This document shows, one piece after another, positions 1-55,739 of a DNA stretch of 55,739 bases. The stretch spans positions 1-55,739 of IMG/VR virus record IMGVR_UViG_3300028103_000021; one strand, given 5' to 3'. A model generated the notes under the pieces. That model ran no database searches. It was not told the origin of the DNA and saw nothing but the letters and a program-made list of their open reading frames with translations. How positions within the stretch are numbered: position 1 is the stretch's first letter; each line of letters opens with the position of its first letter. The translations under genes were made by a program, and so were the position numbers. The DNA is from a virus.

Positions 1-3000
1 ATATAGCTCCAGCAGCAGATATTAATCCTAATACTCTTTTTGATGCAAATTTTGTAATACCACCAAGAGATAATTCTCCAAAATTTAATCCTGTTCCAAT
101 AGTTTCAGAAATAATTTTATCTTTCCAAATACCTGCGGTTGTAGTTGCTGTACTAGAACCTATAGCTCCTTCTGCTATACTTTTAAATAATTTTCCAGAA
201 CCAAACTCTCCTGTTTTTGCCGATTGTTGATTAGTAAATGCTTGACTATAATCAAAGAAATTATAATATCCAAAACCTTTAGTTTTATTAGTGCCTAATA
301 ATTCTGTTGCTATTCCAATCCCAGGAATTAAATTAAATCCTGTTGGTCCAGTTAATTCACCCTTTAGTTGAGTTTGTGCAGATCCATATTTTTTAAGAAG
401 TTCTAATTGATCTGCTGCTTTTTTATCTCCTCCAGCAGCTTTTGCTGATAAATCATTCAAAGTATTTAATTGAGTATTAGCTGAATATGAGCTTCCGCCA
501 AAAATACCAGATATTTCTCTTCCTCTTTTTCCAGTAAATATGTCAGAAATTACATTTCCTATAGCAAAAGAACTTCCTAAACCACCAATAAATTTTTGCG
601 ATGCTGCAAGAGCAGTTCTATTTCCAATAAGTCCAGAACCACCAAAAAGTTTAGACATAAAATTAATTGGAGCAGCACTTGAAGCAATTGCTCTTGGCGC
701 TACTGCAAAACCAGCCATAGCTCCAGCTGTTGGTAATATAGATTCTTTTGCAGATTCAAAAAATCCTTTTCTTCCAGCACCAGCCTCTTGAGCAGCTGTA
801 ATTCCAGAAAATAAACCTGCCATTGCTACAGTTGGACTTTTAAGAGACTGAATAAATTTATTGCCAACAATTTGCGCTCTACCAGGTTTTAATTCATTTG
901 GATTTATTATTTGCCCATTACTAAGTCTATAAACTGGAGCGGTTGGAGGTTTTTGGCCTTGTCTTAAAGCTTCCTGTGTTTTTTCATATGTTTGAAATGC
1001 TTTTGATGGAGAAGTAAATCTTCCTGTGACAGCATCTCTTACATTTTTAAAACTTTCTGCTTGAAGTTGTTGTTGATTGCCAAATAGATACTTATCTAAA
1101 GTCTCAATTCCTTTTCCGCCAAAACTAAATGTTTTTTCAAGTGCCGTATTAGCAAAATTAGTTAGTGGAGTTCCAATATTTCCTTTTAAATTTAAACCTT
1201 CCATTAGTTTAAGTGATCCAGAACCAAGACCCATCAATCCTTGTATTGACCTAGAGCCAAAGTTATATAAACCTTTGCCAATTGTTGATACTTGTGCATT
1301 TCTTAATAAGTACGATAAGCCAAGACCTTCAGCAGATCCAAGAGCAGAAGCATAAGGAGCATCAAAATAGTGTCCTGCTAATAATCCTCCAATAAGCGCT
1401 GAACCTCCCATGCCAAATAGTGGTCTAGCAAATTTTCCAACCTTACCAAGTAAATTTGGAGATTCTTTTTTATCTATATACTTTTTAAAAGATTCCCAAT
1501 TTTTATTAGTTTCCGGTATGTTATCTTTTTTTCTGCCAAATAAACTGTAAATTTTTTCTCTAGTAAAAGCCTTTTGTTTAAGCCATTCATAAAGAAAATC
1601 TTGTTTTTTCGGTTTTGGATTTCTAATTCTTTCAAATTTTTCCGCCCTATCTCTTTTTGTTCCAGATCTTGTATCGCTTTCTCTATATCCCTCATTAGAT
1701 GCTTGTATTCTTCGTCTTCTTTCTGCCCTTTCATCCTTTGATATATAAGGTTTTATTTTTTCTGCTATATCTTTATCGAATTTAATTTCTGGAAAATCAC
1801 TTGCTGATAAAAACGGCTTTTCATTAATTAAATTTCTAAATTCTGGAAATTGTGAAAATATTTTAGCAATCTCTTTTGGTCCGTAACCACCAGCAATTGC
1901 TGTATCATCGCCGGCCATTAACCTAGCAAATAATTCTCTATTAGATGTAAGATAAGCTTTATATAAAGCTTTCTTTTGTTCTAATGATAAATTTAATTTA
2001 CTAGCTGTATTAGCTGATATACTGCCTAAACCAGCTGCTTTTCTATAATCATCATGACCTAAAAGACTATTAATAAAATTACTTGTTTCTACACGATCAT
2101 AATTTACAAGATTGACACGCTTTTCTGCTGCTTCAATCATTATTTTTCTTAAGTTTCGCAGCTGTGAATTTTTATTAAAATCAATTGTTTCAGATCTATA
2201 TTTTTTAGTATATGGATTATAATCAGCAGCGTGTGCAGATTCATGATCTATAGTTTGAAAAAATTCCCATGCGCTAGATATTCCTCCTCTAGCTCCTAAA
2301 TTAATATTTAAAACTCCACCCTCACGATCAAAAGTTCCTGCTGTTGCTGATTTTATTTCATTTGAAAATGAAATATGCTTTAAACCAATTCCAGAGCTAT
2401 ACTGATATTTTTTAGAAAAATTGTCTCTTATAAATTTTTCAAGAGCTATTTCTTTATTACCCGTTAAATATTCTTGTGTATTTATTTTTCTATATTTTTC
2501 TTGATTTTGATAAATTTCTTGTAAAGTTTTAAGTTCGCTTTCAACACTTCCGCCTTCAGATAAATATCTAATCAAGCCACCATTTTTTTTGTAAGCATTT
2601 TTAGGAACTACATATTCACCTGGAGTTAATAAAGCTAATTCACTATCCGTGTCTCCAATTCCTTCAACTTTACCACCCTTGTTATATCCTCGAAACCGTA
2701 ATCCACCACTAGTTCTAAGCCCAAAAGCAGTTCCAACATTTTTAGCACTTGCTTCAGCTGGATTATACAACGCTTTCCTTAAGGACATTAATTCTACTAT
2801 TAAACTTTTAATTTCTGATGTTAATGCATCTGTTGATAATGGTTGTTTAACAGAAGATTCAGCTAAAATATTGGCAGCATTTGATAATTCATTTATTTTT
2901 TTTGTTACTCCTCCTTCTTGCTGTAATAAATTCTTGTCACTTAAAAAAGATTTGACCAACTCATTTCTAACATTTTCAGCACCTATACCACCACCAGAAG

Positions 3001-6000
3001 ATATAGATTTTATTCTTTCAAAAGCAGCTTTAGCTTCTGGGGATAATCCAGTTGTATTTGCTCCTCTAAAATCTCCTTTTTTAAGATCAGTTAATAAGTT
3101 ACTGGCAGTCACATCTTTTGAAAGAATTCTTAAATCTTCTTCTAATGTTCCAGCTTTTTCAAAAATACCTTTAGCAGAAACAATCCTGTCTCTTTCTTCT
3201 TGTGCTGTAGAACCTTTCAATAAATCAGCAAAAGTTTTTCCACCAACTGTTTTCTGAGATTCCAAAGTTAACCTAGCGCCTTGGGCTTGCCTTAATCTAA
3301 TTAAATTATCTTCTTTTTGAATTTCTTCTACTTTTTGTTTTCTTTGTATTTCTTGAGTAAAAATTCTTTCCAATGATGATAAAAATTGATCGCCTATTTG
3401 TTTTAATTTATCAGTTGACTGTGCATTATCTTTAATAAACTTTGCGTATAGTTCAGCTGCTTTTACTTGATCGGCAGCAATAGCAACAAGATCTTGTCTC
3501 GCTTGATCTGCTTTATCCTGTTCTGTTTTTATATTTAATTGCGGAAATCCTTTTGCTAAAGCTCTATTTTGTATTTCTTCTCCAGTTATTCCACCGAACT
3601 CTGGAAGTCTTACATTTCTAAATGTATCTGTAAAAGTAGCAAACTGTTTTCTTGCCTTTAAACTAAAACTCATAATATCTGCGCCAGCATTAACTTGCTC
3701 GGCTATGCCACGACCTCTTTCAATTTCCCTTAATTGTTTTCTATCTGCCGTTAACAATGTTCTAGCAGCATTTAATTTTGCTTCTCTTTGCTGTTCAGCT
3801 TCAGTAAGTCTTGATTGAGCTTCGGTAGATCTAGTTGTTTCATCTCTTAAATTTGCAAGAGCATCTGCTAAATTAGCAGCTTTATCTTTAGCTTCTTGAT
3901 GTTTTTGAGCTAATAATCTAGCAGCTTCTTTTTGCGCTATATTTCCAGAAGCTAAATTAACAAAGGATGACTCAAGATCTTTTCCTGTTGAAATAACCTC
4001 TTTTTGAGCAGAAACTAAGTCGTTATAAATAGCTTGTGGATTTAAAGCATTTTGTGCAGGAACACCTAAGTTTGTTTGTCTTTCAACCAATGGTCTTAAA
4101 ATATCTTGTCTATTTAAGAAATTGCTTACTGGTAATCCAGTTCTAGATGCTTGTAGTTCTGCTTGTAGTTTAGCTAAGTTTGCAGTAGCGTCACTAACTT
4201 TTTGTAGTTCTGACAAATACCTATTTTGTTCTTGAGAAATTTTAGCCAAACCATTTATATATGCCTGACCAACTTTTGTTATGGCTTCTGATGTTGAATT
4301 AGCTACAGATTGAAATTCTTGAATTTGAGACTGAAGAGCTTCTTTAGCTGCTTTTGTTGGATCAAACGCTGCCCCTCTTCTGGTCAAAGAAGCTTGATTT
4401 CTTTCTAAATAATCTTGTACAACTTGTAATAAATCACGACCAGTACCTTGTTGTACATCAATGCCTCTACCAGCTAAAAGTTTTTCTAATTGATCATTAA
4501 AATTAGCACCTTCTAAACCACCTTGGGATTTTATTACTGCTAATACTGATGGCAACTCAGTTAAAAATTGATTTAAGACCTGTGCTTGTTCTATTTGTGG
4601 TTTAGCTTGTTCTCCAAATGGAGAAAATACTTGTTTAATCGCATTAGAAAATGTCGCTTGATCAGAACCTAATTTGACACGGCTTTTAATATCTGGAGTT
4701 CTAAATTCTGCACTTCTACTAAGAATATCGGTTACATAAATAGTAGAATTTGATAATTCTTCAAATTTTGATATAGCAGATTCTACTGAATTAGACAAAA
4801 ACTCTAAAGAAGATGAAAATCTATTTGCTGCATTAATAGAACTTTGTCTTACTTGTTCGACTCTTTGCTCATCTACTACAGACCTTGCTAATGCAAGAAT
4901 AAGTTTATTTAATTCTTCTCCGGCTTTTCCAGATGCATCGCCTAGTAAATTAATTAAATCTGCATTAATTGGACTAATTCTAAATGTTTGAAAAAGTTCA
5001 GCAGCATTTATTTTTTGATTGCCCAAAACGCTACGCAATCTATCTTGAATTATTTGAGTTGCTCCCTGCAAAGAACCAGAGAATTTTCCTTTTAATTCAT
5101 TTTTTAGTTGTTCTGGATCTAAAGATTCATTTAATGAAACTAATGCCTGTCTTTCTTTTCTATAATTTTTTACAAAAGAACTCAATTCTGTTGTTTCAAC
5201 ACCAGCAGTAGGTATATATTCTTTATTAGATACTAAATCGGAAACGCTTTGATTAATTTTATCAACGGCCTTGTCAATTCTTATCTTTTCTATTTCTTTA
5301 CTTGCATTAAAAAATTGTTTAGTAAGTCCAATAACTCCAGCACCTACAGCAGCAATTCCAATTACTAAAGGATTCATTGTTGGTGCAGCAATAGCTGCTG
5401 CCGTAGTGGCATCTGTAATTGCTGATCCTAAAGCACTAAAAGTTTGATATCTTGTTTTTGATATTTGTCCAGAAACAACTTGTTCTGCTGTTCCAGCCAT
5501 CGCTGATGCAGCTTCACCGCCGTAAATTGATCCAATAGCACCAACAGCAGTTAATGATCTACCAACTTTAGTTTGCGTTAACCCAGAGAATAGTCCATTT
5601 GTTTTTACTTCATTTGTAAAATCTGTTATTGCAGATTTTAAAGAAGAAAAACTGTTTGAAACACTAATTATAGCTCTATTTAAAGGGCCTTTGGATATTT
5701 TTAAATCATCTGCAACGCCACGGAGATTATCATTAACTTTTACAGTTCCTGCTTTAATATCTTTTTCTAATGACTCTAAACCAAAAACTCTTCCTTGTTT
5801 AACAACTATATTTGCATTCTGTTGTATAGCCTGAGAATATTTTTGAGTAGCTGTTTCAATTAAAATTTCGTTATCATTAATGCCTGTTAAAATTCTTAAC
5901 TGTTCAGATATAGCAACAATAATCTGATTTCTTAGTTTGTTTTCCTCTTCTGCTAAAAATCTTTGTTTAGTAGTGGTTCCTAATAAAGCTTGTTGTTTTG

Positions 6001-9000
6001 GATCTTTGGTTACTTTTTCAAATCTGCTTATTGCTCTTTCTTCTAAAATACCAGCTACTGTTTCTTTTCCTGCGAGTGGTGTAACCTTTGTAGCCGGTTT
6101 AAATGTGTAAGACTGTTCTCCGGTTGGCAAAGCAGAAGCTGTTAATGAAGTGATAGTTTTTTGTCGTTCTTTTTTAAGCTCATCCAATCTTGTTTGCGCT
6201 TGAATAACTGATGGATCTGTAGCTGATGTTGCTGATGCTCTAGCTGTTGCCAAAGCAGATGTAGCTGTTAATATTTTCCTATCTTGATCTTCTAATAATT
6301 TTAATGTACTTGCAGCCATTGCTCTAGATTGAGAAAGAGCTTGCGATTGACTTAAGTCCACTCTAGTTGCGCTTATTTGTGCATAAATAATATCGGCTAA
6401 AGCCTTTTCTGCATCTGCTAAACTTTTTGTAGAATTTATTAATGTTTCTAAATTATATGTTTTATTTCTAAAAATTAAACCTCTTTGTTGTGGAATAACC
6501 ATTTCTCTTTCTGGTTGTCCACCATTAGCTAGTCCAACTCTTCCGCCTAAAGCAAATTTACCAAATTTATTCATTCTGTCTAAATTAGCGCCACCAATAG
6601 ATGATGCAGCGCTTGGAGAAAATACAAACTCGCCTGGAGTTAAAATAGCTGGAACTCTACCACCTTTTGCAAATCCTTTTCTAGACATATTCATTAAATT
6701 ATCAGCGCCAATTTTAGCAACAGAAGATTTGCGTATTACAAAAGAACCTTCGTCTAAATCCATTGGCACACTATCTGAATTGCCAGTACCAGGAACTATA
6801 AATCCGCCAGAAGCTTTTTTTTTCTCTTTTATTCTTTTAAAAGAAGGTTCTTCTAGTTGTTTGTCTTTGTCAATTATACTTTTAATCCCCTCTTTAAAAA
6901 GGTTAACTTCCTTATCTAAAATTTCCTTTCCTTTTACAACACTTCGTTTTGTTTCAACAAATAAATTTCTTTTATTTGATATTTTTACTAAGTCTTCCAA
7001 CCCTGGCAGTTGTTTGATTTGGTCATAAGATCCAAAAAAATCTACTGGAAAATTAGCATCTCTTAAACTAGCATCTTTTAACTTTTCTGTGTTTTTTACT
7101 TCATGTTCAAATAAATAACCTTCCAATTGATATGCATTACTTTTATTTAATATGGCTTTAGCAATTTCATAACCTCTTACTTCTCCATATGTATTTTTTA
7201 ATGATTGTATTTTTATCGTATTTTCATTATCTTTTATTATTTTTTTTGCTTCTAATTGTATTTTTTTTGAAAGTAAAACATCTTTATTTTTATATTTTAC
7301 TTCTGGATTATAAATAAATGTTGGTATATGACTATCTTGAATTTCTACTTCTTGTTTTATAGGTTTGCCATTTTTATCTTTTGCAGAGAATATATAATTT
7401 GCTTGTCCTTGAATAAAAGATTGACTGTCTTCTTTTCGCTGTAATTTAGGACTACTTTTTGTTTGTCCTAACGCTACCTGTATTACATTTCTTAGAATTC
7501 CACTTTTTTGATATTCTTCTAAGTCTATAGTTCCTCCTTTTGCATATTTCTTCGGTATTACTAATTCGCCTGGTTCTAATAATGCAGGAACAATATCACC
7601 AGATCCACTTCCTGGTACAACACCGCCCCTTTTCATTCTTACAATGCCACCATCAGCAAATCTATTTTGATTAAATATCTTTGGGTTTGGACTTGCTGTA
7701 ATGCCGGTACTAAAACCTTTAACAAACTGACCAATTCCGGTGGCAACTTTAACTGTAGCTATAGCTCCAATAAGAGGAATCAAAGGCTTTAAAGCATCTG
7801 CCAATTGAATAGCTGCACTAGCGCCAGATATAAAAGTATCAAATAATTTTTGAAAACCAGTCGATTGAGTTATAGATCTAATTAAAGCATTAAATTCTTC
7901 TTTTAATTTCTGTAACTTAATCGCATAGGCTAATTGTGCTTGGCCAGCATTTTGAGACAACGAAGTAGAACCAGCTATAGCAACATTAACCGCTTTTTGA
8001 CTAATTGCAAATTCTTGAATAAGAGGAATAACTTTAGAAATTTGACGATAGCCACCTAACTCTTCTACAATTTTTGCAAATTGAGGATCAGTAGTAGGTA
8101 AAGATGATAATGCAGCAGAAAGCCTCCTAATAGCTTCGTAAGGACCAACGAACTGTTGTTCAAGATTAGCATTTCCAAGAGCTAGAGCTTCTTCTCTGCT
8201 ATATCTAAGATTTACACCTAGTTCTTTAAGGGCGTTTACAGTATTTCCACGCTGTATTCTTGTAAATATAGTACGCAAACCGGTACTGATTGTTTCTGCG
8301 CTTTCTCTAGTTGTTTGTCTTACAGATGTAAACAAACCTAAAAGTTCATTTAAGTCTCCACCAGCAGCTTTGAAAGCACCACCAGTTTTACGAATTGCTT
8401 CTACAATATCCCCAGCTTCAACAGCGAACTCGCCAGCAACTGCATTAACAGCGCCTAAAGCTGACTCAAGATTATTCGCCCCAATCTTAAACTGATTAAG
8501 AATGGCAATAGCACCTTCAGTTGTGTTTGCAAAATTTTCAAAGTTTGGTGCTAAAGCAGCTTTTGCCAATGCTTCCAAAGCAACTCTTGTATCATCAATT
8601 GATAAGTTGGCTTGCTTTAATGTAACGGCAGCTTGAATAAGATCTTTGCTAGAAACACCTAAAGAAGTTGAAAGTCTAGTTACTTCATTAACAACACCTT
8701 GAATAGCAGAACCACTATCGCCAGAAACCTGAACAAGTTTAACCATCTGACGGTCAAAATCTATAGCCTCTGATGTCGCTTGTTTAATAGCACTTGTTAA
8801 TTGAATCATTGATCCAGCAGCTAAACTAAATGCCCCGAATCTTTTTGCTGCCAAACCGGCTTGACGACCAAAACTTTCTACAGATGTAATTGCTCCTTCA
8901 ATATCGGCTTTAATTCTTCTAATAGAATCAGAATTGGCCAAACTAAGATCTACAGTAACTTTTTTATTAGATAGTTGTCTATTAAGATCGTTTGATATTT

Positions 9001-9058
9001 TTGTAGCTGCTCCAGAAGCGAGAGCAACATTCATTATAGCGGTAATATTAAAAGCCAT
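1..9058 (-). CDS. Tape measure protein, 3' end missing (at least 3019 codons)
   Basis: The frame is open from the ATG at 9058 to the window edge, so the C-terminus is missing. The start has a good ribosome site (AGAGGA, 4-5 bases upstream). Residues about 60-450 look like the TP901-type phage tail tape measure domain: helical, Ala/Gln rich, with 'GDLNELLGLFTSVRQTTRES' at about 230-250, and followed by hydrophobic helices. Glycine-rich linkers of the type GGxVPGxGxGDxVPALLxPGE occur near residues 475-495, 750-820 and 2120-2150, a motif common in tape measure proteins. Between them lie long coiled-coil stretches. Residues about 2190-2400 hold a metallopeptidase-like domain, and hydrophobic Ala/Gly segments follow. 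The protein should set tail length and be threaded through the tube. It lies downstream of tube and chaperone genes, as is usual. Short plus-strand ORFs here are shadows. Confidence 0.93.
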   Translation of the reverse strand, partial: MAFNITAIMNVALASGAATKISNDLNRQLSNKKVTVDLSLANSDSIRRIKADIEGAITSVESFGRQAGLAAKRFGAFSLAAGSMIQLTSAIKQATSEAIDFDRQMVKLVQVSGDSGSAIQGVVNEVTRLSTSLGVSSKDLIQAAVTLKQANLSIDDTRVALEALAKAALAPNFENFANTTEGAIAILNQFKIGANNLESALGAVNAVAGEFAVEAGDIVEAIRKTGGAFKAAGGDLNELLGLFTSVRQTTRESAETISTGLRTIFTRIQRGNTVNALKELGVNLRYSREEALALGNANLEQQFVGPYEAIRRLSAALSSLPTTDPQFAKIVEELGGYRQISKVIPLIQEFAISQKAVNVAIAGSTSLSQNAGQAQLAYAIKLQKLKEEFNALIRSITQSTGFQKLFDTFISGASAAIQLADALKPLIPLIGAIATVKVATGIGQFVKGFSTGITASPNPKIFNQNRFADGGIVRMKRGGVVPGSGSGDIVPALLEPGELVIPKKYAKGGTIDLEEYQKSGILRNVIQVALGQTKSSPKLQRKEDSQSFIQGQANYIFSAKDKNGKPIKQEVEIQDSHIPTFIYNPEVKYKNKDVLLSKKIQLEAKKIIKDNENTIKIQSLKNTYGEVRGYEIAKAILNKSNAYQLEGYLFEHEVKNTEKLKDASLRDANFPVDFFGSYDQIKQLPGLEDLVKISNKRNLFVETKRSVVKGKEILDKEVNLFKEGIKSIIDKDKQLEEPSFKRIKEKKKASGGFIVPGTGNSDSVPMDLDEGSFVIRKSSVAKIGADNLMNMSRKGFAKGGRVPAILTPGEFVFSPSAASSIGGANLDRMNKFGKFALGGRVGLANGGQPEREMVIPQQRGLIFRNKTYNLETLINSTKSLADAEKALADIIYAQISATRVDLSQSQALSQSRAMAASTLKLLEDQDRKILTATSALATARASATSATDPSVIQAQTRLDELKKERQKTITSLTASALPTGEQSYTFKPATKVTPLAGKETVAGILEERAISRFEKVTKDPKQQALLGTTTKQRFLAEEENKLRNQIIVAISEQLRILTGINDNEILIETATQKYSQAIQQNANIVVKQGRVFGLESLEKDIKAGTVKVNDNLRGVADDLKISKGPLNRAIISVSNSFSSLKSAITDFTNEVKTNGLFSGLTQTKVGRSLTAVGAIGSIYGGEAASAMAGTAEQVVSGQISKTRYQTFSALGSAITDATTAAAIAAPTMNPLVIGIAAVGAGVIGLTKQFFNASKEIEKIRIDKAVDKINQSVSDLVSNKEYIPTAGVETTELSSFVKNYRKERQALVSLNESLDPEQLKNELKGKFSGSLQGATQIIQDRLRSVLGNQKINAAELFQTFRISPINADLINLLGDASGKAGEELNKLILALARSVVDEQRVEQVRQSSINAANRFSSSLEFLSNSVESAISKFEELSNSTIYVTDILSRSAEFRTPDIKSRVKLGSDQATFSNAIKQVFSPFGEQAKPQIEQAQVLNQFLTELPSVLAVIKSQGGLEGANFNDQLEKLLAGRGIDVQQGTGRDLLQVVQDYLERNQASLTRRGAAFDPTKAAKEALQSQIQEFQSVANSTSEAITKVGQAYINGLAKISQEQNRYLSELQKVSDATANLAKLQAELQASRTGLPVSNFLNRQDILRPLVERQTNLGVPAQNALNPQAIYNDLVSAQKEVISTGKDLESSFVNLASGNIAQKEAARLLAQKHQEAKDKAANLADALANLRDETTRSTEAQSRLTEAEQQREAKLNAARTLLTADRKQLREIERGRGIAEQVNAGADIMSFSLKARKQFATFTDTFRNVRLPEFGGITGEEIQNRALAKGFPQLNIKTEQDKADQARQDLVAIAADQVKAAELYAKFIKDNAQSTDKLKQIGDQFLSSLERIFTQEIQRKQKVEEIQKEDNLIRLRQAQGARLTLESQKTVGGKTFADLLKGSTAQEERDRIVSAKGIFEKAGTLEEDLRILSKDVTASNLLTDLKKGDFRGANTTGLSPEAKAAFERIKSISSGGGIGAENVRNELVKSFLSDKNLLQQEGGVTKKINELSNAANILAESSVKQPLSTDALTSEIKSLIVELMSLRKALYNPAEASAKNVGTAFGLRTSGGLRFRGYNKGGKVEGIGDTDSELALLTPGEYVVPKNAYKKNGGLIRYLSEGGSVESELKTLQEIYQNQEKYRKINTQEYLTGNKEIALEKFIRDNFSKKYQYSSGIGLKHISFSNEIKSATAGTFDREGGVLNINLGARGGISSAWEFFQTIDHESAHAADYNPYTKKYRSETIDFNKNSQLRNLRKIMIEAAEKRVNLVNYDRVETSNFINSLLGHDDYRKAAGLGSISANTASKLNLSLEQKKALYKAYLTSNRELFARLMAGDDTAIAGGYGPKEIAKIFSQFPEFRNLINEKPFLSASDFPEIKFDKDIAEKIKPYISKDERAERRRRIQASNEGYRESDTRSGTKRDRAEKFERIRNPKPKKQDFLYEWLKQKAFTREKIYSLFGRKKDNIPETNKNWESFKKYIDKKESPNLLGKVGKFARPLFGMGGSALIGGLLAGHYFDAPYASALGSAEGLGLSYLLRNAQVSTIGKGLYNFGSRSIQGLMGLGSGSLKLMEGLNLKGNIGTPLTNFANTALEKTFSFGGKGIETLDKYLFGNQQQLQAESFKNVRDAVTGRFTSPSKAFQTYEKTQEALRQGQKPPTAPVYRLSNGQIINPNELKPGRAQIVGNKFIQSLKSPTVAMAGLFSGITAAQEAGAGRKGFFESAKESILPTAGAMAGFAVAPRAIASSAAPINFMSKLFGGSGLIGNRTALAASQKFIGGLGSSFAIGNVISDIFTGKRGREISGIFGGSSYSANTQLNTLNDLSAKAAGGDKKAADQLELLKKYGSAQTQLKGELTGPTGFNLIPGIGIATELLGTNKTKGFGYYNFFDYSQAFTNQQSAKTGEFGSGKLFKSIAEGAIGSSTATTTAGIWKDKIISETIGTGLNFGELSLGGITKFASKRVLGLISAAGAI
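1934..2335 (-). other. HEXXH metallopeptidase-like domain inside the tape measure protein
   Basis: In the tape measure frame, bases 2231-2245 encode H-E-S-A-H (residues 2272-2276), an HEXXH zinc-protease motif. It is preceded by 'GTFDREGGVLNINLGARGG', the beta-hairpin that typically comes just before the zinc helix ('G.yd..g.i.in'). It is followed by A-A-D-Y and, about 100 residues later, by 'NRELFARLMAGDD' with Glu at 2375, which resembles the third-ligand helix (E-x-F-A-R) of gluzincin-like peptidases in phage polyvalent proteins. The motif, the preceding strand and the E-FAR helix can all be seen. Zinc binding and activity are inferred. A chance HEXXH in a 3000-residue protein is possible, but the matching flanks argue against it. 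Confidence 0.6.
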
Positions 9059-9080
9059 TGTTTTCCTCTATAAAAAGAAA

Positions 9081-9113
9081 GGGAGCAATCCTTATTTTAA
9101 AAAGACTGCTCCC
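9081..9113 (-). terminator. Rho-independent terminator before the tape measure gene
   Basis: Read on the minus strand, the arms GGGAGCAGTC and GATTGCTCCC form a 10-bp stem (one G-U pair) around a 13-base AT-rich loop, followed by TTTCTTTTT. It lies between the stop of the 271-residue chaperone-region gene and the tape measure ribosome site, so it should lower tape measure transcription relative to the genes upstream. Confidence 0.8.
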
Positions 9114-9147
9114 ATTAGACTTTCCTAATTAATATTACACCAATTTT

Positions 9148-9963
9148 TTATTCTTCTTCTTCCTTAATTGGCTTGCCAGATTCATCCAAAAATGGAGTGA
9201 AATCTACAATGTAATTGCCGTCTTCATCAACTAAGTTGCCGTCAACATCAACGAGTTTTCCTTCCTCATTAATATATCGGCCATCCTCATTGACCAAACG
9301 GCCCTCAGAATCTACCCTACGACCCTGTTTATCAATAAAGTTTAGTTCATTATCTACGAACTTATACTTCTTTAAAAACTCATTTTCCGGCAATCTCTTT
9401 TCATAATCTGGGTCAATACCATAAAGCATCATGGCAAGATTAGAAGCTGCTGGTCCAATGGCTGGGTCTACTTCTTTAGATAAAAAGTCTTCATAAGACT
9501 TAAAGTATTGCTTGCCAGTATCATTAAATACAGTACAAGCAGAAACAAAGAAGTTAAATTGGGCGTTATCAGCCTGTCCTTCTGCTGTATTATTATCTAA
9601 TCCAATACGATCAGAGTTCAATGTTCGCAACTCAGCCCTATACTTCCTCATCTGAAGGGCGATTTCTCTGGCTTCACTAAGTTTAATACCGCCAGACTTA
9701 ATCCTTCGTTCAGACTCTGCAATCTTTTCTTGAAGTTCACGCAATTGCTTTTGCTTTGTGTCATCCCAAAGCTTTTGCTCACGCATTACATTTTCAACTT
9801 TTGCACGAAGAATACCGCCGGATTCAACGGCATCACGAAATGCCTTGTTGTAAACCTTTTGGCCTTCTTGCTTCTGCTTAATAGTCGGACGAAGAACTGC
9901 GAGTTCTACTTCCTTGGTATCAAGCGTTACCTTAAAAGTCCTCTTGTTATCAGGCGCACTCAT
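9148..9963 (-). CDS. Tail assembly chaperone-like protein with acidic 7-residue repeats
   Basis: This 271-residue protein is encoded just before the tape measure gene, where siphoviruses encode tail assembly chaperones. Residues about 35-85 ('ENVMREQKLWDDTKQKQL') resemble a segment of the 341-residue protein two genes upstream ('NDMLIEQGIWNDEKEEKL'), so the two look like paralogues. The middle is helical. Residues 210-251 are six tandem 7-residue units of the form [VI][DN]xxG[RKN][LYR], and the C-terminus is very acidic (KEEEE). The ATG overlaps the upstream stop (ATGA), so translation is probably coupled. The chaperone role comes from position and paralogy rather than a recognised domain. 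Base composition is GC-richer than in the neighbouring fibre genes. Confidence 0.65.
   Translation of the reverse strand: MSAPDNKRTFKVTLDTKEVELAVLRPTIKQKQEGQKVYNKAFRDAVESGGILRAKVENVMREQKLWDDTKQKQLRELQEKIAESERRIKSGGIKLSEAREIALQMRKYRAELRTLNSDRIGLDNNTAEGQADNAQFNFFVSACTVFNDTGKQYFKSYEDFLSKEVDPAIGPAASNLAMMLYGIDPDYEKRLPENEFLKKYKFVDNELNFIDKQGRRVDSEGRLVNEDGRYINEEGKLVDVDGNLVDEDGNYIVDFTPFLDESGKPIKEEEE
9211..9336 (-). repeat. Six tandem 21-bp units coding 7-residue repeats
   Basis: Residues 210-251 of the chaperone-like protein read IDKQGRR, VDSEGRL, VNEDGRY, INEEGKL, VDVDGNL, VDEDGNY. Each unit has a hydrophobic first residue, an acidic pair and an invariant glycine at position 5, which suggests a small beta-solenoid or hairpin stack. 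The DNA units have diverged, so this is an old repeat. Confidence 0.85.
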
Positions 9964-10331
9964 GACTGTCCTCCTTTAGAAAAATTGCGAGTGTAACCAT
10001 CCCAAGAAACAGAGTATTGATCAATTTCTGCATCAACAGCACGAAGCTGATTGTTCCCATTATTAAGTATTTCTGCCCTGCATTGTTCCCATTTTTCCTT
10101 CCACACTCTTTTTCTTTTACTAACTTCTTCCCCATCTTGATAGTCATATTCCCACAATTCACTAAAAAATTTTTCTATTGCAGAAAGAGAGCCGATAAAA
10201 GTTGTCCTCATTTTTGTATTAGCTACTTTTTTTAATTTTTCTTTTGATAGTAATAAATGTTTCTCATTTAATTTTAATTCATCTTCTTTATTTATTTTTG
10301 AAGCTTTTTCAAAGTTTTCGTAAACTCCCAT
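9960..10331 (-). CDS. Hypothetical protein of the tail chaperone region
   Basis: This 123-residue protein has no domain I can name with certainty. The N-terminal 40 residues are a charged, probably helical segment. The conserved-looking core is 'KMRTTFIGSLSAIEKFFSEL' followed by 'AEILNNGNNQLRAVDAEIDQ' and a Trp/Tyr-rich tail. It starts 10 bases after the stop of the 341-residue gene and in the same frame, so stop readthrough would join them. It ends in an ATGA overlap with the 271-residue gene. Position between two chaperone-like paralogues and the tape measure suggests a tail assembly role, but this is inference only. Confidence 0.6.
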   Translation of the reverse strand: MGVYENFEKASKINKEDELKLNEKHLLLSKEKLKKVANTKMRTTFIGSLSAIEKFFSELWEYDYQDGEEVSKRKRVWKEKWEQCRAEILNNGNNQLRAVDAEIDQYSVSWDGYTRNFSKGGQS

Positions 10332-10340
10332 GTTTTCCTC

Positions 10341-11366
10341 TCACATTGAGTTTTTCTTCATCTGTATATCTCTTCTTACATCTGAAAAATCAAGGTCTGA
10401 AACCTCGCCTTTTTCTTGAATAATTTTTTCTCTAGATCTTTTAATAGCCTTAACTTCTGGGCTATTCATAGATTCTATCCTATCTCTTTCTTTTTGTGAA
10501 TGAGCTACTATGAAAATTTCTGAAGAATTTTTTACTTTATCGGTTAGTGATGAATCTATCGAGTTTTGATTTTTCTTTTGCTCACGCTCTCTTTTCTGAT
10601 TAATCATCCAACCATCAAGGGCATCGTCATCATTTATTAAGTCGTCCGGCGGACATTCTGGATGTTCTGCTATGTTATCGTATAATTGACTCCAACTAAT
10701 CAAAGATCTTCTCTCGTCATCTAAATCAACAGAAGGTATTCCAAACATAGAACTTTCGGACTTTCTAGCTGACCAATAACTTCTCCAAAGGTCTGTTTTT
10801 GCTAAATGTCTTAATTTATTATCATCCAATTTAGATTGATTATAAAAAACAACAGCCTCATCTAACAAATCACTTCTGTTTTTCCAAAATGTTATTTCAT
10901 TAAATACATGTGTATTGTTTTCATGAAATAGAGAACTGCCTATTAAATACTTAATTTTTGCAGTAGAAGCATAACCGCTAACGCTTAAATATGTATATGA
11001 GTATTTTTCAATCGTTAACAAACTTTTATCTGTTTTGGCGATTGCTAATACTTTTCTAATTGCTGCACTTTCTTTTTCTTTATAAAAATTTTGAAACAAG
11101 TTTATTTTTAATTCTTCTATTTCTTTGTTTAAGGCTTTAAGTTTTTCTTCTTTTTCATCATTCCATATGCCTTGTTCTATTAACATATCGTTTATTTCAA
11201 GGTCAGTATAAAGACCTTCAACTCTAGCATCTACTAAAGCCTCTTGATAAATTTCTTCAGCTATATATTTATGATACCTATCTGGATTTTTAATTAAATA
11301 AACTTTATCTTTATATTTAAAACGCATTACTCCTGCAATAATTCTATTTATAAATAATTCGTCCAA
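10341..11366 (-). CDS. Tail assembly chaperone-like protein, TTG start
   Basis: This 341-residue protein is the first gene after the tail tube terminator. The TTG start at 11366 is chosen because a perfect AGGAGG lies 4 bases upstream (11371-11376); the next ATG, 13 codons in, has no such site. Residues about 40-90 ('NDMLIEQGIWNDEKEEKL') match the 271-residue protein near the tape measure. The middle has a W/Y-rich helical part ('KTDLWRSYWSARK'), then 'PPDDLINDDDALDGWMI', and the C-terminus is a highly charged, Lys/Glu-rich tail. Placement between tube and tape measure fits a tail assembly chaperone. No canonical -1 slippery site was found, unlike the classical G/GT arrangement. Confidence 0.6.
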   Translation of the reverse strand: MDELFINRIIAGVMRFKYKDKVYLIKNPDRYHKYIAEEIYQEALVDARVEGLYTDLEINDMLIEQGIWNDEKEEKLKALNKEIEELKINLFQNFYKEKESAAIRKVLAIAKTDKSLLTIEKYSYTYLSVSGYASTAKIKYLIGSSLFHENNTHVFNEITFWKNRSDLLDEAVVFYNQSKLDDNKLRHLAKTDLWRSYWSARKSESSMFGIPSVDLDDERRSLISWSQLYDNIAEHPECPPDDLINDDDALDGWMINQKREREQKKNQNSIDSSLTDKVKNSSEIFIVAHSQKERDRIESMNSPEVKAIKRSREKIIQEKGEVSDLDFSDVRRDIQMKKNSM

Positions 11367-11370
11367 AAGT

Positions 11371-11376
11371 CCTCCT
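11371..11376 (-). promoter_or_regulatory. AGGAGG ribosome binding site for a TTG start
   Basis: The perfect Shine-Dalgarno sequence AGGAGG ends 4 bases before the TTG at 11366 and decides the start of the 341-residue protein. Confidence 0.75.
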
Positions 11377-11384
11377 AAATAAAA

Positions 11385-11416
11385 AAAGCCAAGAGAGAAT
11401 TAACCCCCTTGGCTTT
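11385..11416 (-). terminator. Strong rho-independent terminator after the tail tube gene
   Basis: On the minus strand AAAGCCAAGGGGG pairs with CTCTCTTGGCTTT (13 bp with two G-U pairs) around the 6-base loop TTAATT, followed by TTTT and an AT-rich tract. It lies between the tube stop at 11439 and the start at 11366, so it probably sets the high ratio of tube protein to chaperones and tape measure. Confidence 0.88.
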
Positions 11417-11438
11417 ATTATAATATAGTTTACTTAAA

Positions 11439-12491
11439 TTACATAGGGTCTGATGGATGAGTTACAGTAAAATCATTATAGGTACGATAACTATAAGTAA
11501 TCGTGCCATTACCACCATCAGCGCCACCACCAGCATTGTTTACGGAAGTAAGTTTGCAGCTAGTACCAAGATCAACTGACAAGCCTTCTTCAAAAACAAG
11601 TTTGATGGACTGATCACTAATGTTGTCTTGAACTTCATCAGCTTCAACCAAGTCGCCTACCTTGTTCATTACTTCAAATTCCGCTGTTACTTCAACAGGG
11701 AACTTAACATAACGGAAGTAAGGAGCTTTACGACCTAATTCAAGCATCTGCTCACGACCAAGGTTAGCGCTTACGCTAACAGACTGTACGCTAGCTCTAA
11801 AGCAACCAAGATTGCTATCAACTTCATTAACACCATTGGTGCTAATGCCAGGAATGCCACCACGCTTAGTGCCACTATTGCAAGGTAGCAAGCTAGAGGC
11901 AAACACGATATGCTGTCTGCGATTAACACCGCTAGCATTATTGTCAGTAGCTTTTTCTGATGCTGGAAGACCAGTACCATCAGCAGTAGTTGCGGTATAC
12001 CCAGTAAAGTAAGCAGCGTCACCAGTTTCAATACGATTCCACTTCTTATTGTTTGCTACCATAGTAACGCTTTCAGTCGCATTACCTTCAGTAGCAAGCT
12101 TATAAGAAATCTGACTTACGAAAGCGCCAGAAACAATAACTTCAGAAAGTGGGCTACCACTAGCCAAACCCTGAGTGTCATTGTAAAACTGCATAGCTAC
12201 TTTGCACTTTGCATTGGAACGACCAACAAGACTGCTATCAGCGCCTTCTTGAGTGGCCAAAGTATAAATAGGGGCAGTTCCGTCAAGAACCCTTTCTACG
12301 GTAATTTCAATATCAGGAACATTTTCAACGATCTGGTAAAGAGAAAGCTGACCAAGTTCAAAAATGTTCTCAAGGTTAAAAGTAGTGTTCATACCAACAC
12401 TTTGAACGCCATGTACAAATGTGTAAGTATCTGTAGCATCTGGAGCGATGCTAAGAGCTTCTACGGCATAAAACATTCTTCGATTTGCCAC
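11439..12491 (-). CDS. Major tail tube protein
   Basis: This 350-residue protein starts at GTG 12491 with AGGAG 7 bases upstream. Its N-terminal half contains 'FELGQLSLYQIVENVPDIEI', a pattern typical of phage tail tube proteins (a strand-rich core with a ring-stacking hairpin), and the second half has a similar block ('REQMLELGRKAPYFRYVKFP'), which suggests two tube-like halves. The C-terminal region holds a Gly/Asn-rich loop and a final beta segment. Gene order (neck candidates, tube, terminator, chaperones, tape measure) supports the call. Codon use is more GC-rich than in the neighbours, as in the capsid gene, which fits high expression. Confidence 0.82.
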   Translation of the reverse strand: MANRRMFYAVEALSIAPDATDTYTFVHGVQSVGMNTTFNLENIFELGQLSLYQIVENVPDIEITVERVLDGTAPIYTLATQEGADSSLVGRSNAKCKVAMQFYNDTQGLASGSPLSEVIVSGAFVSQISYKLATEGNATESVTMVANNKKWNRIETGDAAYFTGYTATTADGTGLPASEKATDNNASGVNRRQHIVFASSLLPCNSGTKRGGIPGISTNGVNEVDSNLGCFRASVQSVSVSANLGREQMLELGRKAPYFRYVKFPVEVTAEFEVMNKVGDLVEADEVQDNISDQSIKLVFEEGLSVDLGTSCKLTSVNNAGGGADGGNGTITYSYRTYNDFTVTHPSDPM

Positions 12492-12513
12492 GATTATTCT
12501 CCTATATACAGTT

Positions 12514-12527
12514 TAGGTAATTACCTA
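12514..12527. promoter_or_regulatory. 14-bp perfect palindrome upstream of the tail tube gene
   Basis: TAGGTAATTACCTA is a perfect palindrome in the 63-base gap before the tube gene, about 15 bases upstream of its ribosome site. A direct repeat AGCATTTA flanks a run of A/T next to it. It could be an operator or an mRNA hairpin; the function is unknown. Confidence 0.35.
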
Positions 12528-12554
12528 TTAAGCATTTACACCAAAAAAAAGCAT

Positions 12555-13508
12555 TTATGGTAAATCACTTTCACAAGTTAGCCTTATTTCACAGCCTACT
12601 AAAGGATTAGGCAGATCTATTTCTCTAGATTTAATATTTTCAATTCTAATTTGTTTCCAAGCATAATCACCGCTGACCATAGCTGGGTATTGAATACCAC
12701 TAGCCGATCTAGTTCCATCATAATTCAATGGATATTTTCTATCGTTAACCAATTTAGTGCGATCAACGCCCATGATTCGTTTTTGCCATTGATAAGTTAT
12801 AATATCATGAATTTGATTTCTGTCATAAGATGTTTCTCCCAATATAGTTATGATTACTTCCTGTTGATGCTTTCTTGTTAAATTACCTAATTCTAATGGA
12901 TAAAAATTAACTTTCGGAATAGATTCTATAATCATAGCTGGCAATTGAACTCTATTTTGAGATAAAACATCCCAAGTTCCAGAGCCATTTTGCAAAAAAT
13001 GAGGGTCTGCTGGGTTATAACTATTAAAAATTAGCTGATTAAACCAAGGCTGTTGCCCTCGTAAAACTTTTACACTTCTATTTGAATATTCACATTGCAC
13101 TTTTGTTCCAGAAGGCAATGGTGTATTAAATATGATTTTTCCTTCTGGATAAGAAACTTTATATCCAGAAACTCCAGTTTGACTAACTGAAATAAAATTA
13201 TTATTTACATAAACACCGCTAATATTTATTGGTTGAGTAGAATATTCAATTCCTGTTTCCCAAACCCAATCTGATCTAACACCTTCCCAAACACAGCCAG
13301 ATGCATATCTTGGATCTCTAGCAAGTCTTAATCTAGAAGGATCTGCCGAATGAGATCCTATGCCACTTGGATTATTGTTAATTCTGTTATTAGAAAAAGC
13401 TCCTATATTAAGCATCGCCCATTGTGTAAAAAACATGAGTGATGTTTCTAGGTTTTCAGAAGCTAATGGTTGTCCATACTGTTGAACGCCATTAAATTTT
13501 GTTATCAT
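12555..13508 (-). CDS. Putative neck or tail-completion protein
   Basis: This 317-residue protein has no signature I can name firmly. The N-terminal third is helical with 'ETSLMFFTQWAMLNIGAF', and the middle is beta-rich ('GVYVNNNFISVS', 'YKVSYPEGKIIFNTPLPSGT'), like an Ig or virion beta-sandwich module. The C-terminal third mentions a DNA/ring-type 'IHDIITYQWQKRIMGVDRTK'. Its start overlaps the upstream stop (ATGA) and it directly precedes the tube gene. A head-tail joining or tail terminator role fits the position. It is clearly a real gene because of length, overlap and composition, but the function is inferred from context. Confidence 0.6.
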   Translation of the reverse strand: MITKFNGVQQYGQPLASENLETSLMFFTQWAMLNIGAFSNNRINNNPSGIGSHSADPSRLRLARDPRYASGCVWEGVRSDWVWETGIEYSTQPINISGVYVNNNFISVSQTGVSGYKVSYPEGKIIFNTPLPSGTKVQCEYSNRSVKVLRGQQPWFNQLIFNSYNPADPHFLQNGSGTWDVLSQNRVQLPAMIIESIPKVNFYPLELGNLTRKHQQEVIITILGETSYDRNQIHDIITYQWQKRIMGVDRTKLVNDRKYPLNYDGTRSASGIQYPAMVSGDYAWKQIRIENIKSREIDLPNPLVGCEIRLTCESDLP

Positions 13509-14206
13509 TCTAAACCTTCTTTTTCTATAAGTTCGTTTATGCTTGGTATAGCTCTCATAAAAGACCTAGTTATCCAATTATCATCTTCTGTTCCTGCGTA
13601 TTCTGAATCAATCGCAAAACCTTTAACTCCTTTGAAATTTCCTCCAGAATCATAAAATTTAGAATATTTAGCTCTAGAAGAAAGTTTTGTCGGCTGAACC
13701 ATCAACGCAAATCTACTTCTAGAATTTTTTTGAGCCTTATCATAATATCTAACTTCATAATCTTGTATTATAGTGGAAGTTCCTTCTGTTAATAACCATT
13801 TTAACCAAGGTATTTCCCCGCCCTTAGATGTATAACTACCCAAAGGACTATCTATTAAACCCTGCAAACCCTCTCTTCTTAATAAATACAGCGTCATTCC
13901 GCCTAAAGATGTAGATGTTGGATCTTTCTTTAAAAAATTAATTTGATTAGATATATAATCTATAAGTTGAGAAATAATTGTTTCTGGATTTTCAATACCA
14001 AGATCTAATCTTAATTTACCACGCAAATCTGTTAAAGCTTCATATTCTGGAGAGTTTATAAGATGATATGCAATAATACCTCTTATTTTTGGTCTAATTT
14101 TTTTAATGACATTACTAATATAAGCAGATGTTATTTTTCTTAATTCTGCTAATAGTTTCTTTTCAAAATCGCTTGGGTTTATTGATATAGACCAGTTGTA
14201 TTGCAT
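13505..14206 (-). CDS. HK97 gp10-like neck/tail-completion protein
   Basis: This 233-residue protein begins one base after the upstream stop (TAATATG). Residues about 40-80 ('AYHLINSPEYEALTDLRGKL' then R-L-D-L-G-I) resemble the segment of gp10-like/neck proteins in which a short motif (SPEY..L..GKLR..LGI) follows the first helix. The C-terminal part has alternating strands around 'STIIQDYEVRYYDKAQKNS' and ends in a helix with 'MRAIPSINELIEKEGLE'. It sits next to the probable tube and connector genes. The family assignment rests on a short motif, so it is moderate. Confidence 0.55.
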   Translation of the reverse strand: MQYNWSISINPSDFEKKLLAELRKITSAYISNVIKKIRPKIRGIIAYHLINSPEYEALTDLRGKLRLDLGIENPETIISQLIDYISNQINFLKKDPTSTSLGGMTLYLLRREGLQGLIDSPLGSYTSKGGEIPWLKWLLTEGTSTIIQDYEVRYYDKAQKNSRSRFALMVQPTKLSSRAKYSKFYDSGGNFKGVKGFAIDSEYAGTEDDNWITRSFMRAIPSINELIEKEGLE

Positions 14207-14207
14207 A

Positions 14208-14729
14208 TTAAGCCCCTACACGGACCCAATTCGCAACCCAATATTTACCTTGTACTATATTGCCTTGATCAATAGGTTCGCCAGAAAGTTCATATGTGTA
14301 TTTAACTAAGCCTTGAACATCTAATTGAAAAATCATCTTTCTTGTTTGCAAAACATCCGGCAAGTCTTTCATATAACCTTTTGTCTGTATAGTTCCTGCC
14401 GGAATTTGAATATTAGCTGGCATTTTTTGAAAAAAGTCTTTTGGTGAATTAGCAACTAAAACTTTTATGTCTTTTGTTACAGTTGTAAAGTGAAGTCCTG
14501 TTCCATCACAATGTGGACAAGTAGATCCATTTTCAAATGGTATTGGACCACCACTAATCCAAGTATTAGAAGATTTATTTCCAATAGGATCAAAAATACA
14601 ATTTGGGCAAGGCGAAGGTGAAGCTGCATAAACAAGTTTACATGTTTTACCAAGCTGATCTATAAGATCATCAATGGCGAATTCAGCTATTTGCTTAATA
14701 TCATCAGTAAGTGAAAATATTTTTGCCAT
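14208..14729 (-). CDS. Zinc-ribbon head-tail junction protein candidate
   Basis: The ATG at 14729 is used because it lies one base after the upstream stop (TAACATG), suggesting coupling; the frame is open for 17 more codons upstream. The product is 173 residues. Two CPxC pairs (C41-C44 and C71-C74) followed by 'DGTGLHF' form a zinc ribbon. The C-terminal half is a beta-rich domain ('NIQIPAGTIQTKGYMKDL', 'VQGLVKYTYELSGEP'). The gene is next to the gp10-like gene, and zinc-ribbon proteins occur in head-closure or neck positions in some phages. The ribbon is seen directly; the junction role is inferred. Confidence 0.6.
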   Translation of the reverse strand: MAKIFSLTDDIKQIAEFAIDDLIDQLGKTCKLVYAASPSPCPNCIFDPIGNKSSNTWISGGPIPFENGSTCPHCDGTGLHFTTVTKDIKVLVANSPKDFFQKMPANIQIPAGTIQTKGYMKDLPDVLQTRKMIFQLDVQGLVKYTYELSGEPIDQGNIVQGKYWVANWVRVGA

Positions 14730-14730
14730 G

Positions 14731-16047
14731 TTATATCCAATATATAAATATATCTGTTTTTTTAGACACGATATTAACATTGCTAGCGGTTATAGTTAAT
14801 TTTGCCATGGGGAACTTTCCACTTATTAATGTATGACCAGTAACGGTTAAAACTAAATCATCAAATATAGCCAATCCATTAGTTACTGTTTTAGTTTTTG
14901 TTCCAGTCAATGTAGCTACTGGAGTTCCATTTACATCGTAAATTCCGGTAACTTCAATAGAAAATGTTCCAGAATAATTTTTATATGTGTTATTTTTTAC
15001 TGATCCACTAGGAATGCCAGAATAAAATCCAGTAAAATTATCAGCAGAATCAAATATATTCATATAGCCAGTAATAGGTTCTGCTATTATGGGTATATTA
15101 AAAACAGATCCATTTGTTTGTAATTGATGAGATTGCGGATAAACTATTACATTGATATATGGATTTATTGTTCTTGCTATATTATATTTCCAATATAAAT
15201 TAGCTCTATAGGGAAGTCCTTGATATGAAAAATAAGAAGATGGAATTACATTAACTAATTTTAATCCATATTCTGTTGCTTCTAATTCTATATTAAATGT
15301 TGTTGGCTTATTAAAAGTTAAATCTTGTATATAATTAGAACCATATATATCTGTTTCAGTCGCTACTTCAACAGCTACTTCATAAACAGAATCGTCCATT
15401 GAGTCAAAATTATTTTTTGATCCATATTCATCTTTTGCTTTTTTAACTGACAATACTGTTAATGTTGGTTTTTCTGTAGTTGTACCAGTATAATTAGTAT
15501 TTGACGAGTGCCAATTAGCCTTTATAACCGGTATTGTTTTTAAAGCCATTTTTTTATTAAATGCATTTTTAAATTGTATAAAATAATAAATAACAAAATT
15601 ATTCGGAGATTCTACTGGGTGTATTAATTCTACTTGATAGTCACTAGGTATTCTTGCATTAATGGTTGGATTAGTGCTTCTGCTATTTTGAGTTTTCCAC
15701 AATGGAGTATCTACAGTATCTGGTAATGGAGTTGCGTTAGCTATTAACTCGCTAGCTGTCTGCGAATAAAAAGTCATATATTTTGGAGTTAATGGAACAT
15801 ATGTTCCGCAAGCAGATGGACTATATATCCATTTATTAATTTGGCTATTCCAAAAATACATAATTTTATTAACTGTATCTTGCCATATCGCCTTGCGACC
15901 TTTTATGTCAGATATGGTCGGCGCTGTATCTTGTTTAAAAAAAACTTCCGGCTCAATTCTTGACCAGCCTTTTCCAGACTTAAAAATAAAAAGGTTTCCG
16001 CTTTTAGAGTATATTTGCCCATCAGTTGGATTTTCTGGAAATGGCAT
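14731..16047 (-). CDS. Structural protein with N-terminal Trp module and Ig-like C-terminus
   Basis: The ATG at 16047 is preferred (GAGG 5 bases upstream); the open frame extends 22 codons further. The product is 438 residues. Residues 1-80 match the 79-residue protein encoded just before it: MPFPxNPTxGQ, an EP segment, a short strand with Y-F-W, and a final Trp. The rest is beta-strand rich, with Ig- or filament-like features near the C-terminus ('YSGTFSIEVTGIYDVNGTP', 'SGKFPMAKLTITASNV'). It is probably an appendage or baseplate-associated protein with a shared attachment module. Confidence 0.6.
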   Translation of the reverse strand: MPFPENPTDGQIYSKSGNLFIFKSGKGWSRIEPEVFFKQDTAPTISDIKGRKAIWQDTVNKIMYFWNSQINKWIYSPSACGTYVPLTPKYMTFYSQTASELIANATPLPDTVDTPLWKTQNSRSTNPTINARIPSDYQVELIHPVESPNNFVIYYFIQFKNAFNKKMALKTIPVIKANWHSSNTNYTGTTTEKPTLTVLSVKKAKDEYGSKNNFDSMDDSVYEVAVEVATETDIYGSNYIQDLTFNKPTTFNIELEATEYGLKLVNVIPSSYFSYQGLPYRANLYWKYNIARTINPYINVIVYPQSHQLQTNGSVFNIPIIAEPITGYMNIFDSADNFTGFYSGIPSGSVKNNTYKNYSGTFSIEVTGIYDVNGTPVATLTGTKTKTVTNGLAIFDDLVLTVTGHTLISGKFPMAKLTITASNVNIVSKKTDIFIYWI

Positions 16048-16054
16048 ATTAACC

Positions 16055-16294
16055 TCATCTACATACAGTAAAGTATTGTACCCATTGACCATCCTGCCAT
16101 AAATAAATAACACCTAAAGACGGGTTGTACCAAACGCCTGGCCTAGATAATCCAAAATTACCAGTAGGTTTAGTATTTTGCACAAAATAAATAGCTGGTT
16201 CTTGTTCTATCCAACCACTAGTAGAATTATATATGAAATATTTTGTGCCTATATAAAATGTTTGGCCATTAGTTGGATTAGCTGGAAATGGCAT
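16055..16294 (-). CDS. Small stand-alone Trp module protein
   Basis: The ATG at 16294 follows GAGGA and overlaps the end of the upstream gene closely (TTGTAAAATG). The 79-residue product starts MPFPANPTNGQ, then YFIYNSTSGWIEQEP, then WYNPSLGVIYLWQDGQW. It matches the N-terminal 80 residues of the 438-residue protein downstream and little else, so it appears to be a free-standing copy of that module, probably produced by gene duplication and truncation. It may cap or compete for the same attachment site. The frame is open for 22 more codons, but no ribosome site supports the longer form. Confidence 0.6.
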   Translation of the reverse strand: MPFPANPTNGQTFYIGTKYFIYNSTSGWIEQEPAIYFVQNTKPTGNFGLSRPGVWYNPSLGVIYLWQDGQWVQYFTVCR

Positions 16295-16295
16295 T

Positions 16296-17135
16296 TTACA
16301 ATATCCTCGGTGTAGTGTAGCCTTGAAAAGATGCTCCGTTAACAGAACCTGGTGGTTCATAGTTTACAAAAATATAAAAATCTCTTGGTCCAGTTTCTTG
16401 CCAAGAGTATTCATTATTAGAAGTACCCATATTAAAAATACCGGCATTAGCAGAATCATGACCGGTAACAAAATATTGTTTTTTTGCACCACGCCTAAGA
16501 CCATTATGTATTGCAGAAGTAAAGTTTACTGGATTTGCTATTTTGTAATCATTGCTTTCTAAATCGCCACTAGCGCAATTAAAACCACCTAATGGATAAC
16601 CCTCTTCTAAAGTAAACTTATAAAATTGAACACCTGTTAAACTATCTTTAGATTTCCACCTATCAAATGGAGGTATTAATTTATCATTTGGGGCAACAAC
16701 AGTATGTAATACGGCATTATTTAATGTGTAATCATATGCTTTTTCTTCCAAGCTTCCGGTTTTATCACATTGATATGTAAATACTATTCTTAAATTAGGT
16801 AATCCCAAATAAAAGAAAAAATTAAAGTATATTTTAGTAACTAAACCCCTATTTTCTGCCAAACTATTTGGGCAACAACCAGCTGGGTGATCTCTTGTAA
16901 ATAAGTGATCATAAGGGAGCATAGTTAATGGAGCTTGGCCACCATTTGAAACTTTTAATTTTTGTGGAGCTTGTGGGAATTCATAATAAAATTGATTATC
17001 AACTTCTTGTGGCCAAAAATTAACTAAATTATTTTTTATAAAAAGCCAAGACGGACTATCACTCTTCCAGTTAAATCTGGAATCTGACATAAAAAATCCA
17101 GCATATAGTTTATGAACTTTTTCTGTAAAAATCAT
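16296..17135 (-). CDS. Hypothetical virion protein
   Basis: This 279-residue protein starts at ATG 17135 with AAGGA upstream. It is aromatic- and cysteine-containing ('DHPAGCCPNSL', 'CDKTGSLEEKAYDY', 'GFNCASGDLESNDY'), and its strand pattern suggests a folded beta protein. I recognise no family. It sits between the proline-rich collagen-like protein and the Trp-module proteins and is probably a virion surface or appendage component. The C-terminus contains a YEPPGSVNGASF loop. Confidence 0.5.
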   Translation of the reverse strand: MIFTEKVHKLYAGFFMSDSRFNWKSDSPSWLFIKNNLVNFWPQEVDNQFYYEFPQAPQKLKVSNGGQAPLTMLPYDHLFTRDHPAGCCPNSLAENRGLVTKIYFNFFFYLGLPNLRIVFTYQCDKTGSLEEKAYDYTLNNAVLHTVVAPNDKLIPPFDRWKSKDSLTGVQFYKFTLEEGYPLGGFNCASGDLESNDYKIANPVNFTSAIHNGLRRGAKKQYFVTGHDSANAGIFNMGTSNNEYSWQETGPRDFYIFVNYEPPGSVNGASFQGYTTPRIL

Positions 17136-17147
17136 TTTTATTCCTTT

Positions 17148-20100
17148 TTATACAGTTATTGGCATTCCAGTACACATTGGCGGATTTGGATTTACTTGGG
17201 GAGGTAAAGGAAATCCTGGACTACACATTGGAGCATTAAACAAATTGTTTAAATTATTATTAACAGAAGTATTATCTGGATCATATACATATGGTGGAAT
17301 TGGAAGACCACATATAAAAATAGGATATTGATCAGAGTTGTTTGTATTAGTATTAGTAGGTGTTAAATCCGGTTCTAAAATATTATCGGGATTATTACTA
17401 ACGGTAACTACACAATTCATAGTAAGTGAATATTGAGCAACTTTACCGTTTTCAGAAACAGAAGCAATAGCGTTTATAGCATTTGATCCCGATTCAACTA
17501 TGGCTGGGAAATTTTCTAATGGTTGATATGGCGGTAAACATCCTTGAGCAATTAAATTTTGAATTCCATTATCTACTAGTTTTGCATAAGAACTTCCAGA
17601 TTTAGACAATGGATAAGAATCTGGATCTGGACCTTGATCATTTCCGTCTTGTTGACCTTCAATATCTGGATTGTTACCATTATTTACTGGATTGTTAAAT
17701 GGTAATGGTTGATCTACTACTGGATTAATAACTGGACCGCCACCTCCGTCTTGCCAGTTAACGCTATCGCCAACATCTACCACTCCAATAAGAGGATAAC
17801 CGCCACCACCTCCATCAACAGGAGGGTTATTAACATTGTTATTATCAATATTCGGATTACATAAAAGAGCAGCGCTATATATAAAATGCTCACATATAGT
17901 GCAATACGGAGGATCTCTGAGTTCTGCTCTTACAGTAATCATCTTGCAACAAGAATCCCCAACCTTTTCTTTTCCTGGAGGGCAAGATCCGTCTGGATTT
18001 GTTGGAGTCGGAGTCGGTGTTGGTGATTGTGTTATAAAACATGATTCTGGTAAATTTCTAAAAATATTACCGCCAGCCACTCCTGGTTTTTCAACCATAG
18101 ACCAATAATATCCTGGTGGTGCTGGTGGCACATTTATTGCTTCTTGTCTTACTCCAACAACTAATTGTCCACTAGGTGACATAAAAGTTGCGCTTCCAGA
18201 CAATGGCATAATAGTGTTTGATGTTGAAGATGTTGATGTATTTGTAGAATTAGTAACATTTGATAGGTTTTGAGCGGAATTTACATTATATGCTGATCCC
18301 TGCGCTGTCTGTAAAGGTTTTGGAGGTTCTGGGCAAGGACTATGACCAGAAACAATGGCTCCATCACAACACTTCACATTTTCCAAACTGTATTCTATTC
18401 CAGCTGTAAGTTCTGCTCCTGGATTACTACTATACATAAAACCGGCTGGTGCAAATCTGCCCAACCATACAAATTTATAAAAATTTGCTCCATGATCCAT
18501 TATAATTTTAGTACCAGTACCTATAAGACCGCTACTACTACCTGGGTTTAAACCATCTGATTGAAAATTTGTCTCTCTCCTAAAAATAGCGCATCGTTTC
18601 GGAGGTAATGGTTCTCCAGAACCTTTTTTAAGTACATATGTTGAAGTCGCACATTCTCCTGGATCATATGTATCACCTTCTTGCGGATCTCCAGATCCAG
18701 ATGTAGAACTAGAAGTCGAACCTCCTGATCCAGATGGAGGATTACTTGGGCCACTTAAACCTGAAGTATATATAAATCCTGGTGGTAATGGAGTTCCAGC
18801 TGGAGGGCCACTTGGTCCACCTGGTCCACCTGGACCTAAAGGGCCTCCTGGGCCATTTGGACCAAGAATACCACCAGGACTTCCTGGAGGTGGCAGCGGA
18901 GGTAGTGGAGTTCCAGATGGAGGACCGCCTGGTCCACCAGGGCCACCTGGTCCTAAAGGACCACCTGGGCCACTTGGACCAAGAATACCGCCTGGTCCAG
19001 TCAGACCTCCTGGGCCTCCTGGACCTCCTATACCACCAGGACTTCCTGGGGGCGGTAACGGGGGTAATGGAGTTCCAGATGGAGGTCCACCTGGTCCTCC
19101 TGGTCCACCAGGGCCACCAGGGCCACCTAGACCTAAAGGACCGCCAGGAGTTCCTGTTGGTGGCGTAGTTGGAGTTGGTGTTGGACTTCCTGTATTTGGA
19201 GCAGGAGAATTAGTTGGAGGACTATTCGGATTAGTATTTCCAGTAGGCGGAGAAGCTGGAGGAGAAGTTGGAAGAGAGGGAGGCGGTGGTCCAGGCGGAC
19301 TAGAAGGAGGGGCCGAACTACAAAGTCTATCTATACCAGTCTCTCTTCTAACATCGCTAATATCGCCAACTATAAGTCCTCCGCCTAAAACTTTACCTCT
19401 AACACAATCTTTTTCTGAAATAGGTTCTGTTGGATTACCATAAAATATATCTATGCATTTCTCAGTATTTCTAATAATAATTGGTGGATTGCCAGCTATT
19501 CCAGAAGCTATTTCATCATATACAGTCCTTGTATTTATACTATATCCAATTAAACCCCAAGGACAAACAAATGGTTGAGATGGATCACCAAGACCTCCTG
19601 GTCCACCAGGGCCACTTGGGCCACCAGGTCCACCAGGACCGCCTGGTCCGCCAGGACCATTTGGACCTCCAGGTCCTCCTGGCCATCCTACTGGTGGCAA
19701 CGGAGGTAATGGTGTTCCCAAAGGAGGACCACCTAGGCCACCTGGACCACCAGGACCAAAAGGGCCTCCTGGTCCGTATGGATTATTTGGAGGTGGAAAT
19801 AATACAAGTGGAGGACTACCAGCTGGAGGACCACCAGGACCACCAGGACCACCTGGACCGCCAGGACCGCCAGGACCTCCTGGGCCTAAAGGACCGCCTG
19901 GACCACCGTTGGTTCCTGGCGGAGGCAATGGTGGTAATGGGGTTCCGGTTGGAGGACCACCTGGTCCACCAGGACCACCTGGACCACTTGGGCCACCAGG
20001 ACCATTAGGACTTCCTGGAGGTGGTAATGTAGGTAATGGAGTTCCGGCTGGAGGGCCACCTGGACCACCAGGACCGCCAGGGCCACCAGCACCACCGGCA

Positions 20101-21758
20101 CCTCCTGGAGTACCAGGTGGAGGCAAAGGAGTTGGAGATGGAGAACTTGTTGGATTTGATAAAGAATTACGACACGAAATATTATTATCAAATGTATTAT
20201 AATCTTTTATTAATTGAGTATTGTTAGAATAATTAAAATGAATATTTTGGTTAAATGTTTTAGCAAAAGTAGATGGTAGTTCTATATGTGGATATAAAGC
20301 GGACATTGACACATTATCAAAAATATAATCAACTGGTTTTTGAGAAGAAGAATCTGAGAAAAATATTAAATTATCTGGAGAGTTTTTTAATTCTCTATAT
20401 GTTAAATAATAATTAGTTCCCAGTAAAGTAAGTTTATTATCTATGTATTTATATGGTTGATATTTTAGATTTGTCGCATAAAAAGAATTGTCATTAAGCC
20501 AAGTTAATTTTTGAAAATTAAAACCAGAAACTCCAATAAAATTAAACCAATCTTCTTTATAAAGTTCTTCTCCAGTAATTGGCATTCCAACTTCATCAAT
20601 TTCAAAAGTTCCACTATTATCAATCAGTTCTCTGTTAGAATCTAAGATATCATAAAAAGAACTTTTTCTAAAAAAATGGAATGTAAAAACTTGAGATGAT
20701 TTATAAAATTTAGCAGGATTTATATCAGTATCTATTTTTAAAACTAAACCTTTTATACTATCTTGTTTAAGTTCAACTACTTTGGCAAATCGTGCTTCAT
20801 CGTCTAATGGTTCATATTTTGGTAATGATTCATGCGGAGGATATGCGCTAGTTCCATTGCCTAGGTTACCATCTATATCACATCCTTTATAATTCATCAA
20901 TATAGCATCTGAGCATATGTAATCATCAAACAAAACATTCGCTAAAAAGAATCCAGATAAATATGAAGGTTCGTCAATACTACCTATGGACTGAAGATTT
21001 ATTTTTGATCCATTTATAGATAAATTTAAAATATTTGAAATATATATTTCTTTATTTTCTCTATCAAAATCCCTAATTTCTAAATCAAATGTAACAGGAA
21101 ATGAAAACCTAGATAAGTAAAATAAATCATAACCATTGTTTACATTGCCCGAAGCAAGTTTAAAAAGTGAATTAATATTCAAATAAGCAGATGATGATAA
21201 ATAACTTGGTAAATCTTGATCATTATATTTTACATTAAATTTTCTTTTTGGAAAATTGCACCAGCCCCCACCAAGATTTGGGTATGAAATAGCAAGAGTT
21301 GGCGCATTTAGCACTTCTTTATTTAAAAAATCATTGGAGGAAAATCCATAACATGGTTGTTCTGCCGGATTTAAAGAAGAACCAATATATTTCATTTCAA
21401 TTACTAATTCATGATTTCCTTCTGGCAAAGTAATAGTAAAAGGAGATATTGGATCTCTAGTCGGAGGAGCAGTAACTAAAGATGATGGAAATAGTCCTGT
21501 GGAATCGCTAACTATTTGGCTAAAAATATTTAATGGATCATTTTCAATATAATTAAATGTTACTGTAGGAGTTCCAGTATATTCATAAATATGGCCTTTC
21601 CAATTTCCTCCAGCACCATAACTAGATGACAAATAAGATTGTAATGGATAATTTGCTGGAAAATTTGGAGTTGATTTATAAGTAATTTTAAAGGTGGATT
21701 TATCTCCAGTACCAGTACCAGTATTTACATTAAGAAGATTTAGAGAGAAACTGCTCAT
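17148..21758 (-). CDS. Giant collagen-like fibre protein, Gly-Pro-rich
   Basis: This 1536-residue protein starts by ATGA overlap with the upstream stop. Residues about 1-540 form a beta-rich N-terminal region. Residues about 543-726 and 864-993 consist of collagen-like Gly-x-y triplets ([12 protein letters not shown]) separated by copies of a proline-rich hinge ([11 protein letters not shown]). Between the two blocks is a folded region with cysteines. The C-terminal third is Cys-containing with Pro/Thr linkers, for example [13 protein letters not shown] and a CTIC pair, and ends in a Pro-rich tail. Such Gly-Pro-Pro rods should form trimeric fibres. It is probably an exposed appendage. Gene context among other fibre-like proteins supports this. 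Confidence 0.8.
18782..19165 (-). repeat. Collagen-like Gly-Pro repeat tract 2
   Basis: Codons repeat GGx CCx GGx in triplets with interruptions by the [11 protein letters not shown] hinge. The repeated DNA produces long shadow ORFs on the opposite strand. Confidence 0.9.
19580..20130 (-). repeat. Collagen-like Gly-Pro repeat tract 1
   Basis: This is the longer Gly-Pro-rich tract, with blocks of [10 protein letters not shown] separated by the hinge [11 protein letters not shown] (variants [11 protein letters not shown] and [10 protein letters not shown] also occur). It encodes a rod with regularly spaced flexible joints. Confidence 0.9.
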
Positions 21759-24700
21759 GGAAAAATACTCTCTTTAAGATTAAATGTTGATGAATATTTG
21801 TCACTCAATGCGTAAATGCCATATTGATTATCTATAGTGATTACACTACTGATATTATCTTTTGGCATATAAAAAGATCCATTCTTAATACTTATTAAAA
21901 AGTTATTAGTACCATTGAAAACATTTAAATCACCTTCTATTTTATTAACTATTCCTAGCGTACTATTATCAACAGATACTAAGTATAAAGTTTTTCCATT
22001 AACTGATTCCTTGGTTATAGAAAATTCAGATATTGAAAGGGTAGAATTATTTGAAGAATTTGTAAAAATTATATACGGTTTGTATTTTTCATCATTAGAT
22101 GATAAATAATGACTTTGTGATTGATATAACATTTCAAAAATAGCAGATGAATTTTTAGAAGTTGCTATTGATTCTCTAAATTTAAAAATGCTTGTTCCTT
22201 GATTATCTAATGAAACAACATTAAATGTTGATGTTGTTGGTAAATTAACATCGGATGTCTTTACATAATTAAAGCTATTTCCATATACATTATTAATTGA
22301 ATATGCTGTATTTTTAAGCGCTGGCAAGATAGTTATTTTTGCATCCGTTATGGTTTTTTGTTTTGTGTAAAACATTAATGGGCTAATTGATATTATAGCC
22401 TTACCATCCTTTACTTCAAATAATGATGTATCTGGAGTATAGATAGAATCTTTAATATTAAAAGAAAAAGAGTCATTTTCAACAGGTGATATTAATAAAT
22501 TAAAAAAGCCATTTAAAGGAACGGTTTGACTAGTTTTTTGATCTATTAATTCTAAATTAATTATTAAATTTGAACCGCCAAATTCTATAGGTATAGATTG
22601 TTCAGAACTATCAACTGTTATTTCAAATTTCCAATTAGAACCATCTATTATTGGAAGTGGATCATTACCTAATATTGGGGGAGAAATAGCAACTGTTGGA
22701 TTACTTGTGTATCCAGTTCCTGGATTAGTAATTGTAATTCCAGTAACAATGCCATTAGAGACTGTAGCTACTGCGGTAGCCCCTGTTCCATCACCAGAAA
22801 TAGTTACTGTTGGATTACTTGTATAATTAGAACCGGAATTACCAATACTAATAGATGTTATCTGGCCCAAACTATTAATAGTTGTAGCGCTAACAGTCGC
22901 TGTTCCAGAATTTCCCGAAGACGATAATGTTACAGTAGGATTAGATGTATAACCAGAGCCTCCGTTATTAATCGAAACACCAGTTATTATTCCGTTTGAA
23001 ACTATTGGAGTTGCTGTAGCTCCAGAACCATTTCCTCCAGAAATAGTAATTGCTGGCGGTGTTGTATAACCAAGACCCCCATATATAACAGGTATTCCTA
23101 CAACTTGCCCCTGACTATTAATAATTGCAGTACCAAAAACTGCTGTTGTGCCACTATATTTAATAGATGTTACATGCAAATCACAATTACATGCTCTTGG
23201 ATATGAATCAAATATCTTGATAGAATTACCATATTGCGCTTTTTGCAAAAGAGAAACTTTATCTAGTCTTCCTAGATTAATAGGATCTGTAATTGATGGA
23301 GATTCTGGGCCTTTTACAAATTTACCCCAAGGATATTTTGATGAATAAGAAATATAATCGGAAGGAACAACATCTCTATTTATTGAAGATATAGTTTTCT
23401 TAGTTATTTGAGAACTAATATTAACTAATGAAAAACTAGCACTTTCTAATTCAACTTCAATATCATACCATCTAAGTGGATCTTCTTCTTTAACTGACAT
23501 TTTTTCAAATGTTCCGCTATTTGCAGCAAAAAACTTATCTAATGGTAGTTGCAATATAGAAACACAATTTACTGGAGCCATATCTCCATTTAATTGTTTT
23601 GATTGATAGTCAAATGAATTTTGTGTTCCGTCTGCTTTTAATGGGGCCGGTTCTAGAAATTCATGACAATTTTTCTTAAATACCATAAACATATTTGCGC
23701 TATCATAATCACTAGTTATATAAGTGTCTGGGCATGAATGCTGTTCAACTAGTGTATTTTCCCAAGCAGAAGCTTTTCCTGTAGAACTTATTTTAAATTT
23801 AGATACATTAAAACTTGAATTTGATCCTTGATGATAAAAACCATAAACAGAATCTTTAGTAAATACTATATAGTCGGCATAGCCAGATCTATCTTTTGAA
23901 AATATAGCTATTGATTTACTTAAACTATAATAAACATTGCCAACCTTAACAAATCTATCAGTTATAAAACCTAAACCATTTTCTGTGATGGTTGGGCATT
24001 TAGTGTCAACTTCTAAAAATGGAATAGCTGTATCAAAATATTCAAATGAGCAATCGCTTACAGTTTCTAAATTTTCTGGATTGTTATAAACAGGTAAATT
24101 TAAATAACCCTTTAATAACTTTCTTGAAGTAATATCAAAATAAGTTCCTGGTATTTTTCCAAATTTTTGTTCGTGAGCAAATGTTCCAGACCATAAATCA
24201 ACCGATTGATTAGCGAAGAAGTTTTCAACAAAATGATTTGATGTTATTTTTTTAACTAAATTTTCATTTGCTGTATTTTGAAAAAATGTGCCATGTTCAT
24301 TTATTGTTATAAAAAATCTTCCATTAGAATTTTTTAAATATGCTGGATCATATTTATTATCTAAGTCAAAAGAGTTGCACAAAAGTTTATAAGAATCAAA
24401 TGTATTTGGTTCTGCTGAACTCGTATAGTAATTACCTAAAAATGGTTTTTTCAATAAATAACTACCATTAAGTTTAGGTGTATAAATATCATTTTTATCG
24501 TAAGTTACAACTAAAACATAAGGTCTAGATAAAATATTTTTAAAAGAAAAGTCTTGGATAATAAGGGCTAAACCATTACCAGATTTAGCAGAAGAAATCT
24601 TAATAGAATAGTTAATTATTTTTTTATCTTGGGTAAAATTAGGCAAGTAGTAATTAGAAACTGCGTACTTGGATGTTAATCCAGAAGAAGAATCTTTATT

Positions 24701-27700
24701 TAAATTTATTCTAAGATCTGCGTATGGACTTAAACCACCCTGATGATCAGATCCGAGAATTACTAAAAATTCACTCGTTGGTTGAACCGGAGGAATTGGT
24801 TCTGTAGAGCCAGTACCACAATTAGTTTGGCCCAAAGCTTTTAAAGAAGCTAAACATTCATTATAACTAAAATAAGTTCCCGTACTATCACATGTACATG
24901 TATAGCAATTATTTGGAGCATCATATATAGGTTTATATTTTGGGCAAGGAGTAGTCGTAGTTGTAGTGGTAGTAGTGGTAGTGGTAGTTGTCGTAGTGGT
25001 AGTTACTACATCTTGAACTGTTACTGGTATTTTAAAAGTATTAAAGCCTAGATATTCAATCTGTTGACAATTTGACGATCCACCATAACCACAAGACATA
25101 TCATAACCAACAAAAACATCAATTCTTTTTGCTATATCTGCTGGTATATCTTTTTTATTAATGCCTTCTTTTATTTTTATAGTTAATGGAGGTATTGTTA
25201 CTTTACCATCTACTATTTCATATGAAATAGAAGACATCCAACTAGCGCCCTTCCAATTTGGAGTAGCGCCTTCTACTTCCAAATAATTACCTGTAGTAAA
25301 TACTAAAGTGAAACCGGCTGGTTGTGGCCATAAATTTGAATTTAAAGGAATTTGATAATTGTTGGAAACAATACCCTTTCCATCTACTGTGACAACAAAC
25401 ATTTCTTCTGTTTGAACAGATGTTTCATTTGGTAATATAGTTAAATCTGGATAGTCAGATTGATCAAATACTGTAAGATTGTTTTGAAATGTTACAGGTT
25501 CAGTTAAACCAGTTATGAATTGATGAGCTACTGTATAATCTCTTTTTACAGTCAATATTCCAGATGCCGTAAGTGTTGCACCGCCATCAAGTTCTAATTC
25601 AAAGTTAATAGTTAAATCATGAGTGGCATTATTTTCAAAAATAGATGGATCTACGCCATTCCAAACTAAATAATATCTAGAATTAAAATCTTTAAAAGAT
25701 AAATAATTTCCTCTAACAATTCTAACATTATCAAAAGAAAAATTATATTCATTAACTATTGTAAAATTAGGATCATCTGTAGTTACGGTTAAATAACCAT
25801 TTGTTTGAATATTTGCGGTATTTCCATTGTAAGTAAACCTTAAAGCAATATTTTCTAAAAGCACTTGTGCATTTTTATCTAATTTTGCTAAAAAAGGAAG
25901 GCCATAATAAACTTCCATTAAGTTAGGGGCATTATAAGAAGGTTGTGATGGCGGAAATGGAGGAGATGGATTTACATATGGAGGAGGACTATACGAAAGA
26001 GAATATGATAAAGAATTAGTTGTTCCTACAAAAGTTCCTATATAATCTATAGCTCCTAATGCTGGATCAAAATTCTTACCGTAATATCTTGAAACAACAA
26101 TTGTACCATCAATCATTCCGCCAGACGGAACTTTTGTTTCTAAATAATATTCACCAGTAACACTATCATATTTAATAGCATCAATTCCAGATCCTTGTCC
26201 ACCAGAATAACTAACTTGATCACCTATATTAAATCCGCAAGGACTATTAATGTAAATCTTAAGCGTTGTACTATATTTAAGTTCTGATGGTTCTATTCTA
26301 GTTATTTCTGCTATACATGTTCCAGAAGTAATTTCTACATTTACTGTACAATAAATATAAGTGTTATTACCTTGCGGGAATTTAACAATTACAGGATTTA
26401 TTCCTGTATTTGCGTAAAAAGGAACTTCAGTAATTACAATCCCATCATCAACATATTTTACTTTGCTGGCAGGACTCTGATTTGTATTCCCTGCTGCATA
26501 ATATGAAGCTGGTGGATTTGGATCTAAAATCCATTCAAATAAATATGATCCAATTGGAAGTTGTGATTTTGTAAAATTACCTCTAAAAGCAACATTAAAT
26601 GTAGGTTCTATAGGACTGGAATAAGTTATAGAGTTACAAATAGTTGGAGTAGGCGTAGGCGTAGGCGTAGGCGTAGGAGTTGGAGTAACTGGTTGGGCAG
26701 AGCAAGTGCCTAAAAATAAATAAGTTCCATCAGAATCGCAAGATGTTAAAGCTACTACTCCACTAACTCTGTCAAACGAACCAGAAATTATATTTACAAT
26801 CTTTCCATTTTGTAATGGAAGATCTATAATATCCCAATTTTTTAAATCTTTTGATAATGCTATTTTTCCATAACCATATATTAAATAAGAATCATTTAAT
26901 ACTAATAAACCTGTCCAATAATTAGTAACTTGTGGTAATTGAAATCGTGTCCAATTAGTAAAATCTGTACTTACTTTTACTTCTATTCCATTGAAAATAA
27001 TTAATTCATTATTTGGATTAATCGCATTATTATAATTAAAATTAATTCCTGGAAATAAATTAGTTCCTCCAATATTACGATCTGATTTTATTAAAATTAA
27101 TTTATTTGAATATATATCTTTTTCAAATAAATAAAAACCATCATTAGCTAAAGCTGCATGACTAACTCTTCCTTGATAAACTACGCTTAATAATTTTACA
27201 TCTTGTTGTACTATATTATAAAAATCTAAGGATGATTGATCTATTGGAATTTGTTCAAAAACTGGCGGATTACTAAATGGGCTATAAATAGATGGAAATG
27301 GAGAAGTTCCTAATGTTATATAATCATCTGCTATATGATTCTTTACTATAAAAGGTAGTCCGTCTAAATCTAATGCAGCAGTACCATCTTCATATAAGGC
27401 AGGACAATTTAATATAACCGATGGTTTATCAGATGAGTCAGAAAGTAAATTTTTTGTATGCGATATTTTTACTCTTGATACTGAATAAAAACTTGAAAAG
27501 TTGAAAGTTTGCCAATTACTACCAACTTGATCAATGTTTTTTTGTTTTTCTATTAAATTATTATCAATATCATATCCGTAAATTCTTACTAAACCACTAT
27601 GAATAAAAACTTCTTTTATTTTAAAATCAGGACTTGGATCAAAATCTTCGTCATTAACTAAATCAAATATTCCTATATTAGCAGATATGTCAGCAGTTTT

Positions 27701-27937
27701 TTCAAAAGTAAAATTACAAACAGAAGGTGGCGCTGTGGTTCCTATTGAGGTTGTAATTGGTTTTACTGGCAACCAATCATTAACTGTTATATCCCAAAAA
27801 TATGTACTGTTATTATCAGTATTGTACCAAAAAGCCGGTCTACTTCTTTCTAGTACATCCGGCCTTTCTGCTTGAATAAAAGTTAATATATCTTTTGAAG
27901 CATTAGAAATTCCAGACAAATTATTTGGGTTAGGCAT
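21755..27937 (-). CDS. Giant multidomain fibre or tail surface protein
   Basis: This 2060-residue protein overlaps the upstream stop by 8 bases. Residues 1-65 contain the Trp module ([20 protein letters not shown], then W). A PT dipeptide tract lies at about 416-431 and a run of roughly 20 threonines at about 977-996, next to a Cys-rich segment ([15 protein letters not shown]) that may be disulfide-bonded. Residues about 1616-1759 are tandem glycine/serine-rich units with GYTSNPTV. The rest is a chain of Ig- or lectin-like beta modules and a region with [10 protein letters not shown]. No enzyme motif is seen. The architecture (beads joined by low-complexity linkers) fits an exposed adhesin. 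Confidence 0.7.
22665..23092 (-). repeat. Four tandem [10 protein letters not shown]-type protein repeats
   Basis: About 35-residue units of the 2060-residue protein share the consensus GSGYTSxPTVxIS-GxGxGATA-VxNGxVTGIxIxN. The units alternate strands and turns and would stack as a beta-solenoid or string of beta hairpins. Confidence 0.8.
24948..25008 (-). repeat. Poly-threonine tract (about 20 Thr)
   Basis: Mixed ACN codons (ACT, ACC, ACG, ACA on the coding strand) encode a run of about 20 threonines in the 2060-residue protein, followed by PCPKY. The use of several synonymous codons suggests selection for the Thr run rather than recent slippage. Confidence 0.85.
26643..26690 (-). repeat. 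Pro-Thr dipeptide tract
   Basis: A 6-bp period (CCTACG on the coding strand) encodes (PT)7-8 in the 2060-residue protein. This type of linker is a flexible, often O-glycosylatable spacer. Confidence 0.85.
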
Positions 27938-30143
27938 ATGCGTTTCCTGAGAAAGATACCCAATTAGAGCCGTTACTATCAGTTACCCAAAAATACAAAA
28001 TCGCATTTTCAGTATCATACCAAACAGCGAAAGAATTTGCAGCAGGATTAATTGCTGGTCTTGTCGATTGTTGATAAAAATTAACTGTGGTAGATCCAGA
28101 AGCTCCTTGAAATCCTTGGTATCCCTGTGGTCCAGAAGATCCGGTTGGTCCAGTTGGGCCACTAGAGCCTGGTAATCCAGTAGGACCAGTAGGGCCAGTT
28201 GCTCCGTCAGATCCTGGTGCGCCATCAGATCCTGCGACACCATCAGAGCCATAAATATCTCTAACAGAAAATGTTCTACTTTTAGAAGATTGAGTAGATT
28301 CAAGTATTAATGTTGATGAAGATTCATTGTAAGCTATATCCCAAGTTACTAAGTTTTTAGTTCCAGTAAGAGCATTATTATTTGTCGTATTAGGAACCGC
28401 TGTATTATCACCAGAACTTAAACGAATAGCCAAAGTTTCTGGAGATGATCTAAAATCAAAGTAGTATCTTTGACCTCTAATTAGAGTAATCGCAGAATTA
28501 TTAGCAACGCCATTAATTTCTATTGCAGAAGAATTGCTAGTTACTGTGTATAAAGTTCCGCCACGCTCCCCGATATCACCTTGAAAACCCTGTCTTCCTT
28601 GAAAACCTTGAGAACCAGTAACACCTTGTCTGCCCTGAGATCCTTGTGGTCCTAAAAGACCTGTCAAACCCTGTCTTCCTTGATAACCTTGAGGCCCATT
28701 AGATCCACCAGTAGCGCCAGCCTGAGCCATTGTGGCCCAATATAAAGGATTTGTATCTGGCTGTTTAGGACTAGAACTTGTACTTCCTAATATTGCTATA
28801 TAACTAGTGCCACCATAATAAACTGAATCGTTTACAGAATAGTTAGCAGATATTGACCAATCGCCTCTCCATGTTATTCCTATAGATCCTTGAGATCCTT
28901 GACTTCCTTGAGAACCATTTGTTCCTGCTGATCCCTGCGAGCCTTGTGTGCCTTGAGATCCTTGGCTACCTTGATGACCTTGAGATCCGGTACTACCAAT
29001 AAAACCTTGATTGCCTTGCGATCCTTGAGATCCTTGTAATCCCTGATTTCCTTGGCTACCTTGACTACCTTGATTACCTTGACTACCTTGAACACCTTGG
29101 CTACCTTGATTACCCTGATAACCTTGATTTCCTTGTGCGCCATTAGATCCACTAGTTCCATTTGTTCCTTGCAAACCTTGCAAACCTTGATAACCCTGCC
29201 TACCTTGAGCGCCTTGATCTCCTTGATCACCCTTTTCACCTATATAATCAACTGCGTTGATAGCTCTTGTAATAGTTCCATTTGTAATTGATTGAATAAT
29301 TATTCCTGTAGATGGAGCATCTAAAGGAACATCATATGTAATGATTGATCCAACAGTACCGCTTGTTTCATTGTTATTAGCACTTGTTCCAGTAACATCG
29401 GTTGTTAAACCAGAACCATTTCTAATAGCTACATAATGAGTAACTGCGCTAAAATCAAAAATAAATCTTTGACCACGAACAACTTCAATAGGATCTGAGT
29501 TACTTGTTATGCCAGATACAACAAATTGAGTGCTTGGTAGAGTTACAGTAAAAGTGGTTCCACCTTTAGACCCTTGTGAACCTTGAAAACCTTGATATCC
29601 TTGAGATCCAGAAGATCCAGTAGAACCTTGGAAACCTTGCGATCCCTGAGAACCTTGAGAACCCTGAGAACCTTGTAAACCTTGGTTTCCAGTAGACCCT
29701 TGAGATCCAATAACACCTTGAGACCCCTGAGAACCCTGCGTACCTTGAGAACCTTGAGAACCTTGAGATCCTCTTTCTCCTTGTGAACCTTGGTTACCCT
29801 GTGAACCTTGTCTGCCCTGAGAACCTTGAGAACCTTGGGAACCCTGAGAACCTTGTAAGCCTTGATTGCCTTGAGAACCTTGACTTCCTTGAGAACCATT
29901 TGTTCCAGTAGTTCCTTGAGAACCTTGAGAACCTTGCGATCCCTGCGAACCTATTGAGCCATCACCAAAAGCTGCCCAATAAGTAGTGGCAGTCGAAGGA
30001 TTTTCATTAGTAGAACCAAGAATAGCTATATATGTTTTTGAACTATAAGTAACTATATCATTAACTGCATATACGCCTTCGGAAGACCAAGTACCTTTAT
30101 AAAGTGTTCCTATACTTGTTCCACCGGTATTAATTAATGGCAT
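27930..30143 (-). CDS. Collagen-like fibre protein with carbohydrate-binding-like modules
   Basis: This 737-residue protein has a modular layout. Residues about 4-53 and 423-471 are CBM5/12-like modules (W-S-x-x-G-x-Y-x-V-N-D-x-V-x-Y, ending in Y-W). Residues about 195-300 and 526-625 are two copies of a cupredoxin-like beta domain ('IEVVRGQRFIFDFSAVTHYV' and 'ITLIRGQRYYFDFRSSPETL'). Between them are Gly-Ser-Gln collagen-like tracts (GSQGSQGSQG), and a GPTGPTG tract precedes the C-terminal Trp module (AVWYDTENAILYFWV). A signal peptide is absent, as expected for a virion protein. It likely forms a trimeric fibre carrying sugar-binding heads. The ATG overlaps neither neighbour significantly. 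Confidence 0.8.
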   Translation of the reverse strand: MPLINTGGTSIGTLYKGTWSSEGVYAVNDIVTYSSKTYIAILGSTNENPSTATTYWAAFGDGSIGSQGSQGSQGSQGTTGTNGSQGSQGSQGNQGLQGSQGSQGSQGSQGRQGSQGNQGSQGERGSQGSQGSQGTQGSQGSQGVIGSQGSTGNQGLQGSQGSQGSQGSQGFQGSTGSSGSQGYQGFQGSQGSKGGTTFTVTLPSTQFVVSGITSNSDPIEVVRGQRFIFDFSAVTHYVAIRNGSGLTTDVTGTSANNNETSGTVGSIITYDVPLDAPSTGIIIQSITNGTITRAINAVDYIGEKGDQGDQGAQGRQGYQGLQGLQGTNGTSGSNGAQGNQGYQGNQGSQGVQGSQGNQGSQGSQGNQGLQGSQGSQGNQGFIGSTGSQGHQGSQGSQGTQGSQGSAGTNGSQGSQGSQGSIGITWRGDWSISANYSVNDSVYYGGTSYIAILGSTSSSPKQPDTNPLYWATMAQAGATGGSNGPQGYQGRQGLTGLLGPQGSQGRQGVTGSQGFQGRQGFQGDIGERGGTLYTVTSNSSAIEINGVANNSAITLIRGQRYYFDFRSSPETLAIRLSSGDNTAVPNTTNNNALTGTKNLVTWDIAYNESSSTLILESTQSSKSRTFSVRDIYGSDGVAGSDGAPGSDGATGPTGPTGLPGSSGPTGPTGSSGPQGYQGFQGASGSTTVNFYQQSTRPAINPAANSFAVWYDTENAILYFWVTDSNGSNWVSFSGNAYA

Positions 30144-30146
30144 ATC

Positions 30147-30602
30147 TTAACCCTCTTTTGCTATGAAAGATTTTCCTGAAGATGCACACCTAACATTAAC
30201 TTGACCACTAGGTATAAAACCATCTTCAAAGCTTAACTGGCCCTGCGGATAAACAGGATAAGAATTAGTAGTAGAAGCAACAGCGTCTATATTTACATAC
30301 ATTAAAGTGTCAGAGTTGTTAATAAAGAGTAAATAATTTCTCTGTGGTTTAGCATCAAAAATTTTCTGTGAAGTATTTGCGGAAACTATGGTTCCAGAAC
30401 CATCTGTTAATGGACCAAAAGAAGATGCATCAACATAGTTAATGCCAAAAGTTTCTTCTATAGCTGGTTGTGGCAAAGAAGAATATGATTTTGATCTGCT
30501 TGTTAATGTTCCGCTTGCAATATCTGTAATTCCTGGAGGCATTTGAGTAAACGCAGATCCATAAACATAATCGCCAGAAGCTATTGCATTGATATCAGCC
30601 AT
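30147..30602 (-). CDS. Minor structural protein (beta-sandwich type)
   Basis: This 151-residue protein has a C-terminal half with the pattern QRNYLLFINNSDTLMYVN, a Gly/Phe segment (GQLSFEDGFIPSGQVNV) and C-x-S-S-G-K-S-F-I-A. This pattern is seen in many small phage structural or decoration-type proteins of beta-sandwich fold. The N-terminal 50 residues are Ala/Ser-rich. It sits 4 bases upstream of the collagen-like gene and may form its base or attachment collar. Function is inferred. Confidence 0.55.
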   Translation of the reverse strand: MADINAIASGDYVYGSAFTQMPPGITDIASGTLTSRSKSYSSLPQPAIEETFGINYVDASSFGPLTDGSGTIVSANTSQKIFDAKPQRNYLLFINNSDTLMYVNIDAVASTTNSYPVYPQGQLSFEDGFIPSGQVNVRCASSGKSFIAKEG

Positions 30603-30610
30603 TTATCACC

Positions 30611-31141
30611 TCATCTAAATAAATTTTGACCACCTTGATTATTTGGGTAATAAGCATGATCGCTATACCCAGCAAATATTCTAAATGGAGCTATAATAGC
30701 TGCGCCAGCAGCAACTCCAGTTCTTCCAACTTGATAATCTAGTTTAGCCTCATCATAAACCGCACACCAGCCTTTTTCTATTAACTTTAGTCTTCCGTCC
30801 ATAGATCCACGCAAGTCTATAGATGAGCTTCCATCTCTAATAGCTATACCCTGTCTTACGCTTGTCCTTGCCTCAGATCTTTCAATAATACAAGCTGCTT
30901 TAAAACAAACTAAATTTACAAAATCCTCATCTCTAGAAACATTTCTAACTGTAGGATCTGGAGTAATAGTTAGAGCTTGTATATCAACAGCGTAATTAGT
31001 TTTAAAATTTATATCTGTAACCACTATTTGTGCAGCAACAGCTAGTGTTTGTACTAAACGACCATCTGTATAATTTGGGTTTGCAGAAAGATCATCTATT
31101 AGAACTCGCAGCAAAGTTGTCATTTCTGACTGCCACAACAT
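30611..31141 (-). CDS. Head-tail connector-like protein
   Basis: The ATG at 31141 is favoured (GAGG 6 bases upstream); a TTG start 12 bases earlier is the alternative. The 176-residue product is mainly helical. It starts 'MTTLLRVLIDDLSANPNYTD' (after MLWQSE), then 'VQTLAVAAQIVVTDINF', then 'EDFVNLVCFKAACIIERSEA'. This order of helices (gp6-like, with the RQGIAIRDGSSSIDL loop) resembles phage head-tail adaptor proteins. Neck genes here are separated from the other neck candidates by the fibre block, which is unusual. Confidence 0.55.
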   Translation of the reverse strand: MLWQSEMTTLLRVLIDDLSANPNYTDGRLVQTLAVAAQIVVTDINFKTNYAVDIQALTITPDPTVRNVSRDEDFVNLVCFKAACIIERSEARTSVRQGIAIRDGSSSIDLRGSMDGRLKLIEKGWCAVYDEAKLDYQVGRTGVAAGAAIIAPFRIFAGYSDHAYYPNNQGGQNLFR

Positions 31142-31149
31142 AGATAACC

Positions 31150-31470
31150 TCAAGCAAAAGGAGTTATTTTAATAGTTCCTGTATACAGCGTAGAAATATG
31201 ATTATTTGGAAAAATGGCTCTTATTTCAAAAAACCATCTTCCATAACCTATTTCTAGCAAGTTATTTGCACTCAAAGTTAATGAAAGTTCCGCTGGAGAA
31301 ACTATCGTTAAACCATAAGACAAATCTCTTACTATAAATACTACACCAGCATTAGTTAGATATGTACCTTCATTTAATGTAAAAAAATCTGTAATTGGAT
31401 TATAATTAGAATCCAACACTTTTTGCAAAAATGCCTGTTTTATTGTTGTTTTATTTAATTGATTTGCCAT
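31150..31470 (-). CDS. Small Ig/BppU-like structural protein
   Basis: The ATG at 31470 follows the upstream TAA by one base (TAAAATG), so translational reinitiation is likely; the upstream TTG-start form (8 residues longer) has no ribosome site. The 106-residue product contains 'GYGRWFFEIRAIFPNNHIST' followed by a TGTIKITPF end. This matches the C-terminal domain of the 214-residue protein immediately before it ('GAGRWSYEVKATLYNGHVLT'), so the two share a module by duplication. The fold resembles BppU-type N-terminal/Ig domains. Confidence 0.6.
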   Translation of the reverse strand: MANQLNKTTIKQAFLQKVLDSNYNPITDFFTLNEGTYLTNAGVVFIVRDLSYGLTIVSPAELSLTLSANNLLEIGYGRWFFEIRAIFPNNHISTLYTGTIKITPFA

Positions 31471-31471
31471 T

Positions 31472-32116
31472 TTAGTCGCCAAAAGGTGGAACAATAATCA
31501 TATTAGCCACCAATAGCGTTAAAACATGTCCATTATATAATGTAGCTTTTACTTCATAAGACCATCTACCAGCACCAATGATTGCTAATTCGGCAGACGA
31601 GAGTTCCAATCTAAGTACATCATCTATAATAGTAAAATTTTTGGTAAAAGTTTCTTTTCCAGCAATAATAAATTGAACTGTAGCACCAGCCAAGTCTGGC
31701 CATTGATCAGATGTTAAATCAATAGATCTTCCTTCAGCAGCAAAATAATCATCAATAAGCCTTAATTCTATAGGCTCTGTTATGTCAGTAGGAACAGGAC
31801 TTTGCTGTGTTATAATAGACACTCCTCCTGCTCCAGCCCTACTACTAACTCTAACATCTATATATTCTAACTCTTCTGGATTAACAGCTATAAAACCAAT
31901 TAATTCTGTACCAGATTTAAATTTTATTCCGCCACGAAAGTTCTGTGGGTAAGCGGAATATGTCCAAAGATAATTGCCGTTACCTATTTCAACAAAACCT
32001 AAATTAATTGGAACGGTTAAGTCTGTGCCATTAATATCAACTAGCGTAGCGCTTAAATTAGTTAGTCCTATATATCTTTTCCCTAAGTCTAGGGAAATGC
32101 TCATTTGATATGACAT
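31472..32116 (-). CDS. BppU-like baseplate/fibre adaptor protein
   Basis: This 214-residue protein starts directly after the upstream stop (TAAATG). It consists of two beta domains: residues about 1-95 ('NYLWTYSAYPQNFRGGIKFK') and about 110-214, the latter with 'PDLAGATVQFIIAGKETFTK' and 'GAGRWSYEVKATLYNGHVLT'. This pattern (W-P-x-L-x-G-A-x-V-x-F, then G-x-W-x-Y-E-V) is that of BppU-type domains found in baseplate upper proteins. The linker has GAGGVSIITQQSPVP. Role: adaptor that attaches fibres or receptor-binding proteins. Confidence 0.62.
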   Translation of the reverse strand: MSYQMSISLDLGKRYIGLTNLSATLVDINGTDLTVPINLGFVEIGNGNYLWTYSAYPQNFRGGIKFKSGTELIGFIAVNPEELEYIDVRVSSRAGAGGVSIITQQSPVPTDITEPIELRLIDDYFAAEGRSIDLTSDQWPDLAGATVQFIIAGKETFTKNFTIIDDVLRLELSSAELAIIGAGRWSYEVKATLYNGHVLTLLVANMIIVPPFGD

Positions 32117-33724
32117 TTAAATCCTTTCAATCTTTTGTCTATGCCCAGATACAATTTGCGAGGGAGTAATAGACAAAGGAGACTCATAAGGATCATATGG
32201 ATCTTCTGAACCACGATAATTATTTAATTTAATTTCTTCTGCTCTTTCTCCAGTAAAATTATCGTTCTCATCAGTATAATATTGACCAGTTGCTGGATCT
32301 ATTAATACTTCTCCGTGATCACCATTTAATCCAGACAAAGTAGTGCATTGACCAGTAGAAAACATCAATGGATCTATAGATGTTGGATCTGAATTCCACT
32401 CAGCTTGAATAACTTCTTGAGTAATAGGAGGAAGATTTTTTAATGCAAAGAAAAGGTCAAGCCATTGTTCATTACTAATAACTAAATTACTACCTTCTTT
32501 TACGACATCGCCAACCTGATCATTAAAACCTATTGAGTTTTCACCACAAGGCCCATTCAAAAACATAATTTTTTCTTTGTCTTCGGTAGTTAAATTATTT
32601 GGATCGTATATACCAACCAATGGAATATAATCGCCCTGATTATACATTTGGCTTGGATCATCTATGGAAAAATACTTTTCTGGATTTGTTTCTTTGCCCC
32701 TAAAATATGTTGAACATGCATCTCCAACATATTCACTAGCCTTTTTGCCAAAACTAGACAGATTAGATCTATCTAAATAAAGACCTTTTAGTAAACAAGG
32801 GCCAAATCCAAAATTTACAGAACTTAAAGTTCCATTTAAAAGCAAATCTATGCTTAAAGTATTATGATTAATGATTGCAGCGGTTGTTCCGCCGTGATAA
32901 CTAGCTGTTTGAACACCATTATCTGTAGCTGCTGGCAAAGAACATCTTGGATTACAAATTGTTCCTGCTAAAAGACCTGGCACAAGACCATAATTAAAAG
33001 TAATGCTAGGTATTTTTTCATAATTTTCATTTATATAAAAAGACTCTTTTGTGCTAGAAATGATATCTTTTGCAAGCATATAGTAATGATGATAACCATC
33101 GTCAACATTACCAGTTCTTGTAAAATTAGGAAATATTGCAACTAAACTTGTTTGTTTAGATAGTTCTACATTATTTGACAGTTTATCTTTAGATTTAGAA
33201 CATCCGCCATTTTTAAAATGTTGAACATATAATTCGGATACTCTTGGAGAAACTTCATATGGTGGTAATGTACAATTAATATTGTTTGAATGTGGTGCTG
33301 GATAAACCTTAGAGTTATAAAAAATACCGCCAATAGAATAAAAGTTTCTAGAATCTTCTATGGTATCCCATAAAGTAGAACTAAAACCGTCTATATTAGC
33401 ATTATATTCAGAATTTATTTGTGCAGGAAAATTACCACAAGATTGAAATGGTTTACTTAGTGTTTCCGAGTGTGTATCTTTAGAGTTGGGAGAATGAGTT
33501 CTATGTGGCAATTGATAAGATCTAAAAAATGTTCTACCAAATCTTCCTAAATTTTTCTTTGAGTAAATCCAATAGCATGTATTACTAAAATCAGATGGGC
33601 CGTTAGCATTATTAAGCGGGTCTATAATATCATTTTCTATAATCATCCTTAACTTGCCAGAAACAGTAATAAATATTTTGCCGTTTCTAAAAGTTAACCC
33701 ATCATACATTTTAATGTCGGCCAT
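32117..33724 (-). CDS. Hypothetical structural protein
   Basis: This 535-residue protein starts at ATG 33724 with AAGGAA upstream. No family is recognised. The N-terminus 'MADIKMYDGLTFRNGKIFIT' looks like a beta-hairpin tail domain. The rest is Cys-containing (about a dozen Cys including 'CNPRCSLP' and 'FGPCLLKG'), and rich in Asn, Ser, Gly and Tyr, which fits an extracellular virion protein. The C-terminal part has 'GDHGEVLIDPATGQYYTDEN', a beta hairpin, and ends in a charged tail. Neighbours are the BppU-like and holin-like genes. Confidence 0.5.
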   Translation of the reverse strand: MADIKMYDGLTFRNGKIFITVSGKLRMIIENDIIDPLNNANGPSDFSNTCYWIYSKKNLGRFGRTFFRSYQLPHRTHSPNSKDTHSETLSKPFQSCGNFPAQINSEYNANIDGFSSTLWDTIEDSRNFYSIGGIFYNSKVYPAPHSNNINCTLPPYEVSPRVSELYVQHFKNGGCSKSKDKLSNNVELSKQTSLVAIFPNFTRTGNVDDGYHHYYMLAKDIISSTKESFYINENYEKIPSITFNYGLVPGLLAGTICNPRCSLPAATDNGVQTASYHGGTTAAIINHNTLSIDLLLNGTLSSVNFGFGPCLLKGLYLDRSNLSSFGKKASEYVGDACSTYFRGKETNPEKYFSIDDPSQMYNQGDYIPLVGIYDPNNLTTEDKEKIMFLNGPCGENSIGFNDQVGDVVKEGSNLVISNEQWLDLFFALKNLPPITQEVIQAEWNSDPTSIDPLMFSTGQCTTLSGLNGDHGEVLIDPATGQYYTDENDNFTGERAEEIKLNNYRGSEDPYDPYESPLSITPSQIVSGHRQKIERI

Positions 33725-33734
33725 TTTTTGTTCC

Positions 33735-33896
33735 TTATTGGATTAACTTTATTTCTTTATTTTCAAAACTAGTTGAGCAAGTTGAATAAGAATTTGTTTT
33801 TCCAAAAACTATATACTCCGTAAGCATCGGAGTTTCTGAAACCTGTACAATACCTTGATTAATTAATATTTCAAAATTAACTTCTTGCTGGTTCAT
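33735..33896 (-). CDS. Small hypothetical protein (53 residues)
   Basis: ATG 33896 overlaps the end of the holin-like gene by 20 bases; AAGGGAAG lies upstream. The product is MNQQEVNFEILINQGIVQVS..., with 53 residues, a VxFEI-like strand and one Cys. The stop TAA lies at 33735-33737, 10 bases upstream of the next start. Coding is suggested by the tight fit between two genes and absence of other ORFs, but I recognise no relative. Confidence 0.45.
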   Translation of the reverse strand: MNQQEVNFEILINQGIVQVSETPMLTEYIVFGKTNSYSTCSTSFENKEIKLIQ

Positions 33897-34167
33897 GTTC
33901 TTCCCTTACCTGTCTTTTAAGAGCTTGTATTTCTCTTGTATTTAATAATACTTGATTAAGTATTTCAAGGCTTTTATTCTGAGTATTAACTACAGTATCT
34001 ATTCCTTCTTCTAACTTATTTAAAAACTCTATGTGTCTTTCTTGCATTGGCAATATGACTTTTTCGCCTAGCCACATCCCAGATTTATAAGCACACCATA
34101 CAAAAAATACTAAAAATGAAAAAGAAACACCAAATCTTTCTACTAAAGTTATAAATGTTTCGCTCAT
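33877..34167 (-). CDS. Holin-like protein with one membrane segment
   Basis: This 96-residue protein has a hydrophobic segment at residues about 12-32 (FGVSFSFLVFFVWCAYKSG), then an amphipathic part and a coiled-coil C-terminus ('NTQNKSLEILNQVLLNTREI') with a basic/acidic end. Length, single N-terminal membrane span and charged coiled tail are like BhlA/UviB-type holins. No endolysin is seen nearby, so an alternative is a membrane-anchored virion or host-takeover protein. Confidence 0.5.
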   Translation of the reverse strand: MSETFITLVERFGVSFSFLVFFVWCAYKSGMWLGEKVILPMQERHIEFLNKLEEGIDTVVNTQNKSLEILNQVLLNTREIQALKRQVREEHEPARS

Positions 34168-34209
34168 TTTCTATTCTCCGAGTGATTTGTTACGCTAATT
34201 AATACACCA

Positions 34210-34521
34210 TTAGAGAACGCCCTTAGTTTTACCAATTTTATCAATTGCGTATAAAAACATACCTACAGCTTGAGCCACCTCTGTATCAGCAGCAGCTTCT
34301 GCATAAATATCATCTATATTCATGGTTATGGTATGTTCCGGCTTGTCAGAAAGAATCCAAGTACCATCCTCATTTTTCTTTCCACGCTGAAATATAATTC
34401 TAGCCTGAGCGGGGCGAGTTATACCCTCACCAACAAAAGTCATTTGTTTAATGACCCAGTTATTATAAACGATTGCTTCGGATGCTGGAATTTGTACTGG
34501 AGTGCTTGCATTAATTAACAT
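34210..34521 (-). CDS. Small hypothetical phage structural-region protein
   Basis: This 103-residue protein starts one base after the previous stop (TAAAATG). The N-terminal half is beta-rich ('YNNWVIKQMTFVGEGITRPA'), then 'EDGTWILSDKPEHTITMNID' and a C-terminal helix with VAQAVGMFLYAIDKI. No family recognised. Position after the DUF4376-like gene and before the holin-like gene suggests a virion or lysis-region protein. Confidence 0.5.
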   Translation of the reverse strand: MLINASTPVQIPASEAIVYNNWVIKQMTFVGEGITRPAQARIIFQRGKKNEDGTWILSDKPEHTITMNIDDIYAEAAADTEVAQAVGMFLYAIDKIGKTKGVL

Positions 34522-34522
34522 T

Positions 34523-35047
34523 TTAAACCTCTGGTTCTATGGTTGTAATTGATAAAATTTCTTCAATAGTAGAAGCATTTTGTACAGCTCTTCTTTTTGC
34601 AGCAAAAATTTTAGAAACATTGCTTCTAAATGCCCCATACTGCAACATAAAAATAGTCATTGACTGAATATCAGGAAATACAATTTCTTGATTATCTAGA
34701 GTAATAATTGGTGGTATTGGATAGCCTAAATTCGATGCCTCTTTTGCCATGGCAAAATTTGCCGATAAAAGGGCTACATCTTCTGCGGATATGCCCAAAA
34801 CGCCCTGTCCAGAATTCCAACCTTGAGCGATGGTTTGGCCCCATTCGTCATCAATTTGAGCCAGTTTTTCCAGCTTTGCTTTTTCAAATGGCCATTGAGA
34901 AACAACTTCCTGAGCAGCTTGTTTCTGCTCATCTGTGGCTTCTTCTTTATAATCAATTCTGAAATTCCCATTTCCTAAATCCCCAATTCCATCTATCGGG
35001 CATACTTTTGAAATGGATTCAGATAAGGTAGATAAATATATTAACAT
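34523..35047 (-). CDS. DUF4376-like tail-fibre-associated protein
   Basis: The ATG at 35047 is favoured over the GTG at 35053, since GGGAG lies 7 bases upstream of the ATG. The 174-residue product has 'LAQIDDEWGQTIAQGWNSGQ' followed by 'ISAEDVALLSANFAMAKEAS' and a W/T-x-D-N segment 'ITLDNQEIVFPDIQSMTIFM'. This order resembles DUF4376 in proteins near phage tail fibre genes. It overlaps the end of the 303-residue gene by 7 bases. A chaperone or trunk role for the fibre is possible. Confidence 0.5.
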   Translation of the reverse strand: MLIYLSTLSESISKVCPIDGIGDLGNGNFRIDYKEEATDEQKQAAQEVVSQWPFEKAKLEKLAQIDDEWGQTIAQGWNSGQGVLGISAEDVALLSANFAMAKEASNLGYPIPPIITLDNQEIVFPDIQSMTIFMLQYGAFRSNVSKIFAAKRRAVQNASTIEEILSITTIEPEV

Positions 35048-35952
35048 ATCCACACTCCCAACATTTTACTTGCCTCGTTTGCACCAGCAACATTTATAGT
35101 TCCTGTTGCACTACCAGAGTATTCAAGCCATGCGATATAATTATAGCCAGTTTGTGGCATAGAACTCATATTGCTATGCCTTTGATGAAACCAAGTCAAA
35201 GTTCCGGTGGCATAGCCTTGGCCACTTGAAGTATAAGTTGGTATTCCTGAAGTTGTATTTAAAGCAGCACTTGGATAATAAGCAGAAATGGCCGTTGTTG
35301 CATAAGTATTTACAGTTAAGTTGCAAGATACTGAATCTAAAGCAATTCCGGCTACAAATTCTATTTTGTTATTTGAATTATTATTGGCGTATCTCCAAGC
35401 TGCTGTAGTATAAGTCCAAGCACCAGTAGTCTCGTAAACATAAATATTCTTGGAAACTCTATTATTAAAATTCCAAACCAATCTTTTGGTTGCAGAATCT
35501 TCCGTAGTAGTGGTAGAAGTCGTGCGAATTGTTCCCAAGTATCTTCTAGTTAATGCACCTGTTTTTAAATACACACCGTTGGTCATGGTTAATGATGTGG
35601 CCCTCGTTGTATCATTAGTCCACGCTGTTAATTCTAGAGTTAGCGTTCCGGCGTTGTTGTACAAAAAAACATCGTAGTTTCTAGCTGATATAAGAGTTCC
35701 TAAAGCCAAAGACCGTTGCGTAAATGTATAAGTAGACCAATTAGTTCCATCATAAAGACTGATACGATCACCATTATATGGTGTGTAATAGATTGTTGTT
35801 TTGCTTGTCTGATCAGAAGTGGATACTGGCACTCCGCTTTCTAGTGTAAGTCTGCCAGAAGCAGTATTAGTAACCCAAGAGCCACCAGTCGAATCGGTTA
35901 AAGAATTTACGCCAGATATAACTGCTGTTTTATTGTTAATTGCTATAGCCAT
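35041..35952 (-). CDS. Fibre tip/structural protein of a common phage family
   Basis: This 303-residue protein has the sequence LTLESGVPVSTSDQTSKTTI then YYTPYNGDRISLYDGTNW then LTAWTNDTTRATSLTMTNGV then TRRYLGTIRTTSTTTTEDSA, a pattern widespread in phage structural/receptor-binding proteins. Its start overlaps the stop of the 2025-residue collagen-like protein (TAATG), so the two genes are coupled. It probably forms or decorates the tip of that fibre. The N-terminal 30 residues vary from family members as would an attachment segment. Confidence 0.7.
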   Translation of the reverse strand: MAIAINNKTAVISGVNSLTDSTGGSWVTNTASGRLTLESGVPVSTSDQTSKTTIYYTPYNGDRISLYDGTNWSTYTFTQRSLALGTLISARNYDVFLYNNAGTLTLELTAWTNDTTRATSLTMTNGVYLKTGALTRRYLGTIRTTSTTTTEDSATKRLVWNFNNRVSKNIYVYETTGAWTYTTAAWRYANNNSNNKIEFVAGIALDSVSCNLTVNTYATTAISAYYPSAALNTTSGIPTYTSSGQGYATGTLTWFHQRHSNMSSMPQTGYNYIAWLEYSGSATGTINVAGANEASKMLGVWIC

Positions 35953-38900
35953 TAGCCTGTTACCTCAACTGTATCAACTTTTGCTACCCATCTTATTGTT
36001 TTTGACGCTTCTCCAGTAACAAGTATTTTTAAACTTCCGTATGCAGTATCTGCTACAGCATCAACAGACCAAGAACTATCTCCACCTATTGTAGTTATAA
36101 TTATACTGCCAACTAAAGCTGTGGTTCCAGCAGTAGCATTTCTATCAATAACTCCTTCAATCTTCCAACCAGCAGATTCATCATTTGCATCTGTTCTTCT
36201 AGCAACTATTAATGCAGAAAATGCATAAGTTGTATCATTAGGTAATGACAAATGATTATATGTGTCTTGCGCCGATCCATCAGAAGTCATTACTGTCTGG
36301 GTTCCATTGGTAGTTGAACATCTTAAAGTCACGGTTCTTGATTGTGCATCTCCGGCAGATGAAAATGCTCCACTTGATAAAGCAAACGCACTTCCTGTTA
36401 AAGATCTTGTAGTTGCATTTGCTCCAGCAGAAATAAATCCATTAATACTAAAAGATCCATTTGCTTCTAAGGTAGCTATATTAGTTGTTCCGGCATACCA
36501 TTTAAAATAATTAGTTGTAGTTGGAATAGAAAACCACAAGGTATTCATTTCTATACCAAGTGCATAATCTACTGTTGTAGAGGAAACTTCTGGCCATAGG
36601 ACTATTTTTGTTCCAGAACTTCTTGTATTGAATGACGGCGCAGCATATCCATTAGCGCCAAAATCTATTCTATTTCCACCAGAACCATCTAGATAAATTT
36701 GTCCTCCGCCATCAGATGCATTATTTGCAAGATTTGATACAAATCTTCCAGTATAATCAAAGTAAGAATAAGTGGTAGCTCCAGTAGAATTTCTAAAATC
36801 TAATAAGTTGGCAGTTTGTGAGTTTGCCCCAAATATTCCTAATGGTGTTTGACTTGCTGATGTTGCATAAGCTCCGGTATCAATTCCAGAAGTTGCCTGA
36901 TATTCTAATCCAACAGCACCAGCAAAAGATCCAGCGCCATCATTATATTGGAAATAATATTGAGAACCTCCAGGAGATGAATTGCTACCTTGATCACCTT
37001 GACTACCCTGATCTCCTTGATAACCTTGATCGCCCTGAGATCCTTGATCCCCCTGACTGCCTTGAAATCCTTGGGAACCTTGAACGCCTTGAAAACCTTG
37101 ATATCCTTGAAAACCTCTTAGTCCTTGAATACCTTGATTTCCTTGAAACCCCTGACTACCTTGTGATCCAGTCGCACCTTGATTTCCTTGTGACCCAGTA
37201 GAACCTTGACTACCCTGTGATCCAGTTGCGCCTTGATTACCCTGTGATCCAATAGATCCTTGACTACCTTGTGGTCCAGTTGCACCTTGATTTCCTTGTG
37301 ATCCAGTAGCACCTTGATATCCTTGATACCCTTGTGATCCAGTATTACCTTGATATCCTTGATTGCCTTGTGAACCAGTAGAGCCTGTATTTCCTTGATA
37401 GCCTTGGCTACCTTGTACCCCATTATTTCCTTGGTTGCCTTGCGAGCCAGTATTGCCCTGATACCCTTGATTTCCTTGAGGTCCAGTTAACCCCTGATAA
37501 CCTTGTGACCCATTGTTTCCTTGGTTGCCTTGATAACCTTGTGGGCCAACTTGAGTATATAAAACTTGAGTAGCTGTTAATATAATACTTGGAATTGCTG
37601 GGGCAGGAGAAGCAGCAGCTACATATTGTAAAGAAACATCAGTATTAGTTGCTTGCCAAGCTAGTTCTAGATAATCACCAGCATTAAGTTTTAAAACAAA
37701 ATTAACTGTTCCAATAGCATGACCATCAGTTCCACCATGGCTTTCTACAACACTCCACTTGCTATCAGTATCAGATACATTTGAACCATTCTTTTTAAGC
37801 CATATACTAGCGTCTTGTATTTGAACATTAGCATTAACTAACTGTACAGAAAATATAATGCTATAAACACCAGAATAAGCAAATGTTATTCTTGAATTAG
37901 ATACTACACTAACTCCATTATTATCAGCGTCTGAATTGTTGTAGGTTATAAGATATTCTGTATTTGCTGTAGTTATAAATTGATCTTGTGTAGACCAAAA
38001 AGATCCCCAATAACCTAATGCTCCACCAGCACCAGTAGCGCCAGTTGTACCTTGACTTCCCTGACTTCCCTGTGGTCCTGTTATAGAAGCTCCTTGATAA
38101 CCTTGAAGACCTACACTACCTTGACTTCCTTGACTGCCTTGATAGCCAGAACCTTGATTTCCTTGAAAACCCTGTGAACCTTGGTCACCTTTGCTTAAAA
38201 CTAACTGCCAATTAGATGGATATGATGGTGGAATATATCCAGCTGCACCAATATAAACTGTCATTACATATAAAGAACCATCATATGTAACTGCTTGACC
38301 TACTGAATAGGTAACTCCATTATTATAAGATCCTAAATAATCAAATATTTCTGGGCCTTGTGATCCTTGGAAACCTTGATTGCCTTGATCACCTTGTGAA
38401 CCTTGTTCACCTTGAAAACCTTGGCTACCTTGATCACCCTGTGAACCTTGTTCACCTTGAAAACCTTGGTTACCTTGGTCACCCTGTGACCCTTGTTCAC
38501 CTTGGAAACCTTGGTTACCTTGGTCACCCTGTGACCCTTGTTCACCTTGGAAACCTTGGTTACCTTGGTCACCCTGTGACCCTTGTTCACCTTGGAAACC
38601 TTGATTGCCTTGATCACCCTGTGACCCTTGTTCCCCTTGAAAACCTTGATTACCTTGGTTACCCTGTGATCCTTGTTGCCCTTGGAAACCTTGGTTACCT
38701 TGTGAACCTTGTGAACCTTGTATACCTTGAAAACCTTGATTACCTTGATGCCCCTGTGATCCTTGTTGTCCTTGCAATCCTTGATAACCTTGCGGACCTG
38801 TTGCTGGATTAGAAACTAAAGTTGTATGAATATGCGTTTGAGTATTATCACGAAACTCAAAAGTGGCAGAACTATTATTTTGTCTTATATTTACATATAT

Positions 38901-41900
38901 TTTTATTCTCAATCTTTTAGTTAAATCTGGCAAAATTGTAGCAGGAACAACGAGATCTGAAACTACTAATGATTGAGTTGTTAAAATAGCAGAAGCTGAT
39001 GAAGATGAACCTTGTATAATTAGTGTTTCATTGCTTGTGCCATCTGAATCTACATAATAAATACCATAATGCATAGTCGGCACTTGGCCAGTAGTGCTTG
39101 AAAGTGCATATAAATTTAATTCCCAAACACCAGAAGTTATAACTGTTGAAGTTAAAGCGCCAACTTGAGTCGTAAATGTTCCAACCAAATAATTATTTGC
39201 TATATTTAAACTACCAGTTGTAATTGTGGTTTGTGTTCCGGCATTTACACTCGTTAATAATTCTCCAGTTTGCGGATATGATCCACCGGTAGTATCAAAA
39301 AATAAAACTAAACCGCCACTAACACCGGCGTTTCCTTGAAAACCTTGATTACCCTGTAATCCTTGACTTCCTTGTAAACCTTGGTTGCCTTGATTGCCCT
39401 GTGATCCTTGAGTACCTTGAAAACCTTGGTTACCTTGGAATCCTTGATATCCAGAATCGCCCTTATCTCCAGTTCTTGCAAAAGTAAGTAATACTTCATC
39501 ATCATTAGAAAATGTTCCGCTTCCAGATAAATAAGAAATTGTAACATCAAAAAAACTAGGTTCTTCTTCTGAGGAATTGCTTATAGTATAAAGTGCAAAT
39601 ACTGTAGAGTCATTTTTCTTAGATAATTTAAAATGACCTTTTATAGTGCTTGTTGAAGCAGAGATTGTATTTAAGAATAGCGAAAGATCTATGTTTGCAT
39701 TATTTGGATTATCATCAATTATAACATGCGTAGCTGATGCAAGAGAAGCGTTATTAAATCTTATATAATTGTCACCTGGGTCGTTGATTGAGTAATTATT
39801 TGTGTCTATTTTATATTCAACTGTTACGCCACCAAAGCTACCAGTTGATCCCTGATATCCTTGGCCACCTTGATTTCCTTGAAAACCTTGTTCACCTTGT
39901 GAACCTTGTTCCCCTTGGAAACCCTGACTACCTTGATCACCTTGTGATCCCTGTTCCCCTTGAAAACCTTGGTTACCTTGATCACCCTGTGACCCTTGTT
40001 CTCCTTGGAAACCTTGGTTACCTTGGTCACCTTGTGACCCTTGTTCGCCTTGAAAACCTTGGTTACCTTGGTCACCTTGTGATCCCTGTTCCCCTTGGAA
40101 ACCTTGGTTACCTTGATCACCCTGTGACCCTTGTTCACCTTGGAAACCCTGATTACCTTGATCACCTTGTGATCCCTGTTCCCCTTGGAAACCCTGATCA
40201 CCCTGTGACCCTTGTTCTCCTTGGAAACCTTGGTCACCTTGTGATCCTTGTTCCCCTTGGAAACCTTGATTGCCTTGATCACCCTGTGAACCTTGTTCCC
40301 CTTGGAAACCCTGATCACCTTGTGATCCTTGTTCTCCTTGAAAACCCTGATCACCTTGTGATCCTTGTTCCCCTTGAAAACCTTGATTACCCTGTGATCC
40401 TTGTTCTCCTTGAAAACCCTGCTCGCCTTGTAATCCTTGATTTCCTAATAAACCTTGATTCCCTTGAAATCCTTGATTACCTTGATTTCCTTGGTTACCT
40501 TGAAACCCTTGGTTGCCTTGAAGACCCTGATTACCTTGGTTACCCTGCGACCCTTGAAAACCTTGGTTACCTTGAAATCCTTGTTGTCCTTGAGATCCTT
40601 TAATAGGACCAACATTTTGCCAATAAACAGGACTTGATCCTGTATAAACAACACCGTCACCTATTGCAGCGGAACCATTAGATGGATTTGGACATGCTTG
40701 AGAAGCAGTTCCTTGTGCTGTTGATGTAAGTAGCCACATATCACCAAGTACAGCACCAGAAGTTTCATTATTAAATATATTTTCCCAAGTATCAGATCCC
40801 TGTATGGTAACTCCTGCTCCAGTCTGTCCTTGACTACCTTGAATACCTTGGTTTCCTTGAAATCCTTGATTTCCTTGATAACCTTGTGAACCTTGTATTC
40901 CTTGTGAGCCTTGTATTCCTTGGTTACCTTGAAAACCTTGAAATCCTTGATTGCCTTGTTCTCCTTGAGATCCTTGGTTTCCTTGAGATCCTTGAGATCC
41001 TTGACTACCTTGAGAACCTTGATTCCCTTGAAAACCTTGGCTACCTTGGTTTCCTTGAAAACCCTGTCTACCTTGAAATCCTTGATTACCTTGAAACCCT
41101 TGATTTCCTTGCAACCCTTGAAAACCTTGCGAACCTTGAAAACCTTGATCGCCAACTAAAACAAAAGATACAGAAATTAATTCATTTGCGATTAAAGAAA
41201 ACCCAGCACTAGATTGAACATGAGAAACATTAAAAGAACCATATGTTCCATTAACTGTAGTAGAAGATGTTATTTTAAATACTGTAAACTTTGAAGGATT
41301 TGTTATTGATTGAATAAACAATATTGATTTTGTAGAATTTGTAGAATTGTCAAAAAGACTATATATCTCATGAACTTCATTTCCATTAATATCATAAGCA
41401 CTTAAACTTAATGTTGTTGCAGAAGATATAGTGAGGTTGTTGAATCTTAACTGAGATGGTGTTGGAACACCGGAGATAGAAGTGCTATATATATATTTAA
41501 TTGATGGGGCATTTATACCTTGATAGCCTTGATAGCCAAGCTCGCCTGTTATATTAACATCCCATATACTTGCGCTTCCAGTTCCTGTTACATAATCAAC
41601 ATCTACAGTTATTTCATTTGTTACTGGATTTGTAGAAGTTACTTTTCCTTCTAAAAAATCATCATTATTAGTAATGTCAACTATTCTTACTCTTACGCCA
41701 GCCCTAAATGATAATATATTAGAAATTACTAATGTTTTTAATCCGATTGTTTTTGTTAATGTTGATAAAGATTCAGAAAAACCAAATGAAAAACCCTGAG
41801 AACCTTGAACACCTATAATTCCTTGTTCGCCTTGAAACCCTTGATTTCCTTGATTTCCTTGCGAACCCTGTGAACCCTGCGTTCCTTGATTTCCTTGAAA

Positions 41901-42029
41901 ACCTTGTGAACCAGTAATTACGCCTGGAACAAAATTAGTTCCATCGAACTTAATTACTTGTCCAGAAGCGGGAACTCCTACAAAATCATCTTGATCTTGT
42001 ATTCTCGATGGTTTTTTGCTGAAATGCAT
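35952..42029 (-). CDS. Giant collagen-like fibre protein (2025 residues)
   Basis: The ATG at 42029 follows GGAATAAACA. Seven Gly-x-Gln-Gly collagen-like tracts alternate with folded modules. Tracts lie at residues about 40-76, 293-403, 476-730, 856-903, 1076-1226, 1280-1333 and 1491-1686. Modules: a phage fibre beta unit (80-165), another (170-290), a Cys-containing one (404-475), a beta module (730-850), a jelly-roll-like one (904-1070), a CBM5/12-like module (1228-1280), and a C1q/TNF-like jelly roll (1333-1490, 'LNAGDYLELAWQATNTDVSL'). The last 340 residues form a head with no collagen. The X/Y positions are dominated by Phe, Asn, Glu, Ser, Asp and Gln. It should assemble as a very long trimeric rod. 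Confidence 0.88.
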   Translation of the reverse strand: MHFSKKPSRIQDQDDFVGVPASGQVIKFDGTNFVPGVITGSQGFQGNQGTQGSQGSQGNQGNQGFQGEQGIIGVQGSQGFSFGFSESLSTLTKTIGLKTLVISNILSFRAGVRVRIVDITNNDDFLEGKVTSTNPVTNEITVDVDYVTGTGSASIWDVNITGELGYQGYQGINAPSIKYIYSTSISGVPTPSQLRFNNLTISSATTLSLSAYDINGNEVHEIYSLFDNSTNSTKSILFIQSITNPSKFTVFKITSSTTVNGTYGSFNVSHVQSSAGFSLIANELISVSFVLVGDQGFQGSQGFQGLQGNQGFQGNQGFQGRQGFQGNQGSQGFQGNQGSQGSQGSQGSQGNQGSQGEQGNQGFQGFQGNQGIQGSQGIQGSQGYQGNQGFQGNQGIQGSQGQTGAGVTIQGSDTWENIFNNETSGAVLGDMWLLTSTAQGTASQACPNPSNGSAAIGDGVVYTGSSPVYWQNVGPIKGSQGQQGFQGNQGFQGSQGNQGNQGLQGNQGFQGNQGNQGNQGFQGNQGLLGNQGLQGEQGFQGEQGSQGNQGFQGEQGSQGDQGFQGEQGSQGDQGFQGEQGSQGDQGNQGFQGEQGSQGDQGFQGEQGSQGDQGFQGEQGSQGDQGNQGFQGEQGSQGDQGNQGFQGEQGSQGDQGNQGFQGEQGSQGDQGNQGFQGEQGSQGDQGNQGFQGEQGSQGDQGSQGFQGEQGSQGEQGFQGNQGGQGYQGSTGSFGGVTVEYKIDTNNYSINDPGDNYIRFNNASLASATHVIIDDNPNNANIDLSLFLNTISASTSTIKGHFKLSKKNDSTVFALYTISNSSEEEPSFFDVTISYLSGSGTFSNDDEVLLTFARTGDKGDSGYQGFQGNQGFQGTQGSQGNQGNQGLQGSQGLQGNQGFQGNAGVSGGLVLFFDTTGGSYPQTGELLTSVNAGTQTTITTGSLNIANNYLVGTFTTQVGALTSTVITSGVWELNLYALSSTTGQVPTMHYGIYYVDSDGTSNETLIIQGSSSSASAILTTQSLVVSDLVVPATILPDLTKRLRIKIYVNIRQNNSSATFEFRDNTQTHIHTTLVSNPATGPQGYQGLQGQQGSQGHQGNQGFQGIQGSQGSQGNQGFQGQQGSQGNQGNQGFQGEQGSQGDQGNQGFQGEQGSQGDQGNQGFQGEQGSQGDQGNQGFQGEQGSQGDQGNQGFQGEQGSQGDQGSQGFQGEQGSQGDQGNQGFQGSQGPEIFDYLGSYNNGVTYSVGQAVTYDGSLYVMTVYIGAAGYIPPSYPSNWQLVLSKGDQGSQGFQGNQGSGYQGSQGSQGSVGLQGYQGASITGPQGSQGSQGTTGATGAGGALGYWGSFWSTQDQFITTANTEYLITYNNSDADNNGVSVVSNSRITFAYSGVYSIIFSVQLVNANVQIQDASIWLKKNGSNVSDTDSKWSVVESHGGTDGHAIGTVNFVLKLNAGDYLELAWQATNTDVSLQYVAAASPAPAIPSIILTATQVLYTQVGPQGYQGNQGNNGSQGYQGLTGPQGNQGYQGNTGSQGNQGNNGVQGSQGYQGNTGSTGSQGNQGYQGNTGSQGYQGYQGATGSQGNQGATGPQGSQGSIGSQGNQGATGSQGSQGSTGSQGNQGATGSQGSQGFQGNQGIQGLRGFQGYQGFQGVQGSQGFQGSQGDQGSQGDQGYQGDQGSQGDQGSNSSPGGSQYYFQYNDGAGSFAGAVGLEYQATSGIDTGAYATSASQTPLGIFGANSQTANLLDFRNSTGATTYSYFDYTGRFVSNLANNASDGGGQIYLDGSGGNRIDFGANGYAAPSFNTRSSGTKIVLWPEVSSTTVDYALGIEMNTLWFSIPTTTNYFKWYAGTTNIATLEANGSFSINGFISAGANATTRSLTGSAFALSSGAFSSAGDAQSRTVTLRCSTTNGTQTVMTSDGSAQDTYNHLSLPNDTTYAFSALIVARRTDANDESAGWKIEGVIDRNATAGTTALVGSIIITTIGGDSSWSVDAVADTAYGSLKILVTGEASKTIRWVAKVDTVEVTG
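38468..38602 (-). repeat. Three identical tandem 45-bp copies in the collagen tract
   Basis: The 45-base unit (15 residues, five Gly-x-y triplets) occurs three times head to tail with no base change (38468-38512, 38513-38557, 38558-38602), and flanking units differ by a few bases. It encodes the GNQGFQGEQGSQGDQ period. Identity at synonymous sites points to very recent duplication. Confidence 0.92.
39860..40600 (-). repeat. Large imperfect collagen-type repeat block
   Basis: This region encodes many 12- or 15-residue Gly-x-Gln periods (GFQGEQGSQGDQ and variants). The units differ mostly at silent sites, in contrast to the identical copies at 38468-38602, so it represents older expansions. 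Confidence 0.85.
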
Positions 42030-42032
42030 TGT

Positions 42033-42596
42033 TTATTCCAAGTATTTTGGAGTTATTCCTGTAGTGCATCCATCTATATATGATACACCACAAAAATCTG
42101 CTAATTGATTTGCAATCTGATTAGTATTTTGCATCAAATCTGAATAATTTATAGTTATTTTTTTACCATTAAAAGAATTGAATATATTTTGACAAATTTC
42201 ATGCTGTTTTTCTATGGTATCTGGATTAGCTTGTCTACCAAGTAAAGAAACATATTCTTGATAAGATTTTTCTATATTTCTCATAGACCATATTAAACCA
42301 ATGTTTAAATCACAATCATTAATTAATTTTGCAAAAACACCTTTTCTTAAAAGATCAAAAGATCTTATTCCCATTTTATTAAAAACGCAGCTTTCTTTTT
42401 TTAATTTCCAATATGTAGATGTATTTAATGAAATATAATTTGAAAATTTATCATTAAAACTACCAGTTGGATACCACAATGCATTATCAGATTGTGGACT
42501 TTTTTCAGACATACTTATGCCCAAAGAACTAATTATTTTTGATATAACGCTAGTTCCAGATCTATATGTTCCTAAAACTATATAACAATCGTTCAT
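42033..42596 (-). CDS. Sulfotransferase-like protein
   Basis: This 187-residue protein has the N-terminal phosphosulfate-binding loop of sulfotransferases: 'VLGTYRSGTSVISKIISSLG' (G9-x-x-R12-S-G-T15-S). Later it has 'IGLIWSMRNIEKSYQEYVSL', the R-N/D-P-x-x-x-x-x-S-x-type second motif region (MRN followed by S), and 'KKITINYSDLMQNTNQIANQ', the typical C-terminal segment. It probably transfers sulfate from PAPS to a hydroxyl of a sugar or protein. Its start overlaps the glycosyltransferase stop (ATGA) and it ends 3 bases before the giant collagen fibre gene, so the fibre or its sugars are an obvious substrate. A short kinase-like alternative is possible. Confidence 0.72.
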   Translation of the reverse strand: MNDCYIVLGTYRSGTSVISKIISSLGISMSEKSPQSDNALWYPTGSFNDKFSNYISLNTSTYWKLKKESCVFNKMGIRSFDLLRKGVFAKLINDCDLNIGLIWSMRNIEKSYQEYVSLLGRQANPDTIEKQHEICQNIFNSFNGKKITINYSDLMQNTNQIANQLADFCGVSYIDGCTTGITPKYLE

Positions 42597-43519
42597 TCTA
42601 AATCCTCATTTCTATCATTAAAAAATTTATTAATATCTTTTAGTAAATTACTATTTCCGACATATCTATATATACCCTGTTCTATAGCAAGATCTTTTTG
42701 CAATGAAAAATCATTATTATCTAATAAATCAAATCTAGATGCATATTGTCTATCTATTTTATTTCCATGATTAAGATGAAAAACCGGCTGATCTATATAA
42801 TCAATATCAATATTGTTTTTGGGCAAAGTTAATAAATCGTCAATAAAGTTGTTTTTAAATTTTTTATACTTTATAAATGGTATACTTTTTGTTTCTTCTA
42901 AATCTAACCACTTGATTATATTTATTGTGTCTCCTCCGCCAACTATGCATTTATCATATAGAGGGTTATTTAATAATGTTTCTTTTTTGGTTATCCAAGC
43001 TATACCTGGATTTCCATAAACAAAGTCTTCTGAAAATAGCGTTTTTTTATAACCATCTTTTCCGCCAGAAACAACGACTTGTTTTGAAATAGAATCGTGT
43101 TTAAATGTATAAAATCCATTGTATTTAGTATGATTTCTAGGTAAATAATGAACAGAAGAGAACGGTTGAATAAATAAGTTTTCTTTATTATCAATTTTTT
43201 GTTTTGCTTGTTCTATCCAGTCTTCTTCTGAAAAAAGAATATCTCCATCAATAAAAGAAACATATTTTATATCATCCGTTAATTTTTGACAAACATAATT
43301 AATAACCCTTTCCTTCTGCCATAATAACTGATCTGTTTGAAATTTTATAGTTCCTGGAAATGGCAAATCAAAACTACCATTTGTAGAAATTTCTATCGGT
43401 ATAATTATAGCATTATATTTTGATAGATTATTATGACATATATAAAAATTATTTAATAAGGATTTTCTTTTATAATGATTCCAATAATACATTATTATTG
43501 CAACATCATTATTTATCAT
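42593..43519 (-). CDS. GT-A type glycosyltransferase
   Basis: This 308-residue protein begins with a Rossmann-like segment ('DVAIIMYYWNHYKRKSLLNN') and has 'LLWQKERVINYVCQKL' followed by the DxD motif in 'YVSFIDGDILFSEEDW' (D91, D93). Residues about 170-197 ('GNPGIAWITKKETLLNNPLY' then DKCIVGGGD) resemble the GalT-C region of GT7/GT27-like transferases that receives the acceptor (GGGD being an acidic metal or acceptor site). It overlaps the preceding and following genes by ATGA. It should transfer a sugar from a nucleotide sugar, and virion protein is the probable acceptor. The specificity cannot be read. Confidence 0.8.
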   Translation of the reverse strand: MINNDVAIIMYYWNHYKRKSLLNNFYICHNNLSKYNAIIIPIEISTNGSFDLPFPGTIKFQTDQLLWQKERVINYVCQKLTDDIKYVSFIDGDILFSEEDWIEQAKQKIDNKENLFIQPFSSVHYLPRNHTKYNGFYTFKHDSISKQVVVSGGKDGYKKTLFSEDFVYGNPGIAWITKKETLLNNPLYDKCIVGGGDTINIIKWLDLEETKSIPFIKYKKFKNNFIDDLLTLPKNNIDIDYIDQPVFHLNHGNKIDRQYASRFDLLDNNDFSLQKDLAIEQGIYRYVGNSNLLKDINKFFNDRNEDLE

Positions 43520-44517
43520 ACTTTAACCTTTATATTTGAAGTGTAGTTTTGTAATGATATATTCATAACTTGAGCTTCTTGCAAAGAAATACTTCTGTTA
43601 AGAAACACGCTAAAAGGGAAATAAGCTAAGTATCTTGTTTTAATTGAATTTTCTATGTCTTGATGAGTTGAGTATACAACCGCATAATTTTCATTGTCTG
43701 GAATAAAGTTATCATCAACAAAAGTAACTCTATCCTCAAGACCAAATCTTTGTAACCAAATTTTATTATCTATAAAATCAATTTTATTTTTTGGTTTATA
43801 AGAAATAACTTTACATCCAGCTTGTGCTAATATTAACAAATCTGCTGCGGAAGAACCAATGTATATAATATTATTATTAACTATCAAACTGGCTAAATCT
43901 ATATAGTCATTATTAAAACTTCTATTTGGAACACCGTCAGGAAACACTATTGGAAATTCTAAAAATTGATGTTCAAGTTTTATATTATCTGTTGCTAAAT
44001 TAACTTTCGGCCAAAAACAAACAGTATTACAAAATTTTAAAAATTGATTTAATGTTTGAATTATTGAATTTCTATCATGTACTTTTTTAATAAACTTTTT
44101 TAAATGCCTTGAAGAGATTAAAAATGGGCCGGTCGTAGTTTCTTCTATATATGAAGTAGTTGAGTATTCTGATGATTTACTTTCTGGCATTGGACCATTA
44201 CATATTTTTAAAACAGCCAAATCAACTTGATATCTAAGCAACGGTTTCCAAGTTGATAAATTGTTATAAACATGCGGAGATAGCTTTTGAGAATTTTCTA
44301 CAAAAATAAAGTATTCGTAAGAATCTAGCAAAGATGCTTGCTCTAAAAAACTATAAAAATATGAATTTCTATTTTCTTTTTCAAGAGATACAACTTTTCC
44401 GACAAAATCTGTATAATTTACATTGCTTGGAAATAATTTATTTTGAAAGCAAACTAAATTTGTTAAGGGTTTTGTTCCAACTCTAAATTCTGTTGATCTA
44501 GCATTACATACTGCCAT
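43516..44517 (-). CDS. Probable two-domain glycan-modifying protein (GT-like and FkbM-like)
   Basis: This 333-residue protein starts after the capsid terminator with a strong TAGGAGGAAAACATG site. Residues about 1-190 resemble a GT-A fold with 'YEYFIFVENSQKLSPHVYNN' and 'VDLAVLKICNGPMPES', with no clear DxD. Residues about 210-270 ('NNIIYIGSSAADLLILAQAG' then CKVISYKPKNK) match the nucleotide-binding region of FkbM-type methyltransferases (I-G-x-x-x-x-D...A-x-G-x-x-V...P) in a degenerate form. The GT half lacks an obvious DxD and the methyltransferase half lacks a clear motif beyond I, so its catalytic state is uncertain. It is the first gene of the sugar cassette. Confidence 0.45.
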   Translation of the reverse strand: MAVCNARSTEFRVGTKPLTNLVCFQNKLFPSNVNYTDFVGKVVSLEKENRNSYFYSFLEQASLLDSYEYFIFVENSQKLSPHVYNNLSTWKPLLRYQVDLAVLKICNGPMPESKSSEYSTTSYIEETTTGPFLISSRHLKKFIKKVHDRNSIIQTLNQFLKFCNTVCFWPKVNLATDNIKLEHQFLEFPIVFPDGVPNRSFNNDYIDLASLIVNNNIIYIGSSAADLLILAQAGCKVISYKPKNKIDFIDNKIWLQRFGLEDRVTFVDDNFIPDNENYAVVYSTHQDIENSIKTRYLAYFPFSVFLNRSISLQEAQVMNISLQNYTSNIKVKV

Positions 44518-44536
44518 GTTTTCCTCCTAAAAATAT

Positions 44537-44562
44537 ATTATAGGAAGAAATCGGGAATGCAA
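44537..44562 (-). promoter_or_regulatory. Candidate promoter of the glycan-fibre cassette
   Basis: Downstream of the capsid terminator the minus strand reads TTGCAT, a 14-base gap and TATAAT, followed by the strong ribosome site of the 333-residue gene. The spacing is short for a sigma-70 promoter, so this may belong to the phage sigma factor instead. The call is weak. Confidence 0.25.
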
Positions 44563-44570
44563 TAAAAAAA

Positions 44571-44590
44571 GGCAGAGCTTTCGCCCTGCC
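44571..44590 (-). terminator. Rho-independent terminator after the major capsid gene
   Basis: On the minus strand GGCAGGGC pairs with GCTCTGCC (8 bp, one G-U) around GAAA, followed by TTTTTTTATT. It closes the head gene transcript at the capsid gene and separates it from the glycan-fibre cassette. The opposite strand also has a run of T after the stem, so it may work both ways. Confidence 0.9.
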
Positions 44591-44614
44591 CTTTTTATTT
44601 TTATATAGGTCTTA

Positions 44615-45604
44615 TTAGAAACCGCCCAAGAGTACACGGCGGTTATCGAGAACAGCGAAACCGTGTTCACCAAAACCGTACATACCCATCCTACGCTGAC
44701 GATGGAAAGTAGGATCTTCAAAGATCTCGATTTCCTGACGAACAGGCATAACGAAGCTGTCACGCTTCTCAAGGTCAAGACCAACGACCAACTCGCTCTT
44801 GCCAGACAGAGAGCCAGACAAGGTAGAGGTGTAGTAAAGCTGGTATTCCTGACCAACACCAAGTTCATCAATCTCATGAAGATTTACGCCGAAAACCTGA
44901 GATAAACCACCTTCCTGAGAAACAAAAATTTCTCGGCGGGTGAAGTCATCAACTTCGTTAATATCCCAAGTGCGAATATCTTCCATAGCTTCTGGAGATA
45001 CATACAGATCGGTAAGCTTTCCACGATTAATGGAAGTGCTGTTACCACCAGCATTCCTACGCATCACGGTCTTCATCAAGGCAATAAGCCTCTTGCTGAA
45101 GTAACCAGCGGTAGCAACGCTGTCAGTCACAAGAAGGTTCCTACCTTTACCAGCAGCGATGATTACATGCCAACCATCATTATTGTTCTTGCGGGTAAAA
45201 GAAGCTTCAAGGGTCTGCATTGCACGACCAACAATATCCCAACGAGCATCACGAAGATACTTAAGGGAGAAGTCGATGGAAGCACCAACTTCATAGGTCT
45301 GTACAGTCAGATAATCGCCTTCAACATGGCGTTCTGGAATACGACCTTGGGAAGGAATGGTGTAAGCGATGAAGTCCTTCTCAGAACCTGGAGACAGGAA
45401 ATCGAGAGGGAATTCAACAGCAGTACCTGGCTGGAAAACAACCTGTTCAAAGATGTTTCCAAGAATATCGCCCTTCAAAACGCCTTGGCGCAAAGGAAGG
45501 GTAAGAGCCTTGGCAAGTTCCTTCTGAGCAGCTACAGCAACTTCATAATTGTTGCTACCAGCCTGTTCAGCAAGTTTAACCATTTCTGGAGTTGGGGTCT
45601 TCAT
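44615..45604 (-). CDS. Major capsid protein, HK97 fold
   Basis: This 329-residue protein shows the typical layout: a short N-terminal helical part, then an E-loop-like hairpin ('AYTIPSQGRIPERHVEGDYL'), the P-domain spine helix ('DIVGRAMQTLEASFTRKNNN'), and an A-domain with 'GKLTDLYVSPEAMEDIRTWD', then 'IFEDPTFHRQRRMGMYGFGE' near the end. The last segment is the conserved capsid C-terminus 'HGFAVLDNRRVLLGGF'. It follows the protease-scaffold and decoration genes. Base composition is clearly higher in GC than in the surrounding genes, with many C- and G-ending codons, consistent with high expression. A strong ribosome site (AGAGGAGAAAC) precedes the ATG. Confidence 0.9.
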   Translation of the reverse strand: MKTPTPEMVKLAEQAGSNNYEVAVAAQKELAKALTLPLRQGVLKGDILGNIFEQVVFQPGTAVEFPLDFLSPGSEKDFIAYTIPSQGRIPERHVEGDYLTVQTYEVGASIDFSLKYLRDARWDIVGRAMQTLEASFTRKNNNDGWHVIIAAGKGRNLLVTDSVATAGYFSKRLIALMKTVMRRNAGGNSTSINRGKLTDLYVSPEAMEDIRTWDINEVDDFTRREIFVSQEGGLSQVFGVNLHEIDELGVGQEYQLYYTSTLSGSLSGKSELVVGLDLEKRDSFVMPVRQEIEIFEDPTFHRQRRMGMYGFGEHGFAVLDNRRVLLGGF

Positions 45605-45625
45605 GGTATTAGTTTCTCCTCTTTA

Positions 45626-46087
45626 TTATACGATTGGAAGGTCAATGAATACTTTTGCATACCCATCAGAATCAACTCCACCAAGGAATTGACCGACCTT
45701 TGGAGTTCCAGAGGTCTGAGTATCGGTTAGCAAACCATTAGCTGCCAAATAAGCGGATTCGCCAGCTGCTGGAGAAACCCCAGAAGCGATCTTATCAGTA
45801 ACAACCCATCCCTTCGTAAGAAGAGGAACTTTTTCGCCAACCAACTGTTCATCTTTGTGCCAGTTGCGATGCTGACGAGTAATGTCGATGGACACTACAT
45901 CTGCCAAGCAAAGACCAGCTGGAACAAGGCCGGAAGGATTAGATGCCCTAGTTACGGTAGCTACATCATCAGCCAAAGCACCGGAACCGGAAACGCCGAA
46001 TACCAATACTTCGCCCTTTTCAATTTCGATATTGCAAAGATTGCTAATATCGGTAACAACAATGTTGCGATCTGGTTTAAGAGCCAT
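45626..46087 (-). CDS. Capsid decoration-type structural protein
   Basis: This 153-residue protein has alternating strands with 'NIEIEKGEVLVFGVSGSGAL', then 'LVPAGLCLADVVSIDITRQH', 'KVPLLTKGWVVTDKIASGVS' and a closing 'VGQFLGGVDSDGYAKVFIDL'. The order (K-G-E/D-V-L, then V-x-x-G-x-V, then G-Q-F-L-G-x-x-D-x-D-G-x-x-x-V-x-I) is that of DUF2190-like small beta proteins that decorate HK97-like capsids. It lies between the protease and the capsid gene, the usual place. AAGGAG precedes the ATG. Confidence 0.75.
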   Translation of the reverse strand: MALKPDRNIVVTDISNLCNIEIEKGEVLVFGVSGSGALADDVATVTRASNPSGLVPAGLCLADVVSIDITRQHRNWHKDEQLVGEKVPLLTKGWVVTDKIASGVSPAAGESAYLAANGLLTDTQTSGTPKVGQFLGGVDSDGYAKVFIDLPIV

Positions 46088-46101
46088 GAGAATGTTTCTC
46101 C

Positions 46102-47538
46102 TTATTCTTCGTTCTTGCCAAGGTTTTCAGTTTCAACACCAAGATAGGCAGCGATTTGAGAAGCGACTGTCTGAATTGGATCTGCATCATTTGCAGGAAC
46201 ATTCAAAGCAGCTTCTTCCTTAACTTCTGCGTTATCTAAAACTTCTTCAGTTGCGACTACTTCTGCATTGTCCTCTTCTGCCATTACAGTTCTAGGACAA
46301 GAGCAAGTCTCTTCTTTTTCCATTTCTGGATTTGGCATCATTTCAGCTGTTTTCTTAAGCATCATGAGTTCTTCATTCAGCTTTTTAGCAGCAGCTTCAT
46401 ATTCAGCCATTTTCATAGAAAGATAATCACTCTGTTTGGCAATAACGCCAGCAAATGACTCATCTTCAAGGTTGTTCATGAATGACACAATGCCTTCTGC
46501 TTCTGCCTTGGACATGCCAAGCTTTTCAGAAACAAGAGCAATGCGATCACTCTTTTTCTTCTCTTCTTTCATCTTCTGCAATTCTTCAGTAGCTTTGGTA
46601 AGCTCCTGCTGCATAAGATTTGCCTTGGCAACAGCTTCAGAAAGTTCAGTCTCTAGTTTGGCTGTATTTTCAACAGCGACTTCAACCTTCTTTTCCATTT
46701 CAGCTGCCTCGGTCTTTTCGACAATCTGTTCAGACATTGAAAAATTCTCCTTAACTTCTGGAGTCTCAAGACTTTCATACCCCAAATCAACTATTTTTGC
46801 TTCGGTTTGTAGTATAACGCTATCTGGGTTGGCTGGTTTACGAACTAAGCCCTTTCCAGAAAATATTATATTTCTTAAAACACGGCCTATCTTTTGATTT
46901 CCGTAAACACCAGTTCCGCCATATGATCTTAAATACTTTGTTAAAAATGAGGTAGCCTCATTTCTTGCTATAATTCTGGTTTTTTTACCATCAGTCATAG
47001 CATAATCAAAGTTGCTAAACAAAGCTTCCATCGACACAAACCAAGTGCCATTAGGGATTTGCGTAATTATATCATTAATCTGCAATTTCTTTTCTTGATT
47101 TTCCCATTCTTTATAAATTACAGCAGATGTAACAATATTGTAATTTTCTGGAGGAGTATCAGAAGTTATAGGCGAACCATTTTCATCAACTGGATAACAA
47201 CCAGTAATGTGACCAATGATAATGTCTTGATTGTGTTCAAGATTAAATGGTTTATCTTCTGGCGTACTTCTAGCTTTCCACATTTCCTCTGCATCAAAAA
47301 CATCATCGTTCTTATTCCAGCCTGTACTTACCAAAATAGACTTTAAATAAAATAAGTCTTCTTGGTTTTTATTTTCTGCTTTTGCTATTTCAGCTATTGT
47401 TTTATTAAACTTGTTATTAATAAATAGCTGTTCATCAACAGATGATTCCGAAGCTACCATATCAAAAGCTATGGAATTACTAGCTTTTACAAATTCGGAA
47501 ACACCGTCTTCAATTTCTGTCTTGAATGGTTCAATCAT
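46102..47538 (-). CDS. Fused prohead protease and scaffold
   Basis: The ATG at 47538 is chosen because AAGAGGTGA lies just upstream; the ORF runs 21 codons further upstream without a ribosome site. The 478-residue product has a protease-like domain at about residues 60-250: 'KPFNLEHNQDIIIGHITGCY' (H102, H110) and 'IPNGTWFVSMEALFSNFDYA' (S169), the spacing of prohead-type serine proteases (H..S). Residues about 285-360 form a long coiled coil ('ENTAKLETELSEAVAKANLM'). The C-terminal third is acidic with 'CSCPRTVMAEEDNAEVVA' and a final helix. The role is to build the procapsid core and then cleave it. The gene is between portal region and decoration/capsid genes. Confidence 0.78.
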   Translation of the reverse strand: MIEPFKTEIEDGVSEFVKASNSIAFDMVASESSVDEQLFINNKFNKTIAEIAKAENKNQEDLFYLKSILVSTGWNKNDDVFDAEEMWKARSTPEDKPFNLEHNQDIIIGHITGCYPVDENGSPITSDTPPENYNIVTSAVIYKEWENQEKKLQINDIITQIPNGTWFVSMEALFSNFDYAMTDGKKTRIIARNEATSFLTKYLRSYGGTGVYGNQKIGRVLRNIIFSGKGLVRKPANPDSVILQTEAKIVDLGYESLETPEVKENFSMSEQIVEKTEAAEMEKKVEVAVENTAKLETELSEAVAKANLMQQELTKATEELQKMKEEKKKSDRIALVSEKLGMSKAEAEGIVSFMNNLEDESFAGVIAKQSDYLSMKMAEYEAAAKKLNEELMMLKKTAEMMPNPEMEKEETCSCPRTVMAEEDNAEVVATEEVLDNAEVKEEAALNVPANDADPIQTVASQIAAYLGVETENLGKNEE

Positions 47539-47542
47539 AGTG

Positions 47543-48292
47543 TCACCTCTTTTTAAGAAATACACCAAACCAATTGAGTATTCTTTTATACAATGGAACA
47601 TAACCGCTTATGCACAAAGAAATTGTATCTATTTGAATTTGAGGTTTGTCTGCAAACTGAGCTAAAAACTCAGATGTATTTTTTGAATCAAAATAAAAAT
47701 TATCAAAAAATCCATTAACTTTCACTTTTTTTAAATTATTATAATTCAAACTTTTTGGCCAAGCAGCTTCTAAAACATCTGGGTTATTATTATTTATTAA
47801 TGGTGGCCAAACATCTTGATTAGATGTAACTGCAAAAACAGCAGTTTTCCATGCGTTTAACATTTCTGAATTCCACTTAAAAACAGAAGCATCAAAACCT
47901 TGGTTAATTTGTTTTTCAAAAATATTATAAGCCATAGGACTTACTTTAGTGTCTGTGGCATGAACAATTACAAAACAGTCATTTCCGTTTTCATCAAAAA
48001 TAATTGGTAACGCTTTTCTAAAATTAATACTTTCATAAAAACTTGTACTTCCTGTTTTGTCTACTGTATTTCTATAAATAACTTTATGTATTAAATTATT
48101 TTTTTGTAATTCATCTAAAATCCATTTTTTGGAAATCTCTGGGTCTGCCCATAAAACATAAATAATAGGATGGTGTTTAAAGAAAACTCTACATCTATAA
48201 ATATGCTGAACATTATCTATTAGTTCATGATATCTGCGATGAAGAGTTATCAATATTATCGGTTTTTTGTAATCCGATTGTGTGCATCGCAT
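47543..48292 (-). CDS. Probable glycosyltransferase inside the head gene cluster
   Basis: This 249-residue protein overlaps the portal C-terminus by 68 bases. Residues 11-70 ('KPIILITLHRRYHELIDNVQ' and 'HHPIIYVLWADPEISKKW') form a first beta strand and helix typical of GT-A or GT2-like folds. 'CFVIVHATDTKVSPMAYNIF' (about 106-125) could hold the acidic nucleotide-sugar motif (DTK in place of DxD). 'FKWNSEMLNAWKTAVFAVTS' follows. No other family is recognised. Its insertion between portal and protease genes suggests glycosylation of a head protein. The start at 48292 is kept because the first strand would otherwise be lost. Confidence 0.5.
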   Translation of the reverse strand: MRCTQSDYKKPIILITLHRRYHELIDNVQHIYRCRVFFKHHPIIYVLWADPEISKKWILDELQKNNLIHKVIYRNTVDKTGSTSFYESINFRKALPIIFDENGNDCFVIVHATDTKVSPMAYNIFEKQINQGFDASVFKWNSEMLNAWKTAVFAVTSNQDVWPPLINNNNPDVLEAAWPKSLNYNNLKKVKVNGFFDNFYFDSKNTSEFLAQFADKPQIQIDTISLCISGYVPLYKRILNWFGVFLKKR

Positions 48293-50366
48293 ATACAGAA
48301 GCCTGTATTTTTCTAGTTATTTCTGATGTTGGTAAATTGCCAGTTTTTTCTAAATACTTAGCCATACAAGTTTTAAAGAAGTCTTCTACATCAGTAGGTA
48401 TTTCAAGTTTCTCTTTTAATGAATTAAAAATAAAAGTCTTACTAATTTTTTGATCTGGTTCTGTTTTGCATAATAGAGCAAACTTAATATGTTCAAACTC
48501 ATTTATTTGTGCAACAGAAAGATCTCTTAGTGTTTTCTTGTTTATACTCTTTAAATAAGCTGGCTGGACTATTTCTGCTATAGTCTTTTGTGTTTGCTCT
48601 GCCCAATTAAGCCTATCTATAAAATCAGATGCCATAGCTGGCTTAATCACTTTTCTTTTTCTTGGCAAGCTATCAGTTTTTCCGAGAGGTCTTCCCTGTC
48701 CAGATTCACCTTTTGGTTGCTCATCATTTTGATTAGTTGGATTTTGCGCCGGAGCTATAGAAGATGCCGGAGCTTTTATGCCAAAATATTCTGGTGGCAA
48801 AATTCCAAGTTGTGTAAATATTTTTTCAACAGCTTCTTTATGCTGCGGACTATGGAAAGGAGATGCCTTTGGAGGTAGCATATCTTGTTTTCTATAATCT
48901 CTTTCTCTTCTAAGTCGAACACTTTCAATTTCTGGTATAAGATTAAATCTTTCTTGAACCGCTTCCTCACTAATAAGATCTCTATCGGCAAGTTCAATCA
49001 ACAATCTCTTTTCTGCTGCTTCATCTGATAAAGTTTGATGGTCAAATACTATTTGGGCTGGTGCTTTAAATCCCATAGCCATTTGAACAAGCTTTACTTC
49101 TTTTTCCCAAAATTCAGCAACTACATCACGGCCATATTGAAGTCTTTCTATAAGAGTTCTCAAACTTATATAATTATTTGAAAAGCCAGATCCTCCTGGC
49201 AAACCAGTAAGTGATGGCGGAATACCAAGTCCGGCATAAATAGAATTTAAAATAGGCTTATATTTTTCTTCGCCTAAAAAATTAACTAAATCAGTTTTAG
49301 TTTCAACAACATCAATTTCTGGACCCCAAATAAGATCCATGCTTCCGCCACCGACATTATTTAATAGCATGTCAGCAAGACGATTAATTGCTTCTTCGGT
49401 TGGCAAAATACGATGTTCAAGCGATCCAAGCTTCCAAAGTCTGATATGGCTAATAGCTCCATCTAAAGCTGCTAAATCAGCTAATTTCATTTTTTCCAAC
49501 ATTTGCAAATCTTTTAGCAAAGCATATAACATCGGCTTTGCCCATACTTGCCAATCATCACGCTTGTAGTATAAAGCTACAGTTTTATTTACATCTAACG
49601 GAATTAAAAATCCGCCACGAACTGCATAATCATCCATTTCACTAGGTAATGATTTTACAATTTCTTTTTCTATATCGGATTTTGGATTTTTTATTTTTCT
49701 AGAAAAACTTTCTGTTAATCTAACGCCAAATCTAAAAGCTTTTGGGCCAATAAATGGAGCTACTTCTTCGCCATAAACCTCTATTGTTGTTGGATTATAT
49801 ATAGTATATTCCCAAGGAACTTGTGACTGTTTTGGTTTTTTAATAAAATTCTTTTTTGTTTCAGCTGCCATACCCTTTTGGATAATGTCTATTTCTTCTG
49901 GTTTTAATATGGCGTTTGCTCTTTTAATAATTACATTTCCTGCACGATATAAAAGATTTAGTATTCTTTCAGTTCTTTCTTTACCTCTAATTTTCTTGAA
50001 CCACTCTTTATAAAACTTTTCTATTTTTTGGTTTGGGTGAACCAAGTCAATTCCTTGGCAAGCAAATTCGCTCATCATATCTACAGTATTGCGAACAATG
50101 CCTATTCTTTCATAAGCTTGCATACAGGCCGTCATTATTTCTTTATCACGGACTGGTATTTGTTCATTTGGCCTAAAAAAGTCGTAATCCCTACGATCAA
50201 AGCCTTCACGAACAGAAATGTTTGGAGATTCAATGTTTTTATAACTACTTGTACCAACAGTCTTCTTAACTGCTTGGCCATTATTATTGCTCTTAGCAAT
50301 GGCTTTTTCTTTAGATTCTAAGTTATTTTCTTCCCAAGTAACGAATAAGTCTTTTTTATCGCTCAT
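48225..50366 (-). CDS. Portal protein
   Basis: This 713-residue protein has the features of long portal proteins. 'RDYDFFRPNEQIPVRDKEIM' and 'QAYERIGIVRNTVDMMSEFA' form the N-terminal clip/wing region. The middle has 'KLADLAALDGAISHIRLWKL', a stretch with a helical wall and 'GIPPSLTGLPGGSGFSNNYI' (the crown/stem loop), followed by 'LRTLIERLQYGRDVVAEFWE', a typical stem helix. The C-terminal 180 residues contain a Pro/Asn-rich linker and another helix-rich domain. The position next to the terminase gene supports the call. AGGATAAAC precedes the ATG. Confidence 0.85.
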   Translation of the reverse strand: MSDKKDLFVTWEENNLESKEKAIAKSNNNGQAVKKTVGTSSYKNIESPNISVREGFDRRDYDFFRPNEQIPVRDKEIMTACMQAYERIGIVRNTVDMMSEFACQGIDLVHPNQKIEKFYKEWFKKIRGKERTERILNLLYRAGNVIIKRANAILKPEEIDIIQKGMAAETKKNFIKKPKQSQVPWEYTIYNPTTIEVYGEEVAPFIGPKAFRFGVRLTESFSRKIKNPKSDIEKEIVKSLPSEMDDYAVRGGFLIPLDVNKTVALYYKRDDWQVWAKPMLYALLKDLQMLEKMKLADLAALDGAISHIRLWKLGSLEHRILPTEEAINRLADMLLNNVGGGSMDLIWGPEIDVVETKTDLVNFLGEEKYKPILNSIYAGLGIPPSLTGLPGGSGFSNNYISLRTLIERLQYGRDVVAEFWEKEVKLVQMAMGFKAPAQIVFDHQTLSDEAAEKRLLIELADRDLISEEAVQERFNLIPEIESVRLRRERDYRKQDMLPPKASPFHSPQHKEAVEKIFTQLGILPPEYFGIKAPASSIAPAQNPTNQNDEQPKGESGQGRPLGKTDSLPRKRKVIKPAMASDFIDRLNWAEQTQKTIAEIVQPAYLKSINKKTLRDLSVAQINEFEHIKFALLCKTEPDQKISKTFIFNSLKEKLEIPTDVEDFFKTCMAKYLEKTGNLPTSEITRKIQASVYAMHTIGLQKTDNIDNSSSQIS

Positions 50367-50407
50367 GTTTATCCTGCTTATTAAATTGTAATTAGATCAT
50401 AATTGAA

Positions 50408-52531
50408 TTACACCGAATCTCTTCTTATAGCTTCGCCATAATTTCCGCTCTTTTTCAATCCTTGGTTAAACCATTCTGGGGCTATATATAAAGGTTTGCC
50501 TGTATTTTTGCCAGATAAAGAATTAGAAAATCCACCAACAGAAACATAATTGTCTTGGACTATAGTTCTTTGTATTTGTCTAGCTGTCATATTAGCCATA
50601 AGCAAAGATGAATATCTATCTTTTCTTGTTCTGCTTCCTCTTATCTGATCTTTAAAGTCTGGAGTATCCCATCTATCTCTACCACCAGATGTTAATGTAT
50701 GAACTATGCTGGCTAATTCATCTTTTAACTCTTCTATTTCCATAACACAATCTTCTAAAGTGTCATATAACTGTATATCTTTGCCACTAGATGTATCGTA
50801 AACAATACGCCCTTTATCTCTATCATCTTCAAAAGCTAATCCTATAGATACGCTATCAAAAAATGGGAATAGCAATACTTTATCTTCCATATCTTTTCTA
50901 AGACCGTGATTTGCTTCTACGACCCACTTTCCATCTGCAAAATTAACCATATTTAATATATGTTGGCCAGCTTTATCATCAGAATCTTTTCTTTTTTTGA
51001 TATCTGGATCTATAGTTCTCCAGAACGGAACCTCATTTGGCAAGAGCTTTGACTCGTCATGTAGGGCTTCTTCTACCGAAATACCACCACCTTGACTATC
51101 AATGGCAATCTCTCTACATGGAAATAACTTAGCTAAATCCCTTATTTTTCTGGCGCAATAAGAGTAAAAGTTCTGTTCTTTTGTGATTCCTCGCTTTAAT
51201 CTTTCCCTATGCGCTGCCCTATTAGTTGTCCAGCAATAGACAATCCTTCTCATATTTTGATGTAAAGCCAAAATAATAACAGAAAAGTTATCTCTTTCAG
51301 ATGCCGGATCAACAGCCATCACATGCTCAATGCCTATCTCGCCCACTAAAGAGGCTGAAAAATTAATATCTGCTAAGGAAGTTCCAGCTTTTCCAACAAC
51401 GCAAGACTCTATTAAGCTACGCTTGAAAAATCCTTCGGAATCGGTTGCAAATGTTGCACCATATTCAATCATATAATTCGCCTTGGTGCTTGTCGCTTTC
51501 GCTGAAGATATCTGCTTCTGATCCATGAATCCTATTGGTAGTAACTCTACTGGTATTCTTACTATTGAGTAATCACGCCAGTTAAAGCCAGCTGGTATTG
51601 GTCCTTGGAAAAACTCTTCGAGCTTTTTTGTATCGCCACGACTATTGATGATAGTTCGATAAGAGTTCCAATTCTTATAGAAATGGTTAAAGGAATAGTA
51701 AGCTGTTCCTGAGATTATGTTTTGGTTTGCTCTAAGTGTGCGACTTTCTTCTTTTTCATTATCTTCTGACCATAATCCTAATTGTTTCATTAACCTGATT
51801 CTTGCTTGATCTTTAACTGATTGAGCAGGAGAAGCTGCCACCGAAGAGAAGCCTCTCACAACATTTTGGTAAATTTCTTCTTTGATAGAAGCAAATTCGT
51901 CAGCAATTGTATAGTTTGCTCTTTGACCACGAATCTTGTCGCCATTACCGAGAGGAAGCGCAAATCCAACACTATCGCCAACAATCATGTCAAATCTATC
52001 TACAGATCTGCTTGGCCCTTGTTCACGATTATTTTTGCCACGACCAGATCCGCACAAATCTCTATAAATATTACCGCTAACCCAAAGATTTTCCATATAT
52101 TCAAAAATAACTTTTGCCTGTCTAAATGCAGCACCAACTATTGCTATTTTACAACCCTGTGTAAATAAAAGCCTTAACATAGCGTACAAGCCAAGAATAA
52201 AAGACTTACCGCTACCACGACCAGCAATAAGCATGGGGAATGGGCGATTCCAAAGTTCTTTTAAAATTAAATGCTGAAAAGGCATTATTTCTATGTCGAA
52301 TAACAATTTGCATGTAAATGGAAAGTAATCTGGATTTCTCATTATTTTTAATAAATGTACATGCGGATTTTCTTTGTCTGCATGAGTCATTACTTTAAAT
52401 GGATGAATTGCATCTATGGGCAAGTCTAAAAGAGATTCAATCTGAGAAATGTCAGCACCAGGTCTGATGCCAACTATTTCTTTTTCAGAGAGCATCCAAG
52501 CTTTATCTAAAACTTTTTTAAGTTTGTCCAT
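50408..52531 (-). CDS. terL: Terminase large subunit
   Basis: The ATG at 52531 is preferred; an alternative GTG lies 9 bases upstream. The product is about 707 residues. Near residues 103-110 is the Walker A motif AGRGSGKS, near 209-213 the Walker B motif IADEF, and about 408 an Asp in 'VMAVDPASERDNFSVIIL', the first nuclease acidic residue, followed by 'EIAIDSQGGGISVEEALHDE' as the second acidic site. This is the ATPase-nuclease order of terminases. The C-terminal part has 'YDTLEDCVMEIEELKDELAS', another acidic stretch. It pumps DNA through the portal and cuts concatemers. The gene overlaps the ERCC4-type gene by 14 bases. Confidence 0.92.
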   Translation of the reverse strand: MDKLKKVLDKAWMLSEKEIVGIRPGADISQIESLLDLPIDAIHPFKVMTHADKENPHVHLLKIMRNPDYFPFTCKLLFDIEIMPFQHLILKELWNRPFPMLIAGRGSGKSFILGLYAMLRLLFTQGCKIAIVGAAFRQAKVIFEYMENLWVSGNIYRDLCGSGRGKNNREQGPSRSVDRFDMIVGDSVGFALPLGNGDKIRGQRANYTIADEFASIKEEIYQNVVRGFSSVAASPAQSVKDQARIRLMKQLGLWSEDNEKEESRTLRANQNIISGTAYYSFNHFYKNWNSYRTIINSRGDTKKLEEFFQGPIPAGFNWRDYSIVRIPVELLPIGFMDQKQISSAKATSTKANYMIEYGATFATDSEGFFKRSLIESCVVGKAGTSLADINFSASLVGEIGIEHVMAVDPASERDNFSVIILALHQNMRRIVYCWTTNRAAHRERLKRGITKEQNFYSYCARKIRDLAKLFPCREIAIDSQGGGISVEEALHDESKLLPNEVPFWRTIDPDIKKRKDSDDKAGQHILNMVNFADGKWVVEANHGLRKDMEDKVLLFPFFDSVSIGLAFEDDRDKGRIVYDTSSGKDIQLYDTLEDCVMEIEELKDELASIVHTLTSGGRDRWDTPDFKDQIRGSRTRKDRYSSLLMANMTARQIQRTIVQDNYVSVGGFSNSLSGKNTGKPLYIAPEWFNQGLKKSGNYGEAIRRDSV

Positions 52532-52988
52532 AATGTTCACACACTCTCTTAAATAAACTCGAAGCTACTTCTCGCCCAAATTTTCCTGCAAGAATAATCT
52601 TTGTCTTAAATTGTACTTCTATATCTAAAAGTGCTTTTACAATAAACTGCGGAGTTATTTTTATAAACTTGTATTTGCTTGGGGGGATTTGAGTAGATTG
52701 AGGAAACTTGTAAATGTCTTCCATCGTAAATTCTAAAATAACAAATGGAAGCTCAAAGCTCTCAAGTCTTTCTAATTCGCTATGAAATCTTTTTTGTGTG
52801 ATGTTCATAGAGAATTCACTAAGATCTCCCTTCCTCTCTATCACAAATTTATCTTCAAAACCTTCTAATGAGTAATCGCCAGTTTTTAATGTGGCGATAG
52901 TCATTCCTTCACATGAAGGACTTGGATTGAATTCCCACCCAAGTTGTTCTCTAGTGTCTTTTATTACCTTATATTTTTTGTTGTTCAT
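52518..52988 (-). CDS. ERCC4-type nuclease domain protein
   Basis: This 156-residue protein has D11-T-R-E-Q near the N-terminus, 'LKTGDYSLEGFEDKFVIERK' (G37-D38-Y39 and E51-R52-K53) and D55: the GDYx...(V/I)ERKxxD core of XPF/Mus81-type nucleases (PF02732-like). 'FHSELERLESFELPFVILEF' forms the next helix and strand. It lacks the HhH domain found in XPF, so it is a stand-alone catalytic domain, as occurs in phages. It probably cuts branched DNA and might resolve concatemers for packaging, given that it is directly upstream of terminase. It overlaps both neighbours. Confidence 0.8.
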   Translation of the reverse strand: MNNKKYKVIKDTREQLGWEFNPSPSCEGMTIATLKTGDYSLEGFEDKFVIERKGDLSEFSMNITQKRFHSELERLESFELPFVILEFTMEDIYKFPQSTQIPPSKYKFIKITPQFIVKALLDIEVQFKTKIILAGKFGREVASSLFKRVCEHYGQT

Positions 52989-53964
52989 AAAGTTTATAGT
53001 CAGAAAGAACCATGTCTTTGACTAACTCACTAAAAGTGACGGTGGGAGTCCAACCAGTAACTTCCATAATCTTTGTTGGATTTCCTCTAAGGTGTTTTAC
53101 TTCAGAAGGTCTAAACAAAGACTGATCTATATCAACATGTTGTTGATAATTATCAATTCCTGCAACAATACATGCTTCTTCAAGGAATTCTTCTACTGAA
53201 TGAGTAGATCCTGTAGCAACAACATAGTCATCTGGCTTCTCTTGATCGACAATTAGTTTCATTGCCTTAACATAATCAGCTGCATGACCCCAATCTCTTC
53301 GTGCTTTTAGATTTCCAAGAGTGATTCTTGGTAATGAAAGACCTCTTTCATAGCAATACATGAACTTTGCTGCCCACAAACTGATTTTTCTAGTGACAAA
53401 ATTGTGTCCTCTGCGTGGACTTTCATGATTAAACAAAATTCCGCAGCTTGCATGTAGATTATATGAGTTGCGATAGCAGTTTACGAAGTTGTGAGCAGCT
53501 ACTTTTGCTACTGCATAAGGACTTTCTGGTATGAAAGGCGTATTTTCGTCTTGAGTGCCATCATCTTCGACAGCATTTCCAAATTGTTCGGACGAACTTG
53601 CTTGATAAAACCTAGAAAATGGTGCGCTATCACGAAAAGCTTGCAAAACATTGAAGCAACCAACAGCAACTGAGTCAAAAGTCAGCATTGGCTGGTCAAA
53701 AGACACCCTAACATGTGATTGTGCAGCTAAATTAAAGATATAATCGGGTTGTTCGGCAGAAATAATATTCAAAACCGAGTGATAATCAGTCACATCTCCA
53801 TAAACAATACTAAAAAATGATGAGTTTAAGACATTTTTCAGTCTGGATAGGTTGTCAGACGATGTTCTTCGAGTAACACCAACAACTTTGATGTTATTTT
53901 GTATCAAATATTCAGCTAAATATGACCCGTCTTGACCTGTAACGCCAAAAATTACTGCTTTCAT
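52969..53964 (-). CDS. gmd: GDP-mannose 4,6-dehydratase
   Basis: This 331-residue SDR protein has the dinucleotide loop GVTGQDGSYL at 7-16, 'YGDVTDYHSV', 'FNLAAQSHVRVSFDQP', the catalytic 'SSSEQFG' (S123-S125, E126) and Y150-A-V-A-K154, and the substrate segment 'FNHESPRRGHNFVTRKISLW', then 'GNLKARRDWGHAADYVKAMK', both diagnostic of GDP-mannose dehydratase. The length is a little shorter than the usual 340-370. The reaction is GDP-mannose to GDP-4-keto-6-deoxymannose, the first step to GDP-fucose, rhamnose and related deoxy sugars. No reductase or epimerase gene is in the window. It overlaps upstream and downstream genes by 4 and 20 bases. Confidence 0.92.
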   Translation of the reverse strand: MKAVIFGVTGQDGSYLAEYLIQNNIKVVGVTRRTSSDNLSRLKNVLNSSFFSIVYGDVTDYHSVLNIISAEQPDYIFNLAAQSHVRVSFDQPMLTFDSVAVGCFNVLQAFRDSAPFSRFYQASSSEQFGNAVEDDGTQDENTPFIPESPYAVAKVAAHNFVNCYRNSYNLHASCGILFNHESPRRGHNFVTRKISLWAAKFMYCYERGLSLPRITLGNLKARRDWGHAADYVKAMKLIVDQEKPDDYVVATGSTHSVEEFLEEACIVAGIDNYQQHVDIDQSLFRPSEVKHLRGNPTKIMEVTGWTPTVTFSELVKDMVLSDYKLYEQQKI

Positions 53965-54803
53965 GCTTCTTCCTTTTGATTTTCTATAGTGTCCGCATTC
54001 AAAATAGGCAAATCTGCCGAGCCATCTTCATACACATGGGGCGCTCCTAGCCTATCCATCTCTTTTTCTGATACCTGTCTCATGATTTCCATGTGTCGCC
54101 CCATCAATTCCTTGTTCTCTTCCTCTTGTAATTGTCTGATAATAGCTAAAAAGCTCTGTTTTGACGACTCAATTCTTGTTACTCGCTGCTCTCTAGTAGC
54201 TTTTAGGTCTTTAAGTAGTGCCTGATGCTTCTCTTCAAGCTTGATAAACTCGCCAGACCTTGCCTGTTCGGCCTGTTTTGCCGATTGAATTTGAGCTTCA
54301 AGTGATAAAACATGCTCTCTATCGTCTTCAGACATGGCAGATCTGTCTGGAAAGGTCGCCAAAAAGTCATTTTGCATAGAAACTAGTCGGGCGATCTCTT
54401 GAGCAGCGCTATATTTTGCCTTTGCGTTCCTATGCATCATGATTTCAAACTTGATTAGCAAAGAAATTTGTGTCTGCTCAGTCACTAGCACATCATCTTT
54501 GAACTGCGCCATATACTGAGCGTACTTTTCTTCATAATAAAGCAACTCATTGGGCGAAAGCTCTTCTGTTAGTTGCTGCCAAGCCTTGGTTTTCTTAATG
54601 TCTTGGGCGATTTGCTGCTCTTGCTCATTGAGTGAGGCTATTTTTCTATTAGCACGAAGCATTACATCGTTCTGATTAATAACTCTTCGTACTTGAGCCT
54701 CGCTCTTATTCATTAGAGTACAAATTTCGGGTATGCCCATAGTTTTAGACAGTTCAATAATTTTGTCACGGTCATGAGCAGTTACTGTTGTTTTTCTAGC
54801 CAT
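53961..54803 (-). CDS. Probable terminase small subunit
   Basis: This 280-residue protein has a helix-turn-helix at residues about 5-40 ('AHDRDKIIELSKTMGIPEIC' then TLMNKSEAQVRRVI), then a charged segment with 'LSPNELLYYEEKYAQYMAQF' and a long coiled coil that runs to about residue 245. The order (N-terminal DNA-binding, then helical oligomerisation) is that of many small terminases. It sits three genes upstream of the large subunit, with the dehydratase and nuclease between. Its start overlaps the sigma-like gene stop by 8 bases. The call depends on position and HTH, so it is moderate. Confidence 0.55.
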   Translation of the reverse strand: MARKTTVTAHDRDKIIELSKTMGIPEICTLMNKSEAQVRRVINQNDVMLRANRKIASLNEQEQQIAQDIKKTKAWQQLTEELSPNELLYYEEKYAQYMAQFKDDVLVTEQTQISLLIKFEIMMHRNAKAKYSAAQEIARLVSMQNDFLATFPDRSAMSEDDREHVLSLEAQIQSAKQAEQARSGEFIKLEEKHQALLKDLKATREQRVTRIESSKQSFLAIIRQLQEEENKELMGRHMEIMRQVSEKEMDRLGAPHVYEDGSADLPILNADTIENQKEEA

Positions 54804-55407
54804 TTTTGCGCCATTGTGCGAGAATATCTTTTATATGAATTTCCAACTGTTTTTTCTTTGTTTTACTAATAGAAACGCCCGATCTTAACTGTAAATAAGC
54901 CTGTCTAAGCTCAACTGGTAATCTTTCATCAATTATTTCTAACATTTCCCTAGTTGCTGCATCATTAAATATGCTCGACTCTTTTTCTATACTACTATCA
55001 CTTACATTAGAAATATCATAGGGGCGCATTAAGTTTTGCTTTGATGAGTTTCTCTTTTTCCAAGCTTTATATTTATTACAATATTCCCCGTCACCATGAT
55101 GCCCCTGTTCATGACATATTTTACACGGCGGATCTGATCTATGAAATTTATCTCTTTTAAAATTTATCAAACGATTTTTAATATGTGAATATAAAAAATT
55201 TTCTAATGGGCGACTTTCATCGTATCTAGCCATTGCTTCAAGGCCAAATATTCTTGCTTCCTGCTTTATGTCATCAATATCAAAATAACCAAAGGAAAAT
55301 CCTTTTCCTAAAACAATAACTATTTTATCTATGATTTCTATTATTTCTTCTACGGTATATTTTTTACTTTTCAAGTTGAATGTTTTTTTGGATGACTTCT
55401 TCGGCAT
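54796..55407 (-). CDS. Phage sigma-70-like late transcription factor with zinc-binding insert
   Basis: The protein is 203 residues from the ATG at 55407; a GTG at 55473 gives 225, and neither has a clear ribosome site. Residues about 39-88 ('DIDDIKQEARIFGLEAMARY' followed by ...NFLYSHIKNRLINFKRDKF) match sigma-70 region 2 (core binding and -10 recognition: D-(I/L)-x-Q-E...A-x-x-x-(F/Y)-D...F-x-x-Y/H...I-x-N). An insert C95-x-x-C98-H99...H103-H104...C110 follows and could bind zinc. The C-terminal part is a helical segment without clear region 4. T4 gp55-type sigma factors are region-2-only proteins for late promoters and offer the nearest analogy. Confidence 0.7.
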   Translation of the reverse strand: MPKKSSKKTFNLKSKKYTVEEIIEIIDKIVIVLGKGFSFGYFDIDDIKQEARIFGLEAMARYDESRPLENFLYSHIKNRLINFKRDKFHRSDPPCKICHEQGHHGDGEYCNKYKAWKKRNSSKQNLMRPYDISNVSDSSIEKESSIFNDAATREMLEIIDERLPVELRQAYLQLRSGVSISKTKKKQLEIHIKDILAQWRKNG

Positions 55408-55504
55408 TGGTAGGATCGTTTTCGCAGATTTCTGCTTTCGTTTTTTCTGTAAGTTCTTCTTGTGCTTTAGCACTTATGATTGTTACAATATTTTCATCCG
55501 TCAT
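55364..55504 (-). CDS. Small acidic hypothetical protein overlapping the sigma-like gene
   Basis: ATG 55504 has AGGAG 8 bases upstream, the best ribosome site of this area. The 46-residue product begins MTDENIVTIISAKAQEELTE and ends at TAA 55364. It is acidic, lysine- and glutamate-rich, and probably helical. It overlaps the start of the sigma-like frame by 44 bases, in the +1 frame, so translation of the sigma factor may depend on it. No relative is recognised. Confidence 0.45.
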   Translation of the reverse strand: MTDENIVTIISAKAQEELTEKTKAEICENDPTNAEEVIQKNIQLEK

Positions 55505-55525
55505 TAAACTTTCTCCTGAGAAAAA

Positions 55526-55726
55526 ATGGCTAGAGTTAAGTGGACTGAATCAATGTTGAAGTTTGTTCGTGAGAACTGCCACTACATGACAGACAATCAA
55601 CTTGCTCTTGCATTATCATCTATCATTGGTGTTCGTGTGTCAAGTCATAGTGTCAGAAACCTAAGAGAAGAAAAGGGTTATACAAAATGGAAACGGTCTT
55701 CAACCAAAGATCCCCCCACCTCTTAA
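55526..55726 (+). CDS. Small helix-turn-helix protein on the opposite strand
   Basis: This 66-residue protein starts with MARVKWTESMLKFVRENCHY and has 'TDNQLALALSSIIGVRVSSH' then SVRNLREEKGY. The pattern (W-T-x-x-x-x-x-F-x-x-x-N...L-A...S...V-x-x-x-R-x-x-x-G) is that of a DNA-binding helical segment seen at the N-terminus of phage HNH and other regulatory proteins. It is encoded divergently, only 21 bases from the 46-residue minus-strand ORF. It may be a small regulator at the boundary of late transcription. The short weak ribosome site (GAGAA) lowers confidence. Confidence 0.55.
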   Translation: MARVKWTESMLKFVRENCHYMTDNQLALALSSIIGVRVSSHSVRNLREEKGYTKWKRSSTKDPPTS

Positions 55727-55739
55727 TAGTAGACAACTT

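What the first reader, a model, noticed from the sequence alone, without database searches (positions are those of the whole stretch)
1934..2335. Metallopeptidase-like HEXXH domain in a giant tape measure protein
The in-frame motif HESAH at 2231-2245 with a preceding beta hairpin and a downstream ELFAR helix fits a gluzincin-like zinc protease. Tape measure proteins are known to carry cell-wall-degrading domains, but an HEXXH protease of this type might cleave host envelope proteins, or the tape measure itself, during DNA entry.
Basis: partly seen in the sequence, partly recalled or inferred. Interest (0 to 1): 0.72.

Follow-up and report, generated by a model that had tools for sequence, protein, structure and literature searches.

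The report
Protease domain in a phage tape measure
A very large uncultured phage carries what looks like a zinc protease inside its tail-length 'tape measure' protein, in a C-terminal stretch where its close relatives have unrelated sequence, which suggests that tails of this kind can deliver interchangeable enzymes into bacteria.

Summary
HESAH lies at 2231-2245 (minus strand; residues 2272-2276 of an open tape measure ORF, 3019+ aa, cut by the window edge), and E2375 of ELFAR lies 103 residues downstream. Chance gives 0.0014 HExxH in this protein, which has only 8 His. No named family matches and no close homologue was found. The gluzincin reading is supported. Twenty other phage zincins, fetched by motif, align with this domain at HExAHAxDY, at a Tyr before the Glu, and at ExFA. 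The joint profile's best PDB matches are M34-type metallopeptidases. AlphaFold2 on that alignment gives helix, three strands, HEXXH helix, Glu helix (pTM 0.69). Zinc geometry could not be measured, Foldseek gave nothing significant, and the model is partly circular. The larger point is the setting. Close relatives share the tail genes and the TMP N-terminus, yet residues 1901-3019 have no counterpart in them beyond a ~40-residue Gly-rich 'PGE' linker. A second, PD-(D/E)XK-like insert lies between two such linkers. Best reading: an exchangeable, virion-borne protease payload, like MuF toxins or polyvalent proteins but on the tape measure. Whether it cuts host proteins or the TMP itself is open.

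The parts
2..9058 (-). Giant tape measure protein ORF, first 3019 residues; C-terminus lies outside the window
   Evidence: PF10145 PhageMin_Tail E 2.4e-24; PHROG tape measure families; SPbeta/YomI-type TMPs by tblastn
8051..8686 (-). PhageMin_Tail domain, residues 125-336, strongly conserved in relatives L005, L007, L010
7529..7654 (-). Gly-rich 'GGxVPGxGxxDxVPAxLxPGExVI' linker 1
   Evidence: the motif matches 108 phage records, and the rows listed are nearly all annotated tape measure proteins
6824..7516 (-). Insert with a PD-(D/E)XK-nuclease-like pattern (QLEGYxFE..ANFPxD..VExKRS) between linkers 1 and 2; diverges faster than its flanks; pattern absent in L010
   Evidence: no family or PDB match
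6704..6811 (-). Gly-rich linker 2 (EGSFVI form)
6584..6670 (-). Gly-rich linker 3 (PGEFVF form)
5309..5401 (-). Hydrophobic, possibly membrane-spanning segment, residues 1220-1250, present at the equivalent place in the relatives
2546..2683 (-). Gly-rich linker 4 (PGEYVV), directly before the zincin domain
1829..2455 (-). Gluzincin-like metallopeptidase domain, residues about 2202-2410
2231..2245 (-). HESAH, H2272-E2273-x-x-H2276; followed by AADY with D2279 at 2222-2224
1934..1936 (-). E2375, predicted third zinc ligand (ELFAR)
1952..1954 (-). Y2369, aligned with a Tyr that is near-invariant shortly before the Glu; candidate catalytic Tyr
2..3358 (-). C-terminal region of the TMP (residues 1901-3019) with no counterpart in relatives except linker 4

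Best explanation
Residues ~2202-2410 of the tape measure protein form a gluzincin (clan MA, M34-like) metallopeptidase domain: zinc held by H2272, H2276 and E2375, catalysis by E2273, probably helped by Y2369. It sits in a C-terminal stretch of the TMP that is unrelated in close relatives and follows a Gly-rich PGE linker. It is therefore best read as an exchangeable protease payload that travels in the tail and enters the envelope or cytoplasm with the TMP at infection. There it most likely cleaves a host protein (my preferred step, about 50%), or else cuts the TMP to release neighbouring domains (about 30%). Shown here: motif, spacing, alignment, TMP context, dissimilar C-terminus. Inferred: fold in detail, zinc binding, activity, delivery, target.
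For: HExxH at 0.0014 expected by chance. A profile from 20 phage zincins without this domain scores it 32.7 bits against 17.5 +/- 4 for shuffles that keep the motif (0 and 1 of 1000 as high). A Tyr near-invariant before the Glu, not used in selection, is present. The joint profile's best PDB matches are M34 enzymes (lethal factor 1.7e-4; PPEP/Zmp1 0.004-0.02). AlphaFold2: pLDDT 69.8, pTM 0.69, most of the core 75-88, canonical topology. TMP identity by Pfam, PHROGs and tblastn. Relatives L007 and L010 have 63-91% identical products for the seven genes next to the TMP and 80-95% identical TMP N-termini, but no similarity after residue ~1900 apart from the linker. No match to the domain in the relatives' records. 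Zincins of the same motif class are fused to MuF head proteins and polyvalent proteins.
Against: The domain is an orphan: no homologue by sequence in phages, plasmids, IMG/VR or GTDB scans. A single-sequence model is poor (pLDDT 40.8). The better model used an alignment chosen by the motif, so it is partly circular. Foldseek on it gave no match at E <= 0.001. With motif and ELFA both kept, 12 of 1000 shuffles score as high. No evidence on activity, packaging, ejection or target. Only one genome has this C-terminus, and the contig ends inside the gene.
Confidence: 0.55

Rival explanations
1. Processing protease: the zincin cuts the giant TMP itself, during assembly or after ejection, to free domains such as the nuclease-like insert, as proposed for zincins of polyvalent proteins.
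For: Iyer et al. (PMC5512222) argue autoprocessing for DdrB and N4-type proteins; the TMP has domain-like inserts separated by Gly-rich linkers.
Against: Relatives with the same linkers and the nuclease-like insert lack this zincin, so processing by it is not required for this TMP architecture.
Confidence: 0.28
2. Envelope-penetration enzyme: the domain degrades cell-wall peptide or an envelope protein to let DNA through, as M23 and transglycosylase domains do in other TMPs.
For: TMPs do carry wall-degrading domains: P23-45 TMP has Peptidase_M23; TMP relatives of the SPbeta group are annotated as lytic transglycosylases.
Against: The motif and profile match protein-cleaving gluzincins, not M23 or transglycosylase. 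The relatives' records lack it.
Confidence: 0.15
3. Degenerate or structural remnant: a zincin fold captured into the TMP that no longer cleaves anything.
For: Orphan sequence; no activity data; weak support upstream of HESAH.
Against: All residues invariant in the aligned family (H, E, H, D, Y, Glu, and the Tyr) are intact.
Confidence: 0.1
4. The dissimilar C-terminus is an assembly chimera, and the zincin belongs to another gene or virus.
For: The contig ends inside this gene, and no second record covers the junction (L003 and L004 stop before residue 740).
Against: The frame stays open for 3019 codons across the place of divergence; similarity to L005 falls off gradually; a TMP-type linker lies directly before the zincin.
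Confidence: 0.06

Closest known systems
Zincin-like MPTase domains of polyvalent proteins (Iyer et al. 2017, PMC5512222), e.g. N4 virion RNA polymerase
   Same: HEXXH helix, Glu on a second helix, three-strand sheet, Asp three residues after HEXXH; very large virion or injected proteins with other enzymatic domains
   Different: Carrier here is a tape measure protein; that paper does not mention tape measure proteins (0 occurrences); no direct sequence match
MuF polymorphic toxins of phages (Jamet et al. 2017, PMC5576092)
   Same: Conserved phage structural N-terminus with varied C-terminal domains, 20% metallopeptidases and over half nucleases there; MuF zincins share the motif set
   Different: Tail tape measure instead of minor head protein; no immunity gene or toxicity shown; window ends before any downstream gene
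M34 metallopeptidases (lethal factor catalytic domain, PPEP/Zmp1)
   Same: HExxH...Tyr...Glu pattern; best family hit by the joint profile in PDB
   Different: The domain alone has no PDB match; longer spacing between HEXXH and Glu; different carrier and target
P23-45 tape measure protein fused to RNA polymerase (PMC10770324)
   Same: Giant TMP carrying an enzyme delivered from the virion, plus a metallopeptidase and membrane segment
   Different: Its metallopeptidase is M23, it has no HExxH, and the polymerase is at the N-terminus
Sle1/Tme tape-measure-related effectors of contractile injection systems (PMC13277306, PMC11126660)
   Same: TMP-like protein with exchangeable C-terminal functional domains
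   Different: Bacterial nanomachines, not an infecting phage; 'peptidase' and 'nuclease' do not occur in PMC13277306

Membership tests
Gluzincin (clan MA, Glu-zincin) | HExxH on a helix | tested here: met
   helix 2263-2279 in the model
Gluzincin (clan MA, Glu-zincin) | Third zinc ligand Glu on a downstream helix | tested here: met
   E2375 aligned with the Glu of 20 zincins without anchoring; helix 2373-2382
Gluzincin (clan MA, Glu-zincin) | The three ligands meet at one zinc | not testable with these tools
   model coordinates not available; Foldseek without significant hit
M34 metallopeptidase (lethal factor / PPEP) | Sequence or profile similarity to the family | tested here: inconclusive
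   profile of this domain plus 20 others hits at 1.7e-4; the domain alone does not
M34 metallopeptidase (lethal factor / PPEP) | Catalytic Tyr shortly before the Glu ligand | tested here: met
   Y2369, six residues before E2375; its catalytic role is from general knowledge of the family
Phage-type polyvalent MPTase clade (Iyer et al.) | Asp three residues after HEXXH | tested here: met
   D2279
Phage-type polyvalent MPTase clade (Iyer et al.) | Conserved His at the end of strand 2 | tested here: not met
   the only nearby His, H2228, starts strand 1 in the model
Tape measure protein | PhageMin_Tail/TMP family match, giant length, place next to tail genes | tested here: met
Polymorphic toxin (MuF-like) | Conserved N-terminal carrier with different C-termini between close relatives | tested here: met
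Polymorphic toxin (MuF-like) | Shared pool of toxin domains with other toxin families | tested here: inconclusive
   motif-level similarity to MuF zincins, no direct homologue
Polymorphic toxin (MuF-like) | Cognate immunity gene downstream; toxicity | not testable with these tools
   the window ends inside the gene; no experiment possible

The most novel reading that the evidence does not exclude
The tape measure proteins of this phage group are modular effector carriers: a conserved N-terminus that builds the tail, and enzyme payloads (protease, nuclease-like and others) exchanged between Gly-rich PGE linkers, so that each tail injects its own set of host-acting enzymes, a tail-borne counterpart of MuF toxins and polyvalent proteins.
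Probability: 0.35. Interest if true: 0.75.

Novelty: new variant of a known kind. Interest (0 to 1): 0.52.

Why it matters
Zincin proteases delivered by phages are known from head (MuF) and polyvalent proteins, and TMPs are known to carry wall hydrolases and, in one phage group, an RNA polymerase. A protein-cleaving zincin in a TMP, in a region absent from near relatives, would make the tape measure a delivery vehicle for exchangeable effectors. It would also give a testable way to find early host-takeover enzymes in large uncultured phages.

Tried and rejected
Direct homology searches with the domain (Pfam, NCBIfam, PHROGs, PADLOC, PDB, phages, plasmids, IMG/VR, GTDB) gave nothing usable; Reprolysin_5 at E 0.056 was treated as noise. 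Single-sequence AlphaFold2 failed, and its Foldseek hits were ignored. Foldseek on the alignment-based model had no significant hit, though 14 of the 40 listed PDB matches are HExxH proteins (MATCAP, minigluzincins, Wss1, SPRTN, ChlB HExxH) and short SprT-like matches appear in BFVD; treated as suggestive only. An M23 domain as in P23-45 was rejected as the model for this one, since that TMP has no HExxH. N4 vRNAP family expansion gave only close relatives. The upstream hairpin as independent sequence evidence was rejected. The C-terminal remainder (2431-3019) is an orphan. Identification of the nuclease-like insert by profile failed.

Full report
What is there. The window is a 55.7-kb virus record whose main genes run on the minus strand from terminase and capsid-like genes to giant fibre proteins and, at the window edge, a tape measure protein (TMP). 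The TMP ORF covers 9058 down to 2 and is open for 3019 codons without its C-terminus. Its N-terminus matches PhageMin_Tail (E 2.4e-24) and PHROG tape measure families, and by tblastn the TMPs of SPbeta-like and other Bacillus phages.

Chance. The protein holds only 8 histidines. The expected number of HExxH is 0.0014, and 0.08% of 5000 shuffles have one. ELFA occurs once in the protein, 103 residues after H2272, and the pattern Y-x(4-8)-E-x-F-A occurs in 0.4% of shuffles of the downstream stretch.

Is it a zincin? No curated family reaches threshold, and no homologue was found in any collection. I therefore scanned IMG/VR for the DNA of H-E-x-A-H-A-x-D-Y and kept the 20 loci with an E-x-F-A pattern 49-153 residues downstream and enough upstream sequence. 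Ten of these proteins were scanned; they include MuF head proteins, proteins with weak LPD1, M91 or ATLF matches, and a ddrB-ParB polyvalent protein. A profile of the 20, without this domain, scores the domain at 32.7 bits; shuffles that keep the motif average about 17.5 with SD 4, and 0 or 1 in 1000 reach the real value. If ELFA is kept too, 12 in 1000 do, and the upstream part alone adds nothing significant. In the joint alignment a Tyr shortly before the Glu is near-invariant although it was not selected for, and this domain has it. The joint profile's best PDB matches are M34 enzymes: lethal factor at 1.7e-4, then PPEP/Zmp1 at 0.004-0.02; one other match, P4 (6ncl) at 0.001, does not reach the Glu region.

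Structure. AlphaFold2 on the single sequence is uninformative (pLDDT 40.8). With the 21-row alignment it gives pLDDT 69.8 and pTM 0.69, with 75-88 across most of the core: helix 2202-2214 (low confidence), strands 2228-2232, 2241-2244 and 2249-2253, HEXXH helix 2263-2279, and Glu helix 2373-2382. This is the gluzincin order described by Iyer et al.. It is partly circular, because the alignment was picked by motif. Foldseek has no hit at E <= 0.001, though HExxH proteins make up 14 of the 40 weak PDB matches. Zinc geometry was not measured.

Surroundings. Relatives were found only through the TMP N-terminus: L003-L011, contigs up to 221 kb. In L007 and L010 the products of the seven genes next to the TMP are 63-91% identical to those of the window. 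The TMP is 80-95% identical over its first 519 residues, about 25-50% over much of the middle, and from ~1900 on shares only a ~40-residue Gly-rich linker with the relatives. L005, 95% identical at the start, has there a region 52% identical to that of L007. The linker (GGxVPGxGxxDxVPAxLxPGExVI) recurs four times here and more often in the complete relatives; it is a TMP feature in other phages, with 108 records matched. One linker lies directly before the zincin. Two others enclose an insert with a PD-(D/E)XK-like pattern, conserved in the window, L005 and L007 but not in L010. The zincin is absent from the relatives' records.

How it most likely works. TMPs leave the tail with the DNA and insert in the host membrane (general knowledge, restated in PMC13277306). 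A protease carried in a part of the TMP where neighbours have something else is hard to explain as a tail-building need, and fits a host-facing role better; hence my preference for an injected protease that cuts a host protein, with self-processing second. Packaging, ejection, activity and target are inferred.

Known or new. Zincins in phage-delivered proteins are known (polyvalent proteins, PMC5512222; MuF toxins, 20% metallopeptidases, PMC5576092), and TMP-borne enzymes are known (RNA polymerase and M23 in P23-45, PMC10770324). Full-text searches for 'tape measure protein' with 'HEXXH' or 'zincin' listed two papers each, none of which by title or by the passages read reports this combination. 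I rate it a new variant of a known kind: M34-like zincin, new carrier, apparent exchange of the TMP C-terminus. Membership in the polyvalent phage-type clade is not claimed, because the conserved strand-2 His was not found.

Limits. One genome, one sequence of the domain, contig cut inside the gene, homology shown only through a motif-selected family, and no structural coordinates.

Noticed in passing
window 6824-7516 (-): Insert in the TMP with a PD-(D/E)XK-nuclease-like pattern (QLEGYxFE, ANFPxD, VExKRS) between two Gly-rich linkers; in L010 the pattern is absent. No family or PDB match.
   Followed up: partly
L007 10001-21551 with L012; L010 10001-21545 with L013: Complete relatives have TMPs of 3976 and 3911 residues with further inserts between PGE linkers and no Pfam match beyond PhageMin_Tail (plus a weak coiled-coil hit in L010).
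   Followed up: partly
L006 1386-4537: The TMP reading frame in this contig is split into two overlapping frames near residue 535: a frameshift or sequencing error.
   Followed up: no
window 54796-55473 (-): 225-residue protein with weak sigma-70 region 2 match (E 1.7e-4) and a CxxCHEQGH..C stretch that looks like a zinc-binding knuckle, not a protease.
   Followed up: no
window 27930-30143, 35952-42029 (-): Tail fibre proteins of 737 and 2025 residues with many PHROG fibre and collagen-like matches; a 2060-residue protein at 21755-27937 has baseplate-wedge and structural PHROG matches near residues 1595-1810.
   Followed up: no
window 50408-52540 and 52518-52988 (-): Divergent terminase large subunit (about 24-28% identical to the Bacillus phage Stahl/Slash group and Microcystis phage MaeS) next to an ERCC4-type nuclease.
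   Followed up: no
L075 2922-3719, L079 5148-7022, L056 6158-8875: Phage head (MuF or MuF-like) proteins with zincin domains of the same motif class; L056 also carries an ADP-ribosyltransferase match.
   Followed up: partly
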